A stretch of DNA of 50,902 nucleotides, from IMG/VR virus record IMGVR_UViG_3300020185_000067, positions 1 to 50,902 of that record. One strand, given 5' to 3'. Within the stretch, counting starts at the first letter, position 1. Each line of letters starts with the position of its first letter. A program made the translations under genes and the position numbers. Below are positions 1 to 50,902 of this stretch, piece by piece. The notes beneath the pieces were generated by a model, which worked only from the letters and a program-made list of their open reading frames with translations, had not been told where the DNA came from and did not search any database. Source of the DNA: a virus.

Positions 1-1
1 C

Positions 2-310
2 GACAAGACTGCTATTTTAGATAACGATATGTACTTTACACTACTTGAGAGTAGGGGTATTAAGTACATTAAGCTAAGGAGATCAAAAGACTTTGGATCT
101 CTATCTGGTAGAGAGTTTGAGATAGGCGAAGAACATATATGGAGCGCAGGTGATTCTTTCTGGAAGCTTGCTAACAAGCATATGAGCGATCCATCATTAT
201 GGTGGGTATTGGCGATTATTAACAAGAAGCCAACGGATAATCATTGTGCAATCGGGGATGTTATCTACATTCCAAAAGAAGCATATTTAATAGCCGAGGC
301 AATGAGGTAA
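2..310 (+). CDS. gp53-like baseplate wedge protein with LysM-type domain (5' end cut by window edge)
   Basis: The frame is open to the left edge, so the gene probably begins outside the window; the internal ATG at 29 would give 93 aa. The C-terminal half reads like the LysM-type domain of T4-like gp53 baseplate wedge proteins: a WSAGDSFWKLA segment, then DPSLWWVLAIIN, then GDVIYIP, the usual order 'GD.fwkLA...Dp.lWWvia..N.kP...l..GD.i.IP'. Proteins of this type sit in the baseplate wedge of contractile-tailed phages. The next gene starts one base after the stop, so the two are probably co-transcribed late genes. Function is inferred from motif pattern only. Confidence 0.65.
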   Translation, partial: DKTAILDNDMYFTLLESRGIKYIKLRRSKDFGSLSGREFEIGEEHIWSAGDSFWKLANKHMSDPSLWWVLAIINKKPTDNHCAIGDVIYIPKEAYLIAEAMR

Positions 311-311
311 T

Positions 312-3300
312 ATGTCTAAGACTTTATTTAAAGAGGGCTTTTATTCCACTGTTGAAACCGACCACACCTTAGCAGCTAGTCTATTTAGGAACCATGAATC
401 TAAGATAACTGAATATAGGAGTCAATTAAGGAGGTTTTCCCCTCAAGCGTTGGCTCACCATGACCATCCGGAAGAACAATATGATAATATCGAGCAGGCA
501 AATTCTGTTCTTGACCTTGGAAACCCGAGCGCGCTGTATGCTAGATATCCCGAGAGGATTAGTTTTCGTAGCAAAGTATCAGCTGAAGAGAGATTTGCAT
601 TTAGGGTAACTTACTTGCCGGCACCGATTCAAGGAAAACCTAGTCTCAATGATAGTCACTTTTGGAAGTGGCATTATGGACTTCCAACAGGCCTAGATTG
701 GAACTCTGTCCATACCAATATATTATCAAAAATAGAGAAAGATAACCCAAGCGCTAAATCAGTAGAGGCGTTTAACACCTCTTCAGGCGCTTTATCTTTT
801 GCATCTGAAGCTGAAGACTGGTACACGTTATTATTTCTTTTGGGTACCCAATGGGACTCTAATAATAAGGGAAAAGACCTAACGGAAAGCGAAAAGGGTA
901 TCATATATGATATGTATATCAAGAATCCCTTGCTTGCTTGGGCTGGATCTGATGAAATTCGAAGGTCTGATAAGTTCAACGTAAAGACTAGGGAAGCACT
1001 ATCCTCGTATATACATAGATCTGGTACTAATATAATAGATTCTATCGCCAACGAGAATAGGAAGTCAGTAAAAAAGACGGCTAGTTTCGGTCATGCATAT
1101 GAGTCTATCTATGCCCAACCAGAGCAAGTAAGGACTGACGTTGCTCGTGAATTTTGGGATCAGGTATTTGGAAAGAAGAACGATAAATCCAAAGTAGAAT
1201 CCATAACGATAATGATTGGATTCAATGATTTTTTCGCACCAGATCTAAAAGAAGGTGAAGAAAAAGAAGTAGTCACACTAGAACAGCTCAAAAATGCATC
1301 CAAGTCTGCTGCTTCTGCTGAGATAAATGAAGCATATGCTGCCGCAGCCAACAAATTGGGAGTGAAGGCAAAAGATTATGGTAGTGATCCATCAAGCTTC
1401 ATAGACCTCATACAATGCTATTTGATAAATGAGATACCTTGGCCCATTCAAGATCCCGATATTTTGATTGGACAGGACACTACCGAATTGAAGATGATAC
1501 CTCAATGGTTCATAGATACTAACTTGGGCCCTACAATACCAGCCCCAGGCAATATAAATCTAGGCGAATCATCTAATGTGGATGGTCCATCGGAAGAGGG
1601 TAGGCAATATTCAACACCAAATGGTTTAGTAAAGGTAAATGAGGGTCATAGTCTACTAAACAAATTGCTTTTGAAGAGATTTTGGAAAGATGATGGTACT
1701 ATCTCTGATGATTTTTCCATCAATAATGTTGATAGTACTATGAATAAGAAGCTATTCTGGGTATACAAAGAAAATGGAGTAATTAAGAAAGAGGAATTAT
1801 TCCTAACAAAGGACCGACTAGTTGAAGACTATTGGATGAACAAAAAAGACTTCAATTGGGGAAACATAATGGAAACCTCAGATCTGAAGAAAAATAATTA
1901 TTTTTTAGAGAAAATAGATGTAAAGTTTGAAGGAACGAATCCATCTACAGCTAGAAAAGATGTGCAAGTTGAAATGGAATTTAAGATAAGTTCGCTAGAC
2001 TCTCTAGATTCACCTATTTCAAAGCCTATTTGGTTTGGGAACGAAAAAAATGAAGATATATCTAGCGAATTCCCGGAATCCTCAGCTGAGGGTGCTACTT
2101 CTGAGACAGTTAAGTTGTTTAATCTCGTAACACTACCAAACGATGGTAAAATATCAGGTACAAAAGAAGTGGATAATCCTAGGGCAGAGGTGGGAGAGTA
2201 TAGTCCTGATTATTCTAGAGTTAGACTTGTTATATTTGGAGACAAGCAAGATGAGGATTCACTTATCGTCGACCTAACAACAATTGATCACAGTATATCT
2301 AGAGACTCAGAAACAGGTGAAACCTCTTTTAAGATAAACTATCGTGGCTACTTTGAGAGTAGTCTCTCGATGCCCGACACAGATGTTCTAAGTACAGCAG
2401 AATTTAGAGAGACTAGGAGTATAGTGAAATCAAAGATAAGAGAACTTAAAGCTCAATGTAGCGATAATAGCAAAGCAGCTCTCAAAGAGGCTATTAGGTT
2501 AGAAAAAGTTTGGTACTCTTCCAACACTGCTAAGATAAAAACCGGAACAATAATCAATGATCTTATGATGAAAGGAAAAGTATTCTCCCTTACTGTAGAA
2601 AAAGACAACTTGGTTGCAGCAACGGCAGGTATCGACTTTGAAAAGAAATATTCCGTTGAACGTCTTATAAATCCCAATTTAATTATAACCTTGGATAGTG
2701 AGGGAGGAAAATTGGAAGACTTTACAAAGAAGTACGTCAAAGCTGTCGATGCCGTGGATGGATATGATACTGCAATAAGATCTAGTTTCGTATTTTTTGC
2801 CGACCTTATGGATACATTCTTCTCAGGAACACTTTCTGGGGGTTCCGAAATATTGAAGAACTTGAAGATGTTATTTGGAGAAATACATGTTGAAGATCCG
2901 TTAGAAGATAGTGGATATAGAATTTATAATCCACTAGATATACCAATAGATTTGGGATCATTTTCTATTTGGTTTGATAATAATGTTACTTCCAAAGGAG
3001 TAACGTTTTATCCCGCAGTTACTTTTTTGAGGAACTTTCTATTAAACTATATTGATCGATTTGTTGGTAATGTATGCTATGAGTATAGGGAAAATAGATC
3101 TCCAAATTATAGATTCTCATTCTTCTCTACAAGCAGGGAAGCCGAACTTCCTATAGGTAAATATCCCGTAGGAGAGAATGGTATTGAAACAGTTGGATTT
3201 GATATAGAATCAAGTACTGGAGAAAGTAATACTCCTATACTTCCGAGGCTGTCTGCTTTTGATATGAATAAGTCCAGAGATTATGTTGTGTTCTATCAAC

Positions 3301-3932
3301 ACACAAACTCAAACTTCTCAGGTATAAAATTCAACTTGGAAAATAATTATGTTCCGACAATAATATATGGAGTAAAAAACAATAAGTTTAATTGCGTATC
3401 AGATGTATCATTCTCCAAAACCGACTCGCCATTCCTTAGGGAAGCTAGGTATTTCAACAACGACTATGGTAGTCTAAGTCTACTATCAAATGTATATGAT
3501 CTAGACTTCTCTTTCAAGGATCGCAACTCAAACACCATATTCTATCCCGGAGTTATATTCGAGTTTATCTTGTTGGATTGGGGAAATGAATTTCATACAG
3601 ATCCACTGCTTATCTTAGCTGATAAGAGACATAAATCTATAAATATCGCAGAGAAAGCCAAAGCCTACGAAATGTTCGGCGAAGCTAACCCACATGTTGC
3701 AGGGACAGTTGCAAATATAACTGGCTTTGGTGGCTACTATATCGTTAAGTCAGTAGAGTACTCTTTAGGGCAAACAAATCAAGACTATACAATAAAAATA
3801 AGCTCCAAATTCATTGGAACAAACCACAAACCATTACTTGGGTCTCAAAAGGATGTATCGGTGGAAGATTCTCATTCACACTGTAATGCTCTGCTAGAAG
3901 ATATCATAAGTAAAACAAAAGTAGGAGAGTAG
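312..3932 (+). CDS. large putative virion (baseplate/tail) protein, 1206 aa
   Basis: No domain is recognised with certainty. The protein is long, acidic and hydrophilic, with no signal peptide and no membrane segment. The C-terminal part (about residues 900-1190) is rich in aromatic beta-strand-like stretches, and its last about 100 residues (DWGNEFHTDP, GTVANITGFGGYYIVKSVEY) look like a beta-rich tail-associated domain. It lies between a gp53-like baseplate gene and another structural-type gene with 1-bp spacings, which is the main reason for the virion assignment. No sigma70-like promoter precedes it, consistent with late expression. The exact role is unknown. Confidence 0.5.
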   Translation: MSKTLFKEGFYSTVETDHTLAASLFRNHESKITEYRSQLRRFSPQALAHHDHPEEQYDNIEQANSVLDLGNPSALYARYPERISFRSKVSAEERFAFRVTYLPAPIQGKPSLNDSHFWKWHYGLPTGLDWNSVHTNILSKIEKDNPSAKSVEAFNTSSGALSFASEAEDWYTLLFLLGTQWDSNNKGKDLTESEKGIIYDMYIKNPLLAWAGSDEIRRSDKFNVKTREALSSYIHRSGTNIIDSIANENRKSVKKTASFGHAYESIYAQPEQVRTDVAREFWDQVFGKKNDKSKVESITIMIGFNDFFAPDLKEGEEKEVVTLEQLKNASKSAASAEINEAYAAAANKLGVKAKDYGSDPSSFIDLIQCYLINEIPWPIQDPDILIGQDTTELKMIPQWFIDTNLGPTIPAPGNINLGESSNVDGPSEEGRQYSTPNGLVKVNEGHSLLNKLLLKRFWKDDGTISDDFSINNVDSTMNKKLFWVYKENGVIKKEELFLTKDRLVEDYWMNKKDFNWGNIMETSDLKKNNYFLEKIDVKFEGTNPSTARKDVQVEMEFKISSLDSLDSPISKPIWFGNEKNEDISSEFPESSAEGATSETVKLFNLVTLPNDGKISGTKEVDNPRAEVGEYSPDYSRVRLVIFGDKQDEDSLIVDLTTIDHSISRDSETGETSFKINYRGYFESSLSMPDTDVLSTAEFRETRSIVKSKIRELKAQCSDNSKAALKEAIRLEKVWYSSNTAKIKTGTIINDLMMKGKVFSLTVEKDNLVAATAGIDFEKKYSVERLINPNLIITLDSEGGKLEDFTKKYVKAVDAVDGYDTAIRSSFVFFADLMDTFFSGTLSGGSEILKNLKMLFGEIHVEDPLEDSGYRIYNPLDIPIDLGSFSIWFDNNVTSKGVTFYPAVTFLRNFLLNYIDRFVGNVCYEYRENRSPNYRFSFFSTSREAELPIGKYPVGENGIETVGFDIESSTGESNTPILPRLSAFDMNKSRDYVVFYQHTNSNFSGIKFNLENNYVPTIIYGVKNNKFNCVSDVSFSKTDSPFLREARYFNNDYGSLSLLSNVYDLDFSFKDRNSNTIFYPGVIFEFILLDWGNEFHTDPLLILADKRHKSINIAEKAKAYEMFGEANPHVAGTVANITGFGGYYIVKSVEYSLGQTNQDYTIKISSKFIGTNHKPLLGSQKDVSVEDSHSHCNALLEDIISKTKVGE

Positions 3933-3933
3933 T

Positions 3934-5115
3934 ATGTCTAGAGATTTCAATTCAACAAACGATGATGGAGCATTCAAGAGAATGGCTTACTCCCTGAAGT
4001 GGGGACAAGAAGCGTATAAAGACCCTTTTGATATAGCTCTGAAAGATGTTCATTTCGTAGAAAGACTGCATTATGGAGTAGTTGACCATGAAAACAACTC
4101 AATCATACCTAAAGATGAGAAGCTTACCTCTGTCGGTAAAGGAAGATTACTAGCACCAGTCGCCGATAGTCTTTCTCTGATGAGATTGAATCTTCAGGCA
4201 GCTTTCCAAAGAGGAATTATAACCGCTGAAGGTTTTAGCTTTGGTACAATGGAAGTCACAAATACATATAAAGACCCTAGGCTGAGTTACGCAGAATATT
4301 TGGGGGATATCCTACGATTCTACAACAATACACACATCCCAAATAGGATTGGTAAGGGTATTATAACACACTATGAATCATATGTAAACAACTTTTTTAA
4401 TTTAGTTTTGAATGATATAGTAGGAACTCCTATAACACTGACTAGGTGGAATACTTCTAATAATAGTAGTATATTAAATACTGGTTTATCTTTCTCTTAT
4501 TTAGATATACCTATGGATGGAGATCAATTGAAAGTAGATAGTATTATTGATAATCCTAATTTTGAGTATCTTAAGAATTTATCTATTAATATGGGATTTA
4601 GTATATCTAACATGAATCCTAATATATTAGTGTATGATATATCTAATACTACCAATAAAGGTATACTACAATTATATAATAGTTATTCTTTAACTTCTTT
4701 CTTTAGTAATAATTATTATAAAACATATAATATAGATAATAGTATACTGTATACTTATATTAATATATTTTATAATAAATATGTGCAGAAAAACTCATTC
4801 TCCAGAAAAGATGAAATAAAATGTGGAAGAGTAGTATCCTCTTTCATCAAACTAGAAACAATAGACCCACAGACTCGACCATACTCTGATTTAAAAGAAA
4901 TTGATATGTATATAAGACTAAGAAATTCAGAAGAAGGAAGGCCTTTTGGAGAGCAAACTATAAAGAATATCTATAAAAAAGCTAAATATCAACTGAAAAG
5001 ACTTGACAAGGCATCAGCAATGAGTTACATTAATAATGAGTTCAAGGATCAGTTGTGGAATAAGCCCGATGGATACCATGATCTCAAACAAAAACTTAGA
5101 AACAGAGGTTTGTAG
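3934..5115 (+). CDS. putative virion structural protein, 393 aa, with AT-rich internal patch
   Basis: Starts one base after the preceding stop. The N-terminal part (PFDIALKDVHFVERLHYGVVDHENN, read as two overlapping short runs) and the middle segment with NPNFEYLKN and SFFSNNYYKTYN resemble, by recollection, a conserved hypothetical virion protein of environmental myophages. Its middle holds a 'Pro/Asn-x-Asn-Pro-x-Ile/Trp' region followed by a Tyr-rich helix region. Residues of about 151-284 are encoded almost entirely by A/T-ending codons and have far lower GC than the flanks, yet the frame is intact. No catalytic motif, signal peptide or membrane segment is visible. Function unknown; tail or baseplate is likely from position. 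Confidence 0.5.
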   Translation: MSRDFNSTNDDGAFKRMAYSLKWGQEAYKDPFDIALKDVHFVERLHYGVVDHENNSIIPKDEKLTSVGKGRLLAPVADSLSLMRLNLQAAFQRGIITAEGFSFGTMEVTNTYKDPRLSYAEYLGDILRFYNNTHIPNRIGKGIITHYESYVNNFFNLVLNDIVGTPITLTRWNTSNNSSILNTGLSFSYLDIPMDGDQLKVDSIIDNPNFEYLKNLSINMGFSISNMNPNILVYDISNTTNKGILQLYNSYSLTSFFSNNYYKTYNIDNSILYTYINIFYNKYVQKNSFSRKDEIKCGRVVSSFIKLETIDPQTRPYSDLKEIDMYIRLRNSEEGRPFGEQTIKNIYKKAKYQLKRLDKASAMSYINNEFKDQLWNKPDGYHDLKQKLRNRGL

Positions 5116-5129
5116 TGCTTGGGGGCATT

Positions 5130-5154
5130 ATTCTCCTCTGAACGGAGGATGAAT
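5130..5154 (+). promoter_or_regulatory. stem-loop covering the Shine-Dalgarno and start of the polA-like gene
   Basis: ATTCTCCTC pairs with GAGGATGAAT (one bulged T), giving about 9 bp around a 6-nt loop. The 3' arm contains the GGAGG ribosome binding site and reaches the ATG at 5153, so folding would hide both. Translational control is inferred. Confidence 0.4.
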
Positions 5155-6340
5155 GATATTCCAGCTAATGGATAGCAAAATTGAATGTGCAGGAACATAC
5201 ATGAATGGGAAGTTTTTCCATGATAGAATCCCAAAAGGTATCAGCAAGACTTGGTCTTGGTCTAAACTTCTGTTTGGAAAAGATATCGATTATGCTCAGC
5301 TATGGGCCCTAGGATCTTCACTAGAGGATTCTTGCCCTAGTCACCTTGTGGAGAGGTGGGCAAAGGCTAACGGTCTGCTTAAGGCCCATTTTAAAGCCTT
5401 TAATACTTCCAAGATAGACCTGAACGATGTTTGTTTTTACGATGTTGTTCCTCAAAACCATTTGAGGCGTTATTTTGATTGTAAGAACGAAATAACCAAA
5501 TGGGTATTTGAAAACATTGAACGACCTAAGAATTATTACTTTCTCAAGGAGACATTCGATAATATTAGAATGTTGTCGTTGAAAAGGGTTAAAATTAATA
5601 CAATCGCCTTACATTCAGAGATAAGCTCCGAACCTAAGGCAAAATATTTATATGATAAGTTTCATGGAAGAGATGCTTTTGTTGATTACGACATTTTTGG
5701 AACAATAACGGGCAGATTAACCACGAAGAAAGATACATTTCCGATATTGAATCTAAAAAGAGAGCTAAAGAAACATGTCTATCCAACAAATGATTCTTTT
5801 TTAGAACTCGATTTCAATGCGGCGGAAATAAGAACCCTGTTTTCATTACAGGATAAAGAACAACCAGATGGAGATATACATGAGTGGAATATTGCGAACG
5901 TTTTTAAAGAGCAACTTAGCAGAGAACAAGCAAAACAAAAACTATTTGCTTGGATTTATAATCCAGAGTCAGAAGCATTACAATCTGATATCTACGACAG
6001 GGAAATCCTCATTGAGAAACATTACATAGACGGATTGGTTCATACGCCATTCAAAAGAGAGATTCCTTGCCCAAGAGCAAAAGCTCTCAATTACCTACTC
6101 CAATCAGCATCTTCTGATAACACAATGGATAGGTTCAATAAAATAAGTAAGTATCTCATTGGGAAGAAATCCCATGTTAGCTTTGTAATCCATGATAGCG
6201 TTATCATTGACCTCCACGAGGAGGATAGTGGTTTAATCCCGTATTTGGTTCAAATATTCGGAGACACTAAACTAGGAAAGTTCAAAGTAAATGTTTCACT
6301 AGGAAAAAGCCTAGGAAGCATGAAGAAATTTAAATGGTAG
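5153..6340 (+). CDS. short family A DNA polymerase (palm/fingers, no proofreading domain)
   Basis: All main family A motifs can be placed. TGRLTTKKDTFPILNL matches the pre-motif-A 'TGRLSS..PNLQNIP' segment. DFNAAEIR is motif A with the catalytic Asp. DIHEWNIANVF matches 'DIHTETASWMF'. REQAKQKLFAWIYN is the O-helix (R, K, F, Y conserved). NYLLQSASSDN matches the Q-helix, and VIHDSVI is motif C, where the usual HDE is HDS. At 395 aa there is no recognisable 3'-5' exonuclease domain. The start follows GGAGG by 4 nt. It could fill gaps or be a second polymerase beside PolIII alpha encoded at 32.5-36.3 kb. The first 130 residues are unassigned. Confidence 0.82.
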   Translation: MIFQLMDSKIECAGTYMNGKFFHDRIPKGISKTWSWSKLLFGKDIDYAQLWALGSSLEDSCPSHLVERWAKANGLLKAHFKAFNTSKIDLNDVCFYDVVPQNHLRRYFDCKNEITKWVFENIERPKNYYFLKETFDNIRMLSLKRVKINTIALHSEISSEPKAKYLYDKFHGRDAFVDYDIFGTITGRLTTKKDTFPILNLKRELKKHVYPTNDSFLELDFNAAEIRTLFSLQDKEQPDGDIHEWNIANVFKEQLSREQAKQKLFAWIYNPESEALQSDIYDREILIEKHYIDGLVHTPFKREIPCPRAKALNYLLQSASSDNTMDRFNKISKYLIGKKSHVSFVIHDSVIIDLHEEDSGLIPYLVQIFGDTKLGKFKVNVSLGKSLGSMKKFKW

Positions 6341-6349
6341 GAGAATAAA

Positions 6350-6733
6350 ATGTTAAATTTATTATTTTTAGTTGGTATCTCACAAGCAGCAGATGTTTAT
6401 AAGATAAGCAGGAAGGCTACTTTTCAATGGTATGAGCCAAATGGAGTCTGGAGACCTAGAAAAGGCGAGTCCTTTCCAAACACATTAATGCCTACCATCA
6501 TAGTTTATGATGACTACATCACAACAGATAAACTGACCTTGAAGTATTCAAGCATCACCGATGATGGAGACGTGAAGTGCTATGTAATCCGTGAAGATTA
6601 TAATCTGTGCCTAGAAAGGTCAACAGAGCGACTTGTTATGCAAAAAACTCACAAAAACGGTCAGATTTGGCTAACTGAGTTTAGAATAGCACTGTACAAT
6701 GGCTATCCTGCAACTCCCGGGAGTTTTAAATGA
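6350..6733 (+). CDS. small predicted secreted protein
   Basis: 127 aa. Residues 1-14 form a short hydrophobic signal-peptide-like segment with an Ala-Ala region (GISQAADVY) that could be cleaved. The remainder is soluble and aromatic-rich and has two Cys (CYVIRED and NLCLERS) that could form a disulfide in the periplasm. It follows the polymerase gene by 9 nt and overlaps the next gene by 4 nt, so it belongs to the same transcription unit. No family recognised. Confidence 0.6.
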   Translation: MLNLLFLVGISQAADVYKISRKATFQWYEPNGVWRPRKGESFPNTLMPTIIVYDDYITTDKLTLKYSSITDDGDVKCYVIREDYNLCLERSTERLVMQKTHKNGQIWLTEFRIALYNGYPATPGSFK

Positions 6734-7551
6734 TTGTAGTTGGACTTGGAAAAGCAGGAATTAATGTTTCTAAGATATTTGAGCGACATGATCAATATAA
6801 TATTTTACTTTTAGATGAAAACAACGGTATAGAGTCTAGAAGCACAGTTGAGGAGTATGATGCTCATCCGGTATCTATTGATCCCAATCTCGTCAAGGAT
6901 GAGCAAGAGGGGATTCTGTTCCTATGCGGCTCTGGTAAGATAGCTGGAGCCTCGTTAAGGGTTCTAGAGGCACTGAGCTCCATTGAAATGACTGTATTCT
7001 ATATTATACCAGACTTAGAGTTCGCATCACGAGAAGAGATATTAAGAAATAATGCACATTATAACATTTTACAGCAATATGCTAGATCTGGTAAGATAAA
7101 GAACATTATCTTATCTTCTAATAAAGAAATGATCTCTCAAGTTGGAACAGGTGTTTTATCGAAGTACTACGAAAAAGTAAATTTTCATATTTATTCAATT
7201 GTTCAAAATGTGATGTTCTGTATGCATACTTCTCCTGAGTTTGGAGCATTGCAAAAACCTAAGGAATATTCGAGGATTTCAACGCTGGGATATGGAAAAG
7301 TTGATGATAATGAAGAAAGTTTTCTCTTTCCACTTGACAACATTACCGAGACGTGTTATCTTTTCAATATAAGCGAAGATGATTTGGATAATGATGATTC
7401 ATTGCTCACGAAGATTCAAGCTAAAGTTAGAAACAATAGATCTGATGATAGAGATGCTTCATATGCAATCTGGAAATCTTCCGGAGATCATAGTGATCAT
7501 TATTCGATTCATTACACACATTATATACAACAAGAGGATTTGGGTGAATGA
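6730..7551 (+). CDS. divergent FtsZ/tubulin-like GTPase superfamily protein
   Basis: 273 aa. Order and spacing of segments follow FtsZ. VVGLGKAGINVSKIF resembles the N-terminal nucleotide-binding loop; FLCGSGKIAGAS occupies the tubulin signature position (GGGTGTGAA in FtsZ). IIPDLEFASREEI resembles 'PF.fEG..R', and KIKNIILSSNKEM resembles 'SLIvIpNDKL'. Finally HTSPEFGALQKPKEYSRISTLGYGKVDD resembles the 'INvDFADV+tvM...mGiG' region, quoted here only as its outline. The signature loop is degenerate and the Asp of the catalytic T7 loop is not obvious, so filament formation or GTPase activity is uncertain. Overlaps its neighbours by 4 nt on both sides. An unrelated Rossmann-type protein is the main alternative. 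Confidence 0.45.
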   Translation: MIVVGLGKAGINVSKIFERHDQYNILLLDENNGIESRSTVEEYDAHPVSIDPNLVKDEQEGILFLCGSGKIAGASLRVLEALSSIEMTVFYIIPDLEFASREEILRNNAHYNILQQYARSGKIKNIILSSNKEMISQVGTGVLSKYYEKVNFHIYSIVQNVMFCMHTSPEFGALQKPKEYSRISTLGYGKVDDNEESFLFPLDNITETCYLFNISEDDLDNDDSLLTKIQAKVRNNRSDDRDASYAIWKSSGDHSDHYSIHYTHYIQQEDLGE

Positions 7552-8027
7552 GTAATCCAAGAATAAGAAGCGAAGAAGCAAGCCTAATTTCACAGGCAAG
7601 AAAGAAGTTTATGGAAAATGGCCTAGAGTTTAAGGTAATAACAAAACCAGACGATTTTGATAATTTCTCTGTTTATGTTTTTAATTTAGAACACGACCTA
7701 ATTGATAAATACTACGGCTTAACGGTCTTACAGGCTCTTTCAAAAGCAATCATAGGAGAAGGCATAGATAGGGCCGTAGATGAGAATTCAGAAGAAGAAC
7801 TTGAACTTGTGGATCACCCCAATCATTATGGCGGAGTCGATGCTGAGCATGAAGTAATATCAGTTATTGAAGCTTGGGACCTTGGGTTCTCTCTTGGAAA
7901 TGTTGTTAAATACATCTCCAGGTCAGGTAAGAAGGTTGGTGTAGATAATATAGTAGACCTAGAGAAGGCCAAGTGGTATTTGGGAAGACACATAGCGAGA
8001 TTGAAATTGGAGCAGGAAAATGATTAG
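7548..8027 (+). CDS. DUF3310-containing protein
   Basis: 159 aa. The C-terminal half contains VDHPNHYGG, then VISVIEAWDLGFSLGNVVKYI, then DNIVDLEKAKWYLGRHI (given in parts), the hallmark of the phage DUF3310 family. That family is often annotated as nucleotide kinase or SaV-like, but its biochemical role is not established. The N-terminal half is unassigned. It overlaps the upstream gene by 4 nt (ATGA) and the downstream methyltransferase by 8 nt, indicating translational coupling. Confidence 0.75.
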   Translation: MSNPRIRSEEASLISQARKKFMENGLEFKVITKPDDFDNFSVYVFNLEHDLIDKYYGLTVLQALSKAIIGEGIDRAVDENSEEELELVDHPNHYGGVDAEHEVISVIEAWDLGFSLGNVVKYISRSGKKVGVDNIVDLEKAKWYLGRHIARLKLEQEND

Positions 8028-8652
8028 AGCAGACTTATTTTTAGATGAAGAAGGTGGTATCACTGAAAAGGATAAGTACTCTATCATCTATTGTGACCCT
8101 CCTTGGGATTATAAGGGTGGTAAGCAACATAGTGGCTCCGAAGGTGTAGAAACTGGCGGAGCGATCAAGCATTATAGCACCGTGAAGGTGAAGAAGTTGA
8201 AAGATTATCCAATGGAATCTATTTGCGAGAAAGATTGCCTCATGTTTATGTGGACATCCAGCCCCCATTTAGATCAGGCAATAAACCTTATGGGCTCATG
8301 GGGATTCGATTATAAGACAATCGCTTTCGTATGGCATAAGGGAAAGACAAATCCCGGATATTACACAATGAGCCAGTGCGAGATTGTATTGGTTGGAAAG
8401 AGAAAGAAAGGGAAGATACCTCAACCACGAGGTGCAAGAAATATCCGACAGTTCTTACAAGAGGACAGAGGAAAACACTCAGCGAAGCCTTCTGAGATCA
8501 GAGACAGGATTAACCTTATGTTTCCATCACAAAAGAAGATTGAGCTGTTTTCTAGAGAGGAAGCAGAAGGTTGGGACTGTTGGGGATTTGGTGTAGAAGG
8601 GAAAGACAAAGAATATCTAGATAAGTTGAAAAAAGAACAAGAAACGACTTGA
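8020..8652 (+). CDS. MT-A70 family DNA N6-adenine methyltransferase
   Basis: 210 aa. The catalytic DPPW motif lies at residues 26-29, followed by the family pattern LMFMWTSSPHL, FVWHKG and SQCEIVLVGKRKKG, and AKPSEIRDRI near the C terminus. MT-A70 enzymes transfer a methyl group from SAM to N6 of adenine; phage members usually modify DNA, giving protection from restriction. It ends its operon: a sigma70-like promoter starts 4 nt before its stop codon. One of four methyltransferases in the window. Confidence 0.88.
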   Translation: MIRADLFLDEEGGITEKDKYSIIYCDPPWDYKGGKQHSGSEGVETGGAIKHYSTVKVKKLKDYPMESICEKDCLMFMWTSSPHLDQAINLMGSWGFDYKTIAFVWHKGKTNPGYYTMSQCEIVLVGKRKKGKIPQPRGARNIRQFLQEDRGKHSAKPSEIRDRINLMFPSQKKIELFSREEAEGWDCWGFGVEGKDKEYLDKLKKEQETT

Positions 8653-8677
8653 CAAGATATATATAACGTGTTACATT
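8649..8677 (+). promoter_or_regulatory. sigma70-type promoter for the RNA-rich gap
   Basis: TTGACA, 17-bp spacer, TACATT, followed by ACTAATATAAG. Overlaps the end of the MT-A70 gene and points to the tRNA-like region. It shares the repeated motif described in the findings. Confidence 0.75.
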
Positions 8678-8749
8678 ACTAATATAAGAAAGAGCTAGCG
8701 TTGCTAGTCTTAGTTGATAACATCCTAAGTTAAACAATTGTTACATTTT

Positions 8750-8837
8750 TGCTCGGCTGTACGGTTACAGATAACGATGTGGGCAGGCGCTCTATCTAAA
8801 GCATCGAATTATGGGGTTCAAATCCCTATTCGAGCAC
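8750..8837 (+). tRNA. tRNA-like element with oversized anticodon loop, probably degraded
   Basis: TGCTCGG pairs with TCGAGCA as a 7-bp acceptor stem, CTGT/ACAG can form a D stem, CGATG/CATCG an anticodon stem, and TGGGG-TTCAAAT-CCCTA a good T arm. The loop in the anticodon position is 22 nt instead of 7, so no anticodon can be assigned, and one extra base sits between T arm and acceptor. No CCA is encoded. It may be a tRNA with a small insertion, or a decaying one. Confidence 0.4.
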
Positions 8838-8863
8838 TTTATCAAAAAAACATGTACTATATA

Positions 8864-9023
8864 ATGAAAGCAAAAGTTTTAAAACCCAGAGAAGATTACA
8901 CGCTTGGAGATCATTGACGAGAATGGTAGAGCTTGTGTGAGTCGGGATATTGCCGGTTTAGAAGTCCACTTACAGGACGATGGCCGTGCCGTGAAACTAT
9001 TTATAAGCAAGCACAATAATTGA
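8864..9023 (+). pseudogene. small gene broken by a frameshift
   Basis: An ATG at 8864 opens a 17-codon frame (MKAKVLKPREDYTLGDH, stop). A second frame, open from 8883 to the TGA at 9021, encodes EIIDENGRACVSRD, then IAGLEVHLQDDG, then RAVKLFISKHNN. Together they read like one small protein of about 52 residues with a frameshift near 8903-8910. The 3' part could start at the TTG at 8904 but lacks a good ribosome binding site. It could be a real frameshift, a programmed one, or a sequencing error. No family recognised. Confidence 0.35.
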
Positions 9024-9029
9024 AAAAAA

Positions 9030-9058
9030 GACCCCCTAGCTCAGTTGGTTAGAACACC
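9030..9058 (+). other. 5' half of a tRNA without a 3' half
   Basis: GACCCCC, TA, then GCTCAGTTGGTTAGAAC is a standard tRNA acceptor strand plus D arm. After it the sequence turns into ATTTTAAAAAAG and the leader of the phosphoesterase gene. No matching GGGGGTC acceptor strand follows, so this looks like a truncated tRNA remnant left by recombination. Confidence 0.45.
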
Positions 9059-9079
9059 ATTTTAAAAAAGAGAGGAAGT

Positions 9080-9802
9080 ATGAAACTAGTTGCAATCGGA
9101 GATATTCATGGTCGAACGATATGGAAAGATATCTTAGAAAAGGAAAAACCTGATATTGCCGTTTTCATGGGAGACTACTTTGATTCATATGATATAGAAG
9201 GGAGAGAACAGATTGAAAACTTCAATAACATAGTGAAATTCAAGGAGGACAATCCTTGTATGGAAATTAATATGTTATATGGTAATCATGAACATCATTA
9301 TATGAGAAGTTATGAGAACTACTCTGGATATCAGCAGAAAAATGCAATGTCTATCAATATGGTTCTTAATTTTGCTAGGGAAAAGGACTATTTAAGAATA
9401 GCTTATTTACTTGATGATCTATTATTCACACATGCGGGAGTTTCAACCGAATGGTTGGACAAGTTTGTTAAGTATGAGTCACTAGATACAATTGCTGAAG
9501 ATATAAACGAGCTATTTCACACAGACATTGGTGTATTTGATTTCGTTGGACTTAGTCCTACTGGTGATAATGTCGAGTCTTCTCCATTATGGATTAGGCA
9601 TAACTCTTTATTAAGAAGTAATAGACTTAAAGATATTAAGAAGAAATATAGACAAGTTATCGGACATACTCCGACAAAAGATTTGAACTTAGGTGTATAT
9701 AAAAAATACCTAGGTGGTCGCTATATACCGATTGATACTCTTAATACAGGGCAATATTTGATATATGAAGATAAAGAGATGTCTGTTGGTAAGATTTTAT
9801 AA
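9080..9802 (+). CDS. calcineurin-like metallophosphoesterase
   Basis: 240 aa. All metal-binding blocks of the metallophosphoesterase fold are present in order: GDIHG (residues 7-11), GDYFD, GNHEHH, THAG and GHTP. The length matches single-domain PP2A/ApaH-like phosphatases; the substrate (phosphoprotein, dinucleotide or RNA end) cannot be told from sequence. It is flanked by tRNA remnants on both sides, and phage phosphatases with T4 Pnkp-like roles in RNA repair are known, but no RNA ligase is seen nearby. Start ATG follows AGAGGAAGT. Confidence 0.85.
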   Translation: MKLVAIGDIHGRTIWKDILEKEKPDIAVFMGDYFDSYDIEGREQIENFNNIVKFKEDNPCMEINMLYGNHEHHYMRSYENYSGYQQKNAMSINMVLNFAREKDYLRIAYLLDDLLFTHAGVSTEWLDKFVKYESLDTIAEDINELFHTDIGVFDFVGLSPTGDNVESSPLWIRHNSLLRSNRLKDIKKKYRQVIGHTPTKDLNLGVYKKYLGGRYIPIDTLNTGQYLIYEDKEMSVGKIL

Positions 9803-9803
9803 G

Positions 9804-9879
9804 AATTGGCTTTATCGAGTTTTGGTAGATCGCTGGATAGTTCCAGATGACGTGGGTTCGACTCCCACTTACTAGGACC
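9804..9879 (+). tRNA. degenerate tRNA-like sequence
   Basis: A perfect T arm (GTGGG-TTCGACT-CCCAC, 9852-9868) is preceded by TTTTGGTAGA, which resembles a D loop, and by CTGGATAGTTCCAG, a hairpin with a 4-6 nt loop where a 7-nt anticodon loop is expected. The 5' sequence does not pair with the 3' TTACTAG strand. Probably a decayed tRNA gene; the anticodon is not assignable. Confidence 0.35.
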
Positions 9880-9905
9880 CTTCTTTGCTCTTATTCGTAT
9901 TTTTT

Positions 9906-9982
9906 GCACCCATAACTCAGTCGGATAGAGTGCATCTTTCCTAAAGATGAAGTCCCAAGTTCGAATCTTGGTGGGTGTACCA
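9906..9982 (+). tRNA. tRNA-Arg (anticodon CCT)
   Basis: Complete cloverleaf: acceptor GCACCCA/TGGGTGT (one G-U), D arm around CAGTCGGATAGAG, anticodon stem CATCT/AGATG with loop TTCCTAA giving anticodon CCT (reads AGG), T arm CCAAG-TTCGAAT-CTTGG, discriminator A and an encoded CCA. Intact and likely functional. AGG supply fits the AGA/AGG-rich codon use of the phage genes. Confidence 0.9.
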
Positions 9983-10019
9983 TTTTTTAAGATAAATAAA
10001 AAAAAGACATCAAATATAC

Positions 10020-10048
10020 TTGACAAGTATTACAAAAGATGTTACATT
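10020..10048 (+). promoter_or_regulatory. sigma70-type promoter upstream of ssb (distal)
   Basis: TTGACA, 17 bp, TACATT, then AGTAGTATAAT. First of two tandem promoters before the gp32-like gene. Confidence 0.7.
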
Positions 10049-10098
10049 AGTAGTATAATAAAGACAACGAAGAGCTAATTAGTAATGCAAATAAAAAC

Positions 10099-10127
10099 TT
10101 GACAAGTTAGCTAAAAGATGTTACATT
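10099..10127 (+). promoter_or_regulatory. sigma70-type promoter upstream of ssb (proximal)
   Basis: TTGACA, 17 bp, TACATT, about 110 bp before the ssb start, leaving a roughly 105-nt leader. Confidence 0.75.
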
Positions 10128-10194
10128 ATGTTATAGAAGATTTGCAATGGGGCCGGGATGAAAGAATAGCCTAGCTACCTTAGTGATACAACAC

Positions 10195-10222
10195 AAAAAA
10201 ATAAAAATAAATAATAAATAAA
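10195..10222 (+). promoter_or_regulatory. A/T-only leader segment before the SSB start
   Basis: Twenty-eight bases containing only A and T lie directly 5' of the ribosome binding site of the gp32-like gene. In T4, gene 32 is autoregulated by binding an unstructured A/U-rich leader next to a pseudoknot. The same arrangement is possible here but is inference. Confidence 0.3.
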
Positions 10223-10238
10223 CTAGGAGTATATTATT

Positions 10239-11012
10239 ATGAAATTGAACTTAGAAGCAATGCGCGCAAAATTAGAAGCGTCGAAAAGTGGTAAAAGAAA
10301 CGGAGGAGGTAACTCAACTATGTGGAAACCAAAACCGGGCGTCCAACAACTTCGTATCGTTCCTACTGCAGACGGTGATCCGTTCCGCGAATTCCAATTC
10401 CATTATGGAGTAGGTAAGAATCCGGGCATTTACTGTAACAAGCGCAACGACAACACACCTTGTCCAATCTGCGATTTCGCAACACAATTATGGCGTGACG
10501 GCGTTAAGAATGATGATAACACCTTGAAAACAGAAGCAAAGAAGCTCTTTGCAAAGAAGCGTTATTACTCACCAGTACTTGTCCGTGGTGCTGAGTCAGA
10601 AGGCGTTAAGATTTGGGCATATGGAAAACAAGCATATGAAGCACTGCTCAGTTATGTTCTTGATCCTGATTATGGAGATATTACAGACGTTGAAGAAGGA
10701 ACTGATCTTACTTTGACCTATACTGCATCAACTGGTAAAGGAAGCTTCCCTAAGACTCAATTGCAACCTCGACGACGACCATCTGTCCTTTGTGATGATG
10801 CTGTCGCTGATTGTGAAGAGCTTTTAGCCTCTGTTCCTAAAATTGATGATTTGTTTGACCGCAAAACAACAGAACAGCTTCAAATCATCTTGGATGGCTA
10901 CTTATCTTCAGATGAGTCAGCTGAAGAGTCTTCAAGTGAGACTTCTAAGTACAAAAAGACTGATTCTTCTGACGTTGATAAAGCGTACTCAGATTTTATG
11001 AGCGCAGAGTAA
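10239..11012 (+). CDS. 32: gp32-like single-stranded DNA-binding protein
   Basis: 257 aa. The core carries VQQLRIVPTADGDPFREFQF and a zinc-ribbon-like cluster (IYCNKRNDNTPCPICDF), followed by KKRYYSPVLVRG, as in T4-type gp32 SSBs. The C terminus is a Ser/Glu/Asp-rich acidic tail with alternating lysines, ending DFMSAE, the usual partner-docking tail. It coats ssDNA and recruits helicase and polymerase. Two promoters and a good terminator bracket the gene, so it forms a strong single-gene unit directly before uvsX. Codon choice here is richer in CGT/CGC than in neighbours, as expected for a highly expressed gene. Confidence 0.85.
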   Translation: MKLNLEAMRAKLEASKSGKRNGGGNSTMWKPKPGVQQLRIVPTADGDPFREFQFHYGVGKNPGIYCNKRNDNTPCPICDFATQLWRDGVKNDDNTLKTEAKKLFAKKRYYSPVLVRGAESEGVKIWAYGKQAYEALLSYVLDPDYGDITDVEEGTDLTLTYTASTGKGSFPKTQLQPRRRPSVLCDDAVADCEELLASVPKIDDLFDRKTTEQLQIILDGYLSSDESAEESSSETSKYKKTDSSDVDKAYSDFMSAE

Positions 11013-11031
11013 AAATACTACACTAGACACT

Positions 11032-11056
11032 GCCTCCGAAAGGGGGCTTTGTTTTT
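11032..11056 (+). terminator. intrinsic terminator after ssb
   Basis: GCCTCC-GAAA-GGGGGC hairpin followed by TTTGTTTTT. Confidence 0.85.
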
Positions 11057-11082
11057 ACACTAAACAATAAGGAAAGCATAGC

Positions 11083-11178
11083 ATGATTTTATTACTTATA
11101 ACACTATTCGCTTGTGGCGATAAAGAAGTACAAGATGATACAGCAACTGAAGAAGTAGCTGAAGAATCAAAAGCATAA
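11083..11178 (+). CDS. tiny lipoprotein, 31 aa
   Basis: MILLLITLFACGDKEVQ begins a short hydrophobic leader with a lipobox (LFAC, Cys11) followed by a very acidic tail ending EESKA. It is preceded by AAGGAAAG and its TAA overlaps the ATG of the recombinase gene (TAATG), which supports real translation. Probably an outer- or inner-membrane lipopeptide. Similar leader plus CGDK tails occur in deltaproteobacterial lipoproteins; role unknown. Confidence 0.55.
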   Translation: MILLLITLFACGDKEVQDDTATEEVAEESKA

Positions 11179-12284
11179 TGAGCAAGCCGGGCAATATCAG
11201 CGTCTCTAGTCTAAGAGATTATATCAACAAGACAGCAGGTATTGAAGTTGCCCATGATTTGCGAGAAGACAACCCAACGATGGTTAAGGAGTGGGTTCCG
11301 ACAGGATCAAGATGGCTTGATTCTATACTCTGTAAGGGTAAGATGGGGGGTATCCCTGTTGGTAAGATAACCGAACTTGCTGGCTTAAGTGGCTCTGGTA
11401 AGTCTTATATGGCTTGTACCATTGCCGCCCAAGCTCAGAAGATGGGAAAGCATGTTATCTATTTTGACTCCGAGTCAGCGATGGATCCTTTCTTTCTAAG
11501 TGAGCTTGGAATAGACATAGACAACCTATGGAACTATGTCCAAGCTTCATCTTGCGAGATGGTTCTCAAAATGGTCGAGAGCATGATGGAGGATTATCCT
11601 AAAACTAAGTTCTTCTTCATTTGGGACTCAATTGCGGCAACATCAACAAGTTCTGATACATCGAAGGATTTCAACCCTCAAAGCTCAATGGCTGTGAAGG
11701 CTAGAGTACTCTCTAAAGCTCTTCCTAAGCTTGTATTGCCCTTGGCTAACCAACAATGTACATTTTTGATGGTTAATCAACTGAAGGTGAATATATCAAA
11801 GAATCTTGCCTATGTGGCCACCACACCACTTGTGGCCCCGGGAGGAAAGTCAATTGAATACTTCTCTTCGTTGAGAATTTGGCTTGTTAAGAGAAAAGCT
11901 AAAGCAGCGTATGTTACCGACAGTTCAGGATTAAGAATTGGATCAGAAGTGAAGGTTCAGATTGAGAAGTCTAGATTCGGCTCTGAAGGTAGAACCTGTG
12001 GATTCAAGATCCTTTGGGGGGACAATGTGGGCATACAAGACGAAGAGTCCATTTTCGAAGCTCTACGGCTCTCCAAGAGCAACAATATTAAGATTGGTAA
12101 GTGGGTAGAAGTTATATCTCTTTCTGGCGAACACTTTAAGCTTAGACGGTCTGAATGGGAAACCAAAATGTTAGAGGACAAAGAGTTTAGAAAAGCTGTC
12201 CATGATATCTTGGATGAAGAGATGATCTGCAAATTTGTTAAAGAAGGTAAGAACACAGACATTGATATAGAAGAAGACAAGTAA
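11178..12284 (+). CDS. uvsX: UvsX/RecA-like recombinase
   Basis: 368 aa. Walker A GLSGSGKS lies at residues 69-76, after VPTGSRWLDSIL. YFDSESAMD, the FFFIWDSIAA Walker B strand and the MVNQLKVN segment follow in RecA order, with a C-terminal extension after FGSEGRTCGFKI. Such proteins load on SSB-coated ssDNA and perform strand exchange for repair and recombination-dependent replication. No intein interrupts the P-loop, unlike in some environmental UvsX genes. It is coupled to the small lipoprotein gene by TAATG and closed by a terminator. Confidence 0.92.
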   Translation: MSKPGNISVSSLRDYINKTAGIEVAHDLREDNPTMVKEWVPTGSRWLDSILCKGKMGGIPVGKITELAGLSGSGKSYMACTIAAQAQKMGKHVIYFDSESAMDPFFLSELGIDIDNLWNYVQASSCEMVLKMVESMMEDYPKTKFFFIWDSIAATSTSSDTSKDFNPQSSMAVKARVLSKALPKLVLPLANQQCTFLMVNQLKVNISKNLAYVATTPLVAPGGKSIEYFSSLRIWLVKRKAKAAYVTDSSGLRIGSEVKVQIEKSRFGSEGRTCGFKILWGDNVGIQDEESIFEALRLSKSNNIKIGKWVEVISLSGEHFKLRRSEWETKMLEDKEFRKAVHDILDEEMICKFVKEGKNTDIDIEEDK

Positions 12285-12305
12285 AATATCAAAAAACGTA
12301 CCCAT

Positions 12306-12336
12306 AAGGCCTTGGATATCATTCCCGGGCCTTTTT
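12306..12336 (+). terminator. intrinsic terminator after uvsX
   Basis: AAGGCC pairs with GGCCTT across a 16-nt loop, followed by TTT. A new promoter starts 3 nt downstream. Confidence 0.65.
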
Positions 12337-12338
12337 AC

Positions 12339-12367
12339 TTGACAAGAGCCAACAATAGAGTTATTAT
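12339..12367 (+). promoter_or_regulatory. sigma70-type promoter for the 12.4-14.7 kb operon
   Basis: TTGACA, 17 bp, TATTAT; a GAAGGAG ribosome binding site and ATG follow within 20 nt. Confidence 0.75.
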
Positions 12368-12385
12368 ATTATAGAAGGAGATATT

Positions 12386-12853
12386 ATGGACAAAGTTAAA
12401 GAAATAAACTATGAAAGAACCGAGAGGTTCTTGCTCGAGCAGATCGCTAATCGTACTCCATTTTTAGCAGGAGATGTGAATGTCCTTATAGAGGACGAGA
12501 AGATAACAGTATCCATAGGTGGAAGCGCCTCTATAGAGTTCCTGACGCCAACAGGGGTCAAGCCAATAGAAACAAACTTCCTGATTAACGAGATAACAGA
12601 AACACTAAATGATTATATTGATAGTGGTATGGGCTTCTCTATCGGAGATCTTGTATTGTTTGATCCAAAAAAAAGAATAAATCATTTCGAAAAATATCCT
12701 CGAAGCACCGCTCCGAAAAAGGAGACCATAGGATTCATAGTGGATCTTGAAGTAAGTCACAGGATGCATGCTAAAGTGAAGTGGATTAACAATAAAACAG
12801 AAGGAGTATCACTCCATGATCTGAGAACACTCAGTCATCTTGAGAATAAATGA
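12386..12853 (+). CDS. hypothetical protein with C-terminal small beta-barrel-like domain
   Basis: 155 aa. Residues 1-75 are unassigned. From about residue 85 the pattern FSIGDLVLFDPKK, then TIGFIVDLE, then HAKVKWINNKTEGVS, then HDLRTL, matches the small 'GD.V.....iG.i......V.W......' proteins found repeatedly in this window and suggests an SH3- or KOW-like barrel. First gene of a promoter-led operon with a J-domain protein and the 5'-3' exonuclease. Function unknown. Confidence 0.6.
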   Translation: MDKVKEINYERTERFLLEQIANRTPFLAGDVNVLIEDEKITVSIGGSASIEFLTPTGVKPIETNFLINEITETLNDYIDSGMGFSIGDLVLFDPKKRINHFEKYPRSTAPKKETIGFIVDLEVSHRMHAKVKWINNKTEGVSLHDLRTLSHLENK

Positions 12854-12896
12854 TTTATAGAGAAATTGAAAGAAATATTATCACTGGAGTAGATCA

Positions 12897-13520
12897 ATGA
12901 AAAAGGATAAGTTTAAATTTTTAAAGTTTTTAAATGAATATAGGTCAATTGAAAGCGAGCTTCGATACGTCCAAGAAATCTTAGGCGACGCTCACTTGGA
13001 GTTTGAAATACTATACAGAGTATGGTGTGCTGAAAACGATGTCGACTTGAAAGAGTTGAGTGAAAAAAATCAGAAGAAGGCCGACCTGATATTCACAGAG
13101 AGGCACTCGAATAAGGTGAAGCAAGGCCTAGCGCTCATAGCTTTTAAAGAAGAAAAGCATGCCGAAACAAAGAGTCTAAAAGATGTCTACAAAGCAATTG
13201 CTAAGAAGCTTCATCCTGATAATCTCAAAATGGATGATCCAAGACGAGTGGAATATGAAGAGGACTTTAAAAGAGCCAGTGCAGCGAACAATGAGGGAAG
13301 GTGGGGTGAGCTTTTTGATATCGTTGATAGACACGGAGTATATCTTAATGAGCACAAAGAGGCGATTGAGTGTCTAAAGTTTGATATCAAAAGACTTAAA
13401 ATAGAGTTGGAGAAAGAGAAAATCACCTATTCATGGCTATATCACGAAGCCGAGTCCGACCAACAAAGAGAAAATGTTATAAAACAGTTTTTAAGACACC
13501 TATTCGGATGGAACGGATGA
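12897..13520 (+). CDS. J-domain (DnaJ-like) protein
   Basis: 207 aa. YKAIAKKLHPDNLKMDD contains the invariant HPD tripeptide in a J-domain helix II/III setting, followed by EEDFKRASAANNEGRW, so the J domain spans about residues 95-145. N- and C-terminal parts are helical and charged, probably coiled coil. J proteins stimulate Hsp70 (DnaK) ATPase; a phage version could direct host DnaK to replication or virion assembly. No G/F or zinc region of full DnaJ is present. The stop overlaps the next ATG (ATGA). Confidence 0.65.
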   Translation: MKKDKFKFLKFLNEYRSIESELRYVQEILGDAHLEFEILYRVWCAENDVDLKELSEKNQKKADLIFTERHSNKVKQGLALIAFKEEKHAETKSLKDVYKAIAKKLHPDNLKMDDPRRVEYEEDFKRASAANNEGRWGELFDIVDRHGVYLNEHKEAIECLKFDIKRLKIELEKEKITYSWLYHEAESDQQRENVIKQFLRHLFGWNG

Positions 13521-13789
13521 ATATTATAAAAGGACAAAAACTAACACTAAACAATGGAATGACGCTGATAATGGATAAATTTGCATTTAACGACACCCTA
13601 GGCCCATTAGACATAGAGTTTTACCCGATTGAGACCGAAGAATCAGAAATATCTGAAGAAGGTGTAACATTTAATATAGAGATCGAAATATTAACTATTT
13701 TCGACAAATACTGTATAATAGCGGTTGGAACTTCGGTCGGGTCGATTTACAATACAGAGTTGCAAGAACACTTTACGGAGATAAAATGA
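13517..13789 (+). CDS. hypothetical protein, 90 aa
   Basis: The ATG at 13517 overlaps the previous TGA, which favours it over an in-frame ATG further upstream that would bury about 85 nt in the J-domain gene. The product starts MNIIKGQKLTLNNGMTLIM and has alternating hydrophobic strands, consistent with a small all-beta domain. It overlaps the exonuclease gene by 4 nt. No family recognised. Confidence 0.6.
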   Translation: MNIIKGQKLTLNNGMTLIMDKFAFNDTLGPLDIEFYPIETEESEISEEGVTFNIEIEILTIFDKYCIIAVGTSVGSIYNTELQEHFTEIK

Positions 13790-14736
13790 AAAATGTAGTT
13801 ATAATAGACGCGCTCAACATGTTTTTACGGTCTTATGTGGTTTCTCCACATATGGATAAGAAAGGAATACCTGTAGGAGGCACGATAGGCTTCATCAAGA
13901 GCTTGCAGAAGGTCATACGTGACTTTAGTGCTGATGAGGTGATAGTCGCTTGGGATGGTCTCGATGGGTCCCGTAGGAAGCGCTCCTTGAACCCTGAGTA
14001 CAAGGCTGGAAGAAAGGCTGTTAGATTTAATCGAAGATCAATTGAGCTAAGTGATGACCAAGAGCAGATTAACAAGGGGTACCAACAATTAAGATTAATA
14101 GAGTATCTCAATAGCATACCTGTAATGCAACTTATAGCAGATTATACCGAGGCGGACGATATTATTGCTCATATTGTACAATCGAGCAGGTATGGTGGCT
14201 ATAAAAAGACAATTGTATCTTCCGATAAGGACTTCTTTCAACTGTGCAACTCCGAAACTCAGATATATAGGCCAACACAACGGAAGATCATGACCTTAGA
14301 ATCTGTTATTAAAGAGTTTAGTATTCACCCAAAAAACTTTGCCTTAGCTCGTGCAATGGCCGGAGACAAGTCAGATAATCTTCCTGGAGTCCGAGGAGTA
14401 GGGCTTAAGACTATTGCTAAGAAGTTCCCATACTTGATACGAGAAAACGTCTACAATGCTGACGATATCATTAGAGACTGTGCTATGGTCGGAAAGAAGC
14501 TGAAGATGCACCACACTATTCAGGCTAGTACCCAGCTTATTAAAGATAACTATCAGATCATGCAACTTTACTACCCAAACATCAAAACGTCGAATAGGGT
14601 TGATATAGATAAAGCACTATATGAATTCGAACCAGAGTTTGATAAACTTACATTTGATAAGATGCTATCTGATGATGATGCTATGCACTTGAACTTCTTA
14701 GATATGCGTTACGCATTCAGTAAAATGATAAAATAA
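13786..14736 (+). CDS. 5'-3' exonuclease / RNase H-type flap nuclease
   Basis: 316 aa. The PIN-like fold of phage 5' nucleases is clear: IIDALNMFLRSY, VAWDG near residue 50, EADDIIAHIV with acidic metal ligands, VSSDKDFFQL, and the helix-hairpin-helix DKSDNLPGVRGVGLKTI. This matches T4 RNase H and the PolI 5' nuclease domain, which remove RNA primers and flaps. It complements the short family A polymerase at 5.2 kb, which lacks such a domain. It lies last in the 12.4-14.7 kb operon. Confidence 0.88.
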   Translation: MKNVVIIDALNMFLRSYVVSPHMDKKGIPVGGTIGFIKSLQKVIRDFSADEVIVAWDGLDGSRRKRSLNPEYKAGRKAVRFNRRSIELSDDQEQINKGYQQLRLIEYLNSIPVMQLIADYTEADDIIAHIVQSSRYGGYKKTIVSSDKDFFQLCNSETQIYRPTQRKIMTLESVIKEFSIHPKNFALARAMAGDKSDNLPGVRGVGLKTIAKKFPYLIRENVYNADDIIRDCAMVGKKLKMHHTIQASTQLIKDNYQIMQLYYPNIKTSNRVDIDKALYEFEPEFDKLTFDKMLSDDDAMHLNFLDMRYAFSKMIK

Positions 14737-14747
14737 GACAATAAGAC

Positions 14748-14776
14748 TTGACAAGATCATAACTATGGGTTATTAA
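14748..14776 (+). promoter_or_regulatory. sigma70-type promoter for the DNA methyltransferase gene
   Basis: TTGACA, 17 bp, TATTAA; AAGGAG and ATG follow. Confidence 0.65.
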
Positions 14777-14799
14777 CTTATATATAAAGGAGATATAAA

Positions 14800-15576
14800 A
14801 TGAATGAACAAATAAGATTAATGAAGGGAGACTGCCTAAAGCTAATGGGTGCTCTGGAAAATGGCTCTATCGATATGATATTAGCTGACCTTCCATACGG
14901 AACGACATCTTGCGCATGGGATGAGATTCTCCCATTCGACCAACTTTGGGAGAACTATGGGAGAGTCATCAAGCCAAATGGGGTAATATGTTTATTCGGA
15001 TCACAACCATTTTCCTCCAAACTGATCATGTCTAAGCCTGAGTGGTTTAGGTACGAATTAATCTGGAATAAAAATAAGTGTGGTTCGCCGGGCTTAGCCA
15101 AGAAGAGACCCATGAAGGTTCATGAGAATATACTAATTTTCTACAAAGTTTCCAAGGGTAGCACATACAATCCGATAATGGAGAAGGGTGAACCATACCA
15201 CAGGAAATCAAAGAATAAAGAGGGGTATGTCTCTAAGAGAAATACTCATAGTTATGGACTAAAACCAATGAAAGAATTAAATAACACAGGAACGAGATAT
15301 CCGAAGTCAATCTTAAACAAATCTAGAAACTTCTCAGCACAACAACAGATACACCCAACACAGAAGCCGACAACGGTTTTAGACTGGCTAGTGGAGACTT
15401 ACTCTAACGAGGGAGAGACGATACTGGATAATGTAATGGGATCTGGAAGCACGGCTCTGTCTTGCTTGAATTTGAACAGGAATTTCATTGGAATGGAATT
15501 TGATGAAGATTATTTCGCCATATCCAAAGCTAGAATAGAAGAATATCGTAAGAAACTACTTGACAAATTAGAGTAG
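14800..15576 (+). CDS. DNA methyltransferase, beta-class (N6-A or N4-C)
   Basis: 258 aa. Catalytic motif IV is DLPYG (residues 30-34, a DPPY variant) and precedes the SAM-binding motif NVMGSGST near the C terminus; HPTQKPTTVLDWLVETYSN sits between them. This order marks the beta class. Length is typical for stand-alone phage enzymes. No cognate nuclease is adjacent, so it is probably protective or regulatory. Own promoter; the next promoter overlaps its 3' end. Confidence 0.87.
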   Translation: MNEQIRLMKGDCLKLMGALENGSIDMILADLPYGTTSCAWDEILPFDQLWENYGRVIKPNGVICLFGSQPFSSKLIMSKPEWFRYELIWNKNKCGSPGLAKKRPMKVHENILIFYKVSKGSTYNPIMEKGEPYHRKSKNKEGYVSKRNTHSYGLKPMKELNNTGTRYPKSILNKSRNFSAQQQIHPTQKPTTVLDWLVETYSNEGETILDNVMGSGSTALSCLNLNRNFIGMEFDEDYFAISKARIEEYRKKLLDKLE

Positions 15577-15588
15577 AAGTGTTACATG
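15560..15588 (+). promoter_or_regulatory. sigma70-type promoter for the helicase gene
   Basis: TTGACA, 17 bp with TGT before the -10, TACATG. Overlaps the end of the methyltransferase gene. Confidence 0.6.
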
Positions 15589-15607
15589 TGATGAAACAGG
15601 AGAACAA

Positions 15608-18019
15608 ATGAAAGAACTTACAAAGACCGAATCCTTTTCTCGCTTTGGGAAAAGCTTTCAAGAGAATATATGCCAACTTATGTTGGAAGATCGTCCATTT
15701 TTCGATCAAATAACAGAAGTGTTAGACATCAACTTCTTCGAGAAGAAATATCTTCAGATCTTCGCTAAAACATTGATAAACTATAGAGAAAAGTACAACA
15801 CTCACCCGAATCCAGAAGTAATGATGACCCTACTACGAACAGAGTTAGGGAATCATGATAAAGCAACAGCACAGCAGGTAAGAGAGTTTTATGCCCGTAT
15901 TCACACATCAGACGGCGTAGAACAAACTCTATTTATAAAAGACAAGTCAATCGACTTTTGCCGAAAGCAATCATTGAAAACAGCCATGTTGAAGTCTGCG
16001 AAGTTGCTTAATTCTTCCTCTTTTGATGAAATTGAGAAGGTTATTAAAGATGCTTTGGTTCTCGGTACGGATAATGACTTTGGTCATGATTTCCACAAGG
16101 ACACATTGTTGCGATTTGAAGAGGCAGCTAGAAATCCAATCACAACAGGTTGGAGAAGAATGGACGAGATCATCAAAGGTGGCTTAGGAAGCTCAGAACT
16201 CGGTGTAGTTATCGCTCCGACTGGGTGCCATGCTATTGGTACTAAGATTATGTTATCAACTGGCGCAATGAAGAATGTTGAAGACGTAGTAGTTGGCGAC
16301 AAACTGATGGGACCTATCGGTTTTCGGACAGTTCTTCGATTATGTCGAGGAAATGAGATGATGTATGAAATCCAACCAACAAAGGGAAAATCCTTTGTTG
16401 TAAATGGTGAGCATATCCTATCTTTAGTACGAACTAATGATGGTACATCAAAATCCGGAACAGTTATCAACCTGACCGTAAACGAGTATAATCAGAAGAG
16501 CAATACATTCAAGCATATTCACAAACTGTACAGAAGTAAAGTGCAGGAGTTTGAAGGTAGTGCCTCAGTGAAGCATCCATATTTCGTGGGAGCCATGCTA
16601 GGTGACGGATCGACTTGTAATTATAACATGAGATTCACATCGGCAGATAGCGAGTTACTAAATGAGGTAACTCGAATCGTTGAGAATGATTTCAAAATGA
16701 GAGTTACTCGATATTCAAAACAGGACTCAGTTGCGGTTGATTTAGCATTGTATACTCAGAAAAGAGGTCAAAGAAATGAAGTTGGAGCTTTCTTCGAGGA
16801 CTTAGGTCTCCGGGGTTCAAAATCGGGAGACAAATTCATACCACAATCATACAAAACAGCTAGCGTTACAGATAGACTTGAGGTTCTTGCAGGATTGTTG
16901 GACACCGACGGAAGCCTGTCTAAAGGTTGCTATGACTATATCTCGAAGTCCCAGACTTTATCAGAGGATGTAGCCTTTATCGCTCGGTCTCTAGGTCTTG
17001 CAGCTTATGTTACTGAATGTGAAAAATCTTGTGGTGACTTTGTTGGAACTTATTATAGAGTTTCCATTAGTGGAGATTGCTGTATTATTCCTTCGAGATT
17101 AGAACGAAAGACGGCTTCGCCTAGAAAGCAAGTTAAGAGTGTGTTGAGAACAGGCTTCAAAGTACAACAACTTGTGGAAGACGACTTTTATGGCTTTACT
17201 TTGGATGGTGACCATTTATATCTAATGGAAGACTTCACAGTCACTCATAATAGTGGTAAGTCAATGGTTTTAGTGCATCTAGCCACACAGGCCCTGTTAC
17301 AAGGCAAGACAGTAGTATATTATACTCTAGAATTGAAAGATACGGTAGTTGGGCAACGATTTGATTGTTGTATTTCGGAAGTGGCTTTGCACGAGCATCG
17401 TCAGAGCAAAGAAGAAATCTTAAGAAAAATTGAAGATATTGATGGAACCCTCATAATTAAAGAGTACCCAACGAAGTCTGCATCTGTCTCAACGATAAAA
17501 AATCACATTGAGAAATTAAGAAAGAGAGGCATTGAGCCGGATATTGTATTAGTTGATTATGCGGATCTTTTGAGACCGCCAAGGGTAACAGGTGAAAAAA
17601 GACATGAATTGGAAGAAACTTACGAAAGCCTTCGAGGACTTGCTCAAACCTATGAAATCCCCGTGTGGACTGCCTCTCAAACCAATCGAGGCGGTCTTAA
17701 CGCTGAAGTCATCACGATGGAAGCGATCTCGGAATCCTTCAGCAAATGCTTCGTAGCGGACTTCATCTTCTCATTATCGAGAACAGTCCAAGATAAGCAG
17801 TCAAATAAGGGACGAATGTTCATTGCAAAGAACAGGAATGGTCCGGACGGCTTAGTATTCGATGCTTTTGTTGACTGGTCTGTCGTTAAGGTATCAATTC
17901 TTGATAGAAACGAGGGAGCTGAGGGTATGCAGAGCACAGGCGATGCTTTAACTACATTGAAAGCAAAATATGCAAAAGAACGCGAAAATAAAAAGTTATT
18001 ATCTACGATAAAGTCGTAG
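15608..18019 (+). CDS. 41: replicative DNA helicase (DnaB/gp41-like) interrupted by an intein
   Basis: 803 aa precursor, about 461 aa after splicing. The N-extein has the DnaB-type helical domain and GGLGSSELGVVIAPTG; the C-extein resumes with SGKSMVLVHLATQ, together rebuilding the Walker A APTG-SGKS. The C-extein also has VYYTLE, PDIVLVDYADLLRP (Walker B) and TASQTNRGG. Hexameric 5'-3' helicase that unwinds the fork, working with SSB and polymerase. The intein (residues 207-548) sits exactly inside the P-loop, so the protein is inactive until splicing. Starts after AGGAG at normal spacing. Confidence 0.9.
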   Translation: MKELTKTESFSRFGKSFQENICQLMLEDRPFFDQITEVLDINFFEKKYLQIFAKTLINYREKYNTHPNPEVMMTLLRTELGNHDKATAQQVREFYARIHTSDGVEQTLFIKDKSIDFCRKQSLKTAMLKSAKLLNSSSFDEIEKVIKDALVLGTDNDFGHDFHKDTLLRFEEAARNPITTGWRRMDEIIKGGLGSSELGVVIAPTGCHAIGTKIMLSTGAMKNVEDVVVGDKLMGPIGFRTVLRLCRGNEMMYEIQPTKGKSFVVNGEHILSLVRTNDGTSKSGTVINLTVNEYNQKSNTFKHIHKLYRSKVQEFEGSASVKHPYFVGAMLGDGSTCNYNMRFTSADSELLNEVTRIVENDFKMRVTRYSKQDSVAVDLALYTQKRGQRNEVGAFFEDLGLRGSKSGDKFIPQSYKTASVTDRLEVLAGLLDTDGSLSKGCYDYISKSQTLSEDVAFIARSLGLAAYVTECEKSCGDFVGTYYRVSISGDCCIIPSRLERKTASPRKQVKSVLRTGFKVQQLVEDDFYGFTLDGDHLYLMEDFTVTHNSGKSMVLVHLATQALLQGKTVVYYTLELKDTVVGQRFDCCISEVALHEHRQSKEEILRKIEDIDGTLIIKEYPTKSASVSTIKNHIEKLRKRGIEPDIVLVDYADLLRPPRVTGEKRHELEETYESLRGLAQTYEIPVWTASQTNRGGLNAEVITMEAISESFSKCFVADFIFSLSRTVQDKQSNKGRMFIAKNRNGPDGLVFDAFVDWSVVKVSILDRNEGAEGMQSTGDALTTLKAKYAKERENKKLLSTIKS
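16226..17251 (+). mobile_element. in-frame intein with LAGLIDADG homing endonuclease, inserted in the helicase P-loop
   Basis: 342 residues. It begins with Cys (PTG/CHAIGTKIML), has block A (NVEDVVVGDKL) and block B (VVNGEHILSL), and ends HLYLMEDFTVTHN/S, with the His-Asn pair and Ser as first C-extein residue. The centre has two LAGLIDADG motifs, VGAMLGDGST and LAGLLDTDGSL, so a homing endonuclease is present and both acidic residues are kept. Splicing and homing both look intact. Confidence 0.92.
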
Positions 18020-18036
18020 ATTTCAAGGAGAAACAA

Positions 18037-19896
18037 ATGAATTTAGAGAATACAATACTGTCGGATGTCACAGTTCATATGAAGTATGCAAAATACCTAG
18101 AAGCTTCTAAGCGTAGGGAGAACTGGGAAGATATTACAACTCGAAATATGGCTATGCATATTGAGAAGTTCCCTCATTTGGAGGATGAAATCAGATCAGC
18201 ATATGTATATGTATTTAATAAGAAAGTACTACCTTCAATGCGATCACTGCAGTTTGGAGGCAAACCTATCAAAGTAGCTCCAAACCGTATCTTTAATTGT
18301 GCGTTTGCTCCAATCGATGACGCCCGAGTTTTCGGAGAGATCATGTTCTTACTTCTTGGTGGAACAGGGGTTGGATTTTCAGTACAGAAGCATCATGTAG
18401 AGAAACTACCAGAGATTCGTCGACCAAACACAAATCGTAATCGTCGATTCCTAATTGGAGATTCAATTGAGGGTTGGTCAGATGCTGTTAGAGCACTAAT
18501 TAACTCTTACTTCAAGGGAACATCAAAACTACGATTCGACTTCTCGGATATTAGAGCAAAAGGTATGCGCTTGGTTACATCCGGTGGGAAAGCTCCAGGG
18601 CCACAGCCTTTGAAAGAGTGTTTGGTGAAAGTGGAAGGGATTTTAGATGGAAAACAAAACGGAGACAAACTCTCTACTATTGAGGTTCATGATATCATCT
18701 GTTATATTGCAGATGCCGTTCTAGCCGGAGGAATCCGACGGGCTGCACTCATTTCGTTGTTCTCAGCGAATGATGAAGAAATGCTTGGGTCGAAAGCAGG
18801 ATCATGGTGGGAGCTTAACCCACAACGAGGAAGAGCGAACAATTCAGCAGTTCTATTACGACATAAGATTACCGAAGAGTCTTTCAAGTTTGTTTGGAAG
18901 CGAATCGAAGAGTCAAAGTCTGGAGAACCGGGTTTCGTACTTTCAAATGATAGAGATTGGGGGGTTAACCCATGTGTTGAGATCGGCCTACGACCTAATC
19001 AATTCTGCAACTTGGTTGAGATTAATGTATCCGACGTTACAACTCAAGAAGAGCTGAATGCAAGATCACGCGCTGCAAGCTTCATAGCGACCCTTCAGGC
19101 GTCTTATACTGATTTTCATTACCTACGCCCTATCTGGAAGCGAACAACGGAAAAAGAGGCCCTTATTGGCGTTTCTATGACTGGTATTGCATCTGGTGGC
19201 GTACTAAAGCTTAGTATGACCGAGAGTTCTTTGGAAGTAAATAAAGAGAATCGAAGAGTTGCAATGCAAATTGGTATCAACAAGGCAGCCCGAACAACAT
19301 GTGTTAAGCCCGCAGGGTCAACAAGTTTAACTCTTGGAACTTCAAGCGGAATTCATGCTTGGCATGCTGAATATTACATTCGTAGATTGAGAGTTGGAAA
19401 GAACGAATCGATTTATGGATATCTTTTGGATAATATTCCGGGATTGCTAGAGGATGATAAGTTTAGACCACATGATACAGCGATTATCTCTATACCGCAG
19501 AGTGCACCAGATGGAGCAATCTTGCGTAGCGAGACAGCAATTGACCTTCTAGAGAGAGTAAAGAAAGTATCTATAGAATGGGTCAAAGGTGGACACCAGA
19601 CAGGCTCAAACGGACACAACGTCTCAGCTACGATCAGCATTAAGAGTGATGAATGGGCTGAAGTCGGACAGTGGATGTGGGAAAATAGAGAATACTATAA
19701 CGGCTTATCTGTTTTACCCTATAATGATCACAGTTATGTGCAAGCTCCATTTGAAGAGTGCTCGAAAGAGAAGTACGAAGAAATGCTCAAGCTAGTTAAG
19801 GGAATAAATCTAGATAAAGTAATTGAAGTTGATGATCAAACCGATTTAGCTGGAGAAATTGCCTGCGGTGGTGGTGGATCATGCGAGATTATCTAG
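18037..19896 (+). CDS. nrdJ: class II (adenosylcobalamin-dependent) ribonucleotide reductase
   Basis: 619 aa, shorter than the about 740-aa monomeric class II enzyme of Lactobacillus. FNCAFAP supplies the N-terminal reductant Cys, NPCVEI the radical Cys and Glu, FCNLVEI the partner Cys, and the tail ACGGGGSC the redox-shuttle pair. KPAGSTSLTLGTSSGIH and the GGIRRAAL region also match. It makes deoxynucleotides without oxygen or an NrdB partner, but needs host B12. It follows the helicase gene by 17 nt with AAGGAG. No intein is present, although this gene family often has one in phages. Confidence 0.9.
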   Translation: MNLENTILSDVTVHMKYAKYLEASKRRENWEDITTRNMAMHIEKFPHLEDEIRSAYVYVFNKKVLPSMRSLQFGGKPIKVAPNRIFNCAFAPIDDARVFGEIMFLLLGGTGVGFSVQKHHVEKLPEIRRPNTNRNRRFLIGDSIEGWSDAVRALINSYFKGTSKLRFDFSDIRAKGMRLVTSGGKAPGPQPLKECLVKVEGILDGKQNGDKLSTIEVHDIICYIADAVLAGGIRRAALISLFSANDEEMLGSKAGSWWELNPQRGRANNSAVLLRHKITEESFKFVWKRIEESKSGEPGFVLSNDRDWGVNPCVEIGLRPNQFCNLVEINVSDVTTQEELNARSRAASFIATLQASYTDFHYLRPIWKRTTEKEALIGVSMTGIASGGVLKLSMTESSLEVNKENRRVAMQIGINKAARTTCVKPAGSTSLTLGTSSGIHAWHAEYYIRRLRVGKNESIYGYLLDNIPGLLEDDKFRPHDTAIISIPQSAPDGAILRSETAIDLLERVKKVSIEWVKGGHQTGSNGHNVSATISIKSDEWAEVGQWMWENREYYNGLSVLPYNDHSYVQAPFEECSKEKYEEMLKLVKGINLDKVIEVDDQTDLAGEIACGGGGSCEII

Positions 19897-19927
19897 TAAA
19901 AAAGTACTAAAAAGTGATCTATTTCAC

Positions 19928-19956
19928 TTGACAACATTGTGTAGTTGTGTTATATT
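19928..19956 (+). promoter_or_regulatory. sigma70-type promoter for the GroES-like gene
   Basis: TTGACA, 17 bp ending TGTGT, TATATT. It rules out any start codon upstream of 19960 for the next gene. Confidence 0.75.
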
Positions 19957-19991
19957 ATTTAGTAACACAACTATTCTATTTTGGAGGAAAA

Positions 19992-20267
19992 ATGAGCTTT
20001 AAACCATTTAACAGATTTGTTAGGGTACTTCCCTTAGAAGATGATGTCGGAGAATATGAGTCTCCAATCATACTGATGCCGGAAGACTTTAAAAGACCAG
20101 TCGAGCCACATATGGTCTGTGAAGTAATTAGTAAGGCAGATGATGTCGTATTAAAAATAGAAGTCGGAGAGGCAGTAGTTATTGAGAGACGTATGCTTCT
20201 AGAAGTGAAAACCGGCGATGAGGTAGTATTCCTTATCTTAGAAAATTACATTTATGGGAGAATATAA
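19992..20267 (+). CDS. GroES-like co-chaperonin
   Basis: 91 aa, start chosen at the ATG after TTGGAGG and downstream of the promoter. FKPFNRFVRVLPLEDD, then a mobile-loop-like region (EYESPIILMPEDFKRP), VCEVISKA, VKTGDEVVFLILENYIYGRI follow the GroES strand order 'kPl.drVlVkpl...s.giilp......G.Vv.vg....vk.GD.V....y'. It is probably a cap for a chaperonin, functionally like T4 gp31. A GroEL gene lies 22.5 kb away in the same window, so the pair may work together. Sequence is divergent, hence moderate confidence. Confidence 0.6.
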   Translation: MSFKPFNRFVRVLPLEDDVGEYESPIILMPEDFKRPVEPHMVCEVISKADDVVLKIEVGEAVVIERRMLLEVKTGDEVVFLILENYIYGRI

Positions 20268-20269
20268 AA

Positions 20270-21220
20270 ATGAAAATAACAAGAGACATGCTTAAGGGAT
20301 TGATATCTGAGGTTTTAAGTGATAATAAAATTATAAAAGAAGCAACACAGAACGTGAAATACGATAGGATAATGAAACTTCTATCTGGCGATGTTGGAGC
20401 CGTAGACCAAGTGGTTATCGTAACCCCAGAAAACCCTCACGCGATCCCACTAACCCCACAGCAAAATAAGAATAGAATAAAGGAATTTGAAAAGGAATTG
20501 GCCCACGCAGGATATGGGTTCAGAACAGTATCAGGTATGTACGAAGGTCCAGAAGACTCCTACGTAATACCACACATGACCTTGGCTGATGCTAAAAAGT
20601 ACTCTTATAAGTATGGGCAACAGACATTCATTCACTCACGTCGCCAAAAAGCCCCGGAGACCGAGGGGCAATTCTTTCATGGTATGTACGAGATTGACTT
20701 CTCAAAAGCCACAGAAAATCCAGCATATGATAAGGCTACATATGGACCTGGAATCTATAATACCGTATCATCTGTTGGAATTAAGGATATAACACCATCT
20801 TCTACAATTAGCGGTCATGATAAGATGGCTAGCGCAACAGACTATTACTCCCATGTCCCAGACGAGAAATGGGCAGAGAAGGAAAAGGGTGTAGGTAAAG
20901 ATCGGAAAGTAAGGCCTGCAGGAGAGAAGCTAGGTAAGAGGTTCTCAATTGATTTCTTCAACGACCAAGAGACTCCATTCAAAGGAAATCAGGACATTAA
21001 GTTGAAGGATCCTAAGTATCTTCGAGAATCCAGATATATTATAATTTCTTCCGACGATGCATCAAATACTGCGGGATCGAAGAAATTGGTTGATGAAATT
21101 TCTATTCTATCCAAGAAGGTCAATGAGTCTACAACTCTTGGGTCCCATGTCCGCTACTCTCGCCTCAAGCTAGTGGCGAAAAAGAGAGAATTGCTTAAAT
21201 TAATGGAAGGGAGTAGGTAG
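20270..21220 (+). CDS. DUF3293-like protein, 316 aa
   Basis: Begins MKITRDMLKGLISEVL, a leader-like helix common in environmental phage proteins. Residues of about 45-125 (VVIVTPENPHAI, NKNRIKEFEKELAHAGYGF, SGMYEGPEDSYVIPH, DAKKYSYKYGQQTFIHS) follow the DUF3293 pattern of an NP motif, an N-rich helix, an E-S/D step and a GQ.af strand. The rest is charged and unassigned. Two nt after the GroES-like gene, and its stop overlaps the GTG of thyX. Function unknown. Confidence 0.5.
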   Translation: MKITRDMLKGLISEVLSDNKIIKEATQNVKYDRIMKLLSGDVGAVDQVVIVTPENPHAIPLTPQQNKNRIKEFEKELAHAGYGFRTVSGMYEGPEDSYVIPHMTLADAKKYSYKYGQQTFIHSRRQKAPETEGQFFHGMYEIDFSKATENPAYDKATYGPGIYNTVSSVGIKDITPSSTISGHDKMASATDYYSHVPDEKWAEKEKGVGKDRKVRPAGEKLGKRFSIDFFNDQETPFKGNQDIKLKDPKYLRESRYIIISSDDASNTAGSKKLVDEISILSKKVNESTTLGSHVRYSRLKLVAKKRELLKLMEGSR

Positions 21221-21933
21221 TGAAAAAGTTGGAAAATATTACAATTGATTTATACGGAGATGGAATTGGCCAAGTTAGCTTGGTCAGCCATGTTGGAACA
21301 GATAAAACTATTGTTAATGCAGCTCGTGTATCATTCGGAAACGATGATGATGGTGATCTAACAAATAGAGATAAGAAGCTGATCAAATACCTGATCAACC
21401 ACAAGCACACCTCTACTATGGAGCATAACTCAGTTACATTCATCTTTGAAGTACCAATGTATGTCGCTAGACAGCATATGAGACATCGGACATGGGCATA
21501 TAATGAGATCTCACGTAGATACACAGAGGTTGATATGAAGTTTTATTCACCTCTAGAGTTTCGAACACAGCATAAGAGTAACAGACAGGCTTCAAATGCT
21601 GAAGTTCTCATTAACCCCATCATTGATAATGATCTACCTGACTTTAAGGCAAGCGACTTGGTTCGAAACCATCATGTGGACTCGTTGAGGCTGTTTAATA
21701 GATTAACATCAGAAGGTGTATGTAGAGAACAAGCCAGAGGCGTATTACCACAGAATCTCTATACAAGATACTATGGAACCGTAAATCTCTCAAATCTTCT
21801 AAAGTTTATCGATCTTAGAATGCATGAGGGTGCTCAATGGGAAATCCAAGAAGTGGCTAAAGCTTGTTTGAGAATTGCTACAGAGCTGTGGCCAGTCACA
21901 GTAGCAGCATATAAAGAAGTTAGGGGTAAATAA
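21220..21933 (+). CDS. thyX: flavin-dependent thymidylate synthase ThyX
   Basis: 237 aa. RHRTWAYNEISRRY is the ThyX signature (RHR-x3-N-E-x-S-R-Y), preceded by MEHNSVTFIFEVP and followed by FYSPLEFR; CREQARGVLPQNLYTR supplies the second active-site region with the dUMP-binding arginines. It methylates dUMP to dTMP using FAD and methylene-THF. GTG start overlapping the previous stop. With RNR and dUTPase it forms a dNTP-supply set. Confidence 0.93.
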   Translation: MKKLENITIDLYGDGIGQVSLVSHVGTDKTIVNAARVSFGNDDDGDLTNRDKKLIKYLINHKHTSTMEHNSVTFIFEVPMYVARQHMRHRTWAYNEISRRYTEVDMKFYSPLEFRTQHKSNRQASNAEVLINPIIDNDLPDFKASDLVRNHHVDSLRLFNRLTSEGVCREQARGVLPQNLYTRYYGTVNLSNLLKFIDLRMHEGAQWEIQEVAKACLRIATELWPVTVAAYKEVRGK

Positions 21934-22148
21934 TGTTTGATTTGGGAGATTTGGTAAAGTTTAACACTACATCAACTATTTATGAAGAAATTGTTGCAAA
22001 AAACAATATTGGGATAATAACAGAAAAGAAGTTATTAGCGGGGTATAGCTCGAATGAGTTTATAGAATATAAATTCTGGGGATATGATGTATTGGTTAAT
22101 GGTAGTGTTAAACTTAATGTGCCGGAAGAATGTTTAAGGGAGTATTAA
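21933..22148 (+). CDS. small beta-barrel-like protein, 71 aa
   Basis: Pattern LGDLVKF, NNIGIITEK, YKFWGYDVLVNG, ECLREY matches the recurrent small 'GD.V...G.i....y.V.......' proteins of this window, likely an SH3- or KOW-like fold. It overlaps the thyX stop (TAATG). Function unknown. Confidence 0.6.
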   Translation: MFDLGDLVKFNTTSTIYEEIVAKNNIGIITEKKLLAGYSSNEFIEYKFWGYDVLVNGSVKLNVPEECLREY

Positions 22149-22151
22149 AAA

Positions 22152-22919
22152 ATGAACAAAGATGGAAAAAAGAAGTATGATAGTTGGATGGTGTCGCTGA
22201 AAGAAGCGAGAGATCCCATGAAGCCTACAAAAAGAGCAAATCTAGAAGGTCTCTATAGGGCACTTGGTATTCCAAATGGAGCAGTTGATATATTTATGGA
22301 TCATTTTGTTGCACGCTCGGGCGAATACGATGTGAGAAAATGGGCCAAGTCATACCTATCATCAGTAAATGTTCCCGAAGCGATACAAGCAGCGGCTGTG
22401 GAATATGATTGGATGAGCAAGTCTGGTGAACAAAAGGCTATTAGAGGCTTACTTGTTGGTTGGACATATTGGTGGAAACTTATCCTAGGAAACAATCATG
22501 TTGAAGAACTAGTTAAATTCACAGTTAGTCTGTGGGAAAAAGAGATGTCCGAAGAGATTGAAAGTGGAAGAAAGGAGGGCATCAAAGAACTTAGATACCT
22601 CACTGATAATCTAGAGAGCTTCTTTAATGATTCTGTAGCGACAAGAGCCACAACTGGGACTGGACAATATAAAGACGTAGAACCAGGACTTCTAGGAAGA
22701 CTTGCAGATTGGCATATTGGCTTGAAAGAAGGAGTATTCGATCAATTTCTAGGTGCTATGCGAGAATCTGTTGATAGACTAGGATCCGAATATTCTGATC
22801 AATTGGCCAATACACCGGCGATCAGTCCTGATCCCATTAGGCAAGATACTGGTCCTTCTAGAGAACATCCTTTAGCCAAATTCGCTAGAGACAATTGGAA
22901 TCAAGATGGTGAATCTTGA
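22152..22919 (+). CDS. hypothetical helical protein, 255 aa
   Basis: No family recognised. Predominantly helical, with Trp-rich segments (WTYWWKLILGNN, VSLWEKEM), no signal peptide and a disordered C-terminal tail rich in Asp, Pro and Ser. Starts 4 nt after the previous gene and overlaps the next by 4 nt, so it belongs to the thyX-led operon. Confidence 0.6.
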   Translation: MNKDGKKKYDSWMVSLKEARDPMKPTKRANLEGLYRALGIPNGAVDIFMDHFVARSGEYDVRKWAKSYLSSVNVPEAIQAAAVEYDWMSKSGEQKAIRGLLVGWTYWWKLILGNNHVEELVKFTVSLWEKEMSEEIESGRKEGIKELRYLTDNLESFFNDSVATRATTGTGQYKDVEPGLLGRLADWHIGLKEGVFDQFLGAMRESVDRLGSEYSDQLANTPAISPDPIRQDTGPSREHPLAKFARDNWNQDGES

Positions 22920-23671
22920 TTGTAGGAAGAACACTAACTAGCTTACTTTATGCTTGGAGGCTCCAGAGGGACTGTATCTTGACGGAGCCTTTTTCATTTC
23001 ACCACTTTTCTTCTGAATTCGATGGCGTAGATCTATCTGAGTTTGGCGTTGATTCTCCGCAACAACTAGCAAATAATCTGATATTCCTTATGGCTCTATC
23101 CGGAAATCTAAAACATCAAGGAAACATTTCTGCTGTTAGACCGAATATTAGTATGATAATAACAAAGGGAAACAGCAAGATAACATACCCTGATGAGTTT
23201 GAGGTGTTCGACGGAGATGAAACAGGAAAGTTTGAGGTGTTCGACGAATTCTATTGGAAGAGAGGCGAATCACACCAAAAGGCAAGGTTGCTATCCGGTG
23301 ATGATTTCTGCAGTAGAGTGTTGTTTTACAGCTCCAAGAGAACAAAGGTAAAGAAGATCACAAAAGACTTCACTGTGGTATCGACAATGAATCGAATGAA
23401 TTTGTCGAGTGCAAACTTTTCTCCCGGAATCGTTGGGATTAAGACTAGAAGGATGTTTAACAAGGCAGGTCTTAGAGGAAATTTCAACAGAAGGACGGAA
23501 ACAAAAGAGTACTTCAAGAAGATTAAGTTTGATTTTGCCTCAAGAATAGCGATTCCTATAGTAAAGCAGAAAATGTCCTTCAGAGAAGTAATAAATTTAG
23601 ACCAAAAGGAAGGTAAGGCATGGAAAATGCACAAGAAACTCACGTCGAAACGGGAAATCTGGTTGGGATAA
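22916..23671 (+). CDS. hypothetical protein, 251 aa, probable TTG start
   Basis: The TTG overlaps the previous TGA (TTGA), and no ATG lies near enough to keep the N-terminal 50 residues, so TTG is preferred. The product is basic in its C-terminal half (RRMFNKAGLRGNFNRR, KEYFKKIKFDF) and contains a short internal duplication, EFEVFDGDE / KFEVFDEFY. No catalytic motif recognised. It shares 52 nt with the next gene, an unusually long overlap. Confidence 0.5.
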   Translation: MIVGRTLTSLLYAWRLQRDCILTEPFSFHHFSSEFDGVDLSEFGVDSPQQLANNLIFLMALSGNLKHQGNISAVRPNISMIITKGNSKITYPDEFEVFDGDETGKFEVFDEFYWKRGESHQKARLLSGDDFCSRVLFYSSKRTKVKKITKDFTVVSTMNRMNLSSANFSPGIVGIKTRRMFNKAGLRGNFNRRTETKEYFKKIKFDFASRIAIPIVKQKMSFREVINLDQKEGKAWKMHKKLTSKREIWLG

Positions 23672-24519
23672 TACCAGTATCTGGTAGAAACGACCATGAT
23701 TTCCAAATGCCTTGGCCCGATTGTCTCACCCCAATAGCGCCAGACTACACGCTAATAGAGTCATCTGTTGTCGAGTGCGCATATGCAGGGTGCAAAGCGA
23801 TATACATCGTCATCAACGACGATACAGCCCCTATTGTGAGGAAGAGAATAGGTGACTTCTGTGGAGATCCTGTATGGAGCGATCGCACTTGCGACCCAAT
23901 ACCACATGAGTCAAAAAGAAGGATTCCAATCTTCTATATTCCCTTGCATGCAAAGGATCGAGGAAGGAGAGATTCTTTATCATGGTCGGTCATTCACGGC
24001 GCCTTAACGGCCTTTAAGCTGTCCAGTGGTATCTCTAGATGGTTTTCTCCTAGCAAATACTATGTATCGTTTCCCCATAACTACTTCGATCCAAGCCAAA
24101 TTAGATCTAGTAGGAGGCTAATATCTGGTCCAAAGAACTTCTATCTTAGCTATAATGGTGAGACAGTCAAAGACGGACATTTCCTATCCTTTACGTTTAC
24201 AAAAGACGAGTGGATTAAGTTCAGAAGAATAGTGAGGACCGGAACAGGTATAAGACCTCCGGGGTCAAAATTCGGAGACACAGCTAAATTGCCGCCAAAA
24301 GAGAGATATTCTGCAAGATGGTTTGATGTAGATAAGGTATTTGCTCCTTTAGAACTAGGTGAGATGAATGAGCTTGAGATAGAGGGTTTCTATAATATCC
24401 GTTCTTGGAAAGAGTATATTAATATGCTAGCAGGAACAATGGATAATACTCCGATATGCCCAAAGGAGTCGGTATTATACGCATATGGCCACAACAAGGT
24501 AGCCATTGATACTGAGTAG
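23620..24519 (+). CDS. nucleotidyltransferase-fold (GT-A-like) protein
   Basis: 299 aa. The start GIIPVSGRNDHD, then CLTPIAPDYTLIESSVVECA, then GCKAIYIVINDDTAPIVRKR, mirrors sugar-nucleotidyltransferases ('iIpAaG.g.R..P..l.pi....li...ve.a...G...I.iv....'). SFPHNYFDP might be the metal-binding strand. Substrate unknown; possibly nucleotide-sugar synthesis for DNA or surface glycosylation, but no glycosyltransferase is recognised nearby. Ends the operon before a new promoter. Confidence 0.45.
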   Translation: MENAQETHVETGNLVGIIPVSGRNDHDFQMPWPDCLTPIAPDYTLIESSVVECAYAGCKAIYIVINDDTAPIVRKRIGDFCGDPVWSDRTCDPIPHESKRRIPIFYIPLHAKDRGRRDSLSWSVIHGALTAFKLSSGISRWFSPSKYYVSFPHNYFDPSQIRSSRRLISGPKNFYLSYNGETVKDGHFLSFTFTKDEWIKFRRIVRTGTGIRPPGSKFGDTAKLPPKERYSARWFDVDKVFAPLELGEMNELEIEGFYNIRSWKEYINMLAGTMDNTPICPKESVLYAYGHNKVAIDTE

Positions 24520-24535
24520 AAATGATAGTTTTGAC

Positions 24536-24564
24536 TTGACAGTCTCTCTTTAACCTGTTATAGT
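24536..24564 (+). promoter_or_regulatory. sigma70-type promoter for the 24.6-27.6 kb operon
   Basis: TTGACA, 17 bp, TATAGT, followed by GGAGG and ATG. Confidence 0.7.
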
Positions 24565-24589
24565 ATTAACATAGACATTGGAGGTCATA

Positions 24590-25138
24590 ATGGATACAAA
24601 ATCTGACTTATTATTAAAGAATCATCCGGAGATATTCGGAGAGAACTTTTACTTTGAGTGTGGTGATGGTTGGTTCAATATAATAGACCAACTATGTTAT
24701 AGTCTCAAGAGAAATAAGTGTGAGGTTAAGGCGGCTCAAGTAAAAGAGAAATTCGGAGGTCTAAGGTTTTATGTGGATGGAGGCTTCGAAGAGTCTCATG
24801 CTATAATATCATTTGCTGAGAGACTATCTTATGTTACATGTGAAAGTTGCGGAAGTCCCGGAAAAGTAGGAGGAAAAGGCTGGATTACGACTTTGTGTTC
24901 CACTTGTAGAAAAGAGCTACCAGATGGGCAAGAAAAAGCATTCGATCATATTAAAGCACTAGAGAGAAACTGGGATTCATATGGGTCTGAGGTACCAACG
25001 CAGAAGACGATACAGAAAGCAAAGGAGTTGTGCCTACTTCTTGGAGTAGATTGCGTAATCCAACCAATGACTGGCGGAACCATCGAAATATTTGTAGATG
25101 GGGTTGAGTATGAAGTGGGAGAGAATAATGAGAAATAG
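24590..25138 (+). CDS. phage zinc-ribbon protein of unknown function, 182 aa
   Basis: The ATG after GGAGGTCATA is chosen. FECGDGWFNIIDQLCYSL, QVKEKFGGLRFYVDGG and TCESCG...CSTC (two CxxC pairs) define a family frequent in phages and prophages; the two pairs likely bind zinc. Residues 125-182 look like a separate small domain (KALERNWDSYGS, QKAKELCLLL, GGTIEIFVDG). Overlaps the next gene by 11 nt. Role unknown. Confidence 0.65.
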   Translation: MDTKSDLLLKNHPEIFGENFYFECGDGWFNIIDQLCYSLKRNKCEVKAAQVKEKFGGLRFYVDGGFEESHAIISFAERLSYVTCESCGSPGKVGGKGWITTLCSTCRKELPDGQEKAFDHIKALERNWDSYGSEVPTQKTIQKAKELCLLLGVDCVIQPMTGGTIEIFVDGVEYEVGENNEK

Positions 25139-25829
25139 ATTTGAAAATACGGACTCATTGGCTATAATGAAAAGCCTTTTGGACAAAAGTATAGACTTGG
25201 TACTAACAGACCCTCCATATATCATATCTCACAAGACAGGATTCAAGAGTGTGAAAGAGGGAGTTAAGAGGTTTGCTGTTGATACGGAGTTCGGAGATTG
25301 GGACAAAGAGGAGAATTTCTCTATGAAGGATCTCGAAGACTCGATCAAGGAATATTATAGAGTTCTGAAAGACGGAGGCACAGCAATAATCTTTTGCGAT
25401 CTCTGGAAGATCACGCAAGTCAAGGAGATATTAGAGAGACACAGGTTCAAGCAGATCAGGTTTATAGATTGGATCAAGACAAACCCCGTCCCTCTGAACT
25501 CTAGTAGGAACTATTTGACCAATTCTAGAGAGGTAGCCTTGTCTGCTGTGAGGAAGTCAAAACCGACATTCAACTCAAAGTATCACAATGGATTGTATCG
25601 TTACCCTATATGTCATGATGCTGGGAGGTTCCATTCGACGCAGAAGCCAATCAAGTTTATGGAAGACCTTATAGCTATCCATAGTAACGACGGTGAGATG
25701 GTACTAGACACCTTTGCGGGCTCCGCTACTACGTTGGTTGCAGCAAAGAACATGGGAAGGAATTTCATAGGGTGTGAGCCCGATAAGGACTATTTTGATA
25801 AAGCCACTAGGAGGATAAATGAAGCTTAA
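25128..25829 (+). CDS. DNA methyltransferase, beta-class, 233 aa
   Basis: Start at the ATG after GGGAGAGAATA. DPPY is at residues 28-31 and the SAM-binding DTFAGSATT near the C terminus, with HSTQKPIKFMEDLI between them, the beta-class order. Likely N6-adenine or N4-cytosine specific. It differs from the enzymes at 14.8 and 36.7 kb in TRD, so probably a different target. Translationally coupled on both sides by short overlaps. Confidence 0.87.
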   Translation: MRNRFENTDSLAIMKSLLDKSIDLVLTDPPYIISHKTGFKSVKEGVKRFAVDTEFGDWDKEENFSMKDLEDSIKEYYRVLKDGGTAIIFCDLWKITQVKEILERHRFKQIRFIDWIKTNPVPLNSSRNYLTNSREVALSAVRKSKPTFNSKYHNGLYRYPICHDAGRFHSTQKPIKFMEDLIAIHSNDGEMVLDTFAGSATTLVAAKNMGRNFIGCEPDKDYFDKATRRINEA

Positions 25830-26220
25830 ATATATAATGTGCGACGGCGCTTGCGTGTCGCAAAAGACACCGTATGCTATACAGAACAAAGAGAGAATTT
25901 CCCTACTAGGTATGAAATTGAAGGTACCAGTGAGCCTGTTAGATCCTGTAGAATTCACATCTAGAGAATCGACATTGGAGAATAAATTCCTAGAGTACGA
26001 AGAGTCCATAGAGCTTGGAGATGTGGTTACCCTTGACCCCTCTCGATTCTTTAATGGTTACACTTCGAATAAAAAAAGAACAGGACTGATCACTGGAGTA
26101 GATGAGTCACCCTATTCCACTGGATATTATGGCGAGTATTCTAATTCTGTTGAGGTGCTATGGTTTCCTTCAAAACTAAAGGAAACATTAGCCGAGTCAA
26201 TGCTGGTGAAGGTAAAATAA
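25819..26220 (+). CDS. hypothetical protein with small beta-barrel-like domain, 133 aa
   Basis: From about residue 65 the sequence reads LGDVVTLDPSRF, KRTGLITGVDES, NSVEVLWFPSKLKE, SMLVKVK, another copy of the recurrent small barrel pattern. The N-terminal part has a CDGACVSQKTP stretch. It overlaps the methyltransferase gene by 11 nt. Function unknown. Confidence 0.6.
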   Translation: MKLKYIMCDGACVSQKTPYAIQNKERISLLGMKLKVPVSLLDPVEFTSRESTLENKFLEYEESIELGDVVTLDPSRFFNGYTSNKKRTGLITGVDESPYSTGYYGEYSNSVEVLWFPSKLKETLAESMLVKVK

Positions 26221-26225
26221 GGGAT

Positions 26226-26729
26226 ATGATAAAAATAACAGATGAGAACATTTTCAAGGCCTTCAGAGATTTGCAGGCGGAAGTTAGGCATGATGCTGAG
26301 GTACTGGAATATGAGATCTGGCTAGTAAAGAGGCTTAGGATTTCAAATACTGATCGGAAGTGGGATCGTAGATTATATGACCTAAGGCGAGATATCAAGA
26401 GATACGATATGATTAGGTTATTTATAAAGTTTAGAGGAAGCCGCTCGATGTCCTCATTCTCAAACTTAAATAATTTGGAAAGTGACTTGGAATATACTGA
26501 TACTATGACTCTAGATATAATCGCAAGGCTAGACTATCTAGCGTGCAGTAATGAAAACGATAGGTATAGATTTTTATATGGACTAGAAGAGCATAATTCA
26601 TATGATAGATATCTTAGAGATTCTTATCTCACAAGCTGGCCTCCCCAAAAGTCAGAGGCTGATAGAAGGATAAGGGTGCTATGGGAAACAAGGACATATA
26701 AAGCATTTAAACAGTGGAAAGAATCGTAG
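26226..26729 (+). CDS. hypothetical helical charged protein, 167 aa
   Basis: ATG at 26226 follows TAAGGG and avoids the 60-nt overlap that an upstream ATG would create. Highly charged and helical (VRHDAEVLEYEIWLVKRL, DLRRDIKRYDMIRLFIKF), no known motif. Member of the 24.6-27.6 kb operon. Confidence 0.55.
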   Translation: MIKITDENIFKAFRDLQAEVRHDAEVLEYEIWLVKRLRISNTDRKWDRRLYDLRRDIKRYDMIRLFIKFRGSRSMSSFSNLNNLESDLEYTDTMTLDIIARLDYLACSNENDRYRFLYGLEEHNSYDRYLRDSYLTSWPPQKSEADRRIRVLWETRTYKAFKQWKES

Positions 26730-26752
26730 ATATTATTAAATTAGGAGATGAT

Positions 26753-26887
26753 ATGATTACATTAGGCTTATTTTGGTTAGACGCCAAGTACGAAAAGAGA
26801 GCAGAGTTCCTATTCATTGGAACATTGTTAATTGATCTTGCTATAGTAGATATGGTAGTTAGAATTTCACAAGGAGCAACATGTTAG
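26753..26887 (+). CDS. small membrane protein, 44 aa
   Basis: MITLGLFWLDAKYEKR is followed by a hydrophobic segment FLFIGTLLIDLAIVDMVV that could span the membrane. AGGAG lies 5 nt before the ATG, and its stop overlaps the next start region. Function unknown. Confidence 0.5.
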   Translation: MITLGLFWLDAKYEKRAEFLFIGTLLIDLAIVDMVVRISQGATC

Positions 26888-27588
26888 GGTTTTTAAGAAA
26901 CATTTTTACTAAAAAGAAATACGAGATGATTTATGACCAGCACACAGAGATATTTTTTGGAGAAAAAGTAGAAAGCCTGAGAGAGACAGAGTACCGTTAC
27001 TTCCAAGGGGATATATATGAAAAAAAAGGCCAGCTGTATAAATATATGGATAAAGTACGCTTCCAACATATTATAAAGAGAAAAATACACATTCAAGCCG
27101 ATGGTACTCGTTTTTTTAATAGAGAATCTATGGAAGATGTGAAGCTCAAGCAACCACAAACCTCTGCTTCGTCCCTACATTTCAGGCTTGGACAGCTATT
27201 TCCACAAGCAGACCTCCGAGAGGATGTGGCTGTTAAAAGAGAAGATTACTCTTGGGCCGTAACCATGAATGATTGGCAAGACTATGAGTTTGCTGATGAC
27301 GGAAGAGTATTCAGAGTAGACCAAGAGATCGGTGAAATGAGTGAAACCTCTGATGAGATTATAAAGACCTATAGAACAAAGAGTGAGATTAGAGACCTCA
27401 ATGACGACATTCAGTTAATCAAAGAGCTACAAGACGTTAAAGACCAAGGCTCACACTTGTGTAATAATATCGAGTGGATACTTAGTAGAATTCCCGGCAA
27501 AGCAAGAGTTGGTCGTATTGTTACGGAGCACGGCGCAAAGGCTGTGATAAAATACGAAGGATTTTCGGTTATAATCGATTTGGATTAA
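26881..27588 (+). CDS. hypothetical protein, 235 aa
   Basis: No family recognised. Basic N terminus (FLRNIFTKKKYEM), mixed alpha/beta body, C terminus GKARVGRIVTEHGAKAVI ending IIDLD. A diverged copy of the last about 11 codons appears downstream at 32418-32450, suggesting a past duplication. Last gene of its operon. Confidence 0.55.
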   Translation: MLGFLRNIFTKKKYEMIYDQHTEIFFGEKVESLRETEYRYFQGDIYEKKGQLYKYMDKVRFQHIIKRKIHIQADGTRFFNRESMEDVKLKQPQTSASSLHFRLGQLFPQADLREDVAVKREDYSWAVTMNDWQDYEFADDGRVFRVDQEIGEMSETSDEIIKTYRTKSEIRDLNDDIQLIKELQDVKDQGSHLCNNIEWILSRIPGKARVGRIVTEHGAKAVIKYEGFSVIIDLD

Positions 27589-27650
27589 GATTTGGAACAG
27601 GTTCATGCTAGCTTGGGGGTATGATAAATGAGAAAGTAGGAGAAAATGGC

Positions 27651-27679
27651 TTGACAAGATAATCAGAACCAGTTACATT
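27651..27679 (+). promoter_or_regulatory. sigma70-type promoter for uvsE
   Basis: TTGACA, 17 bp, TACATT, then ACTAGTATAAC; GGAGG and ATG follow. Confidence 0.78.
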
Positions 27680-27705
27680 ACTAGTATAACAACCACGGAG
27701 GACGT

Positions 27706-28647
27706 ATGAATTACAATTTAGGTTATGCATGTATCAACATGGAATTATCGGCAGTCAAGCCAAAGGTATCAACCAATCGCACAATGCGCAAGAAGACATT
27801 CCAAGACAAAGGTATCGACTATGCGTCGGAGCTTATCCTGCAGAATGTAACTGACTTGCTTACCATTCTTAAGTGGAATGCAAAGCACGACATTCATTTC
27901 TTTCGTATATCTTCCGAGATTTTCCCTTGGGCTTCTGAGTATGCCCTCGAGGATCTCAAAGACTTCGATGCTATCGAGGAGGCTCTCTATGAAGCCGGTC
28001 TATATGCCGAGGATCACGACATTCGTCTCACATGTCATCCCGGTCCCTTCAATAAACTTTGCTCTCCCAACGAGCAGGTTGTACTTAACACCATCAAAGA
28101 CCTTGAGATCAACGGGCAGATGATGGACTTGCTATGTCAGCCTCGCTCGCCTTGGGCAAAGATCAACATTCATGTTGGTGCGGCATATAACGACAAGCCA
28201 ACGGCTCTTGCTACATTCTGTAAGAACTTCGACCGCTTATCCGATGCCGTCAAGTCTCGGCTGACCGTGGAGAACGACGACAAAGAATCGCTCTACTCAA
28301 CACAAGAGCTTTATGATGGTGTGTTCAAGCACATAAACATTCCCATCGTGCATGATGTGCATCACCATACAATGTGTACTGGTGGCCAAACTGATTATGA
28401 GGCAATGTCTCTGGCCGTTTCAACATGGCCAGACGGCATACCTCCAGTCATTCACTACTCTCAGTCTCGCTCTGTTGAATATGATGACCCTAAAATCAAA
28501 CCACAGGCTCACTCTGATTCTTATTGGACAGCGGTTGAAACTTATGAATTTGATGTTCATGTGATGCTCGAGTGCAAACACAAGGAGCAGGGTTTATTCA
28601 AGATGAGAGAATTAATGTCCGCTTCCATGTGTATGGCGGCAAAGTAA
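27706..28647 (+). CDS. uvsE: UV-damage endonuclease UvsE/UVDE
   Basis: 313 aa. LGYACINMEL at the N terminus, NLTDLL-like helix (NVTDLLTILKWN), FFRISSEIFPW, RLTCHPGPFNKL, INIHVGAAY, RLTVENDD and PIVHDVHHH follow the TIM-barrel order of UVDE, including the His, Glu and Asp metal ligands. The enzyme nicks 5' of UV photoproducts to start excision repair. Own promoter; followed by small membrane and metal-binding genes. Codons here are more GC-rich than in the flanking genes, suggesting a different history. Confidence 0.9.
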   Translation: MNYNLGYACINMELSAVKPKVSTNRTMRKKTFQDKGIDYASELILQNVTDLLTILKWNAKHDIHFFRISSEIFPWASEYALEDLKDFDAIEEALYEAGLYAEDHDIRLTCHPGPFNKLCSPNEQVVLNTIKDLEINGQMMDLLCQPRSPWAKINIHVGAAYNDKPTALATFCKNFDRLSDAVKSRLTVENDDKESLYSTQELYDGVFKHINIPIVHDVHHHTMCTGGQTDYEAMSLAVSTWPDGIPPVIHYSQSRSVEYDDPKIKPQAHSDSYWTAVETYEFDVHVMLECKHKEQGLFKMRELMSASMCMAAK

Positions 28648-28656
28648 GGAGGAAGT

Positions 28657-28998
28657 ATGAAGCTATTTTATGGAATTGTATTGTTCGTTATCGGACAGGT
28701 CATGGCTTGGTTTCAATCGAACTCAGGTATCATAGCAGAAGAGAATGCGACCAAAGCAATGTTGCTTGCTGCATGCTTCGCACCGATAACAACACTGGCG
28801 TTTGCCTATGGTACCAAACTGATGTATGCTGAGATGGATTCTTTGTGTTCCATTAGGTTTATCACTTTTGGTATAGGCTATTTAATATTTATACCATTGA
28901 CTTGGTATTTTCTTGGAGAAGAAATGTTTACGATAAAGAACGGTATCTCGCTGCTTCTTTGTCTAATGTTATTGTTGACCCAATCGTTTATGAATTAG
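28657..28998 (+). CDS. integral membrane protein, 113 aa, four predicted TM segments
   Basis: Hydrophobic segments at residues of about 3-19, 33-52, 63-82 and 92-110, with charged breaks (EENATK, EEMFTIKN). The size and layout resemble half of a DMT/EamA or SMR-type transporter, but no diagnostic motif is seen. A GGAGG sits before the ATG, so it is probably co-transcribed with uvsE. Confidence 0.6.
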   Translation: MKLFYGIVLFVIGQVMAWFQSNSGIIAEENATKAMLLAACFAPITTLAFAYGTKLMYAEMDSLCSIRFITFGIGYLIFIPLTWYFLGEEMFTIKNGISLLLCLMLLLTQSFMN

Positions 28999-29007
28999 GA
29001 GAAGACT

Positions 29008-29280
29008 ATGAATGATTATTGTGAAGCATGCGATTGCGATCCATGCGACTGTGATGGAATGGATACTCTAGATCTAAAATTAGTATCTAAGACTTATGTC
29101 TACATAAAGCATAACGGCATATATTATGTGCCTCGTGCACCTTCCATATGTGAAGCGAGAGAAAGAGAAGAGATATTCGTTGAAGAGTTCGGAGAAGAAC
29201 CCTTCATTGTCGGACCTTTTGAGTGGGAGATCCTCTCAACAAAGTGCGAATGGTTAACACTCAAAGTGGAAGATGTTTAA
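29008..29280 (+). CDS. small Cys-rich N-terminal protein, 90 aa
   Basis: MNDYCEACDCDPCDCDG packs five Cys (CxxCxCxxCxC) at the start, a likely metal site; the rest is an ordinary mixed alpha/beta domain with an acidic centre. A second copy of the Cys-rich leader occurs at 29467. Function unknown. Confidence 0.6.
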   Translation: MNDYCEACDCDPCDCDGMDTLDLKLVSKTYVYIKHNGIYYVPRAPSICEAREREEIFVEEFGEEPFIVGPFEWEILSTKCEWLTLKVEDV

Positions 29281-29466
29281 GATGCGAGAATTAATGACCA
29301 GTTTATAGAGTAAGATGTTGAGCTTTACAACTTGGGGCTCACCATCGATCAACTTAAAATGTTAACGTAAAATAAACGACTTTGTATCTTCTGAAAACTA
29401 TTTAATTGTGAATTGGAGGATATCGTGATAAGCGTTGTACAACCTCCATCGCTTTAAGAGAAAAAT
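29281..29466. other. non-coding gap, no clear feature
   Basis: Holds only short frames. TTGGAGG and ACCTCCA can form a 6-bp stem at the right end. The sequence at 29280-29298 resembles the 3' end of uvsE near 28601, a possible duplication scar. Confidence 0.3.
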
Positions 29467-29545
29467 ATGAAGAATGCAAATAAATACGATTATTGTGAAG
29501 CCTGCGGGTGCGATCCTTGCGATTGCAGTTGGGGTCACTACATAT
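29467..29545 (+). pseudogene. truncated copy of the Cys-rich 29.0-kb gene
   Basis: Encodes KYDYCEACGCDPCDCSWG, nearly the same as the start of the gene at 29008, then runs straight into a tRNA gene. The open frame only continues because the two tRNAs happen to lack stops in it. Likely a gene fragment cut by tRNA insertion. Confidence 0.45.
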
Positions 29546-29621
29546 GGGGGATTAGCTCAGTTGGGAGAGCATCTGCTTTGCACGCAGGGGGTCAACGGTT
29601 CAAATCCGTTATTCTCCACCA
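29546..29621 (+). tRNA. tRNA-Ala (anticodon TGC)
   Basis: Acceptor GGGGGAT/ATTCTCC (two G-U), D arm GCTCAGTTGGGAGAGC, anticodon stem TCTGC/GCAGG with loop TTTGCAC (anticodon TGC), T arm AACGG-TTCAAAT-CCGTT, discriminator A and encoded CCA. Close to bacterial tRNA-Ala. Confidence 0.93.
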
Positions 29622-29628
29622 TCTTTTT

Positions 29629-29701
29629 TTGGGTGTAACTCAGTGGTAGAGTGTCTGAGCTGATAATCAGGATGTCGTGGGTTCGATTCCCACCGCCCTC
29701 T
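29629..29701 (+). tRNA. tRNA-Ile (anticodon GAT), defective acceptor end
   Basis: Good D arm (ACTCAGTGGTAGAGT), anticodon stem CTGAG/TCAGG with loop CTGATAA (anticodon GAT), T arm GTGGG-TTCGATT-CCCAC. Only five acceptor pairs form (GGGTG/CGCCC); the first two positions are T against T/C. No CCA is encoded. Functional status uncertain. Confidence 0.75.
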
Positions 29702-29766
29702 CTTTTTAATTTGTAGAAAATGAATAAAAGAATTCTATAGCAATATTTACTAACAAGAGGTGACCA

Positions 29767-31395
29767 ATGATTAATCGAATATTCTTCTTATACTATTTAG
29801 CGGCCTGTACAGAATATGATATCAAAGAAACAACGGCTGCTGGAGATTTGAGTGATGATGGAATTCCAGATATCGTTGTAAATCCAGCTGTAATCAATTT
29901 TCCAGATTTAAATGCCGCTGATGGACTTCAAGCACAAGAAATCGTTATCGTTTCCAATATCGGTGAAGCAGATCTTCATATTGAAGAGATATGGTTAGAT
30001 GATGAGACTGGTCCTTTTTCCTATCAAGCTATCTCCTCTCCTTTAATCGCTCCTAATCAGCAAGCACAGTTTGCAATCACATTTGAGCCCCAAACTGCTG
30101 AAGTTACTCGTGGTTACGCTTATATCGAATCTGATGATCCTGACACTCCAACTGCTCAAATTGAACTTAATGGAACTGGTATTGCTCCGATTATCAACAT
30201 CGATCCAAATGAGTATGATTTCGGTTCTTTATATGTAGGCTGTGATTCTTCTCAACCACTGACCATCTCTAATATTGGTACTGCTGATCTAATCGTCGAT
30301 AATTTCAACTTCTCAACAGCATCCACAGACCTTTCCTTTGATGCTTTGGAGGCCGTCAATGGCCCATTACCCTGGACTATCCAACCAAACGGTGAAATTG
30401 AGGTCTTTGTAGATTATGCTCCAATGGATGAACTTCCAGATGCTGCATTCCTTACCGTTTCTTCCAATGACCCATACCAACCAGAAGCATTGGTAACCCA
30501 AGATGCACTGGGCGAAATCTTTGGAGAAAACTCAGATCTCTTTGAACAACCGATTCAAGGTGCTTCCGATATTATCTTTGCAGTTGACCGTTCTTGCTCA
30601 ATGGATGAGAACGTAGCCAATATGCTTACTAACTTTGGAACCTTCACTAATATTCTTGCTGGAATGGATGCTGACTACCATGTTGCGGCAATCGTTGGAG
30701 ATCCTGGTTGTGTGAATCCAGGTGGAGAACTCTTTATTGATAATTCTCACTCTGCTTCTCAGGCTGAAACGATCATTAATCAAATGATTGACATCAATAA
30801 TCAAAATATTGGTTATGGCTCAAACGAAGAGCGTGCATTTATGCAATTGGAACAATTACTCGCTAATTCAGTGAATATGAATGGTGTTCCAACAACAACT
30901 GGTTGTAATGCTGGTCTAATCCGTGAAAATGCGAAACTAGCTTTGGTTGGTGTATCTGATGAGCCGGAACAATCTGTAAACAACTACTCTTACTATGTAT
31001 CCTTGTTTCAATCTTTGAAGTCCAATCCAAATGATGTTGTTATCCACGCGATTGGTGGTGACTATCCTTCTGGTTGTGCTGGGAACCAACCTTATACTGG
31101 AATGTACGAAGCATCGGTTGCGACTGGTGGTCTATTCCTCTCTATCTGTGCGACAGACTGGGGTACTCATCTTGAAGCATTGGCTGAAGGTTCTGCACAG
31201 GATCTTACATCTTTCGAGCTAACTGAATGGCCTATTCCTGCAACTATTACTGTAAAGTTGAACAACATCGGAACAACTCTCGGATGGACTTATAATCCAA
31301 CTGACAACTCGATTGACTTCGATCCAGACTATATCCCTGAAGGTGGAGATGCGGTCCAAGTTGATTATGCAATCTATGGAGATTGTAACCAATGA
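29767..31395 (+). CDS. lipoprotein with two ASH (choice-of-anchor D) domains and a vWA domain
   Basis: 542 aa. Signal peptide with lipobox LAAC (Cys14). A short Asp-rich motif (DLSDDGIPDIVV) follows, then two ASH-type beta-sandwich repeats at about 38-142 and 143-250 (VSNIGEADLHI; TISNIGTADLIV). The vWA domain starts near residue 265 with the MIDAS DRSCSMDEN. The last about 80 residues are a beta domain. Such lipoproteins are typical of host cell-surface adhesion systems, not of virions. It may coat the infected cell (superinfection exclusion or aggregation) or be a captured host gene. Overlaps the next lipoprotein gene by 4 nt. Confidence 0.7.
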   Translation: MINRIFFLYYLAACTEYDIKETTAAGDLSDDGIPDIVVNPAVINFPDLNAADGLQAQEIVIVSNIGEADLHIEEIWLDDETGPFSYQAISSPLIAPNQQAQFAITFEPQTAEVTRGYAYIESDDPDTPTAQIELNGTGIAPIINIDPNEYDFGSLYVGCDSSQPLTISNIGTADLIVDNFNFSTASTDLSFDALEAVNGPLPWTIQPNGEIEVFVDYAPMDELPDAAFLTVSSNDPYQPEALVTQDALGEIFGENSDLFEQPIQGASDIIFAVDRSCSMDENVANMLTNFGTFTNILAGMDADYHVAAIVGDPGCVNPGGELFIDNSHSASQAETIINQMIDINNQNIGYGSNEERAFMQLEQLLANSVNMNGVPTTTGCNAGLIRENAKLALVGVSDEPEQSVNNYSYYVSLFQSLKSNPNDVVIHAIGGDYPSGCAGNQPYTGMYEASVATGGLFLSICATDWGTHLEALAEGSAQDLTSFELTEWPIPATITVKLNNIGTTLGWTYNPTDNSIDFDPDYIPEGGDAVQVDYAIYGDCNQ

Positions 31396-32279
31396 TTAGT
31401 CGAATATTATTCTTATACTATTTAGCGGCATGCTCAGAATATCAGCTAACTGAAGAGAAAAATATAGATGAGCCCATTGACGAGGTAGTAGAAAATACAA
31501 CTGATACGGCAACATCCCAAGTCGACACGGGAACAGAAGAGACTGGCGATAATCAAGTTGATGAGTCAGCACCCGTTGCTGTCTGTTCAGTAGCTCCAAA
31601 TCCAGTTACTCCACCATTCACACCAGCAACCTTTGACGGATCAAATTCTTATGCCGCCTCTGGAAATACTATTATCTCATACTACTGGAATTTAGTCGAA
31701 CAACCAGAGGGATCAGCAGCATCATTACCCTTTAACTCAGGTATATATATATCAGACTTCTATGCCGACCTAGCAGGTGAGTATATAGGAGAGCTAACTG
31801 TAACAAACGAACTGGGCCTAACAGACAGCTGTAGAGTTTCGCTAGAAGCTATACCTGCCCAAAGCCTTTGGGTTGAGATGTTCTGGGTACATTCAGGTGA
31901 CGACATGGATCTCCACCTCCTTGCTCCCGGTGGTATTCTTGAGACTAATTCTGATTGTTATTACGCTAATTGTGCATGGGCTAGTTTAGATTGGGGATTA
32001 ATAGGGGTAACAGAGGACAATCCAAAATTGGATATCGACGACATTTCTGGAGCAGGCCCTGAGAATATAAACATATACGCCCCACAAACTGACGGAGTAT
32101 ATACGGTGTATGTACACGATTATCCGGGCTCTGTGTATTCAGGCCCGAATGAAGTAACCGTTAACATATATTTAAACGGGTCGATAGTCTGGTCAGATAC
32201 AAGACCTATATCCATTGAGGGTTCGTACACACCCTTCGCACTAATCGATTGGGCAACGCAGACTGTAACTTCGCAGTAA
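31392..32279 (+). CDS. lipoprotein with PKD-like and YfaP/DUF2135-like domains
   Basis: 295 aa. The first 15 residues, MISRILFLYYLAACS, are nearly the same as in the preceding gene, with lipobox Cys14. A Thr/Asp/Glu linker follows, then a PKD-like domain (about 65-155: TFDGSNSYAASG, SYYWNLVEQPEG) and a C-terminal domain with HSGDDMDLHLLAPGG, CYYANCAWASLDWG, DIDDISGAGPENINI, VYTVYVHDY, the pattern of YfaP-like proteins. Coupled to the vWA lipoprotein; the two probably act together at the cell surface. Confidence 0.65.
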   Translation: MISRILFLYYLAACSEYQLTEEKNIDEPIDEVVENTTDTATSQVDTGTEETGDNQVDESAPVAVCSVAPNPVTPPFTPATFDGSNSYAASGNTIISYYWNLVEQPEGSAASLPFNSGIYISDFYADLAGEYIGELTVTNELGLTDSCRVSLEAIPAQSLWVEMFWVHSGDDMDLHLLAPGGILETNSDCYYANCAWASLDWGLIGVTEDNPKLDIDDISGAGPENINIYAPQTDGVYTVYVHDYPGSVYSGPNEVTVNIYLNGSIVWSDTRPISIEGSYTPFALIDWATQTVTSQ

Positions 32280-32468
32280 ATCACGAATCTCCCATCACTA
32301 TTGTGGTATCTCTCACGTTTAATCCACGTCATGTGTGATTAAACTCACTGCAAGACAGTCTTCCCCGGAGCAAAGGACGAGAGATGATGTGGTGAATATC
32401 TGATATTCTTGAAACACAAAGGATCTTCGACTATAATTGATTTATATTAGGAAAGTTTATAATAAAGC
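32280..32468. other. intergenic segment with 8-bp inverted repeat and a gene-end remnant
   Basis: GTTTAATC and GATTAAAC (32317-32344) form a perfect 8-bp stem with a 12-nt loop but no T-run. At 32418-32450 lies a sequence encoding GSSTIIDLY and a stop, similar to the last codons of the gene ending at 27588. Confidence 0.4.
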
Positions 32469-32497
32469 TTGACAAGTTGGTCTATACGGGTTACATT
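32469..32497 (+). promoter_or_regulatory. sigma70-type promoter for DNA polymerase III alpha, part 1
   Basis: TTGACA, 17 bp, TACATT; AGGAG and ATG within 25 nt. Confidence 0.78.
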
Positions 32498-32517
32498 AAA
32501 AACAAACAGGAGATGTT

Positions 32518-34128
32518 ATGAAAAACGAAGCAATTATTGTTAACGGTAAAGAGCTTAGAAGTTCTGATTTTGTGGGACTACATGCCCACAGTGCGTTTAG
32601 TATGTTTGATGGTTTTGGATTGCCCCAAGATCATATGGATTTCGCTTATTCGAATGGTTCGAAAGCCCTTGCTTTAACTGATCATGGGTCAATGAATGGT
32701 CTGTCTCACCAACTTTTAAAGGCAAAGAAGATGAAGATGGAAGGAAAAGATTTCAAGCCAATCTTTGGAGTTGAAGCATATTACATTGAATCTGTAGAAG
32801 AGTGGAGTAAGCTCAGAGCGGAAATTGCTTTGGATAAAAAGAGAGCAAGAGAAGTCAAAAGTGGTTTATCCGCTGTTGTTATGGAGGACGGCCAACGAGA
32901 TGATAAGAGAGCATTATCTCGTAAGAGACATATCATTCTTCTAGCGCAAAACCAGAAGGGACTAGAGAATATCTATGAGATGGTTTCTAAGTCATACACT
33001 GGGGATTACTTCTATCGTAAGCCTCGTATCGATTTCGAATTGCTGAAGAAGCACTCAGATGGCGTTATCGTCACGACAGCATGTCTTGGTGGTATAGCTT
33101 CGGAAGCAGTGTGGAAACACCAAGATGAAGGCGAAGACGCTGTATATGATAGTATGTTGGCTGATCTAACGAAGTTTCGAGACCTACTGGGAGATAGATT
33201 CTACGCAGAGCTACAATGGAATAATGTACCAGAACAGCATATGTTGAATACTGTCCTAATTAGAGTAGCGAAGACACTTGGTGTTGAGCTGATATCAACT
33301 TGTGACTCACACTATCCAAACCCTGATGCTTGGAAAGGTAGAGAGCTATACAAGAGACTGGGTTGGCTCGGAAAGATGCCGGAGTGGATGAGTGATGAAA
33401 TTCCTGAAAGCGTTGAGGAGATCGGTTATGAACTATATCCAAAGAATGCTCATGAGATGTGGGAATCATATCGAAAGTATTCTAATATGCTCGGTGTTGC
33501 TTATGATGATGATATTGTTATGGACTCAATCACAAGAACGAGAGAGATTGCATTTGGACAAATTGAAGACTTTCTCCCTGATACTTCTGTGCAGCTTCCT
33601 TCTTTTATCGTACCAGATGATACTGATGCTGATACGTTTTTATCAGAAACTGCAAAGACTGCGTTAGATACTTACATTTCTAGTATGAAAGAGTCGAAAA
33701 AGAGAGAATATAGTAACAGATTGGACAAAGAACTCCTAATCATTGCATCTCAGAAGTTTTCGGAGTATTTTCTAGTAACAAAAGCTATTACTGACTTCTC
33801 TTGGAAATATACTTTCGTTGGTCCCGGTAGAGGCTCTGCGGCCGGGAGTTTGTTGGCGTTCTTACTAAAGATTACCCACATCGATCCAATCATGTGGAAC
33901 CTTCCTTTTGAGCGTTTTTTGACCAAAAGCAAGCTAGAGGGTTTTGAAACGAAAACAGGCGGATACAAAGAGCGAGGTGACTATATCAAGCTTACAAGCG
34001 ATAGTGGAAAAGAAATCACGTTAAGCCCAGAGCTATTCATCAAGGTGAAGAGGGGAGCTTTTGAGAGAGAGGTGATGGTTAAAAACCTTATCGAGGGGGA
34101 CGAAATCGTCTCTTTATTCAAAATTTAA
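32518..34128 (+). CDS. dnaE: DNA polymerase III alpha, N-terminal half (PHP and start of palm) with Hint-like C-terminal tail
   Basis: 536 aa. PHP domain from about residue 20: LHAHSAFSMFDG, LTDHGSMNG, PIFGVEAYYIE, TACLGG, STCDSHY. The palm starts with FVGPGRGSAAGSLLAFLL and PFERFLTKS near residues 435-470, as in bacterial C-family polymerases. There the protein leaves the polymerase pattern, and residues of about 485-536 (DYIKLTSDSGKEITLSPELF and VKNLIEGDEIVS) resemble the block B end of an intein N-half. The catalytic PDIDLDF motif is encoded in the next gene. The usual block A with N-terminal Cys is not seen. Confidence 0.85.
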   Translation: MKNEAIIVNGKELRSSDFVGLHAHSAFSMFDGFGLPQDHMDFAYSNGSKALALTDHGSMNGLSHQLLKAKKMKMEGKDFKPIFGVEAYYIESVEEWSKLRAEIALDKKRAREVKSGLSAVVMEDGQRDDKRALSRKRHIILLAQNQKGLENIYEMVSKSYTGDYFYRKPRIDFELLKKHSDGVIVTTACLGGIASEAVWKHQDEGEDAVYDSMLADLTKFRDLLGDRFYAELQWNNVPEQHMLNTVLIRVAKTLGVELISTCDSHYPNPDAWKGRELYKRLGWLGKMPEWMSDEIPESVEEIGYELYPKNAHEMWESYRKYSNMLGVAYDDDIVMDSITRTREIAFGQIEDFLPDTSVQLPSFIVPDDTDADTFLSETAKTALDTYISSMKESKKREYSNRLDKELLIIASQKFSEYFLVTKAITDFSWKYTFVGPGRGSAAGSLLAFLLKITHIDPIMWNLPFERFLTKSKLEGFETKTGGYKERGDYIKLTSDSGKEITLSPELFIKVKRGAFEREVMVKNLIEGDEIVSLFKI

Positions 34129-34149
34129 TATAAAACTAAGCAAAAGCAC

Positions 34150-34178
34150 TTGACCTAAGGTAGCAAACGAGTTACCTT
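34150..34178 (+). promoter_or_regulatory. promoter with overlapping inverted repeat before PolIII alpha, part 2
   Basis: TTGACC, 17 bp, TACCTT, weaker than the other copies. CCTAAGGTA and TACCTTAGG (34154-34181) form a perfect 9-bp inverted repeat that covers spacer and -10, so a hairpin or a repressor could control it. Confidence 0.55.
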
Positions 34179-34198
34179 AGGATAAACCGGGAGGGTTA

Positions 34199-36349
34199 AT
34201 GAACTTTAAGATCAATAAAATAGAGAAGCTAACTGACGTAGAATTAGAAATCGCAGTTGTAGCTAATGGTAGAAATGAAACTACTGAGGGCGTAACAGTC
34301 CACAACAGAAAAGAAACTTCGATGCCGGATATTGATCTTGACTTCGGAGATAACTCTCTCATTAAGGATAAAATGGTAGATGAGTGGGGATCTGATTCTG
34401 TAGCTTTCATTACGAATTACAACACTCTTCAACTTGCTTCTCTTATTAAGGATATCTCGAAGAGAGAAGGCGTCAACTTTATCGAGGTGAACCAAGTAAC
34501 TAAGATTATGGTAAAAGAAGCCACAGGTCCCGCAAAGAAAGCGAGAGGAATCAAAGCTGGTATGTATTCTCCAACGTTCCAAGATTTATGTGAGTATTCC
34601 ACGTCAGTTCAGGACTTCTTTGCAAAATACCCACACATCAAGTCACAAGTGCTTGGACTCGTCGGGCAGCCCCGCTCAATCGGTCGTCATGCCGCCGGAG
34701 CCATCATCGGAGACTATCTGCCTAGCAGAATGCCTTTAATCACTTCTAAGGGCATTAGACAGACTCCTTGGACAGAAGGTCAAAACGTTCGTCACTTGGA
34801 ACCTCTTGGATTCATTAAGTTTGATATCCTTGGCCTTGAGACATTGAAGACGTTCGAGGATGCTATCTATCGTATTCTTAGAAACAAAGGAGAAGAGGCA
34901 ACCTTTGAGAACGCTAAGAAGTGGTACTTCGCGAACTTGCACCCATCTGTGCTTGATATGAATGACCAAAAGGTGTACAAGGAAGTATTTCATGATGGTA
35001 ACTATGCCGGAACGTTTCAATTTATGAATGATGGTATGCAACGTTTGGGAACTTCATCTAAAGTATCTTCTTTGGAGGAAATCGCAACCGTTTCAGCCAC
35101 TTATCGTCCGGGACCATTGTCTGCGGGCGTGGATAAGTTGTACTTGAAAGCAAAGTTTAGTGCTGAGCCAATCAAATACGATCACCCAATCATTGAGAGA
35201 GTTTTGAGTAAGACCTTCGGGCTAATAATCTTCCAAGAGGATATCATGAATCTAGCTCATGCTCTGGGAGATGATATCTCAATGTCTGATGCGAATGTTC
35301 TTCGTAAGCTACTCACCAAACAGGGCCTAACAGGCAAAGTAAAAGAGAAGAAGGAAATCCTTCGAAAGAAGTTTATTCTTGGTTGCGAGAAAAATGGTCT
35401 GGGTTTCGTTAAAGGCAAGGCTCTCTGGGATAAGATGGAGTACTTCTCGGGATACGGATTTTCCAAAAATCATGCAATTCCATATTCTATCATCACTTTT
35501 CAGTGTGCTTGGTTACAGACATACTATAAGGATGAATGGGTATCAGCATTTTTGGACCATGAGCCCGCAAAACGTAAGGAATCAGCGATTAGTATTGCTC
35601 AATCATTAGGTTATAAGATTAAGGGACTGGACATCAATACTTCAGGGATGCAGTGGGAAGTGAGAGATGGAGTGCTAATCTCTCCACTCACAACAATCAA
35701 GGGATTAGGTCAGGCGGCCATTGAGGAAATCATCGAGAAGCGTCCATTTGCCTCTGTAGAGGAACTCTTGTTCGACAAAGGTGTGGTCGCACGGAAAGTT
35801 AATAAGAAGTCCCTAGATGCCCTTTGTAGAGCCGGAGCAATGGAATCATTGTTAGATGATAGGTTCTTTGGTACCAAACACTTCTGGTCAGCAGTTGTAG
35901 TTGATAAGCCAACGAACAAGAAGAAGCTTGGCTTGAACATTAAGAAGTACAGAAAAGAGGGAGACTTCTCCAAGTCTGAGCTCATTACAAACTATAAGAC
36001 TTTGACTGGTATATATCCGATCAATATGGTAGTACCTGCAAAGGCATATGCTTTTTTCAAGAGTCAGGGAATACTTCCAATCTCAGAGTATGATCCTGAT
36101 TTGGGGAAATGTTGGTGTGTCCCCACAGAAGTTGTAGAGAAGAAGACCAAAAGGGGTAAAGACTACTTCACTGTGAAAGTTATTGATTCAAACATGGAAG
36201 AAAAGAGGTTCAATTGTTGGGGAGTTAAATCAAAAGTGGATGTTGTACATTTGAATCGACTCTATGTTGTAGAGTGGCCAAAGTATGATGAAGCTTGGGG
36301 CTTCTCAACATCTGGTCCGATATCAAAGAATTGGAAGCTTTTAGGATAA
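34199..36349 (+). CDS. dnaE: DNA polymerase III alpha, C-terminal half (catalytic palm, fingers) preceded by a C-Hint segment
   Basis: 716 aa. Residues 1-36 (FKINKIEKLTDVELEIAV and TTEGVTVHN) match the C-half of a split intein, ending in His-Asn at 34301-34306. The polymerase resumes as RKETSMPDIDLDF, which carries the catalytic Asp pair; FIKFDILGLETL supplies the third. SIGRHAAGAII, YRPGPLSAG, IIFQEDIM, GYGFSKNHAIPYSIIT and the tandem HhH region (TTIKGLGQAAIEEI) follow. No clamp-binding tail is obvious. The first residue after HN is Arg, not Cys, Ser or Thr, so canonical trans-splicing looks unlikely. Confidence 0.87.
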   Translation: MNFKINKIEKLTDVELEIAVVANGRNETTEGVTVHNRKETSMPDIDLDFGDNSLIKDKMVDEWGSDSVAFITNYNTLQLASLIKDISKREGVNFIEVNQVTKIMVKEATGPAKKARGIKAGMYSPTFQDLCEYSTSVQDFFAKYPHIKSQVLGLVGQPRSIGRHAAGAIIGDYLPSRMPLITSKGIRQTPWTEGQNVRHLEPLGFIKFDILGLETLKTFEDAIYRILRNKGEEATFENAKKWYFANLHPSVLDMNDQKVYKEVFHDGNYAGTFQFMNDGMQRLGTSSKVSSLEEIATVSATYRPGPLSAGVDKLYLKAKFSAEPIKYDHPIIERVLSKTFGLIIFQEDIMNLAHALGDDISMSDANVLRKLLTKQGLTGKVKEKKEILRKKFILGCEKNGLGFVKGKALWDKMEYFSGYGFSKNHAIPYSIITFQCAWLQTYYKDEWVSAFLDHEPAKRKESAISIAQSLGYKIKGLDINTSGMQWEVRDGVLISPLTTIKGLGQAAIEEIIEKRPFASVEELLFDKGVVARKVNKKSLDALCRAGAMESLLDDRFFGTKHFWSAVVVDKPTNKKKLGLNIKKYRKEGDFSKSELITNYKTLTGIYPINMVVPAKAYAFFKSQGILPISEYDPDLGKCWCVPTEVVEKKTKRGKDYFTVKVIDSNMEEKRFNCWGVKSKVDVVHLNRLYVVEWPKYDEAWGFSTSGPISKNWKLLG

Positions 36350-36364
36350 AGTGACCATCTGCCC

Positions 36365-36393
36365 TTGACAACTTGGATTGGGCAGGTTATATT
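36365..36393 (+). promoter_or_regulatory. sigma70-type promoter for the 36.4-37.6 kb genes
   Basis: TTGACA, 17 bp, TATATT, followed by AAAAGGA and ATG. Confidence 0.75.
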
Positions 36394-36416
36394 AATTTTC
36401 TAGAAAAGGAAAAACA

Positions 36417-36659
36417 ATGAATGAATTAGAAGAAATTGCCTTTGCCGTTGGTATTTCCAAAGAGCGCATAGAAATTACCCCCATCTTCATAGATAGTAGG
36501 ATGTTACCATTTCGTTTTATAACTGTTGATGGCGAACAAGTCAAAGGTGGAGAAGTCTATCCTGAAATACATATGGAAGATGGGCAGGTTTTTGGTAAGA
36601 AAAACGATATAGGAGCTCTTACAGATAGAGTTCTAGAACATATTGGGGAGTTAAAATGA
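36417..36659 (+). CDS. hypothetical protein, 80 aa
   Basis: Small alpha/beta protein (FAVGISKERIEITPIF, VDGEQVKGG), no known family. Directly follows its promoter and overlaps the methyltransferase gene by 4 nt. Confidence 0.6.
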   Translation: MNELEEIAFAVGISKERIEITPIFIDSRMLPFRFITVDGEQVKGGEVYPEIHMEDGQVFGKKNDIGALTDRVLEHIGELK

Positions 36660-37624
36660 ATAGAATAGAACTAGGAGACTCGAAAGAGTTACTCATGGAA
36701 GTTGAAACGGAATCGATGCAGTCAATCTACCTCGACCCTCCATTCAACTCTGATAGGAAATATAGATTGACCTCGCTCGACGACTCAATCGGGTTCGATG
36801 ATGTATTTGGATCTGACGAGGAATATATAAGTTTGATTGAGCCTATCCTCAAGGAGTGCGCGAGATCTCTCAAGAAGGATGGTTCTCTATTCTTCCACAT
36901 CTCGGCAGACCAGATGCTTATTCCAAACATGCTCTGCGCTAAGTACTTTAAAAAGGTACAACCAATATTTTGGAAGAGATCAAGGTCGAAGAACAATACC
37001 AAGACTAAGTTAGGTGCTTGCACCGATGTTATTTTCTGGTGTTCTCATTCGGACAAGCCTAAGTTCAATATGGTATATCAACCACTAGATGCTTACTATG
37101 CAGCGAATTCATACAACAATAAAGATTCTAGAGGGAACTATGCTCTGGGACATGTCTGTTACACAAAGACACAAGCCCCTGACCGCTCAACATCTAAGAG
37201 GTATTATAAGTTGGAACACAAGGGAAAAACGTATGAACCTCAGTACGGTTGGAGGATGTCCAAAGAAGACCTGCAGAAGCTTGTTGGAGACAATAGGATT
37301 CATTTCCCAACACGAAAAGGGAAGCCATATAAGAAGATATACTCTCATGAATCAAAGGGCAAAGCCTCTACTGACTATTGGGATGATTTATCATCGATTG
37401 CGATGGGAAGCGAAGAGCGAGTTTATCCAACACAGAAGCCATTGTCGCTCATGAAGAGGATCATTGAGATGTCGACAGACAAGGGAGATATGGTCTTAGA
37501 CCCATTTGCCGGCTCTGGAACGACAGGTGTTGCGGCTTCATTATTAGGCAGAGAATATACCCTGTTTGATATTAGTGAAGATGCGATTGCTACGACAAAT
37601 AGGAGAATAGAAAAAGAGGGTTAG
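36656..37624 (+). CDS. DNA methyltransferase, beta-class (Type III Mod-like), 322 aa
   Basis: DPPF motif at residues 27-30 and SAM-binding DPFAGSGTT near the C terminus, with YPTQKPLSLMKRII between, the beta-class order. The longer central TRD and DPPF resemble stand-alone N6-adenine or Type III modification subunits. The next gene on the strand encodes a possible nuclease, so an R-M-like pairing deserves checking. Confidence 0.87.
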   Translation: MNRIELGDSKELLMEVETESMQSIYLDPPFNSDRKYRLTSLDDSIGFDDVFGSDEEYISLIEPILKECARSLKKDGSLFFHISADQMLIPNMLCAKYFKKVQPIFWKRSRSKNNTKTKLGACTDVIFWCSHSDKPKFNMVYQPLDAYYAANSYNNKDSRGNYALGHVCYTKTQAPDRSTSKRYYKLEHKGKTYEPQYGWRMSKEDLQKLVGDNRIHFPTRKGKPYKKIYSHESKGKASTDYWDDLSSIAMGSEERVYPTQKPLSLMKRIIEMSTDKGDMVLDPFAGSGTTGVAASLLGREYTLFDISEDAIATTNRRIEKEG

Positions 37625-37664
37625 CAGAAGATATTGAAGAATAGACAAAGTTATACTTTTCTAC

Positions 37665-37692
37665 TTGACAAGATTGTATATCGTGTTATATT
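37665..37692 (+). promoter_or_regulatory. sigma70-type promoter (16-bp spacer)
   Basis: TTGACA, 16 bp, TATATT, with TCGTGT before the -10; CAGGAG and ATG follow. Confidence 0.7.
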
Positions 37693-37726
37693 AGATAAAA
37701 GAAACATTAACAAACAGGAGAAACAC

Positions 37727-38485
37727 ATGGCTTACAAAACTGATGGATCATCGGATCTTAACGGAAAAAGAAACGAGAAAGATCTGATACCAAAACTGCT
37801 CAAAGAGGCTAGCAACTTATTCCCATTTTTAGGGAAGAACATTAATGTTATAGCCAAAGGCGGAACACAATACAAACAAGACCTAGAGGTGACTGATGGT
37901 ACTAAAACCGTCATGATCTCGGCGAAGCTAAAGAAGAGCCTGAAAACAGGATCATTTGATTATGTGAACTCAAGTAAGGCGGTAGTAGACACTAAGTCTT
38001 TATCTGGAGTTAAGAAGTCTGTACTAGATATTAAAGACTCTGAGACCGACAAGGAGCTAGCTAGAACGAAGCTGAATGAAGTTTTCTACAATTACCTAAA
38101 AAAACTAACGAGTAACGATCTTCGTAATATTCTGAAAGATCACATTCTAGAAAAGAACAAGAGCATAACAATTGTTGTTACTGATGAATCATCCGATAAG
38201 AACTACGTATATTCTTTCATTGATACTCCCTTGGCCGATCACATCGCGAATTCAACTCCAAGTCTCAAGTTCGGACGAGGTAAAACCTCTGCTAAAATCC
38301 TCTTCAATGACGCTGAGGGAACCGAACATGATATTGGGCTTAGATTGCGATTGGTGCTTAACAATGGTGTAGGAGCTCTCCTAGGTACTAGTAAAACGAA
38401 TTCAGTATCGATACCAGTGATCAAGATACAGCAAGATAAGGTACAGAAGATGATGGATGGTATCGCGAAGAAGGTAGTGTTTTGA
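37727..38485 (+). CDS. hypothetical protein, possible PD-(D/E)xK-type nuclease
   Basis: 252 aa, start at the ATG behind CAGGAG and downstream of the promoter. Residues of about 45-75 read GGTQYKQDLEVTDGTKTVMI, then SAKLKKS, a Asp...(x)-x-Lys layout compatible with a PD-(D/E)xK core, although Ser stands where Glu is usual. The C terminus (LRLVLNNGVGALLG, IKIQQDKVQKMM) looks like a conserved environmental phage family. Function unproven; its place after a methyltransferase is suggestive only. Confidence 0.4.
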   Translation: MAYKTDGSSDLNGKRNEKDLIPKLLKEASNLFPFLGKNINVIAKGGTQYKQDLEVTDGTKTVMISAKLKKSLKTGSFDYVNSSKAVVDTKSLSGVKKSVLDIKDSETDKELARTKLNEVFYNYLKKLTSNDLRNILKDHILEKNKSITIVVTDESSDKNYVYSFIDTPLADHIANSTPSLKFGRGKTSAKILFNDAEGTEHDIGLRLRLVLNNGVGALLGTSKTNSVSIPVIKIQQDKVQKMMDGIAKKVVF

Positions 38486-38745
38486 GCCAACACATGTGGG
38501 GGGACAACAAAGGCCTCCCTATATCGATTGATGTGGACATCTTTTATGAGTTTCATCAAGAGAGCAATGGGTTCGCTCACATTACTTTACTCAGGGGCGA
38601 CATCGAGGAATTAATAGACAACTATGAGTTACCTTGGGAGCCTGTGCTTCTTCAGTTTCTACCAACAGAGTCAATATTTCAATGGTGTTGGGATGCCTTC
38701 TGTAGAGAGCCAGTTAAAGTAGAAATAGTGAAAGTAAATTGGTAA
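38482..38745 (+). CDS. hypothetical protein, 87 aa, probable TTG start
   Basis: A TTG overlaps the previous TGA (TTGA) with GAAGAAGG 8 nt upstream; the ATG at 38494 is the alternative. Acidic, Trp-rich (PWEPVLLQF, FQWCWDAFC). No family recognised. Confidence 0.5.
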   Translation: MSQHMWGDNKGLPISIDVDIFYEFHQESNGFAHITLLRGDIEELIDNYELPWEPVLLQFLPTESIFQWCWDAFCREPVKVEIVKVNW

Positions 38746-38752
38746 TATTTAC

Positions 38753-38781
38753 TTGACAAGATCAAACAAACAAGTTACATT
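38753..38781 (+). promoter_or_regulatory. sigma70-type promoter for the 38.8-40.6 kb operon
   Basis: TTGACA, 17 bp, TACATT, then AGTAATATATT. Confidence 0.78.
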
Positions 38782-38811
38782 AGTAATATATTAAATAACG
38801 GAGAATAAAAA

Positions 38812-39108
38812 ATGGATAGTACATTTATAACAGGAATTGATTCCTCACCAATCGTAATGGAATCAAGTGAAGCTCTTAATAAGACTCAAGAGCAGCATAT
38901 GGGAAACTACCTCTCAAGTCTTAAGGCGATCGAAGATTGCATTGAACCATTCAAAGATCAAAAGCGTGACCTGAAGGAAAACTACATCGAGAACGGTTGG
39001 CTTGATAAGAAGGAAATTTCCTTAGTAACAAAGGCGTATCGATTAGTTAAAAACAATTTAGAAGACTTAGATGAACTCTTGCTGCTCATTGAAGCTTTGC
39101 GAGATTAG
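38812..39108 (+). CDS. small helical protein, possibly DUF2312/GapR-like
   Basis: 98 aa. LKAIEDCIEPFKDQKRDLKE, then ENGWLDKKEISLVTKAYRLV, weakly follows the GapR/DUF2312 pattern of an N-terminal coiled coil with a 'nG.d.k....v...r' step. GapR-like proteins bind overtwisted DNA. The match is loose, so a generic coiled-coil protein is equally possible. First gene of its operon. Confidence 0.4.
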   Translation: MDSTFITGIDSSPIVMESSEALNKTQEQHMGNYLSSLKAIEDCIEPFKDQKRDLKENYIENGWLDKKEISLVTKAYRLVKNNLEDLDELLLLIEALRD

Positions 39109-39143
39109 TAGATATAATAAATGATATTTTAATGGAGATAAAA

Positions 39144-39509
39144 ATGGAAATGGATTTAACAAATGAAAACTCAGATCAAGTAGCAGGATTGACTGTTGAG
39201 GATCTTGGTTTGGCCTCTTGGGCGTTGGGAGATGTGCACAATCACATGCTCGCTGTTCTGGAAGAGAAGCAAGAAGATGTCTCTAATGACGTCGAGGGTG
39301 CCTCTCAGGAGGTCGAGAACCTTACAGGGTTCTTAGACAAGCTGAACATCTCATTCACGAAGTATGACCGTCTCTTCCGAGCCCTACAGCCTAAACCTGA
39401 TGAAGAACCAGCAGGGCATGACGATAAGCCTATGGCTATGCCCGAGGCATTGCAGACGGCAGAGGACAAAGCACTGGTGGAAGCCGAAGGTGTATCAGAA
39501 TCAGTATGA
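39144..39509 (+). CDS. hypothetical acidic protein, 121 aa
   Basis: ATG at 39144 is chosen because GGAG lies 7 nt upstream; the ATG at 39132 overlaps that site. Helical, Glu/Asp-rich, with a Pro/Ala-rich C-terminal tail (PKPDEEPAGHDDKPMAMPEA). No family recognised. ATGA overlap with the next gene. Confidence 0.55.
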   Translation: MEMDLTNENSDQVAGLTVEDLGLASWALGDVHNHMLAVLEEKQEDVSNDVEGASQEVENLTGFLDKLNISFTKYDRLFRALQPKPDEEPAGHDDKPMAMPEALQTAEDKALVEAEGVSESV

Positions 39510-39781
39510 GCTGGAGATACGGACAGGTCCTCGTGGATATCGAAGAAGATGGTGAAAAGGTCTTCACCATCTTCGAGGTATATTTTGATGAGTCAGGCAC
39601 TCCGAATGGGTTCTGTACTGCTAGGTTTTCTGACGCTGAAGACCTTAGGTTGGCCCTAAGGTCAGTAGAGAAGCACAGCCCGATTGAGTCTTTTTATGAA
39701 AAGGGTAGGTTCACTTGGAACGGTACTACTCGAGATTATGACTATGAAGAATATTGTACAAACGAGAAGGAGTTTAAGTGA
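39506..39781 (+). CDS. hypothetical small protein, 91 aa
   Basis: Begins MSWRYGQVLVDIEEDGEK, then FTIFEVYFDESGTPNGF, a pattern recurring in small phage proteins of unknown function. Coupled by 4-nt overlaps to both neighbours. Confidence 0.6.
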   Translation: MSWRYGQVLVDIEEDGEKVFTIFEVYFDESGTPNGFCTARFSDAEDLRLALRSVEKHSPIESFYEKGRFTWNGTTRDYDYEEYCTNEKEFK

Positions 39782-40296
39782 AAGTTAAGATTAAAAAATT
39801 ACATGAAAATGCGGTAGTTCCGAAGTATGCAAAAGATGGCGATGCAGGTATGGATTTGACTGCGACATCCGTAGAGTACAACCACGAACACGGAACAATA
39901 GAGTACGGAATAGGGTTAGCAATCGAAATACCAAAGGGGTACGTAGGATATATTTTCCCCAGAAGCTCCCAAAAAAAGAAGAGTCTATGGCTAACAAACC
40001 ATGTTGGCGTGGTTGATTCTGGATATCGAGGAGAGATTAAATTTGCCTTCAAACCTGACCGTAAATATTGGTGCGAAATACAAGATGGGTGTTTAGATAT
40101 AAAAGGCGAGTTCCATTATCATGCAAGCCAAGATGATGAATTTCAGAACTTTGTGACTTCTTCGGAAATCTACTCTGTTGGCGATAGGGTCGGACAATTG
40201 ATTATTATGCCCTATCCAAAGGTGGAATTTGAGGAATCCGAAGAGATTTCCTCAACCGATAGAGGGTCGGGAGGTTTCGGCTCATCAGGAGCATAA
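39778..40296 (+). CDS. dut: dUTPase
   Basis: 172 aa. All five trimeric dUTPase motifs are present: DAGMDL, PRSSQ, GVVDSGYRGEI (catalytic Asp), RVGQLII, and the C-terminal RGSGGFGSSG arm. A lysine-rich loop and an insertion (residues about 95-125) enlarge the usual about 145-aa fold. It hydrolyses dUTP to dUMP, feeding ThyX and preventing uracil incorporation. GTG start overlapping the previous stop (GTGA). Confidence 0.93.
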   Translation: MKVKIKKLHENAVVPKYAKDGDAGMDLTATSVEYNHEHGTIEYGIGLAIEIPKGYVGYIFPRSSQKKKSLWLTNHVGVVDSGYRGEIKFAFKPDRKYWCEIQDGCLDIKGEFHYHASQDDEFQNFVTSSEIYSVGDRVGQLIIMPYPKVEFEESEEISSTDRGSGGFGSSGA

Positions 40297-40297
40297 A

Positions 40298-40627
40298 ATG
40301 AGCATAGAGAACACAGAAGCAAAGAGATTTTATTTCTATATGAACGCAGAGCAACATATGAGATTGAAAATAAGATTAGACCACCATAAGATGGGAGTGT
40401 CCGAATTCGTTCGGGCATACTCTGAGGGTCTGATTGAACAAGACAGTCTTATCGAGGACTTTATGGAGGAATACAAAGAACGCACTCCTAAGTACTCAAA
40501 GAGAAACAATAAGAAAGAGAAGAGTGATAGGATTAAGGCCAAGAAGTTAAACAAGGACTTAAACCTAGACATGGATGAGATAAATGATATTTTCGACATT
40601 ATCGAAGATTCAGGACCAAAAATATAA
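40298..40627 (+). CDS. possible ribbon-helix-helix DNA-binding protein, 109 aa
   Basis: ATG behind AGGAGCATAAA. RFYFYMNAEQHMRLKIRLDH, then GVSEFVRAYSEGLIEQD, fits an RHH pattern (a beta strand, then two helices with 'seFvRa'). The C-terminal half is lysine-rich then acidic (NKKEKSDRIKAKKLNKD; NDIFDIIED). A small transcription regulator is likely but unproven. Confidence 0.5.
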   Translation: MSIENTEAKRFYFYMNAEQHMRLKIRLDHHKMGVSEFVRAYSEGLIEQDSLIEDFMEEYKERTPKYSKRNNKKEKSDRIKAKKLNKDLNLDMDEINDIFDIIEDSGPKI

Positions 40628-40633
40628 CATATA

Positions 40634-40660
40634 AGGCTCTTTCTGATGATTGAGCCTATT
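40634..40660 (+). terminator. weak intrinsic terminator after the RHH-like gene
   Basis: AGGCTC/GAGCCT with a 12-nt loop followed by ATTTATAA; the T-run is poor. Confidence 0.4.
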
Positions 40661-40704
40661 TATAACGTAAAAAACGTTTTTTAATTTCAAGGAGATATCA
40701 CGCT

Positions 40705-41253
40705 ATGGCGAAAAAACTTTTAAATGAGTCGGAGAGAAATCGATTCAAAACTCTAGCTAACATTAAGACCCTCAATGAAAACTTTGGCGGAATGTATGAA
40801 GAAGAAGAGATGGATAATGAGCAGGAAGTAGATGTTGGAGACGTAGGTCTCGAAGATGAATCTCCTGAAGCACCTGAGGCACCTGAAGTAGATATGGAAG
40901 ATGCTGGAATGGGTGAGGCTGAAGAGCTCGAATTAACAGACGATGAGGCACTTGCTATCATCGAACTAGGCAAGAAGCTTGAAATGGCTATGCCGAGTGA
41001 ATCTGAAGAACTCGCTGCCGACGAAGAGCAAGAGGAGATGCCCCCAGAAGAGAATCCTTTCGGACCCGAAGATGAAGAAGAAAATGCTGCTGGCGAAGAA
41101 GAGCTAATGGAAGCCCTACGAGGAATCAGCTATAAGCCTTCAAAAACAGAAATGGTTAATGAGGTTGCTAAGCGTGTTGCTAAGCGATTGCATGAAGCAA
41201 AAAAGCTAGAAAAGAAAATGAACAAAGTGTTGGGCAAGAAGAAGAATAGATAA
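40705..41253 (+). CDS. acidic low-complexity protein, 182 aa
   Basis: N terminus MAKKLLNESERNRFKTLANI and a basic helical C terminus (EVAKRVAKRLHEAKKLEKKM) flank a central region of mostly Glu, Asp, Ala and Pro (about residues 35-135). Such proteins occur near head genes of environmental phages and may be scaffolding-like, but direct evidence is lacking. It is followed by a promoter and hairpin before the ClpP-like gene. Confidence 0.5.
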   Translation: MAKKLLNESERNRFKTLANIKTLNENFGGMYEEEEMDNEQEVDVGDVGLEDESPEAPEAPEVDMEDAGMGEAEELELTDDEALAIIELGKKLEMAMPSESEELAADEEQEEMPPEENPFGPEDEEENAAGEEELMEALRGISYKPSKTEMVNEVAKRVAKRLHEAKKLEKKMNKVLGKKKNR

Positions 41254-41280
41254 ACATCTACAAAAAGTAATAGTTTTTAC

Positions 41281-41309
41281 TTGACAACCAACGCATACTA
41301 AGCTATATT
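41281..41309 (+). promoter_or_regulatory. sigma70-type promoter before the ClpP-like gene
   Basis: TTGACA, 17 bp, TATATT. The expected start point lies inside the terminator-like hairpin at 41311-41347. Confidence 0.65.
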
Positions 41310-41310
41310 A

Positions 41311-41347
41311 AGAGAGAGAGGGGGCATATCTTCTCTCTTTTTTTTTA
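41311..41347 (+). terminator. intrinsic terminator directly after the ClpP promoter
   Basis: AGAGAGA pairs with TCTCTCT, followed by nine T. Probably ends the upstream transcript; it also lies in the ClpP leader. Confidence 0.6.
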
Positions 41348-41366
41348 TTTCATAATCGGAGAATAT

Positions 41367-42035
41367 ATGAAAAACTTTGCGAAGAAGAAAACAAAAAAAC
41401 TAGAAGAAGAATCATCTGAAGAATCAGCTGAAGAATCATCTGAAGAATCATCGATAATCAAGACGCTGGTAGATATCGTTAAAAGTGGTGGAGACGAAAC
41501 TCCCGAGAGCCGTTCAATCATGTTTGTTGGAACAATCGACGAAGAAGCTGCGTCCGATCTTATATCCGCCATGTTGGTTATGGCCCAAACAAAAGATGAA
41601 GAAGCAGAAAGAGCAAAAGATATCAAGATTTTTATCAATACAGACGGAGGGTCAGCAGACGAGATGTTCGCTATCTACGACACTATCAACTGCTGTAAGA
41701 AGTATTGTGATATTCAAACTATTGGCTTCGGTAAAGTGATGTCTGCAGGAACACTCATCCTCTCAGCAGGAACGGAAGGTAAGAGATTCATCTCTGAACA
41801 TTGTAGGGTAATGATACACTCAGTCAACGGCGGTCACCAAGGGGAGATCCATAGTATCCAGAATGAAATGGAACAAATGGTATCGTTGCAAAACTCCTAC
41901 ATCAAAGCAATGGCGAAAGAAACTAACATGAGCAAGAAGTACATCCAAGGCTTGATCAAGAAGAAGATTAACATCTACTTGAATTCTGAGGAGGCTATTG
42001 ATTTGGGCCTAGCCGATGAGATATGGGCTGGATAA
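41367..42035 (+). CDS. ClpP-like serine protease
   Basis: 222 aa. Residues 1-35 are a lysine-rich then Glu/Ser-rich leader (EESSEESAEESSEESS), not found in host ClpP and possibly a propeptide. IKIFINTDGGSADEMFAIYD, GFGKVMSAGTLIL (catalytic Ser), CRVMIHSVNGGHQGE (catalytic His) follow the family order. The third catalytic residue, Asp in RDRF of ClpP, is Asn here (KINIYLNSEEA). It may be a prohead protease or a modified host-type peptidase. Member of the promoter-hairpin-gene arrangement. Confidence 0.8.
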   Translation: MKNFAKKKTKKLEEESSEESAEESSEESSIIKTLVDIVKSGGDETPESRSIMFVGTIDEEAASDLISAMLVMAQTKDEEAERAKDIKIFINTDGGSADEMFAIYDTINCCKKYCDIQTIGFGKVMSAGTLILSAGTEGKRFISEHCRVMIHSVNGGHQGEIHSIQNEMEQMVSLQNSYIKAMAKETNMSKKYIQGLIKKKINIYLNSEEAIDLGLADEIWAG

Positions 42036-42093
42036 AAAACATATAAATGGTTTATTTTGAACTAATTACCTTGATTTTAAAGACACACAGTGG

Positions 42094-42114
42094 AAGGGGC
42101 TTTGGCCCCTTTTA
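42094..42114 (+). terminator. intrinsic terminator after the ClpP-like gene
   Basis: AAGGGGC-TTTG-GCCCCTT hairpin running into TTTT. Confidence 0.85.
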
Positions 42115-42145
42115 CCATATACCAATAGAAAACGGAGAACTAGAA

Positions 42146-42625
42146 ATGAAACTATCGGAGAACCTATCTTTAAGCGAGATAACCAAGTCAAACACAGCAA
42201 GAAGAAGAAACATCAGTAATGAACCCACACCAAAGCACCTAAAGAACCTCAAGCATTTAGCTGAGAATGGCTTCCAGCCCATTAGGGAGCATTTTGGAGT
42301 ACCAGTATATATAAGCTCAGGCTATCGCTCAGAAGAGCTAAATAGTGCTATTGGAGGCGCCCTGAACTCCCATCACAAAGATGGTAATGCTATAGATCTA
42401 GATCAAGATGGTAGGAATACTGGAGTATCTAATGCAGATATATTTTGGTTTATCTTGGATAATATGGATTATACTGAACTCATATATGAATTTGGAGACG
42501 ATAAGAATCCGGGTTGGGTTCACTATGCTCTGGTCCAAGGAAGAGAGAAGGAGAAGAAAACTTTAAGAGCTATCAAGGTCAATGGAAGAACTAAATATAT
42601 TAAGTTTGATTTAGATAGAAGATAA
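42146..42625 (+). CDS. M15 family peptidase (D-Ala-D-Ala carboxypeptidase-like endolysin)
   Basis: 159 aa; the ATG behind CGGAG at 42146 is chosen over a start inside the terminator. SHHKDGNAIDLD gives the zinc-binding His and Asp, and PGWVHYAL the last His of the M15/VanY fold; ISSGYRSEELN also matches. It probably cleaves peptidoglycan stem peptides for lysis or as a virion lysin. There is no signal peptide, so it would need a holin. Confidence 0.8.
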   Translation: MKLSENLSLSEITKSNTARRRNISNEPTPKHLKNLKHLAENGFQPIREHFGVPVYISSGYRSEELNSAIGGALNSHHKDGNAIDLDQDGRNTGVSNADIFWFILDNMDYTELIYEFGDDKNPGWVHYALVQGREKEKKTLRAIKVNGRTKYIKFDLDRR

Positions 42626-42628
42626 AAC

Positions 42629-42657
42629 TTGACAACGTATTCTAAACGTGTTACAAT
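42629..42657 (+). promoter_or_regulatory. sigma70-type promoter upstream of groEL
   Basis: TTGACA, 17 bp with CGTGT, TACAAT, then ATATATATAAAC. The next element is a strong terminator, so full-length groEL mRNA needs readthrough. Confidence 0.75.
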
Positions 42658-42675
42658 ATATATATAAACAAGTTA

Positions 42676-42710
42676 AGCTGCCTAGACTTATTGTTCAGGC
42701 GGCTCTTTTT
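42676..42710 (+). terminator. terminator in the groEL leader (possible attenuator)
   Basis: AGCTGCCT pairs with AGGCGGCT (one G-U), 13-nt loop, followed by CTTTTT. It lies between the promoter and groEL ATG at 42730. Confidence 0.75.
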
Positions 42711-42729
42711 GGTAAATCAAGGAGATTAA

Positions 42730-44319
42730 ATGACCAAACACTTTAAAAACAATCTTGAATTATTTCAAGATCTTATGAAGGGAGTTAACATTCTTGCTGA
42801 TAACGTAGCCACGACCCTTGGGCCTAGAGGTCGAACCGTAGCAATGTATCATAGGGAGCAGAACGTCCCTGTGATCACAAAGGATGGAGTTACAGTAGCT
42901 GATTTTATTGAACTGGAGGATCCATTCCAGAACCTTGGAGTTCAAATCATAAAACAGGCAGCAAAGCAGACTGTAGAGGCAGCAGGCGACGGCACAACGA
43001 CTTCAACCGTACTCGCTCGTGCTATCCTTAAAGAAGGTCAAAGATATTTAGGAGCAGGAGTATCACCTGTAGAGTTAAAGCGCGGTATCGATAAGGCAGT
43101 TGAGTGTATCGTAGAGAGATTGGAAGCACAAGCTCGACCGATTGAAACAGTAGAGGACATACTCCACATCGCAACTATCTCAGCTAACAACGATAAGGCC
43201 ATTGGTACTCTAGTATCAACGGCAATTGATAAGGCAGGCAAGGATGGTTCCGTGTTGGTTGAAGAGGCGAGAAGCAATAGTACATCACTTGATCTCATTG
43301 AGGGCTTTAGATTCAACTCTGGTTACTCTAGTACATCAAGTCAGTTTATCAATAATGTAAGGTCAGCCTGTGTTGATCACGAGGGAGTTATTCTCTTAGT
43401 TACTGATGAAGCCATTACAACGGTAGAACAGATTATGCCCACACTTGAGATTGCAGCAAGGGATCGACGACCTTTATTAATCGTTTCGAATGATATTGAA
43501 GGCCAAGCTCTAGCATCATTGATTGCAAATGTTAGGCGACCCGATCACGCTAATCCAATGAAGATCGCTGCTGTGAAAGCTCCCAAGTATGGAGAAGAGC
43601 GCAGACAGATCCTCAAAGACTTATGTGCTTCAACTGGGGCGACATTTATCTCTAGAGAGGAAGGTCTAACTCTTCGTGATGTAAAACTAACTCACTTTGG
43701 TAACGCAACAAAGATTAACATGACAAAGGCTTGGACAACCATCATTGGCGGCTCCGGAGAGCGAGAAGGCATTGAAGATCGCATTGAAGCCATCAAGGTT
43801 GAGATACAGCAGACAGAAGACCTCCGGGACTGCGAGCGCCTACAAGAGAGGATTACACGCCTTGCTAGTGGTGTAGCGATCATCCGTGTTGGTGCCGCAA
43901 CTGAGGTTGAAATGATGGAGAAGAAACATCGTATTGACGATGCCTTGGAAGCTGTTCGCTCCGCTCAGGGGGAAGGTATTATTCCCGGTGGCGGAATTGC
44001 CCTCATTCGAGCCATATCGGGATTGGAAGTAGAGACAGATACAGAAGAACAACAGCTCGGGGTGCAGATCGTTCTGAGGGCTTGTGAAGCACCATTGAGA
44101 ACGATGGCGGAGAACGCAGGTGAGTCAGGCGATATCGTGTTACAGTCCGTTAGAAATGCTACTGGCGACACTGGGTATGACTTCTTGAACAGATGCATGG
44201 TCCAAGCTTACGAAGCAGGTATCGTTGACCCGAAAAAGGTTACCCGATGTGCACTTGAAAATGCTGCATCAGCGGCAGGAACTTTATTAACCACATCTCA
44301 TGCGATAGTGAATGTTTAG
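42730..44319 (+). CDS. groEL: GroEL chaperonin
   Basis: 529 aa. All ATP-site signatures are present: TLGPRGR, ITKDGVTVA, GDGTTTSTVLA, and EGIIPGGG near the C terminus; GAATEVEMMEKKHRIDDALEAV gives the hydrolysis Asp, quoted here by its start GAATEVEM and its Asp-containing RIDDAL. The apical region (43.2-43.7 kb) diverges more. The Gly-Met tail of bacterial GroEL is missing. It probably folds the major capsid or other phage proteins, with the GroES-like protein at 20 kb as cap or with the host GroES. It is preceded by a promoter and a leader terminator. Confidence 0.95.
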   Translation: MTKHFKNNLELFQDLMKGVNILADNVATTLGPRGRTVAMYHREQNVPVITKDGVTVADFIELEDPFQNLGVQIIKQAAKQTVEAAGDGTTTSTVLARAILKEGQRYLGAGVSPVELKRGIDKAVECIVERLEAQARPIETVEDILHIATISANNDKAIGTLVSTAIDKAGKDGSVLVEEARSNSTSLDLIEGFRFNSGYSSTSSQFINNVRSACVDHEGVILLVTDEAITTVEQIMPTLEIAARDRRPLLIVSNDIEGQALASLIANVRRPDHANPMKIAAVKAPKYGEERRQILKDLCASTGATFISREEGLTLRDVKLTHFGNATKINMTKAWTTIIGGSGEREGIEDRIEAIKVEIQQTEDLRDCERLQERITRLASGVAIIRVGAATEVEMMEKKHRIDDALEAVRSAQGEGIIPGGGIALIRAISGLEVETDTEEQQLGVQIVLRACEAPLRTMAENAGESGDIVLQSVRNATGDTGYDFLNRCMVQAYEAGIVDPKKVTRCALENAASAAGTLLTTSHAIVNV

Positions 44320-44360
44320 CACTATTTACTGTACACTATTATTTATGGAGATGCGAAACA

Positions 44361-44627
44361 ATGACTAATGAAAATTCAAAAGATTTACAGGAATTAAAGG
44401 AGTCTATGTTTCGAATGGAGTTAGCTCTAGAGAAATCTGGAGACAAGCAAGACGAGATCCTAGCTGATATTAAGGATGTCAAGAGTGCAATTTATCATCC
44501 AGAGTCCGGCTTATACACTAGGATCAAGTCTTTGGAGATTTGGCAACGTGGAATATCAAAGTTTATTTGGACAGCAGCCTTATCAATATCTGGCTTGGTT
44601 CTAAATGCAATTTTTAAACTAATATAG
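44361..44627 (+). CDS. XhlA-like coiled-coil protein with C-terminal TM segment
   Basis: 88 aa. A long coiled coil (DLQELKESMFRMELALEK; DEILADIKDVKSAI) is followed by a single hydrophobic segment (FIWTAALSISGLVLNAIF). This layout matches haemolysin XhlA and other holin-associated proteins. Located 1.7 kb from the M15 peptidase, it is the best holin-accessory candidate in the window. Confidence 0.5.
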   Translation: MTNENSKDLQELKESMFRMELALEKSGDKQDEILADIKDVKSAIYHPESGLYTRIKSLEIWQRGISKFIWTAALSISGLVLNAIFKLI

Positions 44628-44643
44628 TTTCTATGGAGGAACA

Positions 44644-44961
44644 TTGAAAGCGAAAATATCATATAACGTAAATATAGAAGACATCCCAGCAGAAGCCGGC
44701 ATTATTTTTGATGTGGTTATAGGCAAATCTGAATCTATAATGAGGCAAGCTGAGACCATAGAGAGTCTACTAATAGATGAAGAGACCATACCAGAGGCCA
44801 TAATTCTCATGAAGAAGATGAGAGAGACTCTAGGGGATACAGACCAAAGAATAAATGATGTTTCTTTGATACTAGAGGGTTATACTCACTTTTTGGAAAG
44901 TGAAGGTGGAGGAGAAGATGAGAAAGAAATACAACACGGGGGATCTAATCTGGATTCCTAG
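44644..44961 (+). CDS. hypothetical protein, 105 aa, TTG start
   Basis: TTG follows GGAGG by 3 nt plus ACA. Acidic helical product (ESIMRQAETIESLLIDEE; KKMRETLGDTDQ) with a Gly/Glu-rich end. Its 3' end overlaps the next gene by 44 nt. No family recognised. Confidence 0.55.
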   Translation: MKAKISYNVNIEDIPAEAGIIFDVVIGKSESIMRQAETIESLLIDEETIPEAIILMKKMRETLGDTDQRINDVSLILEGYTHFLESEGGGEDEKEIQHGGSNLDS

Positions 44962-45157
44962 TAGTGCGGTATTGTGGACGAAGTCACACAACAACATGGT
45001 CCTAGCAAATACTACAAAAAAGCCAAGTATAGGTGTATTCACCGGTATAGACTGTAGGGAAGGGTTTCTAGAAGTCATTTTGGCTTCAAGCACATGGTTT
45101 GTAAAACTATGCGATATATCCCTAGTTAGAAGAAAGGAGAAAGAAAATGTTAATTAA
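44918..45157 (+). CDS. small beta-barrel-like protein, 79 aa
   Basis: Start at the ATG after GGAGGAGA. YNTGDLIWIPSS, KPSIGVFTGID, LEVILASSTWFV, CDISLVRRKE repeats the small-barrel pattern of the window. Function unknown. Confidence 0.6.
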   Translation: MRKKYNTGDLIWIPSSAVLWTKSHNNMVLANTTKKPSIGVFTGIDCREGFLEVILASSTWFVKLCDISLVRRKEKENVN

Positions 45158-45269
45158 ATTAATACAAATTATAAAGGATCATCGTGGTGATCCATGTCTG
45201 GGAGAGGTTTTTTATCAAAAGAATCTGTCGTGGCCTCCTCAGTCAGGTCTGAACGAGGAGCAATGGTAA
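45147..45269 (+). CDS. tiny hypothetical protein, 40 aa
   Basis: ATG with AAAGGAG 7 nt upstream, overlapping the previous stop by 11 nt; stop overlaps the next ATG (ATGGTAA). Hydrophobic start MLIKLIQIIKDHRGD, then a Pro-containing tail. Context supports translation; role unknown. Confidence 0.45.
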   Translation: MLIKLIQIIKDHRGDPCLGEVFYQKNLSWPPQSGLNEEQW

Positions 45270-45418
45270 CAGAGGCAGTTAATCTTGGAATATCCAAGCA
45301 TGTCGGAGTATCAAGCTTGACCATTCTTGAGGGAGGCGTAGCTAAGAGAGTAATCGTAATTGGCTCACCTAGAGAAGTTAAAGAAAAGTTAGGAATCAAG
45401 AATATCCTACGAGGCTAA
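45263..45418 (+). CDS. hypothetical protein, 51 aa
   Basis: The ATG at 45263 has GAGGAG just upstream and overlaps the previous stop, so it is preferred to the ATG at 45194. TEAVNLGISKHVGVSSLTIL, then KRVIVIGSPREVKEKL, suggests a small alpha/beta fold. No family recognised. Confidence 0.5.
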   Translation: MVTEAVNLGISKHVGVSSLTILEGGVAKRVIVIGSPREVKEKLGIKNILRG

Positions 45419-45440
45419 GGTCAAATAAAGAAACAAACGT

Positions 45441-45480
45441 AGGTCTAAGGTGGCGTGTCCATCTTGGGCCTTTATTTTTA
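45441..45480 (+). terminator. strong intrinsic terminator before the cupin gene
   Basis: AGGTCTAAGGTGG and CCATCTTGGGCCT pair over 13 bp (with wobbles) around a 5-nt loop, followed by TTATTTTTA. Confidence 0.8.
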
Positions 45481-45497
45481 TCCACACAGGAGAGATA

Positions 45498-45884
45498 ATG
45501 AGCAAAGTAGAAATAAGAACAACCATAAAGCCTTGGGGAAAGGAAGAGCTATGGGCGTCCACCGAAGCATATGCTGGGAAGGTCATTACTATAGAATCCG
45601 GAAAGCGTCTTAGCTTACAATATCACGAAACAAAGGAGGAAACAGTCTTAGTACTGAGGGGAACATTACTAGTGTGGACCTCAGAAGATCACGAACAAGA
45701 GCTCCCAGAGAGGTATGAAGAGGGCGAGGCATATCATGTTGTGCCCGGAGATGTCCATAGGTTCGGTGCCCCAGCATCTCAGTGTGATAAAAACAATAGT
45801 AAGTTTGAAGGCTGCATATTGCTAGAGGTATCAACCAATCATTTAAACGATGTCGTTAGAATATCAGACGATTATAAAAGGTAA
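45498..45884 (+). CDS. cupin protein, mannose-6-phosphate isomerase type II-like
   Basis: 128 aa, ATG behind CAGGAGAG. PWGKEELWA, SGKRLSLQYHETKEETVLVL and VVPGDVHRFGAP match the double-glycine cupin of GMP/PMI-type phosphomannose isomerases; His and Glu in QYHETKEE and His in GDVHRF can bind metal. Phages rarely carry it alone. It could feed sugar-nucleotide synthesis together with the nucleotidyltransferase-like protein at 23.6 kb, or be a generic cupin. Confidence 0.7.
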   Translation: MSKVEIRTTIKPWGKEELWASTEAYAGKVITIESGKRLSLQYHETKEETVLVLRGTLLVWTSEDHEQELPERYEEGEAYHVVPGDVHRFGAPASQCDKNNSKFEGCILLEVSTNHLNDVVRISDDYKR

Positions 45885-45904
45885 AAAACCAAGACCTTTG
45901 AACC

Positions 45905-45940
45905 CCTTCTCTACTAATTAATGGGGGATAGTAGAGAAGG
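45905..45940 (+). promoter_or_regulatory. 11-bp stem-loop overlapping a ribosome binding site
   Basis: CCTTCTCTACT and AGTAGAGAAGG pair perfectly with a 14-nt loop. The AAGGAG ribosome binding site of the next gene starts in the 3' arm, so the hairpin could block translation. No T-run follows, so it is not a terminator. Confidence 0.45.
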
Positions 45941-45954
45941 AGCTTTGCTTAATA

Positions 45955-46170
45955 ATGGAAACTTTAAAGATAGGAACAGTATTGCTTATTGATGGGCGCA
46001 TTGCAATAATAATAAGCGTAACAGAATCTGGGACATGGCCAAAAGATGGAGAGGTGTGCTTGTCTAAATGTTACACTCTAAAATACACCAAAGGTGGAAG
46101 CAGACTTATGAGCTTCGCTGAGGTAGATGCTAGGTTTGACTCCGGAGGTTTAATAGTCCTTATTTTTTAG
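45955..46170 (+). CDS. small beta-barrel-like protein, 71 aa
   Basis: LKIGTVLLIDGRIAIIISV, then CLSKCYTLKY, continues the small-barrel family. Its ribosome binding site lies partly in the hairpin upstream. Directly followed by the C-rich repeat. Function unknown. Confidence 0.55.
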   Translation: METLKIGTVLLIDGRIAIIISVTESGTWPKDGEVCLSKCYTLKYTKGGSRLMSFAEVDARFDSGGLIVLIF

Positions 46171-46174
46171 GGGG

Positions 46175-46223
46175 CTACTACCCTACTACCCTACTACCCT
46201 ACTACCCCCCTACCCCCCTACCC
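46175..46223. repeat. C-rich tandem repeat (CTACTACC x4 then CCCCTA units)
   Basis: Four exact 8-bp units at 46175-46206 followed by CCCCTACCCCCCTACCC. The minus strand carries several G-runs of three or more, a G-quadruplex pattern. Confidence 0.85.
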
Positions 46224-46236
46224 AAGATGGAAGCAG

Positions 46237-46488
46237 ATGATTGAATACGAAGGAATAACCTATAAAGTCGGAGACCTGCTGGTAGATATAGCAGGATATA
46301 TATATGTGGTTGTAGCCATAGAGGGAAGCCTCCTATCATCTTCGAGAGTACACAACATAGGAGACTTCCATCGCACCGATGGGTCTCTATCCTTATTGGG
46401 CGTCATCGAATTTGCGGAAAAGCGAAGCCGTCAGCTTCGAATCATATCGGAGTGGGATTTAAGTCACGAGTGGATAAGAAAGCTATGA
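46237..46488 (+). CDS. small beta-barrel-like protein, 83 aa
   Basis: YKVGDLLVDIAGYIYVVVAI, then SLSLLGVIEFAEKR, follows the pattern of the preceding small gene. Weak ribosome binding site (GGAAG). Function unknown; last gene before the gene-free locus. Confidence 0.55.
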   Translation: MIEYEGITYKVGDLLVDIAGYIYVVVAIEGSLLSSSRVHNIGDFHRTDGSLSLLGVIEFAEKRSRQLRIISEWDLSHEWIRKL

Positions 46489-46563
46489 AATATAGAATAC
46501 TTACACAAGTACATAATGTTGAAAAGAAAAATCGTCAGGATCAGACTCAGAGCTCCTAGGCAT

Positions 46564-46594
46564 AAAAAAAAGCCCTTCACGTTAGTGAAGAGCT
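46564..46594 (-). terminator. minus-strand intrinsic terminator
   Basis: Read on the minus strand: AGCT, CTTCAC-TAAC-GTGAAG, GGCT, then eight T. It has no T-run on the plus strand. Confidence 0.75.
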
Positions 46595-46665
46595 GCGGGA
46601 TATCGATATGACCTAGGGCGGCTACTAGATATTACTCTATGAGTGAGCATAAATCAGGAGCCCTA

Positions 46666-46780
46666 TTTTTTAGTTACCGTTGATTTAATTTTTTAGTTAC
46701 CGTTGATTTAATTTTTTAGTTACCGTTGATTTAATTTTTTAGTTACCGTTGATTTAATTTTTTAGTTACCGTTTAAATAT
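46666..46780. repeat. 23-bp direct repeat, nearly five tandem copies
   Basis: The unit TTTTTTAGTTACCGTTGATTTAA occurs in four perfect copies and one partial (described as six T, then AGTTACCGT, then TGATTTAA). Spacing is exact. Iteron-like. Confidence 0.9.
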
Positions 46781-46928
46781 GCACCATCTAAAAGAACAAA
46801 AAACTTTACATAACTAAGGTCTTGCCCAAAGCTATGAAAAAACGTCTTCGAGAATGGGCTTGTAGCCTATCCAAAACATATAAAAGGGTCATAAGCAAGA
46901 CTAGAGGAAAGAGTGGCTATTTATGCCT

Positions 46929-46956
46929 GTGACCTAGCTTTAAACGCTTGGGTCAC
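46929..46956. other. stem-loop GTGACC/GGTCAC
   Basis: A 6-bp perfect stem with an inner GC/GC-containing 16-nt loop (TAGCTTTAAACGCTTG). Either strand could fold. Confidence 0.5.
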
Positions 46957-46997
46957 TCTACTTTGTAGATTTCTCTCTAGTATTTCTAATGAAGATT

Positions 46998-47073
46998 GTT
47001 AAAACAACAAAAAGTCCGATTATTTAAGGTTTGGTTACTCCAAAATAATTAGTAGGTCCTTGCGTTGTTTTAA
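46998..47073. other. nested stem-loop with perfect 10-bp outer stem
   Basis: TTAAAACAAC and GTTGTTTTAA form the outer stem, GATTAT/ATAATT an inner stem and TTTGG-TTACT-CCAAA the top hairpin, all in order. Confidence 0.6.
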
Positions 47074-47106
47074 TGCAAAAACTTTACATAACTCGTTTAG
47101 GAGTGT

Positions 47107-47131
47107 AAAAAAAACTAAAGCTAGCTCTAGT
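47107..47131 (-). terminator. minus-strand terminator-like hairpin next to the minus promoter
   Basis: Minus strand ACTAGA-GCTAGC-TTTAGT followed by eight T, starting about 3 nt after the expected start point. Confidence 0.5.
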
Positions 47132-47140
47132 CCTGTCTAT

Positions 47141-47169
47141 AGTGTATCACGATATGGATAACCTGTCAA
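47141..47169 (-). promoter_or_regulatory. minus-strand sigma70-type promoter
   Basis: Read on the minus strand: TTGACA (47169-47164), 17 bp ending CGTGA, TACACT (47146-47141), then ATAGACAGG. The only such promoter noticed on the minus strand. Confidence 0.65.
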
Positions 47170-47262
47170 GCGAAATACTTTACATAACTCGTTTTGGTTG
47201 ATCGTAAAAAACCTATATATATAGAACGACTATTTTATTTTGATAAAAGTGCCCTAAATGGC

Positions 47263-47291
47263 TTGACGATATGATCAAAACGAATTACATT
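47263..47291 (+). promoter_or_regulatory. sigma70-type promoter for the 47.3-47.7 kb genes
   Basis: TTGACG, 17 bp, TACATT, then ACTTACATAAG. Confidence 0.7.
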
Positions 47292-47316
47292 ACTTACATA
47301 AGAAAGGGAGTATCAA

Positions 47317-47496
47317 ATGAATGATGAAATTATAAAGCTTGGAACCTTTGTTAAAATCAAAGGTGGTGAACATACAGCTATTGTCGTTGGTACGGAAGTA
47401 AGCTCAAACAATGTACCAATATATCTGATACTCAGTAAGATTGTGAGTACTCCATTTCGGGCAACATCACAGGAATTTGAAATTATTGTATGGTAG
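47317..47496 (+). CDS. small beta-barrel-like protein, 59 aa
   Basis: ATG behind AAGGGAG. IKLGTFVKIKGGEHTAIVV, then PIYLILSKIV, ending FEIIVW, follows the small-barrel pattern ('GT.V.....a.VVG....i..y.I'). First gene after the gene-free locus. Function unknown. Confidence 0.6.
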   Translation: MNDEIIKLGTFVKIKGGEHTAIVVGTEVSSNNVPIYLILSKIVSTPFRATSQEFEIIVW

Positions 47497-47503
47497 GTGA
47501 AAA

Positions 47504-47713
47504 ATGAGCAAAAAAAAATACAATGAACTTCCTTTGGGAACTGTGGTCAAGCTTATTGCCTATGATGAAAGTGTTGTCTTTTCTGGTGGAAACAACGTCG
47601 GCATGATCGTTGGCTATGGAGCAGGATCTGGGTCATATTTATTTTATGAGATACGACTTGTAACAGGTCGGTATGAGATTACACAAAATTTCAATTTTGA
47701 AGTTATAGCATAA
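47504..47713 (+). CDS. small beta-barrel-like protein, 69 aa
   Basis: LPLGTVVKLIAYDE, GNNVGMIVGYGAG, YEIRLVTGRYEI, FEVIA; close to the preceding protein in layout, so probably a paralogue pair. Weak ribosome binding site (GGTG). Confidence 0.6.
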   Translation: MSKKKYNELPLGTVVKLIAYDESVVFSGGNNVGMIVGYGAGSGSYLFYEIRLVTGRYEITQNFNFEVIA

Positions 47714-47729
47714 AAGTTTATAATAATAC

Positions 47730-47758
47730 TTGACTACTTAGCTGAAACGAGTTACATT
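47730..47758 (+). promoter_or_regulatory. sigma70-type promoter for the 47.8-48.9 kb operon
   Basis: TTGACT, 17 bp ending ACGAGT, TACATT, then AATAATATAAT. Confidence 0.72.
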
Positions 47759-47802
47759 AATAATATAATAAACAGAAACTCAAAACCATAAAGGTGAAAA
47801 AT

Positions 47803-48006
47803 ATGAAAACTACCGAACTAGACACAGCAACAGCGATAATGATTGCTGAAAGCGTAATTGAGCCTGCATATCCTGAGCAATTCATCGAGGCTTGGCAACA
47901 CCTGATTGATAATGGTATGGTCTGGAAACTCCAAGGGTTTTTTGGAAGAACAGCCAAGACACTTATTTCCGAAGGTCTTTGTACCATGCCTACAGATAAA
48001 TCCTAA
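47803..48006 (+). CDS. DUF7417-like phage protein, 67 aa
   Basis: ATG with AAAGG 8 nt upstream. ATAIMIAESVIEPAYPEQFI, EAWQHLIDNGMVWKLQGFFGR, TAKTLISEGL (in parts) matches the widely spread small phage family recalled as DUF7417. Role unknown. Confidence 0.6.
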   Translation: MKTTELDTATAIMIAESVIEPAYPEQFIEAWQHLIDNGMVWKLQGFFGRTAKTLISEGLCTMPTDKS

Positions 48007-48026
48007 ACTATTGTCGGAGGTGACTT

Positions 48027-48581
48027 ATGAAGACTATCAGGAGTGGAGAATACGATTTAGGGAGAAGAAAGGATCTTCTTCTAAATGCTCTTTGTGAGGC
48101 TAATGAGATATATAAAAGAGACTTCTATCAGAAGATCATGATAGAGGGCAGAATTGGAGTTGGAGCAATTGTAGAAGTGAAGGCTCACACTATGATTAAG
48201 CCCCGAGCCTCTTTAATAACCCACATGGACCTTAAAACAGTCGGGGTGCAGAATTACTTAGGAACCCTATCTAGACACAGCATGAAACTGGCTCTAAGAA
48301 CAACGGGTGCGAGATTTAGACATGGTTTTTTTACTGCACCATTCGATATAGAATTAGGCTATAACTTGCAATTTCTAACAGCATATTACGGAGATAAAAT
48401 AGCAAGAGTGATAGTTGGGGTTGATACTAAAGTATCTCCTGAGTGGCTTCAAGACCATGAGAGCCTTGAAAAAGACGTAGCCTCCAACGAATTAGATCAC
48501 TTAACAGGGTATAGCGAGGTTTTGAGGAAATTCCACCCAAAAGGAAACGCCATATCCAAGTCAATTTGGAGTAGAATTTAA
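48027..48581 (+). CDS. hypothetical protein, 184 aa, paralogue of the zinc-knuckle protein core
   Basis: RIGVGAIVEVKAHT, then ASLITHMDLKTV, then YLGTLSRHSMKLAL, aligns loosely with LSVGAVVQVERNVG, LLTGLITQTNMEKL and CMIGAYSSAPDSL of the protein at 49298, so both share one domain, here without zinc knuckles. Good GGAGG ribosome binding site. Function unknown. Confidence 0.55.
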   Translation: MKTIRSGEYDLGRRKDLLLNALCEANEIYKRDFYQKIMIEGRIGVGAIVEVKAHTMIKPRASLITHMDLKTVGVQNYLGTLSRHSMKLALRTTGARFRHGFFTAPFDIELGYNLQFLTAYYGDKIARVIVGVDTKVSPEWLQDHESLEKDVASNELDHLTGYSEVLRKFHPKGNAISKSIWSRI

Positions 48582-48615
48582 ATCATTAAAAAAATCATAA
48601 TAATAGGAGACAAAC

Positions 48616-48798
48616 ATGAATAAACAAGTTAAGTTTAGTGTAAGCATACCCGAGTCTTTAGCTGAAAAGCTTATAGGTATGTTGTTATTGTCCACAGGGG
48701 TAACCAATCCACCTAACCTACAAACATCCCCTACAAAGGAGACTAAGAAGTCATTTATGGGCTTTGGGAGAGACAACCATGTCGGAAAGGAAACATAA
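48616..48798 (+). CDS. small hypothetical protein, 60 aa
   Basis: ATG behind AGGAG. VKFSVSIPESLAEKLIGMLL, then Thr/Pro-rich tail. No family recognised. Overlaps the next small gene by 20 nt. Confidence 0.5.
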   Translation: MNKQVKFSVSIPESLAEKLIGMLLLSTGVTNPPNLQTSPTKETKKSFMGFGRDNHVGKET

Positions 48799-48928
48799 AA
48801 AAGTAGAGCCTCCAAAGGAAAGGAATTGGCTAGCTGTTCACGCTCACAATAGGAATGGCGGTCCAATGAAAGACCAAAAGAAGGAGGCTTCAAAAAAGAA
48901 GTGTAGAGGCAAAGTGAAGGAAAATTGA
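48779..48928 (+). CDS. small basic protein, 49 aa
   Basis: ERNWLAVHAHNRNGGPMKDQ is flanked by lysine-rich ends; similar 'WvAvHah.R.g...KDkkK' small proteins occur in many phages. Basic charge suggests nucleic-acid contact. Ribosome binding site GGGAGAG. Confidence 0.55.
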   Translation: MSERKHKKVEPPKERNWLAVHAHNRNGGPMKDQKKEASKKKCRGKVKEN

Positions 48929-48948
48929 AAAAAACTTCACAATAAAGC

Positions 48949-48977
48949 TTGACAAGATTAGCAGAACGAGTTACATT
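48949..48977 (+). promoter_or_regulatory. sigma70-type promoter (member of a duplicated module)
   Basis: TTGACA, 17 bp ending ACGAGT, TACATT, then ACTATTATAAC. The stretch from 48934 recurs almost unchanged at 49205. Confidence 0.78.
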
Positions 48978-49007
48978 ACTATTATAACCATAACAATGGA
49001 GTTCGAG

Positions 49008-49223
49008 ATGAACGACAAGGACCTTCACCCTATTGGAACGATATGTACTTTAAAATCAGGTAGGCTAGCTATGGTAGTCGGACATGACAGTAAAATAGAT
49101 GGTCTATGTAGCATACCAAGGCACAAAATTCTGGTGCTAAGTGGATTTAAGGTTGGAAGTACCTTTTCTGTCTCGAAAGAGAATATGGATTTAAGAATTA
49201 TAAAACTTCACAATAAAGCTTGA
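49008..49223 (+). CDS. small beta-barrel-like protein, 71 aa
   Basis: ATG 6 nt after GGAG. HPIGTICTLKSGRLAMVVGHD, KILVLSGFKVGSTFSVS follows the same pattern as the proteins at 47317 and 47504. Its 3' end overlaps the next promoter. Function unknown. Confidence 0.6.
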   Translation: MNDKDLHPIGTICTLKSGRLAMVVGHDSKIDGLCSIPRHKILVLSGFKVGSTFSVSKENMDLRIIKLHNKA

Positions 49224-49248
49224 CAAGATTAACAGAACGAGTTACATT
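49220..49248 (+). promoter_or_regulatory. sigma70-type promoter for the zinc-knuckle gene
   Basis: TTGACA, 17 bp ending ACGAGT, TACATT, then ATTAACATAAG. Near-copy of the promoter at 48949. Confidence 0.78.
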
Positions 49249-49297
49249 ATTAACATAAGAAAGCAGAAACAAAAACCCCTAACCGAAAGGTGATAAT

Positions 49298-50281
49298 ATG
49301 AAAGGATTTAACGAGTCGCAAAAACCAAAGAGTTCTAGAGAACGTTCTAGAGCATGCTCTTACTGTTCTAGTTCAGATCACGTCGCAAACGTTTGCCCAA
49401 ATGCTGAGTCTGATTGGAAGTATCTAAGTAGATGGATCTTACCGCACATAAAAGAGGATTGGTGGGGACACCAAGGCGTTCCAAATGCTAGATACCCTAC
49501 AATTTGGTACTCTAGACCTGAGTATTGGAGTGAATGGTACAAAAGATGTAGCAAAACTAGTGCTATGATCGAAAGACGAAAGCTTAAAGAATTAGACAAA
49601 GGTAAAGCCAAAGCCAAAGGTAAATCCGTTGCTAAAAAATGCGGGTTCTGTGCAAGAACGGGTCACAATAGACGAGATTGTGCGGAGTTGGACAGCATAT
49701 CTGAACAGATTGTGCTAGAAAATAGAAGATGGAGATCACGTTTCTTCAAACGTTATGTTGTTGATATGGGCTTATCTGTGGGTGCCGTCGTTCAAGTTGA
49801 ACGAAATGTAGGATACAATAAGGAGCCACAGTTACTTACGGGCTTGATCACTCAAACTAATATGGAAAAACTATCAATGTTTTGCATGATAGGGGCGTAT
49901 TCTAGCGCCCCTGATAGCCTCAGACAGCCAATGTCTATAGATCTTACTTCAAATGGAAAGCCATATAAGGTTAAGTTAACAGACTATCGAGACAAGAACT
50001 CATGGTCAGGGTCCTTACAGGATAATGCAGGACTTTTGGTGAATGAATTTGATCGCTTTGGCGGTGGCTACTCTAACCAATCAGCTACGCTTAAGTCTGT
50101 TATTGCTAAATCTTCAGAACCTGTAGATCCAACATGGATCACTCAGGGTCATAGAGAGTCGGTCGTATGGCTAACAAAGAAGTATTCTCTAGAGAAGTTA
50201 AAAAGTTACGGTGTCCTTAAACTATTAGAAAAACTGAAAAAAGATAATGATAAATTTGACAAGATAAATGAAACGAGTTAA
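49298..50281 (+). CDS. double CCHC zinc-knuckle protein, 327 aa
   Basis: Two zinc knuckles of the C-x2-C-x4-H-x4-C type: CSYCSSSDHVANVC (near residue 20) and CGFCARTGHNRRDC (near residue 115), separated by a Trp-rich segment. From residue 150 it shares a domain with the protein at 48027. CCHC knuckles bind single-stranded RNA or DNA; they are common in retroviral nucleocapsid but unusual in phages. A role in RNA handling or genome binding is plausible. AAAGGTG precedes the ATG. Confidence 0.65.
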   Translation: MKGFNESQKPKSSRERSRACSYCSSSDHVANVCPNAESDWKYLSRWILPHIKEDWWGHQGVPNARYPTIWYSRPEYWSEWYKRCSKTSAMIERRKLKELDKGKAKAKGKSVAKKCGFCARTGHNRRDCAELDSISEQIVLENRRWRSRFFKRYVVDMGLSVGAVVQVERNVGYNKEPQLLTGLITQTNMEKLSMFCMIGAYSSAPDSLRQPMSIDLTSNGKPYKVKLTDYRDKNSWSGSLQDNAGLLVNEFDRFGGGYSNQSATLKSVIAKSSEPVDPTWITQGHRESVVWLTKKYSLEKLKSYGVLKLLEKLKKDNDKFDKINETS

Positions 50282-50284
50282 GTT
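50256..50284 (+). promoter_or_regulatory. sigma70-type promoter (weak -10) overlapping the zinc-knuckle gene end
   Basis: TTGACA, 17 bp ending ACGAGT, TAAGTT, then ATAAACATAAG. Confidence 0.6.
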
Positions 50285-50334
50285 ATAAACATAAGCAAGC
50301 AGAAACAATAACCCCAAACCTAACGGTGAGCAAA

Positions 50335-50610
50335 ATGAGTACAAACAAACAAGTTATCGAGTCGTTCCTAAATATGGAACAATCAAATTCTTCAAACCTA
50401 TCAGCTAGAGGGTCGAGTCTCTTCTCATATAACCTAGAGATCGCTCGATGGGTGGGCAATAGGGTCATCGTCTTTGACTATACGAAAGGCGGTGACTACT
50501 TCCAATCTATGACTACTAGCCAACATGTAGGACTGATCAAGAGAGAGATAGACCTAAATAATGTCATGCCTGTTCCATTCGCAACGAAGATAGGCTTGAT
50601 TAGACAGTAG
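50335..50610 (+). CDS. hypothetical protein, 91 aa, first of a paralogue pair
   Basis: ATG behind CGGTGAGC. NKQVIESFLNMEQSNSSNL, then LFSYNLEIARWVGNRVIVFD, then TTSQHVGLI, resembles a widely spread phage family of unknown function. The next gene has the same order of motifs. Confidence 0.6.
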   Translation: MSTNKQVIESFLNMEQSNSSNLSARGSSLFSYNLEIARWVGNRVIVFDYTKGGDYFQSMTTSQHVGLIKREIDLNNVMPVPFATKIGLIRQ

Positions 50611-50654
50611 GCTAGCATATCAAATCAAATAATTTCAAAATCAATGGAGATAAT

Positions 50655-50902
50655 ATGAAATTCACTAGAAACGACAAACAAGTAATTGAAACATTCCTTA
50701 ACCAAGGAGAGATCAAATCAAACAAATCATGGACCGATGGGCAATCGTTCTATTATGGAGAGACACGAATTGCTGAACATTGCCCAAATGAAGATGGAAC
50801 AGCCACAACCTTATTATACGACTTTACTGAGCGTGGCGGTGCTTTTTTAGACAAACATGCTCAGTGGATAGTATATCAAATTCGTAGTCATATTCCTAGA
50901 CA
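50655..50902 (+). CDS. hypothetical protein, paralogue of the preceding gene (3' end cut by window edge)
   Basis: NDKQVIETFLNQGEIKSNKS, YYGETRIAEHCP, LLYDFTERGG, KHAQWIVYQI parallels the previous protein, so the two arose by tandem duplication. GGAG precedes the ATG. The frame stays open to the end of the window. Confidence 0.6.
   Translation, partial: MKFTRNDKQVIETFLNQGEIKSNKSWTDGQSFYYGETRIAEHCPNEDGTATTLLYDFTERGGAFLDKHAQWIVYQIRSHIPR

What the first reader, a model, noticed from the sequence alone, without database searches (positions are those of the whole stretch)
6730..7551. Phage-encoded divergent FtsZ/tubulin-like protein
Segment order and spacing follow FtsZ through the nucleotide loops, the NDKL-like step and the synergy-loop region, with heavy divergence in the signature loop. 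Phage tubulins such as PhuZ position replicating DNA in nucleus-forming jumbo phages; this one is not obviously related to PhuZ and sits beside polymerase and structural genes.
Basis: inference. Interest (0 to 1): 0.7.

Follow-up and report, generated by a model that had tools for sequence, protein, structure and literature searches.

The report
Tubulin-fold protein beside phage DNA polymerase
An uncultured lineage of T4-like phages carries a small, stripped-down tubulin-like protein in its DNA-replication operon, right after a DNA polymerase gene, which may mean that such phages use a cytoskeleton-type protein to organise copying of their DNA.

Summary
The 273-aa ORF at 6730-7551 is a real gene whose predicted structure (pLDDT 92.6) matches CetZ, FtsZ, TubZ and tubulin over its full length (Z 21-24); sequence search alone finds nothing significant. 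It is not PhuZ-like in sequence. Its family is large and unannotated: at least 587 IMG/VR stretches, no tblastn match in 50,697 phage records. Ten of 10 large carrier contigs have a T4 Gp23 capsid gene; they look Far-T4-like.

The new point is context: a fixed place in a replication operon (PolA-like polymerase, tubulin fold, gp32, RecA, exonuclease). In a polymerase-anchored scan 78 of 80 loci had it directly downstream; 2 ended too soon. Cultured relatives (immuto, Mel-JY01, RM378) lack it.

The family keeps the GxGxxG loop and two asparagines at guanine-contact positions, but lacks GGGTG[ST]G, a conserved T7 catalytic acid and, in both models, helices H8/H9. I favour a GTP-binding, slowly or non-hydrolysing assembly protein that organises phage replication. 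Fold and operon are shown by computation; nucleotide binding, polymerisation and function are inferred.

The parts
6730..7551 (+). tubulin/FtsZ-superfamily protein, 273 aa
6742..6759 (+). GLGKAG, T1-like glycine loop (residues 5-10); G5, G7, G10 in 116/116
6925..6948 (+). CGSGKIAG, position of the tubulin signature loop T4 (residues 66-73); GGGTG[ST]G kept in 0/116
7072..7089 (+). residues 115-120 with Q115, R119, S120, family-specific invariants (116/116), role unknown
7120..7122 (+). N131, NDKL-position asparagine, 116/116
7168..7182 (+). Y147-x3-N151 on helix H7, guanine-stacking and guanine-contact positions (Y or F 111/116; N 114/116)
7222..7287 (+). T7 / H8 region (residues 165-186): no NxDxxD motif, no helix H8 in the model
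7528..7530 (+). Q267, invariant (116/116); the protein ends 6 residues later, no C-terminal tail
5153..6340 (+). PolA-like DNA polymerase, 395 aa, conserved upstream neighbour
6350..6733 (+). 127-aa ORF between the polymerase and the tubulin-fold gene, overlaps the latter by 4 bases
7548..8027 (+). DUF3310 / nucleotide kinase-like protein, overlaps the tubulin-fold gene by 4 bases
10239..11012 (+). gp32-like single-strand DNA-binding protein, conserved downstream gene
11178..12284 (+). RecA/UvsX-like recombinase
13786..14736 (+). 5'-3' exonuclease
15608..18019 (+). DnaB-like replicative helicase (with intein)
29..310 (+). ORF in the same cluster as a protein matching a baseplate wedge family; upstream structural side

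Best explanation
The protein is a compact, catalytically simplified member of the tubulin/FtsZ superfamily, inherited as part of the replication operon of an uncultured Far-T4-like phage lineage. Shown by computation: the fold, the family, the operon position, the purifying selection, the conserved nucleotide-loop positions and the absence of a conserved T7 catalytic motif. Inferred: it binds GTP or GDP through the GLGKAG loop, N131 and Y147/N151; it is made together with the polymerase and gp32; it assembles, perhaps into stable rather than dynamic filaments, because the T7 acid that triggers hydrolysis in the neighbouring subunit is not kept; and the assembly gathers, anchors or positions the replicating phage DNA. 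My probability is about 0.97 for the superfamily, 0.85 for a role in replication or genome handling, and 0.45 for assembly-based scaffolding as the mechanism.
For: Fold: AlphaFold2 pLDDT 92.6, pTM 0.91. Foldseek top TubZ E 1.6e-10, FtsZ 1fsz 9.7e-10. VIA CetZ2 Z 23.8, rmsd 2.7 over 256; FtsZ 2r6r Z 23.0 over 264; TubZ 4ei7 Z 22.8 over 270. Distant member L010 agrees. Guanine-site positions invariant or nearly so. Operon: 102 of 116 distinct family proteins have a PolA-like ORF upstream, and 0 have 1.5 kb upstream without one; 35 of the 102 overlap it and 11 are within 30 bases; gp32 downstream in 107 of 116. Polymerase-anchored scan: 78 of 80 loci have the gene directly downstream, 2 of 80 were cut short. 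Identity matrices correlate: tubulin-polymerase r 0.88, tubulin-gp32 r 0.85, over 73 loci. Single copy in 10 of 10 large contigs. Precedent: a catalytic PhuZ mutant (D190A) forms stable, non-dynamic filaments (PMC4244570, passages seen).
Against: No evidence of polymerisation or GTP binding. T4 signature 0 of 116 and T7 acids not conserved; helices H8 and H9 absent in both models, so a canonical longitudinal interface may not form. Operon membership does not prove a physical role in replication. Profiles give no significant tubulin hit: PF00091 matches 2 of 32 members, best E 0.011, while the NAD-binding Rossmann family TrkA_N matches 14 of 32, best 2.9e-5. Cultured Far-T4-like phages have no gene that the family profile finds, so the function is dispensable for that kind of replication in general.
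Confidence: 0.5

Rival explanations
1. It is a non-polymerising accessory factor of the DNA polymerase or replisome: the tubulin fold was retained as a nucleotide-sensing or protein-binding module, for example binding the short PolA-like polymerase or gp32.
For: The gene directly follows or overlaps the polymerase; catalytic and interface elements H8, H9, T3/H3 and T7 are reduced; family-specific invariants Q115, R119, S120 and Q267 are not part of known nucleotide loops (loop positions recalled); no T4 sliding-clamp match in 11 of 11 records, although that C-terminal clamp model may simply miss a diverged clamp.
Against: The base-contact positions are strictly kept, which a pure scaffold would not need; no direct evidence of interaction.
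Confidence: 0.3
2. It targets host division: the phage protein co-assembles with or caps host FtsZ and, lacking T7 catalytic acids, poisons the Z-ring to keep the cell undivided during infection.
For: FtsZ-like fold with hydrolysis residues not conserved. Phage peptides that act on host FtsZ exist (the abstract of PMC9372555, seen, names lambda Kil).
Against: Fixed position in the replication operon rather than among host-takeover genes; only about 9-13% identity to FtsZ at the structural level, low for co-polymerisation; hosts unknown, so host FtsZ could not be compared.
Confidence: 0.12
3. It is an NAD- or nucleotide-binding Rossmann enzyme that only resembles tubulin's N-terminal domain.
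For: GxGxxG at the N-terminus; TrkA_N matches in 14 of 32 members, best 2.9e-5.
Against: Full-length structural match including the central helix and C-terminal domain; all 50 rows shown for each of two models are tubulin-superfamily chains, Z about 21-24.
Confidence: 0.03

Closest known systems
FtsZ (bacterial and archaeal division GTPase)
   Same: Whole fold (2r6r Z 23.0 over 264 residues), loop order, N131 and Y147/N151 positions
   Different: No GGGTG[ST]G, no conserved T7 acids, no H8/H9 in the models, no C-terminal tail peptide; 265-293 aa; in a phage replication operon
CetZ (archaeal tubulin-like)
   Same: Best structural match for both models (Z 23.8 and 24.4), tied within 1-2 Z units with FtsZ and TubZ
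   Different: 11-16% identity; catalytic and signature motifs missing; viral operon
TubZ (plasmid and phage partition GTPase)
   Same: Top Foldseek hit; Z 22.8
   Different: Much shorter (273 against about 380-414 residues in the solved chains); TubR/TubY partners were not looked for
PhuZ (phage tubulin of nucleus-forming jumbo phages)
   Same: Phage-encoded tubulin-superfamily protein; the T1 region aligns weakly
   Different: No significant sequence relation (0.4 bits); carriers are contigs of 111-192 kb with Gp23 capsid; no chimallin match; PhuZ keeps the catalytic acid D190 (PMC4244570)
Far-T4-like phage replication operon (Mel-JY01, immuto; also RM378)
   Same: Polymerase - small genes - gp32 - RecA - exonuclease - helicase order in Mel-JY01 and immuto
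   Different: These isolates have no tubulin-fold gene detectable by the family profile; other small genes fill the place

Membership tests
tubulin/FtsZ superfamily | two-domain fold: Rossmann-like nucleotide domain, central helix H7, C-terminal domain | tested here: met
tubulin/FtsZ superfamily | T1 glycine loop (GxGxxG) | tested here: met
   116 of 116
tubulin/FtsZ superfamily | guanine-recognition asparagines (T6 position and H7) | tested here: met
   N131 116 of 116; N151 114 of 116; positions matched by hhalign; that these contact guanine is recalled from known structures
tubulin/FtsZ superfamily | T4 signature GGGTG[ST]G | tested here: not met
   0 of 116; replaced by forms such as CGSGKIAG
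tubulin/FtsZ superfamily | T7 catalytic NxDxx[DE] | tested here: not met
   no motif at the T7 position; 17 of 116 have no acid at residues 168, 170 or 172. Three NxDxxE strings lie elsewhere in residues 141-200 (L005, L076, L127)
tubulin/FtsZ superfamily | significant match to curated sequence models | tested here: not met
   PF00091 2 of 32 members, best E 0.011; TIGR00065 3 of 32, best E 0.12
tubulin/FtsZ superfamily | GTP-dependent polymerisation | not testable with these tools
   needs purified protein
FtsZ | C-terminal tail with conserved peptide | tested here: not met
   window protein ends 6 residues after invariant Q267
PhuZ | sequence homology to PhuZ | tested here: not met
   0.4 bits with all filters off
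PhuZ | phage nucleus protein (chimallin) in the same genome | tested here: inconclusive
   no match in the window record and ten large relatives at BLAST level; the window is a fragment and completeness of the others is unknown
TubZ | TubR/TubY partners and centromere beside the gene | not tested
   neighbours between the tubulin-fold gene and gp32 are small ORFs without known function
Far-T4-like phages (carriers) | T4 Gp23 major capsid protein related to RM378-type phages | tested here: met
   Gp23 in 10 of 10 large carrier contigs; nearest isolates immuto, Mel-JY01, RM378 for the one protein searched; no Gp23 tree was built, and the window record was not searched for Gp23

The most novel reading that the evidence does not exclude
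A tubulin-fold protein that no longer hydrolyses GTP is an obligate part of the replication machinery of a widespread phage lineage: a cytoskeletal fold recruited to work with a DNA polymerase and SSB, forming a permanent replication scaffold instead of a dynamic spindle.
Probability: 0.3. Interest if true: 0.87.

Novelty: new variant of a known kind. Interest (0 to 1): 0.72.

Why it matters
Phage tubulins are known mainly from nucleus-forming jumbo phages (PhuZ) and partition systems (TubZ). Here is a separate family in T4-superfamily phages of ordinary size, with at least 587 IMG/VR hits and no annotation, tied by synteny to a DNA polymerase. If it organises replication, intracellular organisation by tubulin-like proteins would be much commoner in phages than thought. 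Its missing catalytic motifs make it a natural test of whether a tubulin fold is useful without GTP hydrolysis.

Tried and rejected
Sequence-only routes gave nothing significant: Pfam, PHROGs, PDB and phage tblastn with single proteins, PDB profile search (one Rossmann hit, E 0.93), NCBIfam, PF00091 searched directly in the window and four large relatives (none at E <= 10). A weak tblastn hit in a fecal record (H1, E 0.3) proved to be an oxidoreductase-like ORF (identified by reading it) and was dropped. The genome-contig scan found no relative, 0 of 7 pattern matches; only one pattern was used, so cellular or prophage copies are not excluded. Global hhalign failed; the local result is weak. 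I considered the T7 acid as moved rather than lost: 99 of 116 have an acid at 168, 170 or 172 and 17 have none, so a displaced acid in most members remains possible. The T4 clamp search was negative, but its control rang below cut-off in only one genome. PhuZ chains were not among the 50 rows shown; that excludes nothing.

Literature: searches (listings seen) found no description of a tubulin-like gene in T4-like or Far-T4 phages. 'tubulin' and 'FtsZ' occur 0 times in the main texts of PMC4360716, PMC7198788 and PMC13037479 (passages seen). PMC7824862 and PMC8597652 mention phage tubulin/FtsZ proteins in other settings (passages seen). Most subscription papers, supplements and preprints were not searched.

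Rows dropped before counts: 154 loci held a family member, 147 full length, 116 after removing identical proteins. Several loci are the same contig fetched twice, so conservation and operon counts are given on the 116. In one search ten (A3 scan) and six (A4 scan) loci were labelled 'elsewhere' only because the tubulin hit touches or overlaps the polymerase hit; I counted them as downstream. The A4 count covers 79 of 80 listed loci (L288 was already in the A3 set).

Full report
WHAT IS THERE. The ORF at 6730-7551 (+) encodes 273 aa. Single-sequence searches of Pfam, PHROGs, PDB sequences and 50,697 phage records find nothing convincing. From the fetched loci I extracted 154 members, 147 full length, 116 distinct. 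Purifying selection is strong: median dN/dS 0.071 over 102 of 121 pairs.

FOLD. AlphaFold2 with the 32-sequence alignment gives pLDDT 92.6 and pTM 0.91. Foldseek against PDB: 538 matches at E <= 0.001, top TubZ 1.6e-10. VIA-align 2: CetZ2 4b45 Z 23.8, rmsd 2.7, 256 residues; FtsZ 2r6r Z 23.0, rmsd 3.2, 264; TubZ 4ei7 Z 22.8, rmsd 3.3, 270; tubulins about Z 21. The tool's own note puts the typical best Z of models without a clear match at 7-8. A member about 32% identical (L010) gives pLDDT 89.8 and CetZ 3zid Z 24.4 (rmsd 4.2), TubZ 22.4, FtsZ 22.3. In the viral library only 6 matches reach E <= 0.001, the best an uncultured Caudovirales 'FtsZ Cell division GTPase'. Superfamily membership by fold is therefore firm; sequence profiles alone would not have shown it. 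Pfam per member: Tubulin 2 of 32 (best 0.011), TrkA_N 14 of 32 (best 2.9e-5).

ACTIVE SITE. Across 116 proteins, G5, G7, G10, Q115, R119, S120, N131 and Q267 are invariant; G67 115, E41 115, N151 114; residue 147 is Y in 99 and F in 12. hhalign against 87 FtsZ sequences aligns residues 120-161 with E. coli FtsZ 154-196 (E 0.022, reported probability 2.1%), placing N131 on the N of NDKL and Y147/N151 on the F and N of AFGAAN. From recalled tubulin and FtsZ structures, these positions stack on and recognise guanine. The T4 signature GGGTG[ST]G occurs in 0 of 116; NxDxxD is absent at T7, and 17 of 116 have no acid at 168, 170 or 172. DSSP of both models shows no helix between H7 and the strand before H10, so H8 and H9 are missing, and only short helices remain between S2 and S4, where FtsZ has T3/H3 (FtsZ helix names recalled). 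The window protein ends 6 residues after the last conserved residue, so there is no FtsZ- or TubZ-like tail.

GENOMIC PLACE. Clustering 1,698 ORFs from 154 loci (153 fetched loci and the window) shows a near-invariant order on one strand: baseplate-side genes, a PolA-like polymerase of about 395 aa, the tubulin-fold gene, gp32-like SSB, RecA/UvsX, 5'-3' exonuclease, with a helicase after it where the locus is long enough. On the 116 distinct proteins, a PolA-like ORF lies upstream in 102, and none has 1.5 kb upstream without one; 35 overlap it, 11 are within 30 bases, 41 within 31-500, 15 further (max 1,617); gp32 follows in 107. Anchoring on the polymerase instead, 78 of 80 loci have the tubulin-fold gene directly downstream and 2 of 80 end too soon; when the scan was led by the polymerase of the tubulin-less isolate Mel-JY01, 75 of 79 have it and 4 (L338-L341) have polymerase and gp32 without it. 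The first scan is built from carriers, so it shows fixation within that clade, not in all Far-T4 phages. Identity matrices of the three proteins correlate at 0.83-0.88 over 73 loci, as expected for joint vertical descent.

THE PHAGES. Ten of 10 large carrier contigs (111-192 kb) have Gp23 and a terminase, and one tubulin copy each. One Gp23 searched in full (L243) is closest, among cultured phages, to Flavobacterium phage immuto, Microcystis phage Mel-JY01 and Rhodothermus phage RM378, i.e. Far-T4-like. Those three have no match to the family profile; in Mel-JY01 and immuto the same operon has other small genes between polymerase and gp32. Far-T4 phages were described by Roux et al. (PMC4360716, passages), and linked to marine Bacteroidetes (PMC7198788, passages) and Flavobacteriales (PMC13037479, passages); the host of the window phage itself is not shown.

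MECHANISM. Kept base-contact positions argue for a guanine nucleotide; lost catalytic motifs argue against fast hydrolysis. In PhuZ, mutating the catalytic D190 gives stable, non-dynamic filaments (PMC4244570, passages). Joined with the operon, my preferred reading is a slowly or non-hydrolysing assembly that organises replication. A non-polymerising replisome factor is the main rival; an FtsZ poison is less likely. None of these has been tested.

NOVELTY. The fold is known; this family, its reduced anatomy, its group of phages and its fixed place beside a polymerase appear undescribed in what I could search. I file it as a new variant of a known kind.

Noticed in passing
window 32518-34128 and 34199-36349: DNA polymerase III alpha (DnaE) is in two ORFs; the match breaks at the same profile position (438) in both. 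The first ORF has about 60-66 extra residues at its end and the second about 36-39 at its start, between polymerase parts that are continuous in G006 and G009. This looks like the two halves of a split intein; not tested further.
   Followed up: partly
window 15608-18019: DnaB-like helicase carries an intein with Hom_end_hint and LAGLIDADG domains, which may explain its terminase-like PHROG hits.
   Followed up: partly
window 42730-44319: Phage GroEL-like chaperonin; a chaperonin match is present in 8 of 11 records searched, the window among them.
   Followed up: partly
window 29767-31395: 542-aa protein with HYDIN/ASPM-type Ig-like (ASH) domains, a domain type named after cilia and spindle proteins.
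   Followed up: no
window 12897-13520: Weak match to DarT1-associated NADAR antitoxin (E 0.00018, below cut-off); 4 members in the ORF clusters.
   Followed up: no
window 29629-29702: tRNA-like gene with an unassigned two-base anticodon next to tRNA-Ala.
   Followed up: no
L419:1346-1801 and L256:7618-8007: A similar-looking 129-151 aa protein of unknown function sits just after the polymerase in immuto and Mel-JY01, in the place of the tubulin-fold gene (similarity judged by eye).
   Followed up: partly

What the first reader, a model, noticed from the sequence alone, without database searches (positions are those of the whole stretch)
32518..36349. DNA polymerase III alpha fractured by split Hint halves that lack normal splice residues
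The polymerase is cut between PFERFL and SMPDIDLDF, right before the catalytic Asp motif. The first protein ends in a block B-like intein segment and the second starts with a C-intein-like segment ending in VHN. However, no block A with N-terminal Cys/Ser is visible in the first half, and the residue after HN is Arg. So either splicing works in an unusual way, or only C-terminal cleavage remains and the polymerase acts as two subunits. Split inteins with fractured genes are known in environmental phages (for example gp41-1, NrdJ-1, IMPDH-1), but this combination is unusual.
Basis: partly seen in the sequence, partly recalled or inferred. Interest (0 to 1): 0.8.

Follow-up and report, generated by a model that had tools for sequence, protein, structure and literature searches.

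The report
Phage polymerase split by non-splicing intein
A phage DNA polymerase is made as two separate proteins whose broken ends carry the remains of a split intein that can no longer splice; the same design recurs in many phages of Bacteroidota bacteria, so the remains probably now hold the two halves together instead of joining them.

Summary
Observation confirmed. DnaE-type polymerase III alpha is split into ORFs 32518-34128 and 34199-36349. Close relatives read straight through, with seven residues between FERFL and PDID. The 68-aa tail of part 1 matches the intein segment after block A; the 36-aa head of part 2 matches a C-intein ending VHN, followed by Arg. No register gives a legal splice site, and the tails contain no Cys.

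This is not a one-off. Two more marine phages share the arrangement, with a LAGLIDADG homing endonuclease gene between the halves. The same split, with Hint-like but residue-less tails, occurs in cultured Tenacibaculum and Cellulophaga phages, Bacteroides phage BS-TP1 and 22 Bacteroidales genome loci, including a complete B. fragilis chromosome. One other phage has an orthodox split intein (Cys1, TxxH, Asn/Cys+1) at the same site. Tails are under purifying selection; complete phage genomes show no PolA or PolB.

Best reading: a split intein lost splicing and was kept as a docking domain in a two-subunit polymerase, like phage Aeh1 NrdA but with a Hint-derived interface. Homology and missing residues are shown; association and activity are inferred. 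New variant of a known kind.

The parts
32518..34128 (+). Part 1: DnaE N-half (PHP, start of palm) with Hint-like C-terminal tail, 536 aa
   Evidence: ORF; Pfam PHP E 1e-31, DNA_pol3_alpha positions 7-97
33922..34125 (+). N-tail (68 aa, TKSKLEGF...SLFKI): intein segment after block A; no Cys, no TxxH
   Evidence: Absent from intact relatives; hhalign to inteins; homologous in L008 and in Larrie
34154..34181 (+). Intergenic hairpin, 11-bp stem, no U-tract
   Evidence: RNA fold z -4.2; no terminator pattern
34189..34195 (+). GGGAGGG, likely ribosome-binding site of part 2
   Evidence: Read in sequence 4-10 nt before ATG
34199..36349 (+). Part 2: Hint-like head plus DnaE C-half (catalytic Asp motif, fingers, HhH), 716 aa
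   Evidence: ORF; Pfam DNA_pol3_alpha positions 95-260, finger, HHH_6
34199..34306 (+). C-tail (36 aa, MNFKINKIEKL...GVTVHN): C-intein-like, followed by Arg
   Evidence: Aligned with L008 and L012; hhalign score 16.3 against permutation maximum 13.9
34325..34345 (+). PDIDLDF, catalytic Asp motif of the palm, now near the start of part 2
   Evidence: Sequence; conserved in all relatives

Best explanation
The polymerase works as two separately translated subunits. The facing ends are the two halves of a former split intein (Hint fold) at the FERFL/PDID site. Block A, the block B Thr-x-x-His and a +1 nucleophile are gone (in relatives the terminal His-Asn too), so the ends cannot splice; they fold together as a non-covalent docking module that brings the palm of part 1 next to the catalytic Asp motif of part 2. 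Shown: the split, Hint homology of the tails, the missing residues, the recurrence, purifying selection, and no other recognisable polymerase in complete relatives. Inferred: that the tails bind each other, that no covalent joining occurs, and that the complex polymerises.
For: Hint homology of tails. No legal splice register; no Cys. Two further members of the window type and cultured or genomic relatives with the same split and even fewer splice residues. Tails selected: pN/pS 0.31-0.42 for N-tails. Complete genomes of Larrie, phiST and BS-TP1 have no PolA or PolB match and only the two DnaE halves. Orthodox split intein at the same site in L142 gives the likely ancestor type. Precedent: split NrdA of Aeh1 and split gp43 of phage 25 are active without splicing (PMC2988022).
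Against: No experiment shows binding or activity. The window's own C-tail keeps VHN, which a pure docking domain would not need. Structure models are of modest confidence (pLDDT 72 and 63) and the pair could only be modelled for homologue L110. C-tail homology to inteins is weak outside the window group. L008's contig has a PolA-like ORF, so DnaE may not be its only polymerase.
Confidence: 0.75

Rival explanations
1. Unorthodox trans-splicing: the halves are ligated by a chemistry that needs neither block A nor a +1 Cys/Ser/Thr.
For: Hint fold and VHN kept in window and L008.
Against: No register restoring seven residues has legal residues; no Cys in these tails, so class 3 chemistry is out; L012 lost His of HN; Larrie and phiST lack the C-intein end entirely.
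Confidence: 0.05
2. Only C-terminal Asn cyclisation remains: part 2 sheds its 36-aa head at N36|R37 after or without docking.
For: Asn before the extein is kept in window, L008 and L012.
Against: Penultimate His lost in L012; no such Asn/His pair in the other clades; no evident benefit.
Confidence: 0.1
3. The tails are a lineage-specific beta-rich docking domain that only resembles Hint and never came from an intein.
For: Single-sequence searches find no intein; Bacteroidales C-tails match inteins only weakly.
Against: Profiles, Foldseek and PDB family search all rank inteins first; homing endonuclease genes of several families sit in the break; orthodox intein at the same site.
Confidence: 0.08
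4. The gene is decaying or the break is an assembly error.
For: Environmental contig.
Against: Same break in three IMG/VR records, cultured phages and a complete B. fragilis chromosome; pN well below pS; both frames open, part 2 with its own start and ribosome-binding site.
Confidence: 0.02

Closest known systems
Genes-in-pieces enzymes: phage Aeh1 NrdA (mobE), phage 25 / 44RR gp43A-43B, T4 gp39/gp60 (mobA)
   Same: Essential phage enzyme split by an endonuclease insertion or other insert, active as two chains without splicing (PMC2988022)
   Different: Those are not reported there to carry Hint-derived tails; here a different enzyme (family C polymerase) with intein-like facing ends
Fractured genes with split inteins (gp41-1, NrdJ-1, IMPDH-1 type; Dassa 2009, paper not held, from memory)
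   Same: Gene broken within an intein, often with a free-standing endonuclease gene between the halves; orthodox example at this very site is L142
   Different: Those inteins keep Cys1, TxxH, Asn and +1 nucleophile and splice; the window family lacks block A and legal junctions
Cyanobacterial split DnaE intein (Npu/Ssp DnaE)
   Same: Split intein in polymerase III alpha
   Different: Different insertion site (general knowledge, not tested here) and fully active trans-splicing
Domesticated or regulatory inteins (e.g. RadA intein)
   Same: Intein kept after losing mobility
   Different: Those keep splicing (PMC8987985); here splicing itself is lost

Membership tests
Family C DNA polymerase (DnaE) | PHP, NTPase/palm, finger and HhH domains with PDIDxDF motif | tested here: met
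   Pfam and NCBIfam across the two ORFs
Splicing split intein | Hint fold formed by two halves | tested here: met
   By homology and modelling only
Splicing split intein | Block A with Cys/Ser at position 1 | tested here: not met
   Alignment begins after block A; no legal residue in any register
Splicing split intein | Block B Thr-x-x-His | tested here: not met
   TLSPELF/TLSPNLF in window/L008 against TQDHKW in L142
Splicing split intein | C-terminal His-Asn followed by Cys/Ser/Thr | tested here: not met
   HN present but +1 is Arg in window and L008; RN|R in L012
Splicing split intein | Ligated product | not testable with these tools
   Needs mass spectrometry
Genes-in-pieces enzyme | Intact relatives are one ORF; the break has no missing polymerase residues | tested here: met
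Genes-in-pieces enzyme | Homing endonuclease in or near the break | tested here: inconclusive
   Not in the window (70 nt gap) but in L008 and L012
Genes-in-pieces enzyme | Two chains form an active enzyme | not testable with these tools
   Needs co-expression and activity assay

The most novel reading that the evidence does not exclude
Split inteins have been turned, more than once or by transfer as endonuclease-plus-tails cassettes, into non-splicing docking domains that make a family C replicase an obligate two-subunit enzyme in several clades of marine and Bacteroidota phages.
Probability: 0.6. Interest if true: 0.85.

Novelty: new variant of a known kind. Interest (0 to 1): 0.75.

Why it matters
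Inteins are thought to persist only while they splice, because a protein interrupted by a dead intein fails. Here the splicing chemistry is gone but the Hint halves stay under selection, which suggests an escape route: a split selfish element becomes a subunit interface. One site offers a natural series (uninterrupted, orthodox split intein, endonuclease plus dead tails, dead tails alone), with cultured phages in which to test it. It also shows a replicative polymerase palm built from two chains.

Tried and rejected
Pfam, NCBIfam and PDB searches of the window tails alone gave nothing; family profiles were needed. A fused AF2 chain of the window halves would have needed a four-letter frame step that the tool does not accept; it was dropped, and homologue L110, where both ORFs share a frame, was used with its single TAA read as Gly. 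The 60-aa insert of Bacteroides phage DAC23 at the same site was considered a re-fused relic but is not supported (8 of 60 shuffles as good). Scans starting from the tails or the endonuclease gave few or no new loci. KLEB27-3 is split elsewhere in dnaE by an HNH gene and is unrelated. The very strong hhalign match between Bacteroidales and window N-tail sets is not used as evidence, because the second set already held two members of the first group.

Full report
What is in the window. The virus record (50,902 b) encodes a DnaE-type DNA polymerase III alpha in two ORFs, 32518-34128 (536 aa) and 34199-36349 (716 aa), 70 nt apart and in different frames. Pfam assigns the first to PHP plus the start of the alpha NTPase/palm domain (profile positions 7-97 of 260) and the second to the rest of that domain (95-260), fingers and HhH (NCBIfam agrees).

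The tails are inserted sequence. Four relatives at 72-74% identity (L002, L003, L004, L009) are single ORFs reading FERFLTRGSSGFPDIDIDF or near it. In eighty related loci the intact ones have seven residues between the FERFL-type motif and PDID. The window instead has 68 residues after FERFL before the stop, and 36 residues plus RKETSM before PDID.

The tails are Hint. Single-sequence searches found nothing. A profile of the window and L008 tails against seven inteins (gp41-1, gp41-8, NrdJ-1, IMPDH-1, Npu and Ssp DnaE, L142) gives score 30.5, E 1e-4, with 0 of 100 column permutations as high (maximum 18.2); columns 21-105 align to 48-136 of 137, so essentially only block A is missing. Of nineteen N-tails from all clades, PF14890 Intein_splicing is the commonest Pfam match (6 members, best E 4.5e-4, below the curated cut-off), and their profile finds intein chains 2jmz (E 0.0024), 5o9j (0.017) and 9hth (0.065) at intein residues 74-129. 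In homologue L110 the two ORFs share a frame, so the pair was folded as one chain with one TAA read as Gly, a modelling device only; pLDDT is 72, and the first 18 Foldseek PDB hits are all inteins (E 0.03-0.78). The window N-tail alone gives a weak model (pLDDT 63) whose best-supported hits are again inteins and Hedgehog Hint domains.

It cannot splice by known routes. If excision must restore seven residues, the eight registers pair first residues T,K,S,K,L,E,G,F with last residues H,N,R,K,E,T,S,M and +1 residues N,R,K,E,T,S,M,P in that order; none has a nucleophile first, Asn or Gln last and Cys/Ser/Thr at +1 (read from the sequence). The window, L008, Larrie and phiST tails hold no Cys, which also excludes the class 3 route. 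The block B His is absent.

The design recurs. L008 (IMG/VR, 183,930 b) has homologous tails and, in the break, a LAGLIDADG endonuclease with Myb-like domains. L012 shares the endonuclease (81% identity) and C-tail but ends RN|R. Tenacibaculum phage Larrie and Cellulophaga phage phiST carry the same split 1-2 nt apart, with a homologous N-tail (E 3e-6 including the extein end) and a 17-aa C-tail without HN. Environmental relatives L107-L110 and L114 agree (L114 tail). Bacteroides phage BS-TP1 and 22 Bacteroidales loci (L191-L212), including the complete chromosome of B. fragilis Q1F2, have the split with N-tails of about 80 aa and C-tails of about 32 aa; N-parts were seen in 21 of them, some with helicase-, methyltransferase- or HNH-like ORFs between the halves. 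Their N-tail profile matches inteins with E 3.9e-6, 0 of 60 permutations. Position 1 in these is Ala or Cys, but block B His and terminal Asn are missing.

An orthodox version exists at the same site. L142 reads FFRFIDISR|CFIGGTKV...TQDH...*, then a GIY-YIG/NUMOD3 endonuclease ORF, then ...CLENKIITKN|CDLPDIDMDF: Cys1, TxxH, Asn and Cys+1, restoring seven residues exactly (PF14890 E 6.6e-5, GIY-YIG E 6e-11). Close relatives L133 and L151 are uninterrupted.

Selection and history. Window versus L008: N-tail pN 0.35 at pS 0.80, C-tail 0.28 at 0.72 (synonymous sites near saturation). In the Larrie/phiST-like group N-tail pN/pS is 0.31-0.42 against 0.21-0.33 for the polymerase; C-tail values are mostly below 0.5 but rest on 17 codons. 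In a 68-row tree starred branches force at least four changes; the window, L008 and L012 lie in a starred clade with four intact rows, while the six Larrie/phiST-like rows are all split. This fits endonuclease-driven gain or loss in the window's clade and long vertical retention elsewhere (inference).

Function. Larrie, phiST and BS-TP1 are complete genome records with no PolA or PolB match and only the two DnaE halves; Larrie is predicted lytic (PMC10013915). L008's contig does carry a PolA-like ORF. A non-covalent two-subunit polymerase held by the dead Hint halves is the simplest account. Split NrdA of Aeh1 and split gp43 of phage 25 are active as two chains (PMC2988022). Literature searches found no description of this arrangement, but the key 2009 paper on fractured genes is not in the library, so novelty is provisional.

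Noticed in passing
L103 (MT835601.1) 940-1060: GIY-YIG-like ORF, then the C-part whose frame breaks inside the LPD/IDTD motif at a 40-nt insert with a strong hairpin, flanked by GAT codons (RNA fold z -4.4). Resembles the T4 gene 60 translational bypass, which also accompanies a homing endonuclease (PMC5009743). Single unverified scaffold.
   Followed up: partly
L100 (MT835494.1) about 7688-7800: C-part frame breaks by 7 nt just before DIDVDY, next to a perfect hairpin GGAGGGCGGA-CAT-TCCGCCCTCC, downstream of an HNH-like ORF; Bacteroidales relatives L203 and L204 are in frame there. Could be bypass, frameshift or assembly error.
   Followed up: partly
window 34154-34164: The intergenic hairpin contains CCTAAGGTAGC, which resembles the conserved 23S rRNA I-CeuI core (from memory); once in the window.
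   Followed up: no
L098 (Bacteroides phage DAC23) 3276-7109: Single-chain DnaE with an in-frame insert of about 60 aa at the same FERFL/PDID site; no detectable Hint similarity.
   Followed up: partly
L107 and L109: In this group the N- and C-part genes can be separated by, or lie apart with, unrelated ORFs, so adjacency is not needed.
   Followed up: no
window 29629-29702: ARAGORN tRNA with unresolved two-base anticodon next to tRNA-Ala.
   Followed up: no
window 42730-44319 and 18037-19896: Phage-encoded GroEL chaperonin (PHROG E 2e-131) and ribonucleotide reductase (E 9e-121) in the same record.
   Followed up: no
L006 (Bacillus phage KLEB27-3): DnaE split at a different place (finger region) with an HNH endonuclease gene between the halves, another gene-in-pieces polymerase.
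   Followed up: no

Follow-up and report, generated by a model that had tools for sequence, protein, structure and literature searches.

The window, by which we mean the whole 50.9-kb stretch of viral DNA analysed here, carries practically every gene on the plus strand. Between the plus-strand genes at 46237-46488 and 47317-47496 lies a gap of 828 bp; the next-largest gap measures 578 bp, and the one after it, which contains a tRNA, 436 bp. The initial annotation had described a gene-free, repeat-rich locus in gene-dense surroundings, and the locus itself is confirmed, whereas the density around it was slightly overstated, as gaps of 100-580 bp exist elsewhere in the window. The longest stop-to-stop peptide in the gap reaches 52 aa, and a search of the gap for tRNA and tmRNA genes returned nothing. 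Translation of the gap in six frames gives 26 peptides, and for none of them is there a convincing homologue in the loci fetched from relatives, where several of the neighbouring genes do match. A protein frame conserved in relatives, against which the initial annotation had cautioned, was thus not found in those loci, and the reading of the gap as a protein-coding gene was rejected on this comparison. The features of the region are the following:

46489-47316, no strand: gene-free control locus, 828 bp, the longest gap of the window, with no open reading frame of at least 40 aa
46563-47135, minus strand: putative untranslated transcript running leftward, provided that transcription passes the first terminator; not conserved in relatives
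46571-46594, minus strand: strong intrinsic terminator (dG -14.2), at which leftward transcription would stop short of the upstream plus-strand gene, giving an RNA of about 570 nt
46665-46773, plus strand: 4.7 tandem copies of the 23-bp unit ATTTTTTAGTTACCGTTGATTTA, 100% identical, overlapping the 100 bp where the gap is least stable
46803-46815, plus strand: box 1, ACTTTACATAACT; the same box occurs in the syntenic gaps of relatives
47081-47093, plus strand: box 2, ACTTTACATAACT, an exact copy
47107-47131, minus strand: first terminator-like hairpin (an inverted repeat followed by 8 T), about 20 nt past the leftward start, dG about -6 kcal/mol
47141-47169, minus strand: leftward sigma70-type promoter, TTGACA-17-TACACT with an extended -10; counterparts in relatives
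47177-47189, plus strand: box 3, ACTTTACATAACT, lying just upstream of the promoter that points left
47263-47291, plus strand: rightward sigma70-type promoter, TTGACG-17-TACATT, serving the first downstream gene
47317-47496, plus strand: first gene past the locus, 59 aa, of a short, paralogous-looking GTxVxI/GDLV type without a Pfam match

Several short, paralogous-looking proteins of this GTxVxI/GDLV type, belonging to no Pfam family, are encoded at 45955-49223 of the window, and they are also abundant in the early regions of relatives. Additionally, CTACTACC repeats lie close to short early genes, both in the window (46175-46223) and in four related contigs (L024, L037, L046 and L093).

The three copies of one motif that had been noticed in the gap are borne out as exact copies of ACTTTACATAACT, all in one orientation and with no further exact copy in the window. 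Their spacing is uneven (278 and 96 bp). When the tandem repeat was masked and the gap shuffled 1000 times by dinucleotides, no shuffle contained an 11-mer or 13-mer three times. This motif is conserved in relatives, unlike the stem-loops or the 23-bp repeats. In fact, the repeats described as iteron-like are real, as a tandem repeat such as that at 46665-46773 is expected zero times in shuffles, but they are not conserved as an array, and neither they nor the stem-loops of the window are shared by relatives. Matches to the 23-bp pattern were met as single copies in five other contigs, never arrayed, and were taken as chance. The gap is AT-rich both in the window and in the relatives, and it counts there among the stretches of the contig with the lowest duplex stability.

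Transcription signals had been claimed on both strands, and they are indeed predicted there: the minus strand has a promoter paired with a terminator, and the plus strand has a promoter. The leftward promoter (47169-47141) is the top-scoring sigma70 promoter of the entire minus strand of the window, and a sequence resembling the plus-strand promoter at 47263 is also found upstream of other genes, at 27644 and 49200.

No relative emerged when 50,697 phage records were searched at the DNA level for near and distant matches, nor when a neighbouring 184-aa protein served as query. The window encodes a GroEL (42730-44319) with only about 44% identity in known phages. Searches of viral contigs guided by this GroEL brought up first 5 and later 80 related loci, of which the nearest have 69-76% identity; the sequences of two large relatives (191 kb) and of others were read piecewise. 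The genes of the relatives include portal, major head protein, tail sheath, terminase, PhoH, gp32, a RecA-type recombinase (RecA/UvsX) and DnaB, and as the portal, major head protein, sheath, gp32 and RecA/UvsX are among them, these phages are considered T4-like. The window itself encodes a UvsX-like recombinase, DnaB and a split PolIII alpha. Its 803-aa DnaB-like helicase (15608-18019) has a middle part that matches terminase families and is probably an intein, and its DNA polymerase III alpha is split across two adjacent genes (32518-36349). When bacterial and archaeal genomes were scanned for a possible host, only two contigs came up, both from metagenome-assembled genomes.

The comparison of homologous loci, which the initial annotation had called for, indicates that the boxes, their orientation, their place and mostly the leftward promoter are kept. 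Fifteen related uncultured T4-like contigs retain 2-6 copies of TTTACATAACT, always in the direction of the genes. In 13 of them (63-76% GroEL identity), the gap with the boxes lies 3.3-4.9 kb downstream of groEL, the distance in the window being 2.5 kb; the other two (L097 and L108) were fetched by pattern and have the same arrangement, so that the count of groEL distances rests on the 13. In the nearest relatives (L014, L015 and L016), the unit is AAAAAAC-TTTACATAACT-ATg, which resembles the unit of the window in its first part. Eight relatives can be aligned with one another, and among them the boxes are invariant while the spacers diverge; the lineage of the window can be aligned with its relatives in the boxes only. 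Clusters of boxes also occur elsewhere in these genomes, ahead of early genes, with up to about five in one of them (G007). In two further relatives (L026 and L027, at 14014-14348), a tmRNA gene with the tag ANNNYYFEQALAA occupies the gap downstream of groEL, near the place where others have the box array.

The large genes of the relatives all run one way, rightward, over 191 kb, and consequently the leftward promoter has no gene to serve. Its conservation was assessed with a simple, approximate sigma70 weight matrix. By this measure, the best minus-strand promoter of the contig falls inside this gap in eight cases (the window, L014, L015, L022, L024, L028 at site 5317, L037 and L044). A perfect leftward TTGACA-17-TATAAT is present in six gaps (L014, L015, L028, L037, L097 and L108), and three (L031, L032 and L033) have a leftward TTGACA with a weaker -10. 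The opposing promoter scores 12-16 in 13 of the 16 primary loci versus a best score of 5.8-11.7 at other box clusters (G003 at 80 kb, G007 at 100-104 kb, G010 at 23 kb, L098 and L102), a comparison in which several contigs of one subclade are closely related, hence not independent, and in which AT-rich gaps are promoter-like by composition. For nine of 12 gaps, the observed score was reached in none of 60 mononucleotide shuffles. As the other clusters lack a strong opposing promoter, the primary locus is more than its boxes, which stand at no fixed distance from either promoter. Beside the early promoters of 12 relatives (L014-L016, L019, L022, L028, L037, L044, L048 and L093-L095) there is also an operator-like palindrome, GGWCA-N5-TGWCC, repeated up to six times in 6-11 kb and not found in the window.

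Large non-coding RNAs of the GOLLD and ROOL kind had been suggested for this gap, and the suggestion is not supported. Scans of the gap with Rfam models, at gathering and permissive thresholds, gave no match to GOLLD, ROOL or any other family. The pairing that had been noted holds in part: the 573-nt minus-strand stretch folds better than its shuffles (z -3.4), but the plus strand does not clearly do so (z -1.8), and the stem-loops are not shared. The consensus fold of the eight alignable relatives is weak, at -14.9 kcal/mol for an alignment of 514 columns; its covariation term is unfavourable, and a compensatory change is seen in one of its 58 consensus pairs. The diverging spacers, the lack of covariation and the lack of an Rfam hit argue together against an RNA of the GOLLD or ROOL type, and in the alignment the invariant boxes amid diverging spacers are the pattern of protein-binding DNA. 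The minus-strand fold of the window nevertheless leaves room for an RNA specific to its lineage. A leftward untranslated transcript acting as RNA, about 20-40 nt long if it ends at the first terminator or about 570 nt if at the second, would agree with the minus-strand promoter, the strong terminator and the fold of the 573-nt form. A leftward promoter with a terminator-like hairpin within the next 44-158 nt is likewise present in L014 and L015. We consider such a locus unlikely, as the lengths, positions and sequences of the RNA would vary among relatives and the alignable subclade and the Rfam scans speak against it.

In one subclade (L022, L024, L028, L029, L031-L033, L037, L044, L046, L097 and L108, together with secondary clusters), the box is part of a larger unit, TTGCAAgAAnnGTGCCAA-N6-TTTACATAACT. 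All 42 units have exactly 6 bp between the two parts and an invariant GCAA; units were selected by TGCCAA and the box, and neither GCAA nor the 6-bp distance was a criterion. On the minus strand, the unit reads TTGGCAY-N5-TTGC, which we take to be the sigma54 -24/-12 consensus, with GG and GC kept in 42 of 42. We regard this likeness to sigma54 promoters as a resemblance. The window has no match to the element with up to one mismatch allowed, and no phage-encoded sigma54 or activator of it was found by search. No description of the box sequence or of the composite unit was found in the literature searched, and the composite unit has no clear match in known phages. The boxes could be the array recognised in a phage origin or switch of a new class. 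In the subclade, such an array would tie each box, at a fixed distance, to a sigma54 promoter of the host, and tandem sigma54 and sigma70 promoters would fire antisense RNA into a one-way genome, coupling the start of replication to the physiological state of the host; we consider this quite improbable.

At the level of sequence, the boxes, their place and orientation and the leftward promoter are conserved, with no gene and no conserved RNA structure. The locus is a conserved control site of an uncultured T4-like bacterial virus, at the left edge of its early-gene region, and more probably an origin of replication or a switch of early genes than a large structured RNA. As for its function, the locus combines, as oriE of T4 does, boxes in one orientation with weak, AT-rich DNA and an early-type promoter that opposes the genes, and an origin working like oriE is therefore placed first, as a tentative leading model with a close rival. 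In this model, a putative DNA-binding protein would occupy the direct TTTACATAACT boxes, and an early promoter of the host sigma70 type would fire leftward, against all genes. The resulting untranslated RNA would open the AT-rich array and prime leading-strand synthesis, while the second promoter would start the early genes rightward. In the window, the leftward RNA would cross two boxes and end near 47107 or 46565; in the subclade, it would continue past the array, antisense to the upstream genes, most contigs having no strong terminator for several hundred bases. The suggestion of a replication origin in the initial annotation is thus retained as possible by analogy, but the GC-skew switch expected of one is absent at the locus, and this counts against an origin. 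Also counted against it are the uneven spacing of the boxes, unlike that of classic iterons, the similar box clusters ahead of early genes elsewhere, the terminator-like hairpin about 20 nt past the leftward start in the window, a leftward promoter that is weak or not clear in three contigs (L016, L029 and L046), and the fact that no initiator protein was recognised. As a separate observation, GC skew is near zero or reversed in the early region of three genomes (G007 at 90-105 kb, G003 at 75-90 kb and G010 at 15-30 kb), where the genes run in the same direction as the rest.

The close rival, only slightly less probable in our view, is a control region for early transcription, in which a regulator of the phage or the host would act on the same-way boxes to switch strong divergent promoters, the leftward RNA being a by-product or an antisense regulator of upstream genes. 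It would account for the position of the box clusters, primary or secondary, which precede a short early gene and a sigma70-like promoter, for the operator-like palindrome beside these promoters in many relatives, for the link of the subclade boxes to a second element at a fixed distance, and for the missing skew switch. It leaves unexplained, however, why a near-consensus promoter without a gene ahead of it is kept at the primary locus only, and a fixed distance from the boxes to either promoter, which is lacking, would suit it better. The oriented boxes might instead serve another DNA transaction (partition, packaging or recombination), since direct same-way repeats are found at one main place and some further places; in G003 and G007, some of them lie about 15-22 kb further downstream, close to the other end of the early region with its low skew. 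This is very improbable, as the gene content is lytic and T4-like; the partition site proposed earlier finds no support either, with no partition family among the best matches listed for 62 G003 proteins.

Natural variants that keep the boxes, the opposing promoter and the synteny, with all else diverging, would open the unsettled role of the oriE repeats (PMC3016281) to comparison and mutation. The box array would also serve as a marker of the early region in uncultured T4-like phages.

Among known systems, GOLLD and ROOL RNAs share with the locus a gene-free phage stretch of similar length, but the locus has neither a covariance-model match nor a conserved RNA structure. Sigma54 promoters are approached by the subclade TGGCAC-N5-TTGC, with its invariant GG and GC and its box linked at a fixed 6 bp; unlike them, the element has no gene in the direction of transcription, and it is missing from the window and its nearest relatives. 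The stoperators of Cluster A mycobacteriophages are multiple asymmetric repressor sites that are spread genome-wide and serve a temperate repressor (PMC9283540). They are likewise short, asymmetric and in one orientation relative to transcription, whereas the boxes of the locus are clustered in the early region and no lysogeny gene was recognised. The closest parallel is T4 oriE, where a cluster of 12-nt direct repeats occupies the same place in close relatives and the promoter is of the early mode, although T4 origins have no common motif, no role has been established for the oriE iterons even in T4, and a switch in base-composition skew has been reported for oriE, F and G but not for A and C (PMC3016281). 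In the T4 record (NC_000866), the oriE primer RNA is annotated as complementary to the gene 5 transcript, and the regular repeats lie inside gene 5, every 24 nt, with a sequence unrelated to the boxes. Both loci belong to T4-like phages and have short direct repeats at a conserved place, an early-type promoter and an RNA antisense to plus-strand genes (for the locus, at sequence level only). The boxes, by contrast, are intergenic, unevenly spaced, of another sequence and at another place in the genome, with no skew switch. As the repeats thus differ from those of oriE in sequence, spacing and place, and activity is predicted only, the locus cannot be filed as oriE. Arrays of oriented repeats accompanied by promoters are nonetheless known from T4-like phages, and the locus, with its new box and composite unit, would be a new variant among them.
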